Shown here piece after piece: positions 1 to 33,018 of a stretch of DNA of 33,018 nt (its first letter is position 1; each line of letters opens with the position of its first letter). Below the pieces are notes generated by a model. It did no database searches, was not told the DNA's origin, and worked only from the letters and a program-made list of their open reading frames with translations. The DNA is from a virus. A program made the translations under genes and the position numbers. The stretch covers positions 1-33,018 of the IMG/VR virus record IMGVR_UViG_3300022690_001616. One strand, given 5' to 3'.

Positions 1-184
1 CTATTATTGATATGGCCTCTTTTTGGATGAAGTTATCTTGAGGAAATCGTTTGTCAAATAGCGCTAGTGCCTCATCGGCAACTTTCGCGCTTGATTCCAA
101 AGTAGTTGGTTTTCCTAGGCTGTGCCAAGAAGTAAAAATCTTATACCAAAATTTAGCTCTTATTGATTGTGTTGTGTGTTCCAT
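1..184 (-). CDS. Hypothetical protein, partial (runs off left edge)
   Basis: An open frame begins with ATG at 184, overlapping the TAA of the preceding gene (TAATG), and stays open to the window edge, giving 61 visible residues. The visible part is soluble and mixed in charge, starting MEHTTQSIRAKFWYK, with no motif I recognise. The tight coupling makes it the next gene of the same minus-strand operon. The C-terminus is missing because the window ends, not because of a visible stop. Confidence 0.6.
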   Translation of the reverse strand, partial: MEHTTQSIRAKFWYKIFTSWHSLGKPTTLESSAKVADEALALFDKRFPQDNFIQKEAISII

Positions 185-417
185 TATTCGATAGTTGGGA
201 TTATTATAATTTGGCGTGGATCATAAACGTTTGGATAATTAATCTGTGCATAATTCATCGCCTTTTCTCTTGCTTTTTCTGTGTTTTTCGCTTTTACTAA
301 TTGAATTACTGAGCCTGAAGAACGAAGATTTATTTTAGCTAAAAAATACTGTTCTACCATTTGAATCCAGGTTTGCGTTCTTCTTTCTCGATTTCCTTTA
401 ATTTTGCCATTGCTCAA
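184..417 (-). CDS. Hypothetical protein, 77 aa
   Basis: Small basic protein. It has an Arg/Lys-rich N-terminus, a central stretch around VEQYFLAKINLRSSGS, a helix with alternating Lys and Glu, and a hydrophobic tail IIIIPT. Its start overlaps the preceding gene by 20 bases and its stop overlaps the next start as TAATG, which supports real coding. I do not recognise the family. Its place in a run of tiny left-end genes suggests an accessory early function. Confidence 0.6.
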   Translation of the reverse strand: MSNGKIKGNRERRTQTWIQMVEQYFLAKINLRSSGSVIQLVKAKNTEKAREKAMNYAQINYPNVYDPRQIIIIPTIE

Positions 418-628
418 ACTTGGTTTTGAGCAGTGTTAGGCTGTGCGCCATGTTATCGCATTTAACTCGATAATCCCAATTCTTGCTCTTGTTGTCTGCA
501 ATTATTCTAAATTTTGCTATCTTCTCATCTATCACCTTCAAAACTTCGGATTTGGTGAAGGTCGTTTCTGGTAGACTATCAAGCCATGCCTGGTTAATTG
601 TTGAATCTTCTACGTCTGTTATGTCCAT
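398..628 (-). CDS. Hypothetical protein, 76 aa
   Basis: Small, largely helical, charged protein. It starts at ATG 628, sharing a base with the stop of the upstream gene (TAATG). No transmembrane segment, Cys cluster or known motif is visible. It carries an acidic N-terminus (MDITDVEDS) and a Lys-rich middle. The overlaps on both sides support it as a genuine operon member; its function is unknown. Confidence 0.6.
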   Translation of the reverse strand: MDITDVEDSTINQAWLDSLPETTFTKSEVLKVIDEKIAKFRIIADNKSKNWDYRVKCDNMAHSLTLLKTKFEQWQN

Positions 629-816
629 TATTTCTGTTCTTTAGGTTGCCCAACATCAATCCACCATATTACGGGCGACCGAGAATCCTGTGTGACGCCA
701 AGCCATCGTCTTTCTGGTTTGATATAATTATCAAAACGCCTTACACCATTTTCGCATACTACTACGACTTGCCTTCCATGATTTGGGTTTTCTGTTTTTG
801 TTCTTATCCACTCCAT
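628..816 (-). CDS. DUF551-like small phage protein
   Basis: 62 aa. The layout fits the DUF551 pattern known from many phages: an N-terminal WI, a Pro followed by the strand GRQVVVVCENGV, an aromatic W in the middle, and a closing strand VIWWIDVG. The biochemical role of that family is not established. The start at 816 overlaps the upstream stop as TAATG. The family call rests on the spacing of the Trp residues and hydrophobic strands and is moderately secure. Confidence 0.6.
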   Translation of the reverse strand: MEWIRTKTENPNHGRQVVVVCENGVRRFDNYIKPERRWLGVTQDSRSPVIWWIDVGQPKEQK

Positions 817-1214
817 TAATCAATGTTTTCGGTTATTGGTGCTCTTGGGTCAACATCCTTCATTCCAGTATCAATGTTTTCGTTTTCTAAACCTTTGTCA
901 AAGGCTTCAAGCTCGGCATTGGTATAATAGTTTTTGGTCGTTGTTATTTTCATTGCTGAACTTTCCTGTTTGCCCAATGATCCATGGGTTGGATGTGGAA
1001 AAACTTCGCCTTTCGCTATTTGTATAGCTGATTGGATTAAATCGTTATATATCTGTTTCAGCCGTTCGGGGTTAGCATATTCTGTTGAATCTATTTGTAT
1101 TGATGGAAGATTACCCCTAATCTCGAAATAGTTGCGCCTAATTTGTGTGACGGTTATATCGGTGGCAATGGTCATGTCTAAAAGCCTTAATGCTAATTCA
1201 TATTCTTGGCCCAT
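816..1214 (-). CDS. Hypothetical protein, 132 aa
   Basis: Soluble protein in two parts. The first 85 or so residues alternate helices and strands and include YFEIRGNLPSIQI and a PHPTHG loop. The second half is acidic and probably partly disordered, ending PRAPITENID. No family recognised. It follows the upstream gene by 6 bases and is coupled to the next by TAATG. It is likely an accessory early protein; nothing in the sequence fixes a role. Confidence 0.6.
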   Translation of the reverse strand: MGQEYELALRLLDMTIATDITVTQIRRNYFEIRGNLPSIQIDSTEYANPERLKQIYNDLIQSAIQIAKGEVFPHPTHGSLGKQESSAMKITTTKNYYTNAELEAFDKGLENENIDTGMKDVDPRAPITENID

Positions 1215-1220
1215 ATCTCT

Positions 1221-1445
1221 TTAGTGTTTAACCAATTTATCATACATTTCACGTTCTGGTTTGGTTTTTTCCCATAGTCTTTTATCAATAAAGGGTTCGC
1301 AAGTGGGATAAAACGCCCCACTTTCGGGATGGCCGAGTTTTTTTAGATACTTTCTCCATAATGCGCTTGATAAAGACATTAAATGCCCATAACCAATTTG
1401 TTCGCCAAGTTCTTGAACGGCTTTCACTTCTGCTTTCCTATTCAT
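1221..1445 (-). CDS. Conserved small phage protein, 74 aa
   Basis: Starts at ATG 1445, overlapping the stop of the upstream gene as ATGA. It contains the pattern IGYGHLMSLSSALWRKYL followed by a GAFYPTCEP segment. This general pattern (IGYGxLM, LWR, then Gly-Ala and Cys) occurs in small conserved proteins of many phages without an assigned function. One Cys, no membrane segment. The function is unknown; coding status is good because of the coupling and the recognisable pattern. Confidence 0.65.
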   Translation of the reverse strand: MNRKAEVKAVQELGEQIGYGHLMSLSSALWRKYLKKLGHPESGAFYPTCEPFIDKRLWEKTKPEREMYDKLVKH

Positions 1446-2095
1446 TTCTCTTTGTATTGCTCAATTAGTTGGGCGGTGGTTGCCCTCGGTATTTCGTCAA
1501 TTCCTGTTGTGTGCTGCTCCCAATCCAAATTAACATTGTCATATCTCCAATCATCAGCACTCGCCCTTTCCAGCGCTTCGGTATCGGTTCTATGTGCCTC
1601 TTTTAGCATTTCCACCGCAGTTGCCTCAAGGCTTTTAGGGTCAATCTCTTTTAGTAAATCGTCAATTATTTTGCTTTTATGCCCCCCTTTGTGGTTGGGG
1701 TTGACCTGTTGGAGTTGGTTAATATATTCATCTGCTAAGTCATTAAGATTGCCAAGTATTAATGCTTTCTGGTTTCGGATAATCCAAATTGCAAAATCAA
1801 TCAACTCCCCCGCGTCTACATTTTTATGGTCACTATCTGTCTGTTCCTTGGGTGGGGATAATTGCTTCATTTTTCGTAGCATCCATTCCAGTTTATCATC
1901 ATCGCTTGGTCGAAATCCCTGAACCCCTCGTAAAAAACCTTTCCATAGTTCTCTTATTTTCTCCTCGCTTAACTCTTGCGGGGTGGATAACAAATGGTCG
2001 ATGTAGTTATTTAATTTGTCCACGTGCCTTGCTGCTGTCCTGTCCATTGCTCCAATAAGCGTTTTTTTTGGTCTTTGCATAGTAGTTGTTTCCAT
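1442..2095 (-). CDS. Hypothetical protein, about 217 aa
   Basis: The largest gene of the left-end block. I place the start at ATG 2095 rather than the in-frame TTG at 2101. The ATG follows the TGA of the upstream ribbon-helix-helix gene by two bases. The protein is helical, with a tandem of charged helices (DDDKLEWMLRKMKQL; DFAIWIIRNQKALIL) and an acidic C-terminus. No catalytic motif is visible. A structural or regulatory early role is possible, but I cannot assign a family. Confidence 0.65.
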   Translation of the reverse strand: METTTMQRPKKTLIGAMDRTAARHVDKLNNYIDHLLSTPQELSEEKIRELWKGFLRGVQGFRPSDDDKLEWMLRKMKQLSPPKEQTDSDHKNVDAGELIDFAIWIIRNQKALILGNLNDLADEYINQLQQVNPNHKGGHKSKIIDDLLKEIDPKSLEATAVEMLKEAHRTDTEALERASADDWRYDNVNLDWEQHTTGIDEIPRATTAQLIEQYKEK

Positions 2096-2097
2096 AG

Positions 2098-2259
2098 TCA
2101 AGTTTTGTTAGGCTTTTTAGATTTTACATGCTGGTTTAAAAGATGAGCCACATAATTATTAGTCGATCTGCCATCATCGGTTGCTAATTTTTCAAGTTCT
2201 TTTAGCAACATCTTTTTTAGACGAAATGACCTGGTAACTGATTCTTGTTCTTTCTGCAT
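2098..2259 (-). CDS. Ribbon-helix-helix (CopG/Arc-like) small DNA-binding protein
   Basis: 53 aa. After a short N-terminal arm comes a strand with alternating residues (VTRSFRLKK), then a helix MLLKELEKLATDDGRS, then STNNYVAHLLNQHV. This is the strand-helix-helix layout of CopG/Arc repressors, with the Asn or Ser start of the second helix in place. Such proteins dimerise and insert the strand pair into the DNA major groove. An AAGGAGG lies 10-11 bases upstream of the ATG. It is likely a transcriptional regulator, target unknown. Confidence 0.6.
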   Translation of the reverse strand: MQKEQESVTRSFRLKKMLLKELEKLATDDGRSTNNYVAHLLNQHVKSKKPNKT

Positions 2260-2261
2260 TA

Positions 2262-2420
2262 TTATTCGGCCTCCTTAATTAAATATTCCCAACTGTCGGC
2301 TTTGTCTTTTTCATTCGGATATACATGCAAATAAGTATGCTTGTTAACCGTCATTTTACCCTTGCCATCATAGTAAAAAACAACGTGCGTGTAATTTTCT
2401 TCTGTTGCTGTCTCTGACAT
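2262..2420 (-). CDS. Hypothetical microprotein, 52 aa
   Basis: Reads MSETATEENYTHVVFYYDGK and continues through a second strand to a Glu-rich end. It is preceded at a spacing of 7 bases by AGGAGG, one of very few Shine-Dalgarno matches here, although that hexamer also encodes the end of the upstream protein. A beta-rich core (HVVFYYDG, TYLHVYPN) suggests a small folded domain. It is packed two bases before the next gene. No family recognised. Confidence 0.6.
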   Translation of the reverse strand: MSETATEENYTHVVFYYDGKGKMTVNKHTYLHVYPNEKDKADSWEYLIKEAE

Positions 2421-2422
2421 AG

Positions 2423-2686
2423 TTAGTCCTCCTGATTGTTAGTTAATAAAGGCGTATTGCTTGTCTCATAATTAACTAAGCCGGGCTTCTTCTTTTCGAT
2501 CTCTTTATATATTTGTATCTCATAGCTTTCTAGCCACACGCTATGTCTTTCTCCACTAGCAAACCAAGCTACCTCATATTGCAAGGTCACTATATCCAAT
2601 CCTCTGCCGCAAAAACCCGTAACAATGCCAATTATCTCGGTTCCTATTAGCTGAACTTTAGACCCACACTTAATTATTTCGCTCAT
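2423..2686 (-). CDS. Small beta-barrel-like conserved phage protein, 87 aa
   Basis: The N-terminal 55 residues read as a small SH3-like barrel: GSKVQLIG, then IIGIVTGFCGRGLD, then a YEVAWFASGERHSVWL strand pair and EIQI. The combination of an opening G-x-x-V, a Gly-rich turn and a Trp near the end recurs in small phage proteins of unknown role. The C-terminal 30 residues are polar and probably flexible. Its start overlaps the upstream stop as ATGA. Confidence 0.6.
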   Translation of the reverse strand: MSEIIKCGSKVQLIGTEIIGIVTGFCGRGLDIVTLQYEVAWFASGERHSVWLESYEIQIYKEIEKKKPGLVNYETSNTPLLTNNQED

Positions 2687-2904
2687 CCTTCCTTTGGTTG
2701 GTTAAGTAGTTGGACTTTGAACCTTCTTACTGCCGATGTCTTGTTATCAAATTTTGCATATTTAGCCGCTACCTGTTCGCGGTGATAGTCCTTACACGCC
2801 TTTTTGATTCTTTCTTTTGCTTCCACACGATCAGTCATTTCAGGAAACAGAATCCCCGATAAAGTCTCAATTGCGATTTTTTCTAATTCTGCTGCTTCGC
2901 TCAT
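2683..2904 (-). CDS. Hypothetical helical protein, 73 aa
   Basis: Entirely helical, charged protein with no Trp or Cys cluster; a single Cys sits in KKACKDYHREQ. It starts at ATG 2904, about 90 bases after the preceding gene. That gap holds an RNA-hairpin-like element, so this gene may be the first of a separately regulated subgroup. It is coupled to the next gene by ATGA. Function unknown. Confidence 0.6.
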   Translation of the reverse strand: MSEAAELEKIAIETLSGILFPEMTDRVEAKERIKKACKDYHREQVAAKYAKFDNKTSAVRRFKVQLLNQPKEG

Positions 2905-2925
2905 TTTATCGGTTTTTAGTAATCA

Positions 2926-2985
2926 GGAAGGGGCGCTGTAAAGGGCTTCAGGCTCCTAACCCCTCCCCGATCACTTGAATTGATC
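2926..2985 (-). other. Intergenic hairpin-forming element
   Basis: On the minus strand GGGAGGGG (2967-2960) pairs with CCCCTTCC (2933-2926) through eight pairs, one of them G-U. The same pairing on the plus strand would contain an A-C mismatch, which points to a minus-strand RNA structure. A second, shorter inverted repeat, GATCA / TGATC, lies at 2969-2985. No U-tract follows, so it is not a typical terminator. It may be an RNA processing, stability or translation-control structure between two early genes. Confidence 0.4.
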
Positions 2986-2992
2986 AACTAAA

Positions 2993-3589
2993 CTATCCTA
3001 CTGCAGCCATTTGCTCTTTTGTCTCGCTACTATTTTCCTCAGTTAAACCAAATTCCGGAACAGCCTTTTTAGATTCATATAAATAAGAATACATTTCATT
3101 GGCTATTACACCAATGTTTTCCTCCAATTCGTTTTCAAACCCATAGCTGTCTGCTGATAACATTATTCTAGGAGTATTTACCGCTGAAACCTGGCCGTTC
3201 TCTGTTTTCATGGTGCTGGTAATAATTATACCAACTTTATTTCCTTCGCCACTTTGAGCAATTCCAGTAATAGTAATGTTTTGAATAACCTGGGTGTATT
3301 CTCTGTCGATATGTTTTTTCAACAGATATAAAGCCTTCTTTTCATCAACGTTTAGATTGCTGGATTCTAGTAATAACACTTCTTTGTAATGAAAGATTTG
3401 TGCTACAAATGGTTTTAGTTTATCCAAAGCGTTGCGGAAATCTTCGTGGATTATAACCGGCCTTTCGGTTGTTACAAATTCCGTATAACCAGAACCGTCA
3501 TCTTCGGATTTTTGGACATCGACTATTATGTCTGCGCCACCATTCAATCTGATTTTAATTTTCTTTACTGTTATTTGATTTCTATTCAT
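2993..3589 (-). CDS. Hypothetical protein, 198 aa
   Basis: Soluble alpha/beta protein. It opens with a strand pair (ITVKKIKIRLNGG, DIIVDVQKSEDDG), has a helical middle (FVAQIFHYKEVLLL), then more strands (NITITGIAQSGEGNKVGIII) and an acidic Ser/Glu-rich tail. The beta-rich core plus acidic tail recalls the layout of single-stranded-DNA-binding proteins, but I see no defining OB-fold motif, so this stays speculative. It is the longest gene between the resolvase and the left-end block. Confidence 0.6.
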   Translation of the reverse strand: MNRNQITVKKIKIRLNGGADIIVDVQKSEDDGSGYTEFVTTERPVIIHEDFRNALDKLKPFVAQIFHYKEVLLLESSNLNVDEKKALYLLKKHIDREYTQVIQNITITGIAQSGEGNKVGIIITSTMKTENGQVSAVNTPRIMLSADSYGFENELEENIGVIANEMYSYLYESKKAVPEFGLTEENSSETKEQMAAVG

Positions 3590-3608
3590 GATTTTAGGTG
3601 TTTGTTGA

Positions 3609-3854
3609 TTAAATTTTATCCAAATCGCTTTTGCGCTTGGATTTTTTTTCTTTGTAATGGCTGATCATTTTTTTTGCAAGAGCGTCCGCATCTTTTAAAA
3701 GTTCTTTTGGCAGCTCTAATCCCAGTGTTTGTCGGTGAATAATTAATACTTCTGTTTCCTGGTCAACAAATTGTTGTAATTGGGATATATGCTGTTCGTT
3801 AACGCGTATTGATTGTTTGAGCCGTTTGGCTTTTTCAAAATCCTCATCTTTCAT
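3609..3854 (-). CDS. Coiled-coil protein, 81 aa
   Basis: Nearly all helix. Heptad-like spacing of Leu, Val and Ile runs through residues 4-45, and a basic C-terminal segment reads HYKEKKSKRKSD. It is probably a small oligomerising protein. It starts at ATG 3854, two bases after the upstream stop. No family recognised. The basic tail could bind nucleic acid, which is inference from composition only. Confidence 0.55.
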   Translation of the reverse strand: MKDEDFEKAKRLKQSIRVNEQHISQLQQFVDQETEVLIIHRQTLGLELPKELLKDADALAKKMISHYKEKKSKRKSDLDKI

Positions 3855-3856
3855 AA

Positions 3857-4288
3857 TTATTTGGTTTTGGTTAATGTTTCTGTTGGTTCGTGATCGATTA
3901 TGGTGTTGAGGTTTTCAGCTGCATATTGAATTGAAAGATCCAATAACATGCCTGTTTCCTCACTAGTAAGATCGTCTAATTTACGGTGCAATTCAATCGT
4001 TTTGTCGCCGGTAAATTGCTTTAAAATTGTTATTGGAATTAAGGCCCGCATCATTTCGTCGATTTCTTCAATGGTGTAGATTGAGCCAATACCAAAAAAG
4101 GCCTCTTGAAGTTTGGGCAACACATAATTACGGTAATAGCTCTTTTTGTTGTCACCACCTACAATAGCGAAATGGCAAACAACATTTTTATACTTGTTGC
4201 GATTGAAAAAGTCTTTTACTTCAGATGAATAATAGCCAATCTGTCCTGAACTATTGGTTTTTCCTATTGATCGTAAAGTTTCTTCCAT
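3857..4288 (-). CDS. Hypothetical protein, 143 aa
   Basis: Contains a segment KKSYYRNYVLPKLQEAFFG followed by an acidic T-x-E-E-x-D-E-M helix. This loosely resembles the core of phage NinB- or replication-associated proteins, where a Tyr-rich helix precedes a helix beginning T-x-x-E. The resemblance is too weak for a firm name. The C-terminus is helical and acidic. Its neighbours include a RuvC-like resolvase, so a DNA-metabolism role is plausible but not shown. Confidence 0.5.
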   Translation of the reverse strand: MEETLRSIGKTNSSGQIGYYSSEVKDFFNRNKYKNVVCHFAIVGGDNKKSYYRNYVLPKLQEAFFGIGSIYTIEEIDEMMRALIPITILKQFTGDKTIELHRKLDDLTSEETGMLLDLSIQYAAENLNTIIDHEPTETLTKTK

Positions 4289-4293
4289 TTTAA

Positions 4294-4536
4294 TTACATG
4301 TTTTCAAAATCCTGTTTCGCCTTGTCAAGCTGCTGTTTTTTGACTTTAATAATTGTTGCTATTACTGCATTAAATAATCCATCATTAGCGCTTACGCTTT
4401 TGCCGTGGCCGTGGTCCTGCCCAAAGCCAATCCACCACTTATTGCCTTTATATGTGCTTGCTACCTTGATTTCATCTTCGAGGTTATTAATTGTATTTAA
4501 AAGCCCTGACGCTTTTTTTAGATATGTTTCTTCCAT
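4294..4536 (-). CDS. Hypothetical protein, 80 aa
   Basis: Short helical protein with a central aromatic/His-rich loop (GNKWWIGFGQDHGHGK) between two helices. The loop contains an HxH that could bind a metal, though no partner residues are evident. The stop lies 6 bases before the next ATG. The downstream gene also starts MEET, but the two do not otherwise align. No family recognised. Confidence 0.55.
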   Translation of the reverse strand: MEETYLKKASGLLNTINNLEDEIKVASTYKGNKWWIGFGQDHGHGKSVSANDGLFNAVIATIIKVKKQQLDKAKQDFENM

Positions 4537-4538
4537 AA

Positions 4539-4622
4539 TTATTTGCTATCATGTAATCCTCGTAACCACCAACCAACTGCCATTGAACTTACTGTGCAGA
4601 ATATTAGAGAGGCTAGATACAT
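4539..4622 (-). CDS. Putative single-span membrane micropeptide, 27 aa
   Basis: ATG at 4622 shares its A with the TAA of the upstream microgene (TAATG). The stop at 4541-4539 is two bases from the next start. The peptide has a hydrophobic core (YLASLIFCTVSSMAVGWW) and a short charged tail RGLHDSK, fitting a single N-out membrane span. A gene this short is uncertain by itself. The chain of overlapping starts and stops on both sides is the main support. Confidence 0.4.
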   Translation of the reverse strand: MYLASLIFCTVSSMAVGWWLRGLHDSK

Positions 4623-4786
4623 TATTCAGTTACCTTTAAAACATAAGCCCGTTCATTAACCGATAATTTAGATTGCTTTAACAATATCAACTTCCTTTCA
4701 CCACGTAAGGTTCGTCCGTTTTCCCTTAAATGATTATTCACTCTGTTGATAATTGCATCTGCTGATCTTTCTGATTTTGTTCCCAT
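4622..4786 (-). CDS. Basic microprotein, 54 aa
   Basis: Starts at ATG 4786, overlapping the upstream TAA as TAATG, and ends as TAATG with the next microgene. It is rich in Arg, Lys and Asn (SERSADAIINRVNNHLRENG), with two helices and a final strand RAYVLKVTE. The basic character suggests nucleic-acid contact, which is inference only. The gene is too short for most gene finders but is embedded in an unbroken coupled chain. Confidence 0.5.
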   Translation of the reverse strand: MGTKSERSADAIINRVNNHLRENGRTLRGERKLILLKQSKLSVNERAYVLKVTE

Positions 4787-4962
4787 TAGTTCGATATTGC
4801 CTCCATCTGTATAAGTGCTGCACAGTATGGCGTGTCCTCCATTTCTGTTCGTTCCATTCCTTCTCTAATTGCATACTCTAAACGACTGCATTCTTGTATA
4901 ACAAATGTTTTTTCATCTGCTGTTAGCACCCTGTCCCACAGTATTTGGACCTTCTTTTTCAT
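4786..4962 (-). CDS. Acidic microprotein, 58 aa
   Basis: Starts at ATG 4962, overlapping the stop of the resolvase gene by ATGA, so it is probably translationally coupled to it. The sequence is helical (MKKKVQILWDRVLTADEKTF) and then acidic, with two Cys. No family recognised. Its position directly after the RuvC-like gene, with nothing else between, makes a linked expression pattern likely. Confidence 0.5.
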   Translation of the reverse strand: MKKKVQILWDRVLTADEKTFVIQECSRLEYAIREGMERTEMEDTPYCAALIQMEAISN

Positions 4963-5459
4963 TCGGTTAATTGCGCGCGATTAAACCCTTTTTGAAGTGC
5001 TGCATAACACAAAATTAACAGCGCATCACAGTTTACTAAACTCACTTTAATATGATCGTGCGCTGCAAATCTCTTCTTTGCGATTTCCTTTAGCCGCCTT
5101 TTCCGGTCCGGTCGTTCTTCACCTTTTTTGTAAACCAATAATGCCTTCATCCATTTCATTGGAGGGACTTCAACGTATCTCATCCTCATCATTTCCATTA
5201 CAGTAATCATTTCTCGATAATGGTTAAGCATCTTTTGAATGTTAAAAGCCTTGCCTGGAACATCAATGTCTTTTTGAATAAGTTGCACCCTCTCGATATA
5301 AACCATTAATCTTGGTTCAAGACTAATTGCGTTTTGCAGATAAGCATAAAACTCTTTTGCTCCGTATGGCATCTTATCAACTATGATTTCCCCATGTCGA
5401 AATACCGCTATTGCGCCACTTTTACCAGGATCTATTGCGATAATTGCCATTGGTTTCAT
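4959..5459 (-). CDS. RuvC-like Holliday-junction resolvase
   Basis: 166 aa, RNase H-like fold. The N-terminal strand carries AIDPGKSGAIAVF with the first acidic residue at D10. The second motif VYIERVQ gives E56. The C-terminal helix NCDALLIL gives D145, preceded by a basic stretch. These match the acidic triad expected for RuvC-family nucleases that cut four-way DNA junctions and resolve branched DNA before packaging. The start at 5459 overlaps the upstream stop as ATGA. The protein is close to the usual phage RuvC length. Confidence 0.85.
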   Translation of the reverse strand: MKPMAIIAIDPGKSGAIAVFRHGEIIVDKMPYGAKEFYAYLQNAISLEPRLMVYIERVQLIQKDIDVPGKAFNIQKMLNHYREMITVMEMMRMRYVEVPPMKWMKALLVYKKGEERPDRKRRLKEIAKKRFAAHDHIKVSLVNCDALLILCYAALQKGFNRAQLTE

Positions 5460-5728
5460 TGCGATTTCGGATCTTTTTCAAGTTCCTCTATTTCTTGCTG
5501 TAGTGCCTTAACTCGTGCGGTTTTTTCCTTAATCTCTTGCTTTGCCTTGGATAGCTTCTGAGACTTTATCATTGCCTTTATTTTGGCTTCTGGGATTAAG
5601 GATATCTCGGCGATTGTATGGCCTCTTGTTTTATAATATTGGAGGTTTAAGTCTGATAACGAATCTTCCAACTTATAAAACTGCCCTTCATCGCCATCAC
5701 CAAAAATGATATATTTTGTAACTCCCAT
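5456..5728 (-). CDS. Coiled-coil protein, 90 aa, first gene of the left operon
   Basis: Has a beta-containing N-terminal half (TKYIIFGDGDEGQFYKL) and a long C-terminal coiled coil rich in Lys and Glu (residues 50-85). It is the first gene after a terminator and a TTGAAA / TATAAT promoter, and it is coupled by ATGA to the RuvC-like resolvase. No family recognised. It may be an accessory partner of the resolvase, judged only from position. Confidence 0.65.
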   Translation of the reverse strand: MGVTKYIIFGDGDEGQFYKLEDSLSDLNLQYYKTRGHTIAEISLIPEAKIKAMIKSQKLSKAKQEIKEKTARVKALQQEIEELEKDPKSQ

Positions 5729-5745
5729 TTTGTCTGATTTTTTTG

Positions 5746-5775
5746 ATTATAAATAGTTTCCATCTTTTCTTTCAA
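5746..5775 (-). promoter_or_regulatory. Promoter of the resolvase/left operon (minus strand)
   Basis: On the minus strand TTGAAA (5775-5770) is separated by 18 bases from a perfect TATAAT (5751-5746). The first ATG lies at 5728, leaving a leader of roughly ten bases. The -35 element overlaps the last T residues of the terminator directly upstream. This is a housekeeping sigma-70 pattern rather than the TAnnTTTG pattern of Bacteroidota, so activity in the presumed host is uncertain. Confidence 0.5.
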
Positions 5776-5811
5776 AAACCGGCCACTCGGAATCTCCAAA
5801 CGAGTGACCGG
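5774..5811 (-). terminator. Rho-independent terminator after the endolysin operon
   Basis: On the minus strand CCGGTCACTCG and CGAGTGGCCGG form an 11-pair stem (one G-U) around an 11-base loop, directly followed by TTTTT. The G-U pair becomes a mismatch on the plus strand, so the structure is tuned to the minus transcript. It lies 17 bases after the stop of the M15 peptidase gene and separates the replication/lysis unit from the resolvase unit. Confidence 0.9.
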
Positions 5812-5827
5812 ATCTCTGAGTCACATA

Positions 5828-6316
5828 CTAACTCAACATTTTTGTATACTTAGTTTTGCCGTTTTCGCGATAAGCCCGAATCACGCTTTTCCGGTTTTTT
5901 TCACGGCTTACATAACTCACGTGTACCCAATCTGGTTTAGTAGTAGTTCCAAACTCCCAAATCAGCTGATCGAAATCTAATTTATGCGCTATTAGGTTAA
6001 ATAGGATCGTATTTGAGAAATCCCTATAACGCCCGTCAATATCAATATCCAAAGCCTCGCCCTTGCTATGTTGTGAGGTTCTACTACCACCAATCTTAGT
6101 ATTAAGTTTTTTTGACCTATACCCGCTTGAAATGTGTAGCGGAGTTGATTTGCCTCTGGCGTTTGATGCGTATGCTCGTAAAGGCTCAAATAATTCTCGG
6201 GCTAATACCTTCAACGATGCTAGGTGTTCGTCTGTCGGAGTGTTATCGATACCGTGGCGAGTAGCGGTCTGTGACCGAGTTACCTCGCGTAATGTTAAAT
6301 GGTCTGATAAGTTCAT
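5828..6316 (-). CDS. Peptidase M15-type endolysin
   Basis: 162 aa. Shows the M15A signature: SGYRS at 64-68, an IGG-S-x-x-SQHSKGEALD block with zinc-ligand candidates H83 and D90, and the C-terminal DWVHVS with H132. Such enzymes are zinc metallopeptidases that cut peptidoglycan stem peptides and serve as phage endolysins. No signal peptide or membrane anchor is visible, so release would need a holin; possible holin-like proteins lie at 14.3-15.7 kb. It is the last gene before a strong terminator. Confidence 0.88.
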   Translation of the reverse strand: MNLSDHLTLREVTRSQTATRHGIDNTPTDEHLASLKVLARELFEPLRAYASNARGKSTPLHISSGYRSKKLNTKIGGSRTSQHSKGEALDIDIDGRYRDFSNTILFNLIAHKLDFDQLIWEFGTTTKPDWVHVSYVSREKNRKSVIRAYRENGKTKYTKMLS

Positions 6317-6317
6317 A

Positions 6318-7058
6318 TTATTGTCTTAGTTCCTGGCTAATATTGGTTAGTAAATCTTGAATGTCTTTGTCGTTGGGATATTCTCCATGTAAATCCAAAA
6401 GATATTGTTGGTATTTTGTTAAAGCTTCTTCGTCCCACGTTTTGATTTCACTAGCGAAAATCTGTTTGAATTGTTCGATAGACATTATGGATGATTCGCG
6501 TTCTTCTTTAGGCGCTGAATCTTGTATTTTAGCGTAAATCTTTTTAATCCATTGCTTCTCAATAGGAAGCTTTTTTGATTCTGTTTTTTTTGTTTCTTCC
6601 TTGGAACTTAGTTCTATTGATTCCCGTAAAATCGCTTTTTCGCCTAAAACACCATCATATTTTTCCGTGCCATTCAGCCAACCAAATATGGTTGCAGAGT
6701 CAATACGATTAAAAACAGTTCCAAACCTGCCTTCGGCTGCCCATTGAAACGCCATTATTAAATCCTCAAATCCATCGGACTTGTATTGATCAAAATAAAT
6801 ATCTGCAAAATCTGACATTTGTTGACCGTCCATTTTAACAGAAATATTAAAGCTCATTTGTCCTTTTTCGATAATCATCACAAGAATATCAACACATTTT
6901 TCTCTGCCCCATTTTTTTTCGCGTTGTTGAAAATTCAACGCACCTAAGCACTCAGGAACCGTCAGATTTCTGGCTCCTTTGTTTTCTAGCCAATTCTTTC
7001 TCTCTGTTAATTCTATAGCCGTCAGCGACGACCTGGCTACTACTTCGTTGTTTCCCAT
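6318..7058 (-). CDS. Replication accessory protein, helicase-loader-like
   Basis: 246 aa. The central region (residues 50-140: INI-type helix, DFADIYFDQY, EDLIMAFQWAAEGRFG, then a DSATIFGWLNG segment) resembles small Bacteroidota phage proteins that follow DUF1376 replication proteins. Their helical layout recalls DnaC/DnaI-type loader N-termini. I see no Walker A motif, so it is not an AAA+ ATPase. The C-terminus is charged and helical. The start overlaps the upstream replication gene by 107 bases, unusually long. The role is inferred from pattern and position. Confidence 0.55.
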   Translation of the reverse strand: MGNNEVVARSSLTAIELTERKNWLENKGARNLTVPECLGALNFQQREKKWGREKCVDILVMIIEKGQMSFNISVKMDGQQMSDFADIYFDQYKSDGFEDLIMAFQWAAEGRFGTVFNRIDSATIFGWLNGTEKYDGVLGEKAILRESIELSSKEETKKTESKKLPIEKQWIKKIYAKIQDSAPKEERESSIMSIEQFKQIFASEIKTWDEEALTKYQQYLLDLHGEYPNDKDIQDLLTNISQELRQ

Positions 7059-7719
7059 TTGATTGATTTTTGATAAGTGTGCTTATTCCGTGATCAAATC
7101 CCATCCAACCTTTGCCCATTGTAATTTCTATACCCTCCATTGCTATGTGTTCTGGATGTTTGCCGATTTGCTTCAATGCAGCTTGTTCGCTTATTTGTGA
7201 TCGATATTTGGATCCATGTTCCTTAAATCGATAATTTCTCCATGCTTGCCATCGATCTTTAAATTCTTGGGTATCGAATGGATAAACCAATTTTTTCTCC
7301 CATTTGTTAATTATATCCTTTTCTTCAATTACAATATCATTTACATCTTCCTTTTTAGGCAATGCAGTGGCATGTGCCGAACCTTTGCCGGATTTATGCC
7401 GTGGCTTAGACTTGTTTTTTCTTTTTTCCCAACCACTTTTGGCTCTATCGCTCTGCCTCTTGGAAAAATTCCTTCTTTTTTCACGTTCTATTTCAAGGCG
7501 CTCGTTAATCAAGTTGCCGTTTTCATCCTTCTCGAATTTTGCTAAAACATCTGCACTGGCAATGCCAACATTCATTTTAATCATTTTGGGTGTTAGTGGC
7601 CCTTTTTGATGTTGTGTTGCAAGCAACGTAATGTATTCGCCTCGTTCCTCCATTGTTAAATCAGCAACCCCTATTAAAAAGTCACTTGAATAAAACAGAA
7701 ATGCGGGGTCTTTATTCAT
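6952..7719 (-). CDS. DUF1376-like replication initiation protein
   Basis: 255 aa. The N-terminus DPAFLFYSSDFLIGVADLTMEERG is the characteristic opening of DUF1376-type phage replication proteins, a winged-helix-like domain that begins with the same aromatic-rich segment and a T-x-E-E-R-G helix. A basic linker (residues 85-120, many Lys/Arg) follows, then a second domain with WKxR-like helices. Such proteins recognise the origin or organise the replisome. It is followed by a loader-like gene and preceded by an HNH gene, with an 8-base overlap to the latter. Confidence 0.7.
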   Translation of the reverse strand: MNKDPAFLFYSSDFLIGVADLTMEERGEYITLLATQHQKGPLTPKMIKMNVGIASADVLAKFEKDENGNLINERLEIEREKRRNFSKRQSDRAKSGWEKRKNKSKPRHKSGKGSAHATALPKKEDVNDIVIEEKDIINKWEKKLVYPFDTQEFKDRWQAWRNYRFKEHGSKYRSQISEQAALKQIGKHPEHIAMEGIEITMGKGWMGFDHGISTLIKNQSNGKQRSSSQVVADGYRINREKELARKQRSQKSDGS

Positions 7720-8170
7720 GTCGCTCGAAATAAAATACTACCGGTATTCTCTTTTCGACAACCAACCCGAACCGTTTAGCTGCCCTATAAGCTGCGGAAT
7801 CATTATTTAAACGAGTAACCCTATCTGTTATCCTGTGTCTAAACTCCTCCAACGAATAATCACTTTTAAGCGTGTTACAGGAAGGACAACACGGATTCAT
7901 GTTTTCGATGGTGTCCGGCCCTCGCTCTAAAGAAGGGAGGTGTCTTTTTATTGGTTCGATATGGTCGATTGTAAACCCGGAATTTTCCATGTTCACGCCA
8001 CAGTATGCGCACCGGCCATCATATTTAATTTTAATCAGGCCTCTAATTGATTTATTCCCTGCTTTACCTCCCATTAATAAAAAACCAGCACAGAACTTGT
8101 CTACGACGGTAAATGAACGCCGTCCCTTTCGGGAGTCCTGCACTGGATTTATGTCTTGGTTGATTCTCAT
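7712..8170 (-). CDS. HNH endonuclease
   Basis: 152 aa with a complete zinc-bound HNH core: CAYCG (C54, C57), then IDHIEPI with D69-H70, then N90, then CPSCNTLK with C95 and C98. These residues give one zinc site plus the metal-dependent cutting site of HNH nucleases. The N-terminal 40 residues are basic and without motif. It is the first gene behind a Bacteroidota-type promoter. It could be a homing-type or recombination nuclease; a packaging HNH is less likely, as no terminase is nearby. Confidence 0.85.
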   Translation of the reverse strand: MRINQDINPVQDSRKGRRSFTVVDKFCAGFLLMGGKAGNKSIRGLIKIKYDGRCAYCGVNMENSGFTIDHIEPIKRHLPSLERGPDTIENMNPCCPSCNTLKSDYSLEEFRHRITDRVTRLNNDSAAYRAAKRFGLVVEKRIPVVFYFERHE

Positions 8171-8189
8171 TTACGATCTTTAGACGCAG

Positions 8190-8219
8190 CAAATATATTA
8201 ATCACCAATTGCTATCAAA
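8190..8219 (-). promoter_or_regulatory. Bacteroidota-type promoter (TTTG / TAnnTTTG)
   Basis: On the minus strand TTTG (8219-8216) is followed after 18 bases by TATATTTG (8197-8190), an exact match to the -33/-7 consensus known from Bacteroidota. Transcription would start near 8183, leaving about 13 bases before the ATG of the HNH gene at 8170. It sits in the 66-base gap between two gene groups, the right place for a replication-operon promoter. Confidence 0.75.
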
Positions 8220-8236
8220 ATAAAGTTTTTCACATT

Positions 8237-8455
8237 TTATTCAACTCTTATTAAGACAACCTTGTTAATATCATCCACTTTCTCGGTATAGGTTCGGAAT
8301 TTCCAGGGCAGCCAGTTTTTGTTTGCATATTTTTTTGCAGCATTTAGCACTGAATCCGTTGTTGTATTTTCAAAATCACGGTGTTCTCCAAGTTTCATTC
8401 CGGAGAAATCGTATTTAGGATTTCGACCTCTTGTCTCTTTAACTTCTACTGTCAT
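8237..8455 (-). CDS. Conserved small phage protein, 72 aa
   Basis: The layout RGRNPKYDFSGMKLGEHRDF, then a helix with Ala-Ala (SVLNAAKKYANK), then a K-FRTYTEK strand and a final VVLIRVE strand fits a widespread small phage protein. In that pattern a P-K-Y-x-F-x-x-M-K-x-G-E opening is followed by an alpha-beta fold. Its function is not established. It is the last gene before the 66-base promoter gap. Confidence 0.65.
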   Translation of the reverse strand: MTVEVKETRGRNPKYDFSGMKLGEHRDFENTTTDSVLNAAKKYANKNWLPWKFRTYTEKVDDINKVVLIRVE

Positions 8456-8738
8456 GGTTGGTTTCTGTTTCTACGTTATGGTAAAGGGTTTTTGATGGTT
8501 CTCTGTTGTATAATTTCCTAATAAATTTTTCCGCGTTTTTAATTCTCCGAAAACGAAATGGCCCTTTAAATGGTGCTCCGCACGCAGGCTCCATAGGGCT
8601 TCCATCTTTATAAAGCCTATACCACTTCATCTGTATTGTGCGCTCAAATGGCTCACCTGTATATACCTTAACGAGCTGTTGAGGATAAAACCTCCCTTTA
8701 TGTTCTTCAATTCTAAAACCTTCTAATTCCATAATCAT
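8439..8738 (-). CDS. Hypothetical protein, 99 aa
   Basis: Small basic protein with strands in its first half (GRFYPQQLVKVYTG, IQMKWYRLYKDG) and a basic helix (RIKNAEKFIRKLYNREPSK). The start at ATG 8738 overlaps the upstream stop as ATGA and the end overlaps the next gene by 17 bases. No family recognised. Its place between a NinG-like nuclease and a conserved small protein suggests an accessory role in DNA metabolism, which is inference only. Confidence 0.6.
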   Translation of the reverse strand: MIMELEGFRIEEHKGRFYPQQLVKVYTGEPFERTIQMKWYRLYKDGSPMEPACGAPFKGPFRFRRIKNAEKFIRKLYNREPSKTLYHNVETETNHDSRS

Positions 8739-9238
8739 CCATATCTTTCTTTGTATTCAGCTTTTAACTCAGCTTCCAGTTCAAACATTACCTTCCATTC
8801 AGGCAAGAATTGTAAATCTGATTTATTCAATCCTATGTCGTTATTATCCCATGCGCCATGTTCTCCCTTTGAATGATCTAACAAAACAATGTTTTCCTCG
8901 TTTAACATAAATTCCGGATATGCACCTTTGCGTTTAGGTAGCACATGAGCAAAGTTCGATGGATCAAAAAACGTTATTGGTTCGCCTGTCACAAACGAAA
9001 TATGCGGGCGCTTGTTCCATATATTAACAAACACCTGCATTTCTCCCGTTGATTTCCTGGTGTTTGTAAAACTGGTTCTTTTACCCTTTAAATCGGTTCT
9101 TGCCCCTTGGTGGTTTTTGCAATATCCCAACCCAGTTTTTTTGTCTTTAGACCAACTTGGATTAGTGCAGTTTGAGTATGAGCAATATTTAGCCATTTGA
9201 TCTGAATGTAGTTTAAGGAAAAATTGTTTTGTTAGCAT
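8735..9238 (-). CDS. NinG/Rap-like recombination nuclease
   Basis: 167 aa. The N-terminal zinc-finger-like cluster is C19-x4-C24 and C40-x2-H43. The C-terminal His-Me-finger-like segment FAHVLPKRKGAYPEF then LNEENIVLLDHSKGEHG places H98, an Asn and H122/H127 much as in NinG/Rap proteins, which act on branched DNA during phage recombination. A second start at 9196 is possible, but the ATG at 9238 overlaps the upstream stop as TAATG. The usual closing CxxCN is replaced by a His motif, so the family call is moderate. Confidence 0.6.
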   Translation of the reverse strand: MLTKQFFLKLHSDQMAKYCSYSNCTNPSWSKDKKTGLGYCKNHQGARTDLKGKRTSFTNTRKSTGEMQVFVNIWNKRPHISFVTGEPITFFDPSNFAHVLPKRKGAYPEFMLNEENIVLLDHSKGEHGAWDNNDIGLNKSDLQFLPEWKVMFELEAELKAEYKERYG

Positions 9239-9411
9239 TAATCTGAAAAATATTTATCATTCCAACACGCGTAGCCATCTATAGGTTGGTGTGGGTCGCG
9301 GTATTGTTCCTTTTTTTGAGCAATTAACGCCCAACACAACCATCTAGTCCGGCCATCCAATCTTTTGGGAAACCACAAAAACCGCTTATTAACTCGCCAT
9401 TCGGTGTTCAT
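9238..9411 (-). CDS. Hypothetical small protein, 57 aa
   Basis: I choose ATG 9411, which overlaps the upstream TGA as ATGA, over an in-frame ATG at 9423. The protein is unusually Trp-rich (TEWRVNKRFLWFPKRL, TRWLCWALIAQK, YACWNDKYF). Similar small Trp-rich proteins sit beside recombination genes in other phages, without a known role. It is coupled to the NinG-like nuclease by TAATG, so the two may be co-translated. Confidence 0.6.
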   Translation of the reverse strand: MNTEWRVNKRFLWFPKRLDGRTRWLCWALIAQKKEQYRDPHQPIDGYACWNDKYFSD

Positions 9412-9758
9412 TTCAGTTTCCAATAATGTTCAGGCTTTCCATAAATCCCTGGTTTTTGTCTTTCAGTCTTTTCAAGCAATCCCTTTTCTGTAAGATTAGT
9501 TATGCCCCTTCTGATTGATGTTATTGGTGTTCCGGTATGTTGAAAAAGTATCTTCCAAATCATTGAAGGCGTTAATATTGTTCCCGGTTTTTTCTTCGTT
9601 ACAGCCTTGAAATAGTTGTATATCTCTACTTCCTGGGTTTTACAGTGCTTTTCGGCTTGCTTTAATATGTTTCCCTTAAACCCTGTTGTATTATGAAATG
9701 ACTTTTGCTGGTTAAAAGCCTCGTTTGGATCGTCGAATATGGTAAGTTGATCTTTCAT
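9408..9758 (-). CDS. Winged-helix DNA-binding protein
   Basis: 116 aa. Residues 45-110 read as a winged helix: EIYNYFKAV, then a P-SMIWKILFQ helix, then the recognition helix PITSIRRGITNLTEKGLLEKT, then a wing ending in YGKPEHYWKLK. This is the layout of phage Fur- or MarR-like regulators and of replisome-organiser domains. The N-terminal 30 residues contain QLTIFDD, a motif resembling sliding-clamp-binding peptides (Q-L-T-x-F). It may be a regulator or a replication cofactor. Confidence 0.65.
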   Translation of the reverse strand: MKDQLTIFDDPNEAFNQQKSFHNTTGFKGNILKQAEKHCKTQEVEIYNYFKAVTKKKPGTILTPSMIWKILFQHTGTPITSIRRGITNLTEKGLLEKTERQKPGIYGKPEHYWKLK

Positions 9759-9785
9759 GTTGTTTTGCCCATAGTTAAACTGCCT

Positions 9786-10028
9786 TTATTTATTGTCGTA
9801 TAATTTCAATGTCAACAATATTCCATCATCGACAGCGCCAACGTCTACTAATTCCCCCTCATACTTTTTGTTATTGCATAGTAAAATCCCTTTATAACTC
9901 GCGCCGACAATCAAGCCCTCTCCCCTCATAAAACGATTGGCCTTTATTTCCATTTCAACCTCAGCGCGAAAGATTTCAAGATTCTTGTCTTGGCGTTTCC
10001 TTTTAATTCGGTTAAACAATCTTTTCAT
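9786..10028 (-). CDS. Hypothetical protein, 80 aa
   Basis: Start taken at ATG 10028, which overlaps the exonuclease stop as ATGA; the longer reading from 10049 would overlap that gene further. It has a highly basic N-terminus (MKRLFNRIKRKRQDKN), then a beta-rich C-terminal half (GLIVGASYKGILLCNNKKYEG, VDVGAVDDGILLTLKLYD). No family recognised. Translational coupling to the exonuclease suggests it belongs to the recombination group. Confidence 0.6.
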   Translation of the reverse strand: MKRLFNRIKRKRQDKNLEIFRAEVEMEIKANRFMRGEGLIVGASYKGILLCNNKKYEGELVDVGAVDDGILLTLKLYDNK

Positions 10029-10861
10029 GCCAAGTGTTTTAATGCCCAACTAGGTAAATCAAGCTGTGAATAGCCAATTTCATTTAAAAACTCATATCCC
10101 ATATCAAAACAATCCTTATCAACACAATGTTTTATCCTGTCTAATGCATTCCGGTATTGTTGTTTGCCTAATGCCAAAAATCGATTACTGGCTAAAAATG
10201 TATTTACCGCAAAAGGTTCTTTATCCTCACATACTATGTGATAGAAGTCGGGGAATTTGCCCGTATTTTGTGCGTAACCTCTCCAATATGTTCCGGCCTG
10301 GATGTGATAGTCCATATTAAATGCTTGTTTCATCCACCCCTCTTCACTTGCATCGGTTGTTATTTTTAAATCCCAAATTATCGCTTTTTTGTTTTTTTCT
10401 GCGTCTGCATCTAAATAACCGATCAATGGGATCCCTGTCTTTTTATCGGTCCAAGTAAGTTTCTTTTGAACTGAATTTGTCGCCTCATAAAGCCATTGCG
10501 TTTTGGGATTGGTTTTTACAACTTCAACAACCTTTTTTGCTTTTTCAACATCTTCTTCTTTGATAACGCTTTGCTTATTAGCTATTTCGGTTTCCATAAA
10601 TGATTCCCATATAACCCGTCCTTCCTTTGTTGATTTCTTAACTTCTGGCCCAAACACAAATCGATCTTTAAATCTTTCCGGTTGTAGCAACAAACAATCA
10701 ACTAGATTTCCAAAAATCATTGCGGGCGTTGGGGCTTTCTTTTCATACCAGTTATAACTAAAATGCAACGGACTTTTCAAGATGTGTTTCATTGTGCTAT
10801 AAGAAACAGGGCGTTTTTTGAAATCAAAACCAGAAGCCGGATAAAGTTTAGTGTCACTCAT
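10025..10861 (-). CDS. RecE-type PD-(D/E)XK exonuclease
   Basis: 278 aa from ATG 10861; an in-frame TTG at 10870 is less likely. It has a YSTMKHILKSP opening, PAMIFGNLVDCLLLQPE (the GxxxH-type helix of this family, with D in place of H), then GYLDADAE with D151, IIWDLKITT with D164 and K166, and YHIQAGTY with Q188. This is the PD-(D/E)XK core of RecE/exonuclease-VIII-like 5'-3' exonucleases, which produce the single strands used by annealing proteins. It overlaps the Rad52-like gene by 8 bases, giving a recombination pair. Confidence 0.85.
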   Translation of the reverse strand: MSDTKLYPASGFDFKKRPVSYSTMKHILKSPLHFSYNWYEKKAPTPAMIFGNLVDCLLLQPERFKDRFVFGPEVKKSTKEGRVIWESFMETEIANKQSVIKEEDVEKAKKVVEVVKTNPKTQWLYEATNSVQKKLTWTDKKTGIPLIGYLDADAEKNKKAIIWDLKITTDASEEGWMKQAFNMDYHIQAGTYWRGYAQNTGKFPDFYHIVCEDKEPFAVNTFLASNRFLALGKQQYRNALDRIKHCVDKDCFDMGYEFLNEIGYSQLDLPSWALKHLA

Positions 10862-11531
10862 TTGGTTCAAGTTCTTCCTTACGAGCTTTAATTATGTTCT
10901 CAAAGTCTGGACTGTCAATTAATTCATGTTCCATTGCCCATTCCATCAACCCATCAACCGTTTCAAATTCCTTTACTTTTTCCTTAGCGTCCTTTAGTTC
11001 TGCAAGGTTATCAAATCGACCAGAAAGTGAATCATACATTATCTGATCGGCCCGATTCAAGTCCTTGCCGAATATTTTCCCTAGCTTTTCGGCTGCATCT
11101 TTAATCGCATAACTTTCAGCTGCAGGCAACGCCTTCATTACAGCATCGTTTTTTATCTTATCCCAATTAATCGCACCGGCATCTTTATCCGTTTGTAAAG
11201 GAGCTGCCCCTACTCCATCTGTCCATTCCGTTTGATGGGTTAACGGGTTTTTAAACATCAACCTAACCGATACACAAACGCTATTAGCTATCATTTTAAA
11301 TTCTCTTACCTCGACCGACCAATCAAGAAATATTGCGCTTAATAGATATTCCACACGCTGAATTGGGAGGTATTTTACCTTTTTATGAATAGGATGCGTT
11401 TTAATCCAACTTGCTTTTGGTGGCTGATTTAACAATACCGTCAATTGATTTGACTCTTTGGCTTTCTCAAGATCGCCTGAATGAATATCACCCAATGTTG
11501 GAATACCTGAATTTTTTATCACTTCGGCCAT
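10854..11531 (-). CDS. Rad52-like single-strand annealing protein
   Basis: 225 aa. The core (residues 35-160) carries KVKYLPIQRVEYLLSAIF, VEVREFKMIANSVCVSVRL, DGVGAAPLQTDKD and AVMKALPAAESYAIKDAAEK followed by GKDLNRAD. This is the pattern of Rad52/Sak-type annealing proteins of Bacteroidota phages. Such proteins form rings that pair complementary single strands. The C-terminal 55 residues are acidic and helical, probably a partner-binding tail. The overlap with the downstream exonuclease supports a Red-like two-component system. Confidence 0.8.
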   Translation of the reverse strand: MAEVIKNSGIPTLGDIHSGDLEKAKESNQLTVLLNQPPKASWIKTHPIHKKVKYLPIQRVEYLLSAIFLDWSVEVREFKMIANSVCVSVRLMFKNPLTHQTEWTDGVGAAPLQTDKDAGAINWDKIKNDAVMKALPAAESYAIKDAAEKLGKIFGKDLNRADQIMYDSLSGRFDNLAELKDAKEKVKEFETVDGLMEWAMEHELIDSPDFENIIKARKEELEPNE

Positions 11532-11534
11532 TTC

Positions 11535-11807
11535 TTAAAGTTTTTCATACACGTGTTTAACCAAAGTCCCGCCCATCAATTGATATGTGCCGATATACTC
11601 GCCTTCAAAACCAGGCGGTTCAATTTCTTGCCCTGTGTTCAGTGTTATTATTGTTCTGTCGAATAACTCCTTATCTGTGTCAACCAAAGCCCACAAACAC
11701 GGTGTGTCGCGTTGAACCTGAACACACAATATTCTCGCAGAACCTGGCATTGATACCGTTTGTTCAGTAATTGGACGTAATTCATACTTGTGGATTGCTC
11801 TTTTCAT
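11535..11807 (-). CDS. DUF7352-like small phage protein
   Basis: 90 aa. The sequence I-H-KYELRPITEQTVSMPG, ARILCVQVQRDTPCLWALVD, then EYIGTYQLMGGTLVKHVYE fits the DUF7352 pattern: an opening strand, MP-x-GA-x-IL-x-V, PCLWA and a closing GTY strand with a final His. The biochemical function is unknown, but it is common in phage early regions. It overlaps the upstream gene by ATGA and precedes the annealing protein by 3 bases. Confidence 0.75.
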   Translation of the reverse strand: MKRAIHKYELRPITEQTVSMPGSARILCVQVQRDTPCLWALVDTDKELFDRTIITLNTGQEIEPPGFEGEYIGTYQLMGGTLVKHVYEKL

Positions 11808-12292
11808 TTCTCAGCTTTCTTTTCGGTTAATTCCAAACCTTTTACAAGGCTTCTGTAAAACTTCATTACCAATTCTGCATGATATGGCTTGAAAAAACCT
11901 TCGTCATAGTCCGGAACTATTATTTGCATTGCGGTATCGTTCATCACATTCAGCCTACCCATTTCATAATCAATGTCTTTTATTCCATCGCGAACATTAT
12001 CTAACACTTCACGCATTTTTAAATCTTCGCCGTCTGTTGTATTGAATGTGAATCGGTTTAATGGCACAATATCAGCAATGAATTTTATCGCAGTTCCTTT
12101 GCCGTCAAACCTCTGGAATGCCTGCATTTCTGATTTGTTCATTTTAGATTTTGGGGTCCATAAACCCGGTGTGCCAATCAACCGGCACAGGTTGTCCAAA
12201 TCAAATTGGCTTGCCCATGTTTCCTCGGCAAGTTCTTCCTTCATTTCTTTTGAAGTTTCTAAGTCACGTTTTGGCTCTATATCTGAACTCAT
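11804..12292 (-). CDS. Hypothetical protein, 162 aa
   Basis: Soluble acidic protein with a charged N-terminus (EPKRDLETSKEMKEELAEE), then a domain with LCRLIGTPGLWTPKSKMNKSE and a strand pair RFTFNTTDGEDLKM, and a helical C-terminus ending in Lys. I do not recognise the fold. It is coupled to the upstream gene (TAATG) and to the DUF7352-like gene (ATGA), hence part of the recombination operon. A helper function there is inference. Confidence 0.6.
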   Translation of the reverse strand: MSSDIEPKRDLETSKEMKEELAEETWASQFDLDNLCRLIGTPGLWTPKSKMNKSEMQAFQRFDGKGTAIKFIADIVPLNRFTFNTTDGEDLKMREVLDNVRDGIKDIDYEMGRLNVMNDTAMQIIVPDYDEGFFKPYHAELVMKFYRSLVKGLELTEKKAEK

Positions 12293-12576
12293 TAAAGTTG
12301 GTTTTTAATAAACATTTTTATTACTGAGCAATCATGAAAGTTTGCATTTTTAATATCATACCCATTAAGGTCTACATAAACACACTTGTCAATATTGATT
12401 TTAGTTTCCCGTGTATCGTCTTGGATGGTGTCATTGGCATAAATAATTTCACCGACTTCTCGGGTTGTAAATGTTACTTCAACCCTATCTCCTAAATGAC
12501 TCAATTCCCAAGCGTGATTTATTCCCAATGGGTCGCTGGATAGTTTTTCTTTTAACTCTATGTTTTCTAATAACAC
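12292..12576 (-). CDS. Hypothetical protein, 94 aa
   Basis: Beta-rich small protein: DRVEVTFTTREVGEIIYANDTIQ, then KINIDKCVYVDLNGYDI and a final NFHDCSVIKMFI. There are two Cys. It is coupled on both sides by TAATG. No family is evident. The alternation of strands suggests a compact beta-sandwich, but no binding or catalytic motif is visible. Confidence 0.6.
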   Translation of the reverse strand: MLLENIELKEKLSSDPLGINHAWELSHLGDRVEVTFTTREVGEIIYANDTIQDDTRETKINIDKCVYVDLNGYDIKNANFHDCSVIKMFIKNQL

Positions 12577-12926
12577 TATTCAGCGTTTTTTATGGCTTGC
12601 AACATCCTTTGTGTCGTTTCAACAAACCATTCCTTGTGGTCTGGGTTGACATTCATTGAGACACGCTCATTAAAGGCCAACTGCCAGCGCTTTAGGTTAT
12701 TATACAATTCCGCATTTTTCTCCTTCTCTGCCTTTAGTTCTGATTTGAGGTGCTCTGATATCGAGGCCCATTGATCTGCGTCTTTTGCCAATCTCGTAAC
12801 ATCAACACTAATCAGTTTATATTGGGATTCTAGGTGGTCGGCGTATTTGTCCATATCATTCGAGTACATCTTAGCCGAAATTATTGATGGCGGACTTCCG
12901 TAGTTTTCTTTTATTGGTCTTTCCAT
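12576..12926 (-). CDS. Coiled-coil protein, 116 aa
   Basis: Residues 25-85 form a long amphipathic helix or coiled coil (KYADHLESQYKLISVDVTRLA, SEHLKSELKAEKEKNAELYNNLKRW), flanked by a polar N-terminus and a helical C-terminus with WFVETTQRMLQA. It is probably an oligomeric or scaffolding accessory protein. It starts one base after the stop of a 54-codon zinc-ribbon gene. No family recognised. Confidence 0.6.
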   Translation of the reverse strand: MERPIKENYGSPPSIISAKMYSNDMDKYADHLESQYKLISVDVTRLAKDADQWASISEHLKSELKAEKEKNAELYNNLKRWQLAFNERVSMNVNPDHKEWFVETTQRMLQAIKNAE

Positions 12927-12927
12927 C

Positions 12928-13092
12928 TTACTTAGAGTTTTGGATTGCTTTTTCGTGTTTTATATCACATATCAAGCAACGGTGGCCGTATATTTCAGTT
13001 GGGTATTTTTTGCAGTCTTTACATTTAATTGCAGGAAACAACCAACAATGCCCAAAGATGTTTTTCGGTGTGTTAAAATATTCTACTCTCAT
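12928..13092 (-). CDS. Zinc-ribbon microprotein, 54 aa
   Basis: Starts at ATG 13092, overlapping the upstream gene by 20 bases, and stops one base before the next start. It contains two knuckles, IKCKDCKK (C24, C27) and HRCLICDIKH (C39, C42), spaced as a typical four-Cys zinc ribbon, with an aromatic N-terminal strand VEYFNTP. Small zinc ribbons of this kind usually bind nucleic acid or protein partners. Role in this phage unknown. Confidence 0.65.
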   Translation of the reverse strand: MRVEYFNTPKNIFGHCWLFPAIKCKDCKKYPTEIYGHRCLICDIKHEKAIQNSK

Positions 13093-13399
13093 ATTGTGCC
13101 AGTCTTAGGGTTTCCATGATGCTTGGATTGTCGTGAGATTTGAACTGAAGTTCATTAAACGCAGAACCACATGCGGCTCCTAAGTTTTTAATTATTTCCA
13201 CCAACTCCCTCGGACTTTTGCCCGTTTCGTTGGCTACGTTGAAGGCTTCTGCGATTAGTTCAGCGTTCTCCTTTAATTCGTTTAGGGGCGTATCTTTAAG
13301 CTCTGCGTCCTGTGAAACGGTTACGTGGTCTATTATTACTCCCGTTGGATCAATTGACCCTGTTTTCGCATGCCCTTTAGTTATATTCTTTGTGTTCAT
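13073..13399 (-). CDS. Hypothetical protein, 108 aa
   Basis: Helical protein with an N-terminal strand-containing region (SIDPTGVIIDHVTVS) and a helical second half (ENAELIAEAFNVANETG, SPRELVEIIKNLG). No Cys cluster. It is in line with the early operon, starting 5 bases after the preceding stop. The first residues (KNITKGHAKTG) are basic. No family recognised. Confidence 0.55.
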   Translation of the reverse strand: MNTKNITKGHAKTGSIDPTGVIIDHVTVSQDAELKDTPLNELKENAELIAEAFNVANETGKSPRELVEIIKNLGAACGSAFNELQFKSHDNPSIMETLRLAQYESRIF

Positions 13400-13404
13400 G
13401 ATAT

Positions 13405-13722
13405 TTAAGTTAAAACAGGTTCTTCAATCTTAATACTTGTCTTTACAGAATTGTATCGAACTTTTTCTTGGCGTTTGACGAAGCGGCGAATGTCGTAATA
13501 ATGAAATTTTGGTTTCCTTGTTATTCCACAATCACACCCCAGCCTTTGGCTACCTTTATAGTTTAACACTAACCCTATTTCAATAGTTATTCGCCCACAT
13601 GAACATGTGTGAATATGGCCAGCAATATAATCCTTACCACTTTGTAGCCCCGACAAAATAGGAATATACAAACCCTTAGGCGCCGCATCAACACACAATA
13701 TTCTATCTCCTGTTTGGATCAT
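13405..13722 (-). CDS. Hypothetical Cys-containing protein, 105 aa
   Basis: I place the start at ATG 13722, which overlaps the stop of a small membrane-protein gene as ATGA; the frame itself is open back to 13812. From this start it reads MIQTGDRILCVDAAPKG, then HIHTCSCGRITIEIG and RLGCDCGI, a His/Cys arrangement that could bind one zinc, and a basic C-terminus FVKRQEKVRYN. No family recognised. If the longer start were used, it would add a CYCGGC cluster. Confidence 0.55.
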   Translation of the reverse strand: MIQTGDRILCVDAAPKGLYIPILSGLQSGKDYIAGHIHTCSCGRITIEIGLVLNYKGSQRLGCDCGITRKPKFHYYDIRRFVKRQEKVRYNSVKTSIKIEEPVLT

Positions 13723-13892
13723 GATGTTGAAATTAGAATTTTGGCTACAACCGCCACAATAGCAATGTCTATCCATGCAGTAAGCCCCATAACTAAAAAC
13801 ACGGGCAACCATACTGCTATTTTCTCGCCATCATCAACATATCTTTTTTCAATCCTTTTATTTGCTATTCGATATACCACATATGTTATCAT
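13719..13892 (-). CDS. Small membrane protein, 57 aa
   Basis: ATG at 13892, stop at 13721-13719, linked to the next gene by ATGA. It has a basic cytoplasmic N-terminal half (YRIANKRIEKRYVDDGEK) followed by a long hydrophobic segment, IAVWLPVFLVMGLTAWIDIA and then IVAVVAKIL, enough for one or two spans. It fills what would otherwise be an unexplained gap. Function unknown; a membrane-bound early protein is the simplest reading. Confidence 0.5.
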   Translation of the reverse strand: MITYVVYRIANKRIEKRYVDDGEKIAVWLPVFLVMGLTAWIDIAIVAVVAKILISTS

Positions 13893-13915
13893 GGTCTTAA
13901 AGGTTAATTGCCGTT

Positions 13916-14116
13916 TTATGATTCGTCTTCACATACCCCGGTTAACGTCTGCAACAAGTGATCATAATCGCCGATCATACCTTCATCTGTGACTTCTTTG
14001 ATTTCATCTTTGCTCCAGCCCTGTTTTTTTGCAGCTTTTGAAAACTCCCCCATTAATATAAACGCATTGCCATCCAACCCAAGTAGCGTTAATTTCACTT
14101 TTTGCTTGTTGCTCAT
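13916..14116 (-). CDS. Conserved small phage protein, first gene of the early operon, 66 aa
   Basis: The start is taken at ATG 14116; the longer open frame from 14182 adds 22 residues with no conserved look. The sequence VKLTLLGLDGNAFILMGEFSK, then QGWSKDEIKEV and GDYDHLLQTL matches a common small phage protein in which GLDGNAFxLMG is followed by GDYxxLL. Its function is unknown. It is the first gene after the 14.2-14.3 kb control region, so probably expressed early. Confidence 0.75.
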   Translation of the reverse strand: MSNKQKVKLTLLGLDGNAFILMGEFSKAAKKQGWSKDEIKEVTDEGMIGDYDHLLQTLTGVCEDES

Positions 14117-14206
14117 AGTCTCAGTATTTAGTAAACTGTTGCAATTCTGTCCAAAGGAAAGCAAAGAAAACATAACACGCAACTATTTATGCGTTTATTT
14201 ATCCAC

Positions 14207-14249
14207 TTATAGGTGCTTATGCCGCGTTTTCTATGGGTTTATAGGTGCT
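14207..14249. repeat. Direct repeat in the early control region
   Basis: TTATAGGTGCT occurs at 14207-14217 and again at 14239-14249, exactly 32 bases apart (about three helical turns), inside the gene-free stretch 14117-14347. On the minus strand each copy reads AGCACCTATAA. The two copies lie between the late terminator and the first early gene, the expected place for a repressor operator or paired promoter elements. No inverted symmetry is seen within each copy. Confidence 0.5.
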
Positions 14250-14271
14250 GCAGACGCAAAAATAATGGTAT

Positions 14272-14302
14272 AAAAAACAAAAACCGCCTGAAATAGACGG
14301 TT
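14272..14302 (-). terminator. Rho-independent terminator of the late operon
   Basis: On the minus strand AACCGTC and GGCGGTT form a 7-pair stem (one G-U) with a 7-base loop, followed by TTTTTGTTTTTT. The G-U is a mismatch on the plus strand, consistent with use in the minus transcript. It lies about 45 bases after the stop of the last membrane-protein gene and closes the structural gene block before the early region. Confidence 0.85.
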
Positions 14303-14347
14303 CTTGCGACGAAAACATAGATCAAAAATAAATCAGACCTGGTAATA

Positions 14348-14677
14348 TTATTGCAATGTATCGGCTCCTTTAACTATTGCTTCATTGATTATCTCTATGA
14401 TAGGTTCGATTTGGTCGGCATCAATTGGCTGACCAGATTTGATTTGTAGATAAATATACCATGCCGCCGATAATCCAAGGGCAAGTTTATACCATTTGCC
14501 ACGCGAAAACTTCATTTTCCCTTTGGGGTTGTGTGGCGTATTTTCCTTGATAGACTTCACAAACGTAGGGCCAACTACTGGAATCAATACTTCTGCCGTA
14601 TCTAAAACCAAGTTTTTTGTAAACTTCCAAAACCTAGTATCCCTAAACTTTTTTTTCGGCTTTATTTGATCATTCAT
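14348..14677 (-). CDS. Membrane protein with holin-like features, 109 aa
   Basis: ATG 14677 is preferred to a TTG at 14704 that would overlap the previous gene. It has a basic N-terminus (IKPKKKFRDTRFWKF), a moderately hydrophobic helix (TAEVLIPVVGPTFV), a second likely membrane segment (ALGLSAAWYIYLQI) and an acidic C-terminus with IEPIIEIINEAI. It is the last gene before the late terminator, beside two other membrane proteins. A role in lysis is possible, but no holin family can be named. Confidence 0.5.
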   Translation of the reverse strand: MNDQIKPKKKFRDTRFWKFTKNLVLDTAEVLIPVVGPTFVKSIKENTPHNPKGKMKFSRGKWYKLALGLSAAWYIYLQIKSGQPIDADQIEPIIEIINEAIVKGADTLQ

Positions 14678-14687
14678 GGTTTTTGAT

Positions 14688-14966
14688 TTAAAGTTTTTTC
14701 TCAATATTATCCATTCGCTTGTTCATTTGTTTTATTTCACCGAGAATCTGATTCATTATATTTATTTGCTCTTCGACTTTTTCAAATTTCTGGTGATGGA
14801 TAGTTGGGTCTTTTAGATGCCCTTCTAATACTCTACTAGCATTAATCACATTCGTCTCTAATGCAGTTAATCGATTTTCTGTATAAACTATATAGCCCAA
14901 CAACAAAATTACTACTGGTATAGCCTGTATAAGTGAGTTAGGCCAATTTATTTTACCTATTGTCAT
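14688..14966 (-). CDS. Membrane-anchored coiled-coil protein, 92 aa
   Basis: One N-terminal transmembrane helix (LIQAIPVVILLLGYIVYT, residues 12-29) followed by an all-helical coiled coil to the end (FEKVEEQINIMNQILGEIKQ and a Lys-rich tail). This layout is shared by i-spanin-like and XhlA-like lysis accessory proteins, but none of their family motifs is clear. It sits between a multi-span protein and a holin-like protein, so a membrane complex is a reasonable inference. Confidence 0.5.
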   Translation of the reverse strand: MTIGKINWPNSLIQAIPVVILLLGYIVYTENRLTALETNVINASRVLEGHLKDPTIHHQKFEKVEEQINIMNQILGEIKQMNKRMDNIEKKL

Positions 14967-14972
14967 AAAACA

Positions 14973-15728
14973 CTATTTAAAGTATTTTGTGGGATCATAG
15001 TTGCCCCATTCGTGTCCATTGTTTTTAGTTGGCTCGGTGTTTTCTCCGTGTCGATTTATTAAATATAATTCGAACTTTTCAGGGTCAATATCAGTGCGCT
15101 TCAGGGTATATTTTTCAAGTGGGAAATCGGATGGTATATCCAGAACAACAAATTTATTGCCCTGTTTAGAAAATTTGCCGATTCTATTATTAACCATGGC
15201 AATATTTGCGCTAAGGGAATCGCCCCGGATTGCTGCATTCCATATTTGCAACCAAGTAGTTGGAGGTTTTGCGCCAAACATAACCACATCAGCATCGTAA
15301 GGGTCGCTCTTTATGTGATCAGATCGCCATTTATGTGTTCTGGCTACTGCCCAAATGAAAATCAATCCAAAAAACACCCAACTGCCCCACGAATCTATCG
15401 TATTAGCATAATTATTAAAGAAATAATTTTTTATGGATAATGTGTGCAACACTTGGTTGACAAGCATTTTTAATGTCACAATAGTGCTGGCTATTAAGAT
15501 TACTATTATCCCGATATATTTTCGGTATATAGATATCCTTACCAGGTATACAATAAGACACTGCATATAAAACATGGTAATGAAAACACAGGCCCAAAGA
15601 AATGTAATCTGTAATTGCGGGTCAACAAATTCATGCACATTGAAGGTAAAAACCAACAATAACGGTAATAGCAAAAATTTTCCTGCTTTTACAACAAGAT
15701 AACCCGCACTTAACAGCCATTGCTTCAT
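14973..15728 (-). CDS. Multi-span membrane protein with cytoplasmic domain, 251 aa
   Basis: The start at ATG 15728 overlaps the upstream TAA (TAATG); the longer reading to 15761 would overlap that gene more. Four hydrophobic segments lie in the first 140 residues. A soluble C-terminal domain of about 110 residues follows, with YDADVVMFGAKPPTTW, an N-rich helix and a KFVVLDIPSDFPLEKYTL strand. The C-terminal domain resembles small phage proteins of unknown function. Function unknown; its position suggests a late membrane role. Confidence 0.6.
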   Translation of the reverse strand: MKQWLLSAGYLVVKAGKFLLLPLLLVFTFNVHEFVDPQLQITFLWACVFITMFYMQCLIVYLVRISIYRKYIGIIVILIASTIVTLKMLVNQVLHTLSIKNYFFNNYANTIDSWGSWVFFGLIFIWAVARTHKWRSDHIKSDPYDADVVMFGAKPPTTWLQIWNAAIRGDSLSANIAMVNNRIGKFSKQGNKFVVLDIPSDFPLEKYTLKRTDIDPEKFELYLINRHGENTEPTKNNGHEWGNYDPTKYFK

Positions 15729-16087
15729 TATGCAGGCAATCCGTCTACAATAGTGCCCCACCCACCAGTAACGGAAGTATCACCAAGATCTTCAAGCTCA
15801 CTAGCTGTTCTATTCTTGATATCGCCTGCTAGATCAGTAAGGCTTTCAGATGTTCCTTCACCTGTCGTTACGACTCTCGGGCCAATAAGAGCAACAGCAT
15901 CATCAATGCGAATTGAAATATTTACTGTAGCCATCTGTGATGCTGTAAGGTCTGCTAGATGACCCAATAATTGTTCGTCTGTATAATTTAGATGTGAACT
16001 CATATTATCGTTGTTATTGTCGTTATCATTGTCATTGCCGTTGTTGTCGTTGTTGTCGTTGTCTTCATTTAAATGTAAATCTTGCAT
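15728..16087 (-). CDS. Hypothetical protein with Asn/Asp repeat N-terminus
   Basis: Up to 119 aa. Residues 8-28 are almost pure Asn and Asp, encoded by a low-complexity triplet tract, then a Met (residue 29, MSSHLNYTDEQLL) that could be the real start. The remaining 90 residues form a helix, a strand pair (MATVNISIRIDDAVALIGPRV) and a helical linker ending GGWGTIVDGLPA. It lies after the tail-terminator-like gene. No family recognised; possibly a minor virion protein. Confidence 0.55.
   Translation of the reverse strand: MQDLHLNEDNDNNDNNGNDNDNDNNNDNMSSHLNYTDEQLLGHLADLTASQMATVNISIRIDDAVALIGPRVVTTGEGTSESLTDLAGDIKNRTASELEDLGDTSVTGGWGTIVDGLPA
16004..16066. repeat. Low-complexity Asn/Asp codon tract
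   Basis: A run of near-perfect GAC and AAC/AAT triplets on the minus strand encodes the Asn/Asp-rich stretch (residues 8-28) at the start of the 119-residue gene. Triplet tracts of this kind are prone to slippage, so copy number may vary between isolates. It overlaps the coding region and shows no array of spaced repeats. Confidence 0.7.
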
Positions 16088-16112
16088 GATAGTTTATTTA
16101 AGGTTAAAATAA

Positions 16113-16709
16113 TTAGGATACAATATACACATATCCCTTTTCAGTTAATTCCAATTTTATTGTAGTTGTTGACAACGCAATATTAGGGGGTGTTGTTAAT
16201 TCAACGTCTTCACTGGCTCTCACTAAAAAATTTAGTCGCCCCATCATAACGTGTTCTTTCTCGGTTCTATCTGGTTCAGCAATCGTTAACTCTTGAACTT
16301 CGGTGTGTCCTATATTTCCTCTTACAAATGCCAAAGTATCATATCCAGGGTTTTCCAGTATGGCACGAACCATACCTAAAATGCGTTGTAGTTTTATCGA
16401 TGAAAGATTGTCGCCATCGTCTGAGTCTGTGGATTTTGCTGACACATAACCATCGATATTATACAAATAACTTCCATCGACTTGTATTGCATTTTTATTA
16501 TCAAAGGGGCCACGTGCAAGATTCACACTCAAAAAATTAAGTTCAGTTATGTTAAAAGATTTATATCGCTCAATGCCGACTGTTGGGTTTAGGCTCGCAT
16601 CGCCATGTTTGGCAAGCTGATTAGACAGTTCATCCGCTAAAATTAACCCAATCCTGTCTCGAATAAGCTCAAAGTTCTGTTGCGGAATTAGATTATCAAT
16701 TATCGCCAT
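16113..16709 (-). CDS. Tail-terminator or tail-completion-like protein
   Basis: 198 aa. The N-terminal helix NFELIRDRIGLILADELSNQLA, then a strand-rich middle with an INELNFLSVNL-type segment, an acidic loop, and a C-terminal beta region (IALSTTTIKLELTEKGYVYIV) recall gp37/terminator-type proteins that cap the tail tube. I cannot confirm it from signature residues. It follows the second structural protein by TAATG and ends the structural block. Moderate call from position and layout. Confidence 0.4.
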   Translation of the reverse strand: MAIIDNLIPQQNFELIRDRIGLILADELSNQLAKHGDASLNPTVGIERYKSFNITELNFLSVNLARGPFDNKNAIQVDGSYLYNIDGYVSAKSTDSDDGDNLSSIKLQRILGMVRAILENPGYDTLAFVRGNIGHTEVQELTIAEPDRTEKEHVMMGRLNFLVRASEDVELTTPPNIALSTTTIKLELTEKGYVYIVS

Positions 16710-17665
16710 TAGTCTATTTCATAGCCGTGAACTACTCCGCTAATTTCTAAACTTGAATTACAGCTTATTTGTAATTTTTTATCTGCAACAGTTGAAACAA
16801 AAACACTATTGCTGATATTTAAGGCATAGTCCCTGTCTTTTTTGAGCTTCCCTTTAAACAAGGGTTGATTACTGGTTTCTTCGAATATTAAGATGGTGTC
16901 TGATTCGCTCCCTCCGTTTTCTGCTGCCGTAAAATGATAGCTGGTTATGACAAATCTTTTACCCGCTGACGGTGTAAAGATTGTCGATGTTCCGATTGAG
17001 GCCTTTACAAAATCTTGATGGAATATTGGGAAGCCGATTAGATGAGGTGGTGGCGATATATTACTAGACCCTCCCGCAATTAATGATCCTTCTGAAATGG
17101 CTATTTCACGTGTAACATTACCAATCACAGAACCATTACTATTACCAGTAATATCGGTTTCGATTCTTATCGTATTGTAACAAGTAATCGAGCCTATAAA
17201 ATCACCTTCTTCAGAACAAACATCTGAACACTTCCCTGTTCCTTTAGCAAATAAAACCATTGGATGAAAGTTCACACCATCATAACTGCCTAAGAATTTA
17301 ACTTGTCCTGCGGTTGGAGGAACTAAATGAAATCCGATTGTGTTGTAACCACCAGTGTCAAAGTCAAATACAGACCCCGATTGCAGCCCCACTACGCCTG
17401 GTCCACCTTCTGTGCCAAAAAACAGAGATGTTGCTCCTGGGTCTTTAATTAAATCATATATTTTACCAACTAATTCTGCAGATGAATTTGATTGGGGTAT
17501 AATATCCTGGAAGTTTTCATAGAACAACTTTCCATTGTTTGATCTTAGACCAACAAAATCGCCTGAGAAAAAAGCTTCTGTATCATTTTTGGCAACAACA
17601 AACTGATCGCCATTAGCAATGGTTACAAGTAATGTGGTTTTTCCGTTGTTCTCAATCTTAATCAT
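16709..17665 (-). CDS. Virion structural protein, paralogous N-terminal domain
   Basis: 318 aa. The first 70 or so residues parallel those of the gene at 18056-19090 (shared pattern TTL-VT-NGD, FS-D-VG, FY-x-x-F-x-x-I-P-x-S). The rest is beta-rich, with a lectin-like middle (TGGYNTIGFHLVPP) and a C-terminal SGVVHGYEID strand. It contains Gly-rich loops and four Cys. It is likely a head or neck surface protein; the two paralogues flank a gpFII-like joining gene. Function beyond that is unknown. Confidence 0.5.
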   Translation of the reverse strand: MIKIENNGKTTLLVTIANGDQFVVAKNDTEAFFSGDFVGLRSNNGKLFYENFQDIIPQSNSSAELVGKIYDLIKDPGATSLFFGTEGGPGVVGLQSGSVFDFDTGGYNTIGFHLVPPTAGQVKFLGSYDGVNFHPMVLFAKGTGKCSDVCSEEGDFIGSITCYNTIRIETDITGNSNGSVIGNVTREIAISEGSLIAGGSSNISPPPHLIGFPIFHQDFVKASIGTSTIFTPSAGKRFVITSYHFTAAENGGSESDTILIFEETSNQPLFKGKLKKDRDYALNISNSVFVSTVADKKLQISCNSSLEISGVVHGYEID

Positions 17666-17675
17666 AAGCTAAAAT

Positions 17676-18056
17676 TTATGCCTGAAAATCTCCTAATAAA
17701 CATACTATTAAACCTGTTGTTTCATTTGGATAAGTGTCTTCAATCTTATATGTTATGTTCAAGCCTGTGCTATCGGCAACCGTTACTTTGTGATCCTTCA
17801 AATCAACTTCTCCGGCCGCGTTTCTTATAGGGTAATCTCCAATACCTGTCGCATTTTCATGAAACGATATATGAGCGTTTTTGGCATTAACAGGATTTCC
17901 ATCAGTGTCAATTTGAAGATGAGTCTTTGAATGCAACCCGTTTATTACTGCTGTTTCCCCATAATCAGGTGCTAATAATGTCATTGGAACACCAAAGTCA
18001 TTAGCATTTTCGACAATGTTTTTAATGTCAATTCTTGATTGGGCTATTAATCCCAT
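17676..18056 (-). CDS. Head-tail joining protein, gpFII-like
   Basis: 126 aa. It opens with a helix (IAQSRIDIKNIVENANDFG) and continues FGVPMTLLAPDYGETAVING, SKTHLQIDTDGNPVNAK and AHISFHENATGIG. This follows the layout of lambda gpFII-like proteins, with a variable insert between a P-x-TLL strand and an H-I-x-F strand. Such proteins sit at the head-tail interface. The start overlaps the upstream TAA. The call rests on layout and place after the capsid genes. Confidence 0.55.
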   Translation of the reverse strand: MGLIAQSRIDIKNIVENANDFGVPMTLLAPDYGETAVINGLHSKTHLQIDTDGNPVNAKNAHISFHENATGIGDYPIRNAAGEVDLKDHKVTVADSTGLNITYKIEDTYPNETTGLIVCLLGDFQA

Positions 18057-19090
18057 TATGATGGATTAGTTACTGAAATTAGAGAACCAAACGCAGCTGT
18101 CTGAGCATTCCCGCCTCCGCTAACCCTTTTTACATCTATCCAAAAATCTGTTTTTTCAGATAATTGGCGCGGAGCATCATCGGTTAATCCAAACACCCCG
18201 CTAAAATCCACTATTTTTCTCGCCATTATTTTTGGGGTAAATGGTGCAGCAACAACATCAGCACTTCCCCTTTGTAGCATAAGCATTTCAGCGGTATTTG
18301 AATCAGATGCTTCTAAAAATAATTGAGTGATAAATGAAGTTTGGCCCAATGGAACAGTGAATACGAATTGATTTGACCTGCTTTCGCCTGTTTTTATAAT
18401 GCTTAAAACAGTATTCGTGTCAGCATTTTCAATAATTATATCACCAGCATTTCCTGCCCCATAGGTCCCAGTAGTTTTAACTAGCACAAAATTAACCCTG
18501 ATAAACGATGCGCTAGTTGATGAGCTGGCACTTGCTCCTGCTAATGTTATGTCTTCGGATATTGAACTAAAATTTGCATCAAGGCCAAAAACGGTTAAGG
18601 TTCTTGCGTTTGCACCTGCTGCTGCGTCTGCAGCATTCCCCCCTGACTTAACTCTAAGTTTTTCTGCTGCTTCTGGAAATACGTATATTCCACCACCTTC
18701 CCATAAGGTAGCAAATGAAGCCCCTACGACTGTATTTGCACCATTTAAATTTACACTTGCTTCATCTCCAATGAACCCTCTGGCCCGATCCATTCTATTG
18801 GCAGAGACATTTCTAACTACTTGAACCTCGCTGTCTTTGTTTAATACTTGGTCTGTTGTGGCGAACAATCCAATAAAAGCAGTTATTGCATTTACCAAGG
18901 CTTGCGCCGATATTGATACAGGTGAAATATTATTGAAATCATCATAAAATAGCACCTTGTTATTAACGATTATTCCAACCTGGTCAGCCGAAAAAATAAT
19001 GTCACTAACACCTTTGGGAATAATATGATTGTCGCCATTGTCAAGTGTAACCTTTAAGGTTGTAATTGTATTGTCTTCAACGGTTATCAT
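18056..19090 (-). CDS. Virion structural protein, paralogous N-terminal domain
   Basis: 344 aa. The N-terminal 70 residues are paralogous to those of the protein at 16709-17665. The remaining part is Ala/Ser/Gly-rich, with TYGAGNAGDIIIENADTN, then FTVPLGQTSFITQLF and a closing segment LSEKTDFWIDVKRV. The latter resembles structural proteins of marine phages with a TxPxG-TxFIT strand. No membrane segment or signal. Likely a head or neck decoration-type component; a role in adsorption is possible but not shown. Confidence 0.5.
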   Translation of the reverse strand: MITVEDNTITTLKVTLDNGDNHIIPKGVSDIIFSADQVGIIVNNKVLFYDDFNNISPVSISAQALVNAITAFIGLFATTDQVLNKDSEVQVVRNVSANRMDRARGFIGDEASVNLNGANTVVGASFATLWEGGGIYVFPEAAEKLRVKSGGNAADAAAGANARTLTVFGLDANFSSISEDITLAGASASSSTSASFIRVNFVLVKTTGTYGAGNAGDIIIENADTNTVLSIIKTGESRSNQFVFTVPLGQTSFITQLFLEASDSNTAEMLMLQRGSADVVAAPFTPKIMARKIVDFSGVFGLTDDAPRQLSEKTDFWIDVKRVSGGGNAQTAAFGSLISVTNPS

Positions 19091-19097
19091 GTCCTAT

Positions 19098-19132
19098 AAA
19101 AAGGGAGGGCGCACCATTGCTGATAACGCCCT
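19098..19132 (-). terminator. Terminator-like hairpin between capsid and structural genes
   Basis: On the minus strand AGGGCG (19132-19127) pairs with CGCCCT (19111-19106), extended by a T-G pair. The sequence then continues CCC and TTTTT (19102-19098). The loop is about 15 bases, longer than usual, and the stem is short, so it is likely a partial terminator or attenuator. It lies in the 63-base gap after the HeH-domain gene and would lower expression of the following structural genes relative to the capsid. Confidence 0.55.
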
Positions 19133-19153
19133 TGATTGCACAACTTGAAAAGA

Positions 19154-19501
19154 TTATTCCTGAACTGAGTATAGCGCATATAGTTCCTTTTTCTGCGCTT
19201 TTTCTTTATAAAATATCCCTTTATTGTCCAACTCTATTTTTATTTCGTTGGCGCTGATATCACCATATTCCTTGATGGTGTTTACTGGACTAGGATCGGG
19301 CGTGGGTTCTGGTGTTTCGACTTGTTTAACTGGTGCAACCGGCGCAACTGGTTTGTCTTCTTTTGGTCTTAAAAAACCATCCTTGACTAGCTGTGGAACA
19401 CTACCTGGAATAAAACTGGCTTCTGTTACCGTCTCACCGCTACGATAAATGTTGTTACCACTACCGCCAACTGAAGTTGTAATTACAACGTATTCTGCCA
19501 T
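19154..19501 (-). CDS. HeH/LEM-domain phage protein, 115 aa
   Basis: Begins with a short beta region (YVVITTSVGGSGNNIYRSGETV), has a Pro/Thr/Val-rich linker (residues 48-75), and closes with ISANEIKIELDNKGIFYKEK followed by ELYALY (residues 81-112). The last part is an HeH (helix-extended loop-helix) fold, a small relative of SAP/LEM domains seen in phage proteins near capsid genes. It lies directly after the capsid gene. The position suggests head completion, comparable in place to lambda gpFI. Confidence 0.65.
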   Translation of the reverse strand: MAEYVVITTSVGGSGNNIYRSGETVTEASFIPGSVPQLVKDGFLRPKEDKPVAPVAPVKQVETPEPTPDPSPVNTIKEYGDISANEIKIELDNKGIFYKEKAQKKELYALYSVQE

Positions 19502-19511
19502 AGTTTATTTT

Positions 19512-20561
19512 TTATGCAACCACTTGTAAAGTATATATCATGTCTACCCCAACAGGGATAGCTACTGGTGCGCTGCTAATTCTGTAATCGTGAGTTTTGT
19601 TCCAGCTGTCACGCTTATCATCAAAGAAATATCTTCCAGTGTTTATTACTGGATTGTCAGTATCTATTAATTGAGGGACAGCCGCGTATGCAAGACTAAA
19701 TCTTGGTTGTTGTGGTAAGAAAACAACATTCTTATCATTCATATAAGGTGTAGAAACACCTGAAAGATCAAAAAACTCTGGATAAGAAAAAATGTTAAAA
19801 ATATATGAGCCTGCTGAAACAGAACCGTGTAAAGCTGCACCCACTGAATTTTCCTGTGGCTCACGTATAACCATCCTGTCAAGTCTACGTGCATTGTTTT
19901 CAGCAAGGAAAACATCATTGGCCCAAAAGTCACGAAGGGCTGTTTCTCCAAATATTAGGTTAATGGTTCTTCCCCGAATCTTACCTTTTTGACGTAAAAA
20001 TGTCGCGCCATCTTCAAGGTCATTAAATACATTTACTCCCACCGTGGCCCAATAATTACCAGCCCCCTTGTCAACTAAAGAGTCTGCTTTACGTTTGAAA
20101 TCAATGTTAATTCCTTTGGTTAGCGTAACGATACCTGTCTCGAGAACTTGGGCACATTGTCTTTCAATGCTGCGATCAATTTTGTCTTGTAACATTCCAA
20201 GATGCTCGGCAACACCTTCAATAAAATTGGCAACAGCTGAAGCATCAATGGCCGTTGAGCCAAACATCCTGTCGTATAGATCCAATGAAGTTGCGTCGAA
20301 ATATTCACTATACAATGGCGGCTCAAATATCTTTTCAGTGGAAAGGCTGAATTGATTACGATTACCTTCTGTTCCGCGTTCAACATCAACAGCAATTTTC
20401 TCAGTGCCGCGTTGAACTTCAATCGAAATCTGTTTGGTAGCGCTTATTTTATCTACGAAAAATGAACGAAGAAATCCCAAAGGCGAAATACGCTCTTTGT
20501 AAACATCTACCAACATGCTGGTAAATAATGCTCTTGCTTGACTTGCTGGAATCGTTGCCAT
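19512..20561 (-). CDS. Major capsid protein E family
   Basis: 349 aa, close to lambda gpE in length. It carries the family layout: FLRSFFVDKISATKQISIEV, IAVDVERGTEGNR, PPLYSEYFDA, then a long helix with DKIDRSIERQCAQVLETGI, the sequence FKRKADSLVDKG, a W-rich segment and a final S-x-K/T-beta end. This is the HK97-fold shell protein. It lies after the decoration protein and before the HeH protein, the usual lambda-like order. Confidence 0.9.
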   Translation of the reverse strand: MATIPASQARALFTSMLVDVYKERISPLGFLRSFFVDKISATKQISIEVQRGTEKIAVDVERGTEGNRNQFSLSTEKIFEPPLYSEYFDATSLDLYDRMFGSTAIDASAVANFIEGVAEHLGMLQDKIDRSIERQCAQVLETGIVTLTKGINIDFKRKADSLVDKGAGNYWATVGVNVFNDLEDGATFLRQKGKIRGRTINLIFGETALRDFWANDVFLAENNARRLDRMVIREPQENSVGAALHGSVSAGSYIFNIFSYPEFFDLSGVSTPYMNDKNVVFLPQQPRFSLAYAAVPQLIDTDNPVINTGRYFFDDKRDSWNKTHDYRISSAPVAIPVGVDMIYTLQVVA

Positions 20562-20584
20562 TGTCTTACTTTTTTATTTTAATC

Positions 20585-21028
20585 TTATCGATTGTCTGTT
20601 GCTGTTAATTCGTCACCGCCAACAAGTATTACGCCTACGGTATCTGCCCCAATTCTGTCTCCTAAAGTCTTAGATTCAATCACGGTGGTAATTGAGTCTA
20701 AGCCGTTGAAAATAAGTTTTGATTCTACCACATCACCAGCAATACAAACTGACAAACTAACCGTTTCACCTGCTGATACTACACGTGTTTGTTTTAATAT
20801 CCCTACAGGAAATTGGCTTCCATTTGAGGCATTTGATACCAAAACAACCATTAGATTGGTTCCCGCAATACGGCCCATTATAGTTCCGGCTGTCAGGGTA
20901 ACATCACCATAACCACTATTGTTGAACGAAATGTCTTTATAGCGGTTATCCCTAACAAATATCTTTGATACATCAGTATCAATTATCGCTTGTTGCCCGG
21001 TGTTTGAGACTGTTGTTTGAATGCTCAT
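20585..21028 (-). CDS. Head decoration protein
   Basis: 147 aa. Follows the pattern of the HDPD family: NNSGYGDVTLTAGTIMGRI, then VVLVSNASNGSQFPVGIL, then SLSVCIAGDVVESKL and GDRIGADTVGVILVGGDEL. The protein stabilises the expanded capsid from outside. It lies between protease and capsid genes, as in lambda (D before E). The start is ATG 21028, one base after the protease stop. Confidence 0.85.
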   Translation of the reverse strand: MSIQTTVSNTGQQAIIDTDVSKIFVRDNRYKDISFNNSGYGDVTLTAGTIMGRIAGTNLMVVLVSNASNGSQFPVGILKQTRVVSAGETVSLSVCIAGDVVESKLIFNGLDSITTVIESKTLGDRIGADTVGVILVGGDELTATDNR

Positions 21029-21029
21029 A

Positions 21030-21386
21030 CTAGCTTAATGTTACGTTTAAATGTCCTTTCACTAACTCCTTTGAAGCTTCCAGGTCTTTTTCTTCTCCGT
21101 CTTTTGTGCTCTCATCTGGTGGATCCGTAGAAACGTCTTTGGTTTGTGCTTTTAGCTTTTTGAGGTATTCGGGACTATTTGCTTTTAGCACCAATTCGGA
21201 CTGTTCTGTTTGTGTCAGAACTTGATCCTCTTTGATCGCCTTTAAAATACGGTCTTTGTCAACATCAATAAATGCCAACAGTGATCCTATCCGGTCTTTT
21301 TCGGTTGACGCACCTAGCTTTTTGCCTTCTTCGATTATTTCTGCGTAAAGGCCAGGATTTTCTGCTTTTAATTTTTCGATGCTCAT
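21030..21386 (-). other. Possible internally started scaffold (in frame)
   Basis: ATG at 21386 begins MSIEKLKAENPGLYAEIIEE, exactly where the protease-scaffold linker ends. The product would be 118 aa, helical and acidic, fitting the size and style of a lambda Nu3-type scaffold. No Shine-Dalgarno sequence precedes it, which is neutral here because most starts in this genome lack one. This is inferred from the family, not shown by the sequence. Confidence 0.4.
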
Positions 21387-22088
21387 GGTGGTAAAATTAG
21401 AAGTTGGAATATTGTTGTTTGGTTTTGGTGGATTAACTGGATCTTGATTTTCTTCTGGCTCATCTATAAACTTTGCGGCTAATTTAATTGCATCGTTTTC
21501 AATAGATGTATTAATTTGTGCAGCGATCTGTGGTGTTATTTTAACGATTTTATTGACAAGCTTAATTTGCTTTGCTTGTTGAGCAGAAAGACTAACCTCT
21601 ATTCTGTCGTCGTTAGAAAACAACTCATCCAAAGTAACGCCGGTGATCTTTTCAAATTTTGGAATATCGAGTTTCGCTTCCATTGCTTTGCGCAAATTCT
21701 TGTTAACCCTATCACGACTTTGGGCCATTGCTTCGGTCATGAGATCAGAGTTTTCAACAAAAGACGGAAACGCTGCGCGATGAAAAAGAAATTCAGCTAC
21801 ATCGTTGGATTCTACAAAATCAGCATACAGAGGTAAAAATGCGGCCATAGAAAATGCTTTGCCATCAATCTTTACTATCTTTTTACCTGGATGTTCTTTG
21901 AATTTGGTAATGGTCGCAAATCCATCCTCAGGGCCGCCGCCATTACTATTTATTCTAGCAGTTAGATCTTCGTTTTTGGCCTCATCCATCTGGCGCACCC
22001 ATTCGGTTGCGCTGAACCAATCCATGGGGCCATATACAAGAATCTCTGCCATTTGTGACAAAAATATATTTGATAACTTTTTTTTCAT
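21030..22088 (-). CDS. ClpP-like prohead protease fused to scaffold
   Basis: 352 aa. The N-terminal ClpP/S49-like domain has INSNGGG (47-52), KAFSMAAFLP with candidate catalytic S80, and FLFHRAAFP with H103. A Pro/Asn-rich linker at 211-232 leads to a C-terminal helical, charged region starting MSIEKLKAENPGLYAEI, the scaffold. An internal ATG at 21386 (residue 235) opens this scaffold, so a free scaffold could also be made as lambda Nu3 is. The start 22088 reads MKKKLSNIFLSQMAE; M13 (22052) is an alternative. Confidence 0.85.
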   Translation of the reverse strand: MKKKLSNIFLSQMAEILVYGPMDWFSATEWVRQMDEAKNEDLTARINSNGGGPEDGFATITKFKEHPGKKIVKIDGKAFSMAAFLPLYADFVESNDVAEFLFHRAAFPSFVENSDLMTEAMAQSRDRVNKNLRKAMEAKLDIPKFEKITGVTLDELFSNDDRIEVSLSAQQAKQIKLVNKIVKITPQIAAQINTSIENDAIKLAAKFIDEPEENQDPVNPPKPNNNIPTSNFTTMSIEKLKAENPGLYAEIIEEGKKLGASTEKDRIGSLLAFIDVDKDRILKAIKEDQVLTQTEQSELVLKANSPEYLKKLKAQTKDVSTDPPDESTKDGEEKDLEASKELVKGHLNVTLS

Positions 22089-22090
22089 AA

Positions 22091-22140
22091 TTGTTTACCC
22101 TATTGGGGTAATTTATATTTTTGAGAAAACCAACAATAGG
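22091..22140 (+). promoter_or_regulatory. Promoter and operator-like palindrome for the plus-strand RHH gene
   Basis: TATTTTTG at 22116-22123 matches the TAnnTTTG element, with TTG at 22091-22093 upstream as a weak -33 element (spacer 22 bases). Between them lies a palindrome, TTACCC TATTG GGGTAA (22095-22111). CCTATTG (22099-22105) is also repeated inverted as CAATAGG (22134-22140), touching the start codon. The arrangement suits a repressor that controls its own promoter and perhaps the divergent head operon. The minus-strand promoter is not evident. Confidence 0.5.
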
Positions 22141-22322
22141 TGAGTAATAAAAGAAAGGACAGGACTAAAATCGTATTGATGCTGCCAATGGAACGAAGAA
22201 TGCAAGCAAAAAACGCCGCCAAACACAAAGGCATTAGTATGAATAGTCTGCTTTCTCCTGTAATTTGTGAATATTTAGACGCCCTTCCCGAGCGCTATAG
22301 GAAAGAATACGACCCTACTTAG
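22140..22322 (+). CDS. Ribbon-helix-helix-like regulator, only complete plus-strand gene
   Basis: 60 aa from a GTG at 22140. After a basic arm (MSNKRKDRTK) it reads KIVLMLPMERRMQAKNAAKHKG then ISMNSLLSPVICEYL: a short strand, a helix rich in Arg/Lys/Ala and a second helix starting with Ser-Met-Asn. This is the CopG/Arc layout. It lies divergent to the protease gene, with an operator-like palindrome in between, and its TAG overlaps the TAA of the portal gene end-to-end by four bases. Likely a DNA-binding repressor. Confidence 0.65.
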   Translation: MSNKRKDRTKIVLMLPMERRMQAKNAAKHKGISMNSLLSPVICEYLDALPERYRKEYDPT

Positions 22323-23977
22323 GAGTCATCGTCGCCTGGTGGTTCTGGTGGAGGCTCAGTTTTTACCTCACTAACAATATCCAGGTCCTTAGATTTTTCT
22401 AACTCTTTAGCATACTGTTCCATGTTGCTATCAGAATCACCGCCATTTAAAGCCCCAGTTGCGTTTTCAATAGTTGTCAATGGAATAGAATCAGCTGTAT
22501 TTCCTAGTTTTAATCGTTCTGCCTCGACCTCCTTTTTGGGATCAATATGTGGAACGGACGCACCTTCAAAAGTTGCATTTCTGTAGCTTTCTAACACCAT
22601 TATATTGTTAGTTTCAAACGCTTGCAAATAGCCTGGTGCTTGAACTTTGTTCTTTAATATCTGAACATGCAACCAAAAGTCGTAAATAGGTTGATAAAAT
22701 TGAAATTGGAAATTTGCCCGATCCACATTTAATGTATGTTCCCAATCTTTTAAAGCTGCACGACTAGCTGAAAAATTGCTATCATATTTTGACATTGCTA
22801 CTTCCGGTGGTATACCTAGTGTTGCTGCCGTCATATCAATGTGTGCGCCAAAATAATCTTTAAAATATAATTCCTGTTGGTTGGCTGCTACTCGTTCAAT
22901 CTTTGAACCAATTGGCATGTTAAGCGCCTGTTTGTTAGTTGTAGCCGCTATGGTATTAGCAAGTTCTTTGCCTTCCTCGGATCTTGGTAAATCTGTTGAA
23001 ACAGCATCAGCGTCAAATGCTTTGACTATATTTTTTTGAAGCACATTTTCGCCTGTGGAAAATATTTGGTGAACTATTTGATAGGCTATTTTTGCGTTTT
23101 CTTCAGCACTGCCTAACACAGCCTCCTTATAGCGCTCCATCTTTTTAATGGATTCCATTACAGCAGTAATCCAAGGTAGGCCGCGAACACTATCTAAACG
23201 ATATTCCAAGCCATAAACCATAAAAGCCACAATTAGCCCATCTTTTGTTTTGGCTTCAACACGTTCGGTTGCTAATAACCTGCCGCCTTTCCTGACGTAA
23301 TACGCAACGTGCTCCCCTTTTTTATCAATCTCTATTCCGTGTAAGATTCTATTACCCTTTTCATCTGCACGAACAATTTGGTCTCTATCAAATGGCGATT
23401 GAACATGCCCCCCATCAACCAATTGAACAGTCATTTCATCTTCAAGTCTCAATATTACCAACACATCACCGCCAACTAAAGATTCGAAAAACGCTTTCTT
23501 TGCTATTAGATTTAGGTTTCTGAGTTTGGAGTAATCAATGTGCCTTGATTTTGCCAGAATCCCAAACCTTGATTCAGTGGTTACGTTGAAGTTTTCCGGT
23601 TCTAATGCTATTCCTTCAGATTCTAAAACTTTAATTTGTGGCTGTGATTGTAGTTTTAATCCTGATCCAATTGTCCATTTAGCGAACTTTTTAACAACTG
23701 TCTGAGATATATCACTTTCCAGAAAACTTTGCCATGAACGTAGTCTAAGCGCAGCATGGTCAACACGATAATCTTTAATCGGTCCTATTTCACCAAGGTT
23801 TTTTTCTCCATCAAAACCAAGGACCATAAATTGCTTATAGCTACTTGAATGTGCCTGTAATTTTGGTTGGGTTTGCCCGTTTAAATTATCGCCATTTTTA
23901 GAAAACACAGGCAGATTTTTTGCCCATGAAAACAATCTATTAACCGGCCCTGGTTTTTTATGTAAAGCTTTTTGCAT
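22319..23977 (-). CDS. Portal protein, lambda gpB-like
   Basis: 552 aa, in the usual range of lambda-type portals. The N-terminal region has VDHAALRLRSWQSFLESD, then a core with ALEPENFNVTTESRFG, AFFESLVGGDVLVILRLEDE, and the sequence GIEIDKKGEHVAYYVRK. The C-terminal half includes GAHIDMTAATLGIPPEVAMSKY and SASRAALKDWEH, the portal stem and crown pattern. The portal forms the dodecameric vertex through which DNA is packaged. The gene overlaps the gpW-like gene by 20 bases. The acidic Pro-rich end is probably disordered. Confidence 0.9.
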   Translation of the reverse strand: MQKALHKKPGPVNRLFSWAKNLPVFSKNGDNLNGQTQPKLQAHSSSYKQFMVLGFDGEKNLGEIGPIKDYRVDHAALRLRSWQSFLESDISQTVVKKFAKWTIGSGLKLQSQPQIKVLESEGIALEPENFNVTTESRFGILAKSRHIDYSKLRNLNLIAKKAFFESLVGGDVLVILRLEDEMTVQLVDGGHVQSPFDRDQIVRADEKGNRILHGIEIDKKGEHVAYYVRKGGRLLATERVEAKTKDGLIVAFMVYGLEYRLDSVRGLPWITAVMESIKKMERYKEAVLGSAEENAKIAYQIVHQIFSTGENVLQKNIVKAFDADAVSTDLPRSEEGKELANTIAATTNKQALNMPIGSKIERVAANQQELYFKDYFGAHIDMTAATLGIPPEVAMSKYDSNFSASRAALKDWEHTLNVDRANFQFQFYQPIYDFWLHVQILKNKVQAPGYLQAFETNNIMVLESYRNATFEGASVPHIDPKKEVEAERLKLGNTADSIPLTTIENATGALNGGDSDSNMEQYAKELEKSKDLDIVSEVKTEPPPEPPGDDDS

Positions 23978-24269
23978 CGACTAATCTAATATAACGCCCG
24001 TTGATACTAGGATGATTGATATATCTTTGCCTTATGGTCTCAAAATCTTGAATGCTTTTGGCTATCTGGGTTACATTCCGGTAAGTGGTTTTGATTTTTA
24101 CCTGACCATCATCTAAACTATATTCATCAATATTTCCAGTTGATGCAGCGGTTAAGGCTGTAGTTTCAAGCGCTGAAATAATCGCTTCAATAGCCGTGAT
24201 TTTAGCTAGTATCGTTGTTCGGCTTTGTATATATATAAGTTCTGATTCGTATGTAATTGACCCGCTCAT
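23958..24269 (-). CDS. gpW-like head-tail connector
   Basis: 103 aa. It has a long N-terminal helix, an acidic stretch with YSLDDGQVKIKTTYRN, a helix VTQIAKSIQDFETIRQRY and a C-terminal IRLVDAKSF. This is the small helix-strand-helix layout of lambda gpW, found between terminase and portal; here it precedes the portal directly. The start overlaps the spike gene stop as ATGA. The family match is weaker than the position, so the call is moderate. Confidence 0.5.
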   Translation of the reverse strand: MSGSITYESELIYIQSRTTILAKITAIEAIISALETTALTAASTGNIDEYSLDDGQVKIKTTYRNVTQIAKSIQDFETIRQRYINHPSINGRYIRLVDAKSFT

Positions 24270-24793
24270 ATCGTTTTTATTTCATCAATCTTTGAATCAT
24301 CAATTGTAGCTGCTGCAGGCACACCAGGCGTTATTGACACTAACGTGCTTGCTCCACCAGCAGTAACACCAGGATGAACATGCGCGTTAAAGATAGTTAC
24401 AAAAGCGTTCAATTCTGTTTTTAACAGGTCAAACCCCGTCTTTAGTTTGTTGAACCTTACCATAAAATCAGCGTTGCCACCTATTTCACAAGTCCCATCG
24501 TTTTTTTGGTAAATAAAAAATTTCACCGCTCCCGTTGAATCTGTTGAAAATGTCCTATGTTCACCAACAGCAGCAAGGGCGTTTTTGTTCAAATAACCAA
24601 TAACTACATTTTTCCCTTTTTCGTCCGTAGTTCCATAGACCGCAACCATATCTTTGATCGGGTGTGAATCTGTTCCATATGGACCCGCTTGTATTACGTC
24701 CTGAACATCACTTTTCCCAAACCGCAAAAACTTTACCTTTCGCTCTTTGGCTGCTGTGATTATTGTTGATATGACTTTGATAAAATTAAGCAT
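24266..24793 (-). CDS. Baseplate spike protein, Mu gp45/P2 gpV-like
   Basis: 175 aa. The N-terminal OB-like region has QAGPYGTDSHPIKDMVAVYG. The middle reads VIGYLNKNALAAVGEHRTFS, then TCEIGGNADFMVRFNKLKTG. The end NAHVHPGVTAGGAST places an HxH at residues 138-140, the type of apical motif that binds an iron ion at the tip of the P2 and Mu spikes. The spike pierces the outer membrane. It overlaps the hub gene by 8 bases. The overall layout is a good match. Confidence 0.8.
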   Translation of the reverse strand: MLNFIKVISTIITAAKERKVKFLRFGKSDVQDVIQAGPYGTDSHPIKDMVAVYGTTDEKGKNVVIGYLNKNALAAVGEHRTFSTDSTGAVKFFIYQKNDGTCEIGGNADFMVRFNKLKTGFDLLKTELNAFVTIFNAHVHPGVTAGGASTLVSITPGVPAAATIDDSKIDEIKTI

Positions 24794-25838
24794 GGATATT
24801 TATGCCTTCAAACAAATATTCCGGAGTCGAATCGTCATACACAGAAGGTATTACACACGTTAATGTCGATACCAATTGTTTGCTATCACCTGTTAAATTT
24901 ACGCTTTCAATAAACCACCTGGATTTTTCAAACAGGAATACTTTAGGATTCGTTACGGTAATAATGTTATTTGGTTTGATTATGGTATCGCCAATTTCCC
25001 ATTGATCGGTTTTAATAACCAGTTTCATGTTTTTTAGTTCCGCTGATAGCGCACTTTTTGCAGCTTTTAATGAATCATTATCATCGCCTGAGCTCTGGGT
25101 AATTACTTTGGGTCTGAAAACAAATGGAACAAATGGATTTATTACTGTGGCCTCACCTGCGTTTCCACCGCCGCTGTCAGCCTGTTTCATGGCCGTTATT
25201 TGTGAGTGCATTGCCTGACCATTAAACGTTAGGTTCATTTCTGTAAAATTCGGCTGGCCCGTTTCATAATGAACAATTGCCGTTTGTTTGGTTTTGGCCT
25301 TTGTGTAAACCAACCGACCCAAATTATCATGAGTTAATATGATGTCCTTTTGAACAGCCAGCTCGGTCAAATAATCTTTAATACTTTGCTTTTCGCTTGC
25401 TGTTGTAACATCAAAAACCTGATTAACATTAACCCCATCAACCACCAATTTCAAATCAAAAGGAGCTATAAGTTTTTCCGTAATTTCCCTTAAAGTCAGC
25501 CCGTCAAACTGTAATGGATATAGTGAAGTGGGAATATTGCAGTCCTCTAGAACACCTGGTAAAGAATACCCCCCCAACGAGGCCAATTGTTCTTCCTTGC
25601 TGTCTTTAAATCCTTGGCTTAATACCTGGCCACTTATTAATACTTCTCCATTGTGTTCTAATCGAGCTAAATGATAATGGCCTATCGCAGCTAATTCTAT
25701 GTGGTCTTGGTTTTCAGGATTGAAAAAAAAACTCAACCCGAATTTCGATGCAACAGAATCATATTGCAAAGTCATATCGAAATTGCTAAACAGATCAATT
25801 TTTCTGTCTCGAAACCTATCGTTTATAAAAAGTTCCAT
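24786..25838 (-). CDS. Baseplate hub protein, Mu gpP-like
   Basis: 350 aa. It has the usual hub layout: an N-terminal beta domain (FDMTLQYDSVASKFGLSFFF), EHNGEVLISGQV, and LGGYSLPGVLEDCNIPTSLY. Then comes a central domain with LREITEKLIAPFDLKLVV and the helix SIKDYLTELAVQKDIILTHD, and a C-terminal beta region ending before a DDSTPEYLFEG tail. This hub links the spike to the tail tube. The start overlaps the upstream TAA as TAATG. Confidence 0.85.
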   Translation of the reverse strand: MELFINDRFRDRKIDLFSNFDMTLQYDSVASKFGLSFFFNPENQDHIELAAIGHYHLARLEHNGEVLISGQVLSQGFKDSKEEQLASLGGYSLPGVLEDCNIPTSLYPLQFDGLTLREITEKLIAPFDLKLVVDGVNVNQVFDVTTASEKQSIKDYLTELAVQKDIILTHDNLGRLVYTKAKTKQTAIVHYETGQPNFTEMNLTFNGQAMHSQITAMKQADSGGGNAGEATVINPFVPFVFRPKVITQSSGDDNDSLKAAKSALSAELKNMKLVIKTDQWEIGDTIIKPNNIITVTNPKVFLFEKSRWFIESVNLTGDSKQLVSTLTCVIPSVYDDSTPEYLFEGINIHA

Positions 25839-27064
25839 TAGATATAATAACGAATGGTTCGGTCTTTTTTAACCAATAACAGTTCGCTCAATCCTATGTC
25901 GTTGTTTTGAATAAAGGTGTCTATGTTTTCATCCAAAACATCCAGCCCGTAAAACCTGTGAGTTAAATTAACGACATTGCTATCGTCTTCGAGAATTACA
26001 ATTCGTTCCTGGCTGGCATTCAAAGCAATGTCATATAATCTTGATACTGCAAATTTGACAAGATCATCCAGGGCTAATATTGAATCTGCATCAGGTATAT
26101 AGCTTGTTGGGCTACCACCGTTATCTGTTTGAAGGCTGTCTAAATCTTTTATTAATTTATTATAATTATCTATCAGAATTTCAATCGTTAAAAACACATC
26201 GTCTCGGTTATTATAATCAAACTCATCTGGTGTTGCTGCCGACCTTGACATTCCACTTAATATGGCTGCACCATTATTCTCATAAATCTTTTTTTCAGAT
26301 TGATCGATTATATTATCAAAGGTTAACAGAAGTCTATTAAACTGTCCAACCATCATATTAACTCTATTCTTTGCACTATCAATAAACAGCGCGGGTGCAT
26401 TTATCACGGCTTGCATTGCGTTTATGGCCGCTAATGGCTCACTGCTTGCATTCAAAATTGCTGAACTTGCTGTTGTAAATAGATTAAAATATTTTTCTGC
26501 ATCATTACTGTCGATGATTTCAGTATTTACGGCGGCGTGATAATTGTCTAAATTCGATGTCATCAATTGAACATCTGAGGAACTTGGGTCAACATCATTT
26601 ACAAAAGATGCTGCAAGTATCTCGTTTAATTCCTCTGAATCATTCTCTATTTTATCACGTGGGTCTTCACTAGTTTGGGGTGCTAAATCAGTAATGGTTT
26701 CAACAATAGTTCCTGTTATTTTGGTGACATTTTGTTGGGTATTATCAAAAGATAACGATATTGGTTGAACTATAATAAGGCCGTAAAACGGATGATCCAA
26801 CGTCCATGCACGACTATCGTTCGATGATTCATCAAATGCTGCAGCAACATCTAAATGATCGTCACCTTGAAAATAAATCTCTAAACTATAGCGCCTGCCG
26901 CGTGGCGCGCTTTTTCTTACTAACGTCCCTGGTATGTTGGGAAAATCAAATTCGGCAATGTTAAATTCTTTGTTTTTGGTAGCATTGATCCACTGTGGGG
27001 TATAGGTCTCACCGTCACCTGTTGTAATTATTAAATCAGATTGTATGTCTTCTAACCAACTCAT
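25838..27064 (-). CDS. DNA-circularization protein, Mu gpN-like
   Basis: 408 aa. The N-terminal 130 residues hold the conserved start of the family: a W near the start, EFDFPNIPGTLVRKSAPRGR, YSLEIYFQGDDH and the DHPFYGLIIVQPISLSF pattern, then a polar linker with TSEDPRDKIENDSEELNEIL. The C-terminal half is helical. The Mu gpN family is a tail/baseplate component, historically called circularization protein. It precedes the hub directly as in Mu, where the tape measure would come before it. Confidence 0.75.
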   Translation of the reverse strand: MSWLEDIQSDLIITTGDGETYTPQWINATKNKEFNIAEFDFPNIPGTLVRKSAPRGRRYSLEIYFQGDDHLDVAAAFDESSNDSRAWTLDHPFYGLIIVQPISLSFDNTQQNVTKITGTIVETITDLAPQTSEDPRDKIENDSEELNEILAASFVNDVDPSSSDVQLMTSNLDNYHAAVNTEIIDSNDAEKYFNLFTTASSAILNASSEPLAAINAMQAVINAPALFIDSAKNRVNMMVGQFNRLLLTFDNIIDQSEKKIYENNGAAILSGMSRSAATPDEFDYNNRDDVFLTIEILIDNYNKLIKDLDSLQTDNGGSPTSYIPDADSILALDDLVKFAVSRLYDIALNASQERIVILEDDSNVVNLTHRFYGLDVLDENIDTFIQNNDIGLSELLLVKKDRTIRYYI

Positions 27065-27831
27065 TTGGCAGCTGCCTTGGCAAATCGTCTTTTTGCTTCT
27101 TCAACAAAAAACTTCTCTATTTTTCCACCTGTTAACAATGCCGCCTGTTTTCTGAAAGGGCGTGCTTTCACTTTTACAACGTTGCCCCGAATAATGCTAT
27201 ATAATGGAGTGCTATTAATTTTAACTCCCTTCGGCCCTGTTTTGCGTATATCATTAATTCTATATAACACTCTGCGCGTACCGGAACCTCCTAAAACATA
27301 AGCCTCATTCCCAAAAGCTTCTTTTGCAATTATTGCAGCCCTTACATATTTCTGTTTTTTGCTTCTGCCAGCAACTCTTGAGGCGTTAATAATTTTATTA
27401 AATGGAATTTTAGAAATTCTGTTTTCATCACGAACACGACCCGTTCTTTTCTTGCCAACTCGCGCAGTGTCCAAGGGCAAAAACGGTCTGTCCGGGGTTA
27501 AGGTTCCACCTATTTCCTGATCTTCTAAATCCTGAACAGAATAATTGTTTTGACCTTTTAACAGAGTTTCAACAAATCCAACTGTGGATTTCATGACTTT
27601 TACATCAAAGCCCTTTGCACCCTCGAACCTTGAATTAGCTTTATAGAATTGGCCTCTATGGCGTTTCTCAAATGTGCTTTCGGCGCTTTTTGGCAAGGTC
27701 TCTTTTTTCATGTTCACAGCCGCCTTGGTTAATGTGCCACGTATGGCAATAGGCAAATCAGAACGATGCATTTTTTCCAGCTTATTCGTAAATTTTACAA
27801 GCCCCTTGGTATTTATATTAAGCTGTGTCAT
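27061..27831 (-). CDS. Tail-completion protein, gpZ/HK97-gp10-like
   Basis: 256 aa, basic. It opens with a short strand and helix (GLVKFTNKLEKMHRSDLP), a helix AIRGTLTKAAVNMKKETLPK, an FEKRHRGQFYKANSRFEG basic stretch and a C-terminal VKARPFRKQAALLTGGKIEKFF followed by a helix to the end. This is the layout of minor tail protein Z and of HK97 gp10-like proteins. They act at the tail terminus. The position before gpN rather than in the head-tail interface is unusual. Confidence 0.55.
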   Translation of the reverse strand: MTQLNINTKGLVKFTNKLEKMHRSDLPIAIRGTLTKAAVNMKKETLPKSAESTFEKRHRGQFYKANSRFEGAKGFDVKVMKSTVGFVETLLKGQNNYSVQDLEDQEIGGTLTPDRPFLPLDTARVGKKRTGRVRDENRISKIPFNKIINASRVAGRSKKQKYVRAAIIAKEAFGNEAYVLGGSGTRRVLYRINDIRKTGPKGVKINSTPLYSIIRGNVVKVKARPFRKQAALLTGGKIEKFFVEEAKRRFAKAAAK

Positions 27832-28757
27832 GCACCGGGAACTTGGAATGAAAATGGTGTAGTTAAAAGCAATGCATCTGTTAGCGTATCTGTAGACGGC
27901 ACACGTGTTCTTACTTCTAATTCTGTGTCACTCAATCTTTTGGCACTACAATTTGCCGCAATTGTTCCGCCGGTTGCTGAAATCTGAAAATATGTCTCGG
28001 CAACATGAAACAACGCGGACGAAGAGGTTACTTTATAAATTCCAACACCTGTGCGTGTCCATGTAAGACCAATGTTGAAGTCAACCGTGTTTTCTATTAC
28101 ACTAACGGTTGGGGCAGCGGTTCCTGTCTGGGTAAGAAGCGCTTTATATTTACCATGAAAAATTGGCGAAGGCGCGGATATTAGCACACATCCACCCCCA
28201 AGAGATGAATAAACGAATGTAGCCCCTGAATTTGGTTTTATAACAAGCCTTCCATTAAATATTCCGGCATTATCACCAACACGAAAACGAGTAAATCCAG
28301 CCGGTGGTGCTGAAGCATCCCTTTCAATAACTAACTCAAAAGACACATCACGATTTAAAAGATGAATAAGCGTTCCGTCTTCACGCGTAGTTATATAATT
28401 AACAATAGATACATCTGAATCATCAATAAGATAAGTATTGTCCGCTGTTGCTAATGGAAGGGCAATTCTGCCAGGGGTTCCCAACACATCAATTGCTGGT
28501 GGTTGCCCTCTAAATGTTTTTATCAGGCTTTCATAATATTGAAATCCATCATAATCGTTGTCTGGTAAATCATTTGGCACTATTCCAGAAAGGGCGAACA
28601 TACGCGCAAAATATTGGAAGTAATCCGCATGTGTAACCATGTCCAATAAAGTGCCTTGGATTATAGGTGGTCCTGCGTCAATGTCTCTTATATTACCATA
28701 CAGATATTGTCCATCTGGTGCATCAACATTTTGCTTGTCTTTTAATTCTATAGCCAT
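27828..28757 (-). CDS. Tail-fibre-like protein, 309 aa
   Basis: The N-terminal 80 residues read as a fibre attachment region: NIRDIDAGPPIIQGTLLDMVTHADYFQYF, FALSGIVPNDLPDNDYDGFQYY. The rest is beta-rich, with repeats of Gly/Ser/Thr and a C-terminal LTDALLLTTPFSFQVPGA. This is the typical start of phage receptor-binding fibres. No chaperone or DGR sequence follows. It lies directly after the HNH-AP2 gene and before the tail-completion-like gene, so it is probably a short fibre or adaptor. Confidence 0.5.
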   Translation of the reverse strand: MAIELKDKQNVDAPDGQYLYGNIRDIDAGPPIIQGTLLDMVTHADYFQYFARMFALSGIVPNDLPDNDYDGFQYYESLIKTFRGQPPAIDVLGTPGRIALPLATADNTYLIDDSDVSIVNYITTREDGTLIHLLNRDVSFELVIERDASAPPAGFTRFRVGDNAGIFNGRLVIKPNSGATFVYSSLGGGCVLISAPSPIFHGKYKALLTQTGTAAPTVSVIENTVDFNIGLTWTRTGVGIYKVTSSSALFHVAETYFQISATGGTIAANCSAKRLSDTELEVRTRVPSTDTLTDALLLTTPFSFQVPGA

Positions 28758-28759
28758 GG

Positions 28760-29686
28760 CTAAACAGTTTGGTTTTCTTGTGTTGATTTAATCGCATTCA
28801 TAGCTTCAATTTCTTGATTAAAATATCCAAAAAAAGTTCTCTTGCCGTTTATCGTTAATCTTGAAACCCATTTTTTATGGGTCATACACCATGAAACGCC
28901 TTGATATTTAGATGAATTATTTCGAACAATTCGGTCTTCTTGGTGTTCTACCGATATATTATTTAACACAGCTTTATCTCCAAATTGTTTTAATGCTTCA
29001 AAATTGTATGCATGGGCCGCATCTGTTTCATTAATATAAGTCCCCAAATAAATGAGCTTAGAATTAACTATTATTGATGCCTGCCAATGTCCTGTTTGTT
29101 TAAGCTTGGCAACACCCATATATTTAGACGATGCATTTGGAGGCCTTAAGAATCTTGTTTTTTGTGGTCTTGGTAATTTAAAATCGACCTCATTAATTCT
29201 AGCAAATTCACCATGATGTTTTTTAGCCCCTATATTGTATGCTGCAACTGCCTCTAATTCCGTTTTATATACGCCTAAAGAGATTGCTTTTCTGTTAACC
29301 GTTATAATGGCTGTCCATTGCCCATTTTTGCCCCTTTGCCGAACTCCCTTATATTTGCTTGCTTTACCACCAGACGATTTTCTGTTCATTATATTTTGTT
29401 GGGCTGTGCAAATTCTCAAATTATCGCGGCAATTATTTAATGAATCCCCGTCCTTGTGATCTACAATAATTTTAGGATTGTCAACACCCATTATTTGCCT
29501 GTGCATTGAAATAAATTTCTGGTTATAATACTTTTCACCCTCATGTATTATATACTTTCTTTTTGCACGCTTGGCATATAAATAGCCTTCCTTACCTATT
29601 GCTGACCATTTCCATTGACTTAAATCTTCATAGTCTTCATCATCAACCTTGGTAAATACGCCACGTGTTAATTTTATTTTTTTCAT
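28760..29686 (-). CDS. HNH endonuclease with three AP2 domains
   Basis: 308 aa from ATG 29686; a TTG at 29692 also fits. It has an HNH region (SMHRQIMG, IVDHKDGDSLNNCRDNLR; D76-H77 and N89 as core residues, no flanking Cys knuckles), then three AP2-like DNA-binding domains beginning KYKGVRQRGK (111), KYMGVAKLKQ (189) and KYQGVSWCMT (260), each followed by a W and a Y/F-G-x-Y/F strand. This is the layout of free-standing HNH-AP2 homing endonucleases. It sits between DUF2313-like and fibre genes and is the only gene of its kind here. Confidence 0.85.
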   Translation of the reverse strand: MKKIKLTRGVFTKVDDEDYEDLSQWKWSAIGKEGYLYAKRAKRKYIIHEGEKYYNQKFISMHRQIMGVDNPKIIVDHKDGDSLNNCRDNLRICTAQQNIMNRKSSGGKASKYKGVRQRGKNGQWTAIITVNRKAISLGVYKTELEAVAAYNIGAKKHHGEFARINEVDFKLPRPQKTRFLRPPNASSKYMGVAKLKQTGHWQASIIVNSKLIYLGTYINETDAAHAYNFEALKQFGDKAVLNNISVEHQEDRIVRNNSSKYQGVSWCMTHKKWVSRLTINGKRTFFGYFNQEIEAMNAIKSTQENQTV

Positions 29687-29688
29687 AT

Positions 29689-30414
29689 TCAAATATACTG
29701 CACGAAGAGGAAAGCTATTGATTGGGCAGGCTTAATCCTCAAAACGGTTTGTCTAAATTCTTGTTCTCTGTCTGCATCAACACTTGCAAAGGTTCCAACA
29801 GGTGTTCCCCCAATGAAAAACGTGCTTCTCAAATCAGCGCCCGTATCAAAAAAGGCATCTTTAGCTGCATCAATATTATTTGCAATTACAAATTCATAAA
29901 CACTTCCTATCTCTTGTTGTCCTCCATATTGTGATTGACCATATTGAAGTGCGCCTGAATATTGTGCTGCCTCCCCTACAAGACCAAGGATTTCATTTGG
30001 CGATCTGGTTTTAAAAGTATCTGGATATAAATCAAATCTGTTTTCAAATACAAATACATTAAATCCTGCCGCTTTTAGTTGACCCTCTAAATATAAAAAA
30101 TGTTGCCTTGCTGGAATATCTCCAGGGTGTTTCATTTTTCTTTCAATGGCTAGTTTTCTATCCGCTAGTGACACGGCGGTCTTTGTTATTAACCCTAATC
30201 GCCTTTCCCAATCGGTAGCATCATCTGCCGTAAATCCTGTATTATCCGGCAACATGCTATCTTGAATTGAAACAGCATCATCATAAGCCCGTTGTTCGCT
30301 CTTGGCTAAACCGCGATGTAACTTTTCAATTATCGAACCAAAAAATATTTTAAATACCCTTCCAGTTGGATATAATTGTTTTGTAAGAGCTACTATTTTA
30401 TCAAAAATACTCAC
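29689..30414 (-). CDS. DUF2313/gp48-like tail protein
   Basis: 241 aa from a GTG at 30414, overlapping the baseplate J stop as GTGA. It carries the DUF2313 (YmfQ) pattern: LTKQLYPTGRVFKI, LPDNTGF, then DDATDWERRLGLI and SLADRKLAIERKMKHPG. The C-terminal region has a Gly-rich segment LVGEAAQYSGALQYGQSQYG. Mu gp48 is such a protein, at the baseplate periphery between gp47 and the fibres. The J-48 order is thus kept here. Confidence 0.8.
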   Translation of the reverse strand: MSIFDKIVALTKQLYPTGRVFKIFFGSIIEKLHRGLAKSEQRAYDDAVSIQDSMLPDNTGFTADDATDWERRLGLITKTAVSLADRKLAIERKMKHPGDIPARQHFLYLEGQLKAAGFNVFVFENRFDLYPDTFKTRSPNEILGLVGEAAQYSGALQYGQSQYGGQQEIGSVYEFVIANNIDAAKDAFFDTGADLRSTFFIGGTPVGTFASVDADREQEFRQTVLRIKPAQSIAFLFVQYI

Positions 30415-31589
30415 GTAAAGATTATTGTATCGACAAAAGGAATATCACCGTTCTCAAAAGTATGTGTTAAAACTGATATGCTGCTGACTTTTAATGTCAC
30501 TGTCCCAAATGAGCTACCTGGTTGGGCTTCTAATATCTCGGATATGATACCATTAATATCAAGAATATCATTTTTGTTTGCAAGCACATCGGACGATGAA
30601 ACAAACGGACGAATCTTATTAATGAACGCAGTTAGGCCATTTATAATTAGTGTTTCGATTGCCGGTGTTGATCCTACATACGCATCAATTTCAATGTCTA
30701 CATCTAAAGGCGTAATGGCTAGAAAATTAACTTGAAAAACAGCTAATGGTCTACGCCCTCGTTCGTTTAATGGCCTGGTTATATCTGGGTCAAACTCGAC
30801 AACGTCTTCAACAGCCGTTAAAATTGCTGCTGTTGGCGTTCCTTTCCCGTCGGAGCTATCAACGATAGTGGCTTCAACATAATGGTTTATTTCATTTGCC
30901 GCACCAGATTTGGCATAAGGAAAGGTTCTCAAAACACCTTGCGCGTCTAATGACCACAATCTGTAATCCGTCCCAGCGCCGCCTTGCGCTTCTAATTGGT
31001 AAGCATCAATGCCCTTTGTCCTATATACCTCAATTGTTTCACCAGCAAGTGGTTGGGTTGTTTCCGAATCTACTGTTACGATTTGGTTGACATTCGCAAT
31101 TGGTGAGGTTGCCGTTAATTGATCGGCTACTTGTAATTTGCTTTCTACACCTGGCTCTAAAGCCCTTAGTGTAATTTGATCTCCAACACCTAAAAGCGTA
31201 TAGTCAGCATCTAGCACGAATAATTTGCCTGGGCTTGCACTATCATCGTTGCTTTTAAAAGTAGTATTCGCATCAATTACCGCGCTTACTGTTCCTGTGA
31301 CATCTACCAAATATTCGCCGGCAGTTGCAGCGAAAGGATTTCTGCCTAGCTTAATTCTACCAAATCTTTCTAATGTTCCACCAATCGATTCTGGATCCGC
31401 CGTGTCTATAAATATGTTCTTCTGTAAAACACCAATTGCCAGATAAATGATCTTTAATTTCGCTGCCTGAACGCTTGCTAAAACTCGCAGGAAGTTTTTA
31501 CCAAAAAGCGGAATGCTTATATTAAATTCATTTTCAAGATCGGCAATAATTTGATCTTTTAACTCCTGTAATTTGGGAATAGTTATCAT
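30411..31589 (-). CDS. Baseplate J (gp47) family protein
   Basis: 392 aa. It follows the family layout: an N-terminal helix, then RVLASVQAAKLKIIYLAIGVL, a DTADPESIGGTLERFGRI segment, the beta stretch with AATAGEYLVDVTGT, then LVTDxxTxGxYxV-like strands, PxFTGxIL-like motifs and the closing S-x-P-G-SSFGTVTLKVSS. Baseplate J proteins form the wedge of contractile tails (P2, Mu). The start overlaps the upstream TGA as ATGA. No gpW/gp25 partner is seen next to it. Confidence 0.8.
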   Translation of the reverse strand: MITIPKLQELKDQIIADLENEFNISIPLFGKNFLRVLASVQAAKLKIIYLAIGVLQKNIFIDTADPESIGGTLERFGRIKLGRNPFAATAGEYLVDVTGTVSAVIDANTTFKSNDDSASPGKLFVLDADYTLLGVGDQITLRALEPGVESKLQVADQLTATSPIANVNQIVTVDSETTQPLAGETIEVYRTKGIDAYQLEAQGGAGTDYRLWSLDAQGVLRTFPYAKSGAANEINHYVEATIVDSSDGKGTPTAAILTAVEDVVEFDPDITRPLNERGRRPLAVFQVNFLAITPLDVDIEIDAYVGSTPAIETLIINGLTAFINKIRPFVSSSDVLANKNDILDINGIISEILEAQPGSSFGTVTLKVSSISVLTHTFENGDIPFVDTIIFT

Positions 31590-31831
31590 GATTGTGGTGG
31601 TGGTTTAAGCCATTCGGGTGTTAGTTTTAGTGCTCTCCATTCCGCATGTGTCAATGGTGTCAATGACTGCATTACAGCCGGAATTTTTCTATTGGCAGAT
31701 GGTAACTTAACCAATGCATGGGTTTCTGCTACGTTGGTAGTGCAAACAGAAATATTCCGTTGAATTATGTGCTCTCGATACCTACGAAATGCACCCGCTG
31801 GTATTACAAAATATTTATTTCTTATTGCCAT
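31586..31831 (-). CDS. Hypothetical protein, 81 aa
   Basis: Short basic protein, start ATG 31831 overlapping the upstream stop as TAATG, end overlapping the J gene as ATGA. It has an N-terminal aromatic segment (NKYFVIPAGAFRRYREH) and a C-terminal Pro-rich tail (LTPEWLKPPPQS). In Mu-like phages the gene before J encodes the gp46/W protein, but this one is shorter and does not show that pattern. Function unknown. Confidence 0.55.
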   Translation of the reverse strand: MAIRNKYFVIPAGAFRRYREHIIQRNISVCTTNVAETHALVKLPSANRKIPAVMQSLTPLTHAEWRALKLTPEWLKPPPQS

Positions 31832-32907
31832 TATGGTGGTATTTCTGTTGTTTTGTCGGCTAACTCCATATTAATGCTTGTTCCGTCATTTGTATTTACT
31901 GATTCATCGGGAAGGGTAAATTCAGAAACAAAATCACTACGTTCACCCATGCGAAACCAGCCTTGCAAATTAGCAGCGCTTGCAAAAGGGGTTAATTTAA
32001 TTGGCACACCTGAATTATATATTTCTGTTATCTCGGTCGGGGTGAGAGCATCGTCATAAACTGCAACCTCTGTTAGGTGTCCATCAAACGTAGAGGTATT
32101 CCCACCACCGGTATGGTTTTGCGCTCCAATACGCCCGTTATCAAGGTCTGACGCGACACTAAACCACGCTGTTTTGTCTATAGCAAGAGTGAATGTTGCG
32201 GCAACGTCAACACCGTTAATATAAAGATTTGGCTCTGTGCCATTATGAACCAGTGCTATGTGAATCCATGTATTTGCAACGGCGTGTGCAGCTGTAGTTA
32301 CTAATATCCATTTAACAGCACCTATCGCAAAACAAGCTGCTTCAATGTCGCCTCCTGGCTTAATATAATAGTCAATTACACTAATTCCACCAGCTGTTTT
32401 TCCAAAACCTAATAATGTTAATGTGCTACCAAGTGCGGCAGGTCTAGCCCAAACCGACCAGGTTCCCGTTGTGGTTCCTGCCAATTCATTGGTTCTAAGA
32501 GCATCTATTTCTATCGCTTCGTCTGATCCATCAAATAATAGAGAATTTTCCAGTATCCAAGAATCAATATAATCTTCCTTCACCTCATCGTCGCTTCCAG
32601 CCGCATTTGTAGCGGTTAATTTTGCTTGATAAACCCCATCGTTATCAAACTGAACGTGCGGGTTTTGTGATGTTGAAGAGGTTCCATCTACAAAAGTCAC
32701 CGTTGATGGTGTAAACACCCATAGCCAACTAGTCGGGGTGTTGGTAGAAAGGTCTGTAAATTCAACTGTTTCGCCCTCGACTGGTGCAACATTATTTGCA
32801 ACAAAATCTGCAACGGGAATTAGCACTATAAGAGCTGCGTCAATATAATCCAGTTTTTCTTCAATGTCGCTGCCCGTTATATTCGTTGCTGTTAGTTTAA
32901 CATCATA
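31831..32907 (-). CDS. PKD and LamG-domain adhesin-like protein, 5' end cut at an inverted junction
   Basis: The C-terminal part holds one PKD domain (from PVADFVANN at 32814 to GVYQAKLTATN) and a concanavalin-like LamG domain (from SLLFDGSDEAIEIDAL to a WFRMGERSDF end). The frame continues 5' of a GTG at 32826 through a second PKD end (YDVKLTATNITGSD), which stops matching at about 32907. These domains are common in phage and bacterial carbohydrate-binding proteins, so this is probably a receptor-binding protein. No signal peptide or complete N-terminus is visible. Confidence 0.65.
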   Translation of the reverse strand, partial: YDVKLTATNITGSDIEEKLDYIDAALIVLIPVADFVANNVAPVEGETVEFTDLSTNTPTSWLWVFTPSTVTFVDGTSSTSQNPHVQFDNDGVYQAKLTATNAAGSDDEVKEDYIDSWILENSLLFDGSDEAIEIDALRTNELAGTTTGTWSVWARPAALGSTLTLLGFGKTAGGISVIDYYIKPGGDIEAACFAIGAVKWILVTTAAHAVANTWIHIALVHNGTEPNLYINGVDVAATFTLAIDKTAWFSVASDLDNGRIGAQNHTGGGNTSTFDGHLTEVAVYDDALTPTEITEIYNSGVPIKLTPFASAANLQGWFRMGERSDFVSEFTLPDESVNTNDGTSINMELADKTTEIPP

Positions 32908-33018
32908 CCACCAGGACCACCACCATTGCCTGTAGCAGATTTTGTGGCAGATAAATTAAATCCGGATATTGCTGAGACAGTGACGTTTACGGATTTAGTA
33001 ACTACAGCTGCACACGCC
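32896..33018 (+). CDS. Partial PKD domain on the plus strand
   Basis: From a stop at 32893-32895 the plus frame is open to the window edge. It reads a Pro-rich linker (IIPPGPPPL) and then PVADFVADKL, PDIAETVTFTDLVTT, which is a second version of the PKD start seen on the minus strand (PVADFVANN, ETVEFTDLS). The two versions differ in bases, so it is a paralogue rather than a copy. The N-terminus is not a normal start. This is a fragment in inverted orientation. Confidence 0.55.

Follow-up and report, generated by a model that had tools for sequence, protein, structure and literature searches.

The stretch of DNA analysed here (the window, 33018 bases) is the whole of the linear virus record IMGVR_UViG_3300022690_001616. 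Homologous structural genes mark its source as a contractile-tailed phage akin to Flavobacterium phage FCL-2 (Ficleduovirus): genes for portal, protease, capsid, hub, baseplate J and wedge proteins could be recognised, all on the minus strand. The baseplate J and wedge proteins show 41-60% identity to their counterparts in FCL-2 and in the related contig L004, and FCL-2 has homologous capsid and hub genes as well, although its gene order is unlike that of the window. On the coding strand of the region 16113-31831 (minus), baseplate and hub genes precede those for portal and capsid, which is not the case in FCL-2; the hub-to-portal order agrees with that in another related contig, L007. A homing-endonuclease-like gene with HNH endonuclease and AP2 domain matches (28760-29692, minus strand) lies between the baseplate and tail genes. 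Elsewhere, an open reading frame with a weak Rad52/22 match (10854-11531, minus strand) adjoins a PDDEXK-like DUF3799 gene, and these two neighbours are likely to form a phage recombination pair.

In L004 the genes immediately upstream of baseplate J encode sheath, tube, tape measure and a gp25-like wedge protein, and FCL-2 likewise has additional tail genes immediately upstream of baseplate J. Homologues of these four L004 proteins were sought in the window and none was found. Because these upstream tail genes are missing, the contig is taken to be broken inside the structural module, and the absent genes should lie beyond position 33018. The last gene before the break encodes PKD domains and a LamG domain (Pfam matches: PKD_4, 7e-8; PKD, 2.2e-7; Laminin_G_3, 7.1e-18), and from this domain content its product would be a structural protein of receptor-binding or fibre type. 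The features at this end of the contig are collected in Table 1.

Table 1. Features at the high-numbered end of the window
Feature	Position	Strand	Remarks
Baseplate genes (small ORF, baseplate J, wedge)	29689..31831	-	Intact, co-directional, downstream of the PKD-LamG gene
Truncated PKD-LamG gene, native part	31831..32907	-	C-terminal end of first PKD, complete second PKD, LamG/ConA-like domain
Native copy of the terminal 24 bases	32281..32304	-	In frame within the LamG domain of the PKD-LamG gene (LVTTAAHA)
Inverted piece: Pro-rich linker and first 22-23 PKD residues (PVADFVADKLNPDIAETVTFTDL)	32908..32994	+	Matches second PKD residues 1-23
Terminal 24 bases, second joint to contig end	32995..33018	+	Exact reverse complement of 32281-32304

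A preliminary description of this DNA had proposed that PKD-coding sequence changes strand close to the contig end, with a minus-strand PKD end (YDVKLTATN) that reaches to about 32907 before similarity is lost and a stop is met, and a plus-strand PKD start preceded by a Pro-rich linker. Six-frame translation bears out each of these observations and places the switch at 32907/32908. Downwards from 32907 the minus strand reads YDVKLTATNITGSDIEEKLDYIDAALIVL, continuing in frame into PVADFVANN... of the second PKD domain and then into LamG; upstream of 32907 the same frame ceases to make sense and runs into a stop at 32956-32958. From 32908 up to the contig end the plus strand reads PPGPPPLPVADFVADKLNPDIAETVTFTDLVTTAAHA, within which the PKD start is PPGPPPLPVADFVADKLNPDIAETVTFTDL.

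Both pieces were compared with the intact second PKD domain of the same gene. The plus-strand (N) piece has 15 identities in 23 residues and the minus-strand (C) piece 16 in 27, and none of 5000 shuffles of either piece attained its score. In the alignment the N piece occupies residues 1-23 of the second domain and the C piece residues 63-89, with no overlap, so that about 39 residues are missing between them. Since the two pieces match non-overlapping parts of the second PKD domain, they can be understood as halves of one domain, one of them inverted, and the earlier view that two paralogous PKD pieces meet here fits these boundaries less well. The simplest reading of the alignment is that both derive from the single, first PKD domain with the loss of about 39 residues, in which case the inverted piece would most likely supply the N-terminal half that this domain lacks.

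A further joint, unmentioned in the preliminary description, lies at about 32995, only 87 bases beyond the first. The sequence that follows it, TTAGTAACTACAGCTGCACACGCC, is an exact inverted copy of part of the LamG coding sequence (Table 1), for which the chance expectation is about 2e-10. The TTA at 32995-32997 encodes the Leu of FTDL, a residue conserved in both PKD copies, and is for that reason probably native to the PKD sequence; microhomology of at least 3 bases (TTA) at this second joint is therefore plausible. The final 111 bases thus hold two rearrangements, both drawn from one gene neighbourhood. Since the plus-strand reading jumps from mid-PKD to mid-LamG it yields no sensible protein, and neither strand codes for one across the joints. 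As the inverted pieces do not adjoin their counterparts, the idea of a hairpin telomere or terminal palindrome was rejected.

As a control, exact terminal matches of at least 16 bases were sought in a set of 50 contigs that included the window, 80 ends in all. Three contigs alone had inverted matches, namely L007 (144 bases), L029 (52 bases) and the window itself (24 bases), while at interior cut points a suffix match of at least 20 bases occurred once in 880. The terminal match of L008 is direct, not inverted: the last 121 bases of its low end directly repeat a stretch about 370 bases away, amid other short direct repeats.

When 14 structural proteins were mapped onto 58 related contigs, structural genes on mixed strands were found in four, L007, L026, L029 and L069. 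Three of these are among the four contigs of IMG sample 3300022707, compared with one of the 54 others (p=0.0005, a value that is descriptive only because this sample was picked out post hoc). Two of the three, L007 and L029, are also the contigs that, like the window, end in an exact inverted match, as noted above. In L029, portal pieces corresponding to residues 390-537 and 55-371 lie on the minus and plus strands, respectively, of the same contig; in L007 the C-terminus of the hub gene occurs twice, one copy inverted. The inverted tail of L007 is about 686 bases long, and the idea that each such tail is one read in length was dropped for that reason. In L069 a minus-strand piece of a protease gene (about 3800-4680) adjoins co-directional portal genes; it is probably another inverted contig end. 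Sample 3300022707, of which the papers searched made no mention, appears to be rich in inverted chimeras. Its three mixed-strand contigs come from related phages and have structural-module genes broken and rejoined in inverted orientation, as at the joint in the window; they differ in that their sample may not be that of the window, and in the greater length of the L007 tail.

Taken with the organisation of the two joints, these findings make it very likely that the last 111 bases of the window are an artificial chimera of amplification, library preparation or assembly. In chimeras formed during phi29 amplification (MDA), 85% of joins are inverted with an intervening deletion, and most connect nearby segments at short complementary stretches (Lasken and Stockwell 2007, PMC1855051). 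If the two PKD halves do come from one domain, the first joint has just this form, an inverted join of nearby segments that lie much less than 10 kb apart and have lost what stood between them, and to that extent it fits the MDA pattern (PMC1855051). The window differs in having a second jump within 111 bases, and at this second joint the only plausible microhomology is the TTA. In a likely course of events, strand displacement during amplification would free the 3' end of a strand being copied from the PKD-LamG gene; this end would re-anneal to a nearby displaced strand and be extended there, giving the inverted join with loss of about 120 intervening bases, and a further template jump would then land in the LamG region of that gene. 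Assembly would carry the contig on into this chimeric, poorly supported stretch and end there. An amplification step is thus a suggested cause, and other library or assembly routes offer an alternative path to the same outcome. The underlying sequence is probably one gene, read in a single direction, that encodes LamG and two or more PKD domains and lies between baseplate J and the tail genes missing upstream.

An intact counterpart of this gene was sought in several collections. An exact pattern from the inverted piece found no match among viral contigs, and a protein search of viral contigs did not find an intact PKD-LamG gene. A protein search of genome contigs likewise yielded no intact gene, its sole match being to PKD, at 44%, in an archaeal MAG, and among phages only distant LamG matches were obtained, in Synechococcus phage S-PM2. 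FCL-2 and L004 differ from the window in this respect too, as no PKD-LamG homologue was found among 15 related virus records in a search made without a positive control. All of these scans may omit the window's own record or very near ones.

The preliminary description had offered two interpretations, an amplification or assembly chimera, which is well supported by the present results, and an invertible receptor-binding segment, which is not. The G segment of Mu and the C segment of P1 are invertible tail-fibre segments, and the window resembles them in that two related PKD pieces of one gene of receptor-binding type stand in opposite orientation. A phase-variable segment of this kind, switched by a site-specific recombinase, would call for an enzyme and its crossover sites. 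Neither serine recombinases or resolvases (PF00239) nor tyrosine recombinases (PF00589) were found in the window, with positive controls matched in both searches; a Pfam scan of the window gave no match of recombinase or reverse-transcriptase type among the ORFs scanned. The search for a serine invertase, which took in 15 related records besides the window, found none, and tyrosine-recombinase matches came only from the records behind L011 and L012. Within the window there is no inverted repeat of recombination-site type at 32907/32908, though the other end of such a segment would fall past the contig end. The PKD domain is, moreover, cut with its middle missing, a second and different joint follows after 87 bases, and the whole lies exactly at the contig end; a switch would hardly account for a pair of rearrangements packed into the final 111 bases of a contig. 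An invertible segment is accordingly considered very improbable. A similarly slight probability is kept for in vivo shuffling, in which the phage would rearrange the PKD and LamG modules of its receptor-binding protein through inversion and deletion, because the missing part of the genome could encode a recombinase or reverse transcriptase. The reverse transcriptase that a diversity-generating retroelement would require, together with a template repeat, is absent from the window (PF00078).

Two further readings are less probable still. A true in vivo rearrangement in a minority of phage particles, through illegitimate recombination or in a defective genome, would be compatible with a joint made by replication template switching, which is also a source of inverted joins; against it stand the two joints within 111 bases at a contig end, and the concentration of like inverted joins among related contigs in one sample, which points to sample handling. 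Just as doubtful is a genuine divergent neighbour on the plus strand, whether a whole gene or a fragment, that carries a paralogous PKD domain. In its favour, a plus-strand frame stays open from 32896 up to the contig end and includes a PKD start. Against it, that frame leaves the PKD domain midway for 24 bases that match the LamG of the first gene exactly, the recognised structural genes are all on the minus strand, and the first gene would have to start in mid-domain after the stop.

The apparent strand switch is thus most likely an ordinary contig-end chimera rather than a DNA inversion switch. A real inversion would amount to a receptor-switching device of a new kind. Taken as an artefact, the joint is a caution that contig ends in virus collections can bear inverted tails, and inverted chimeras such as those in which sample 3300022707 seems to be rich would mislead studies of gene order and gene fusion.
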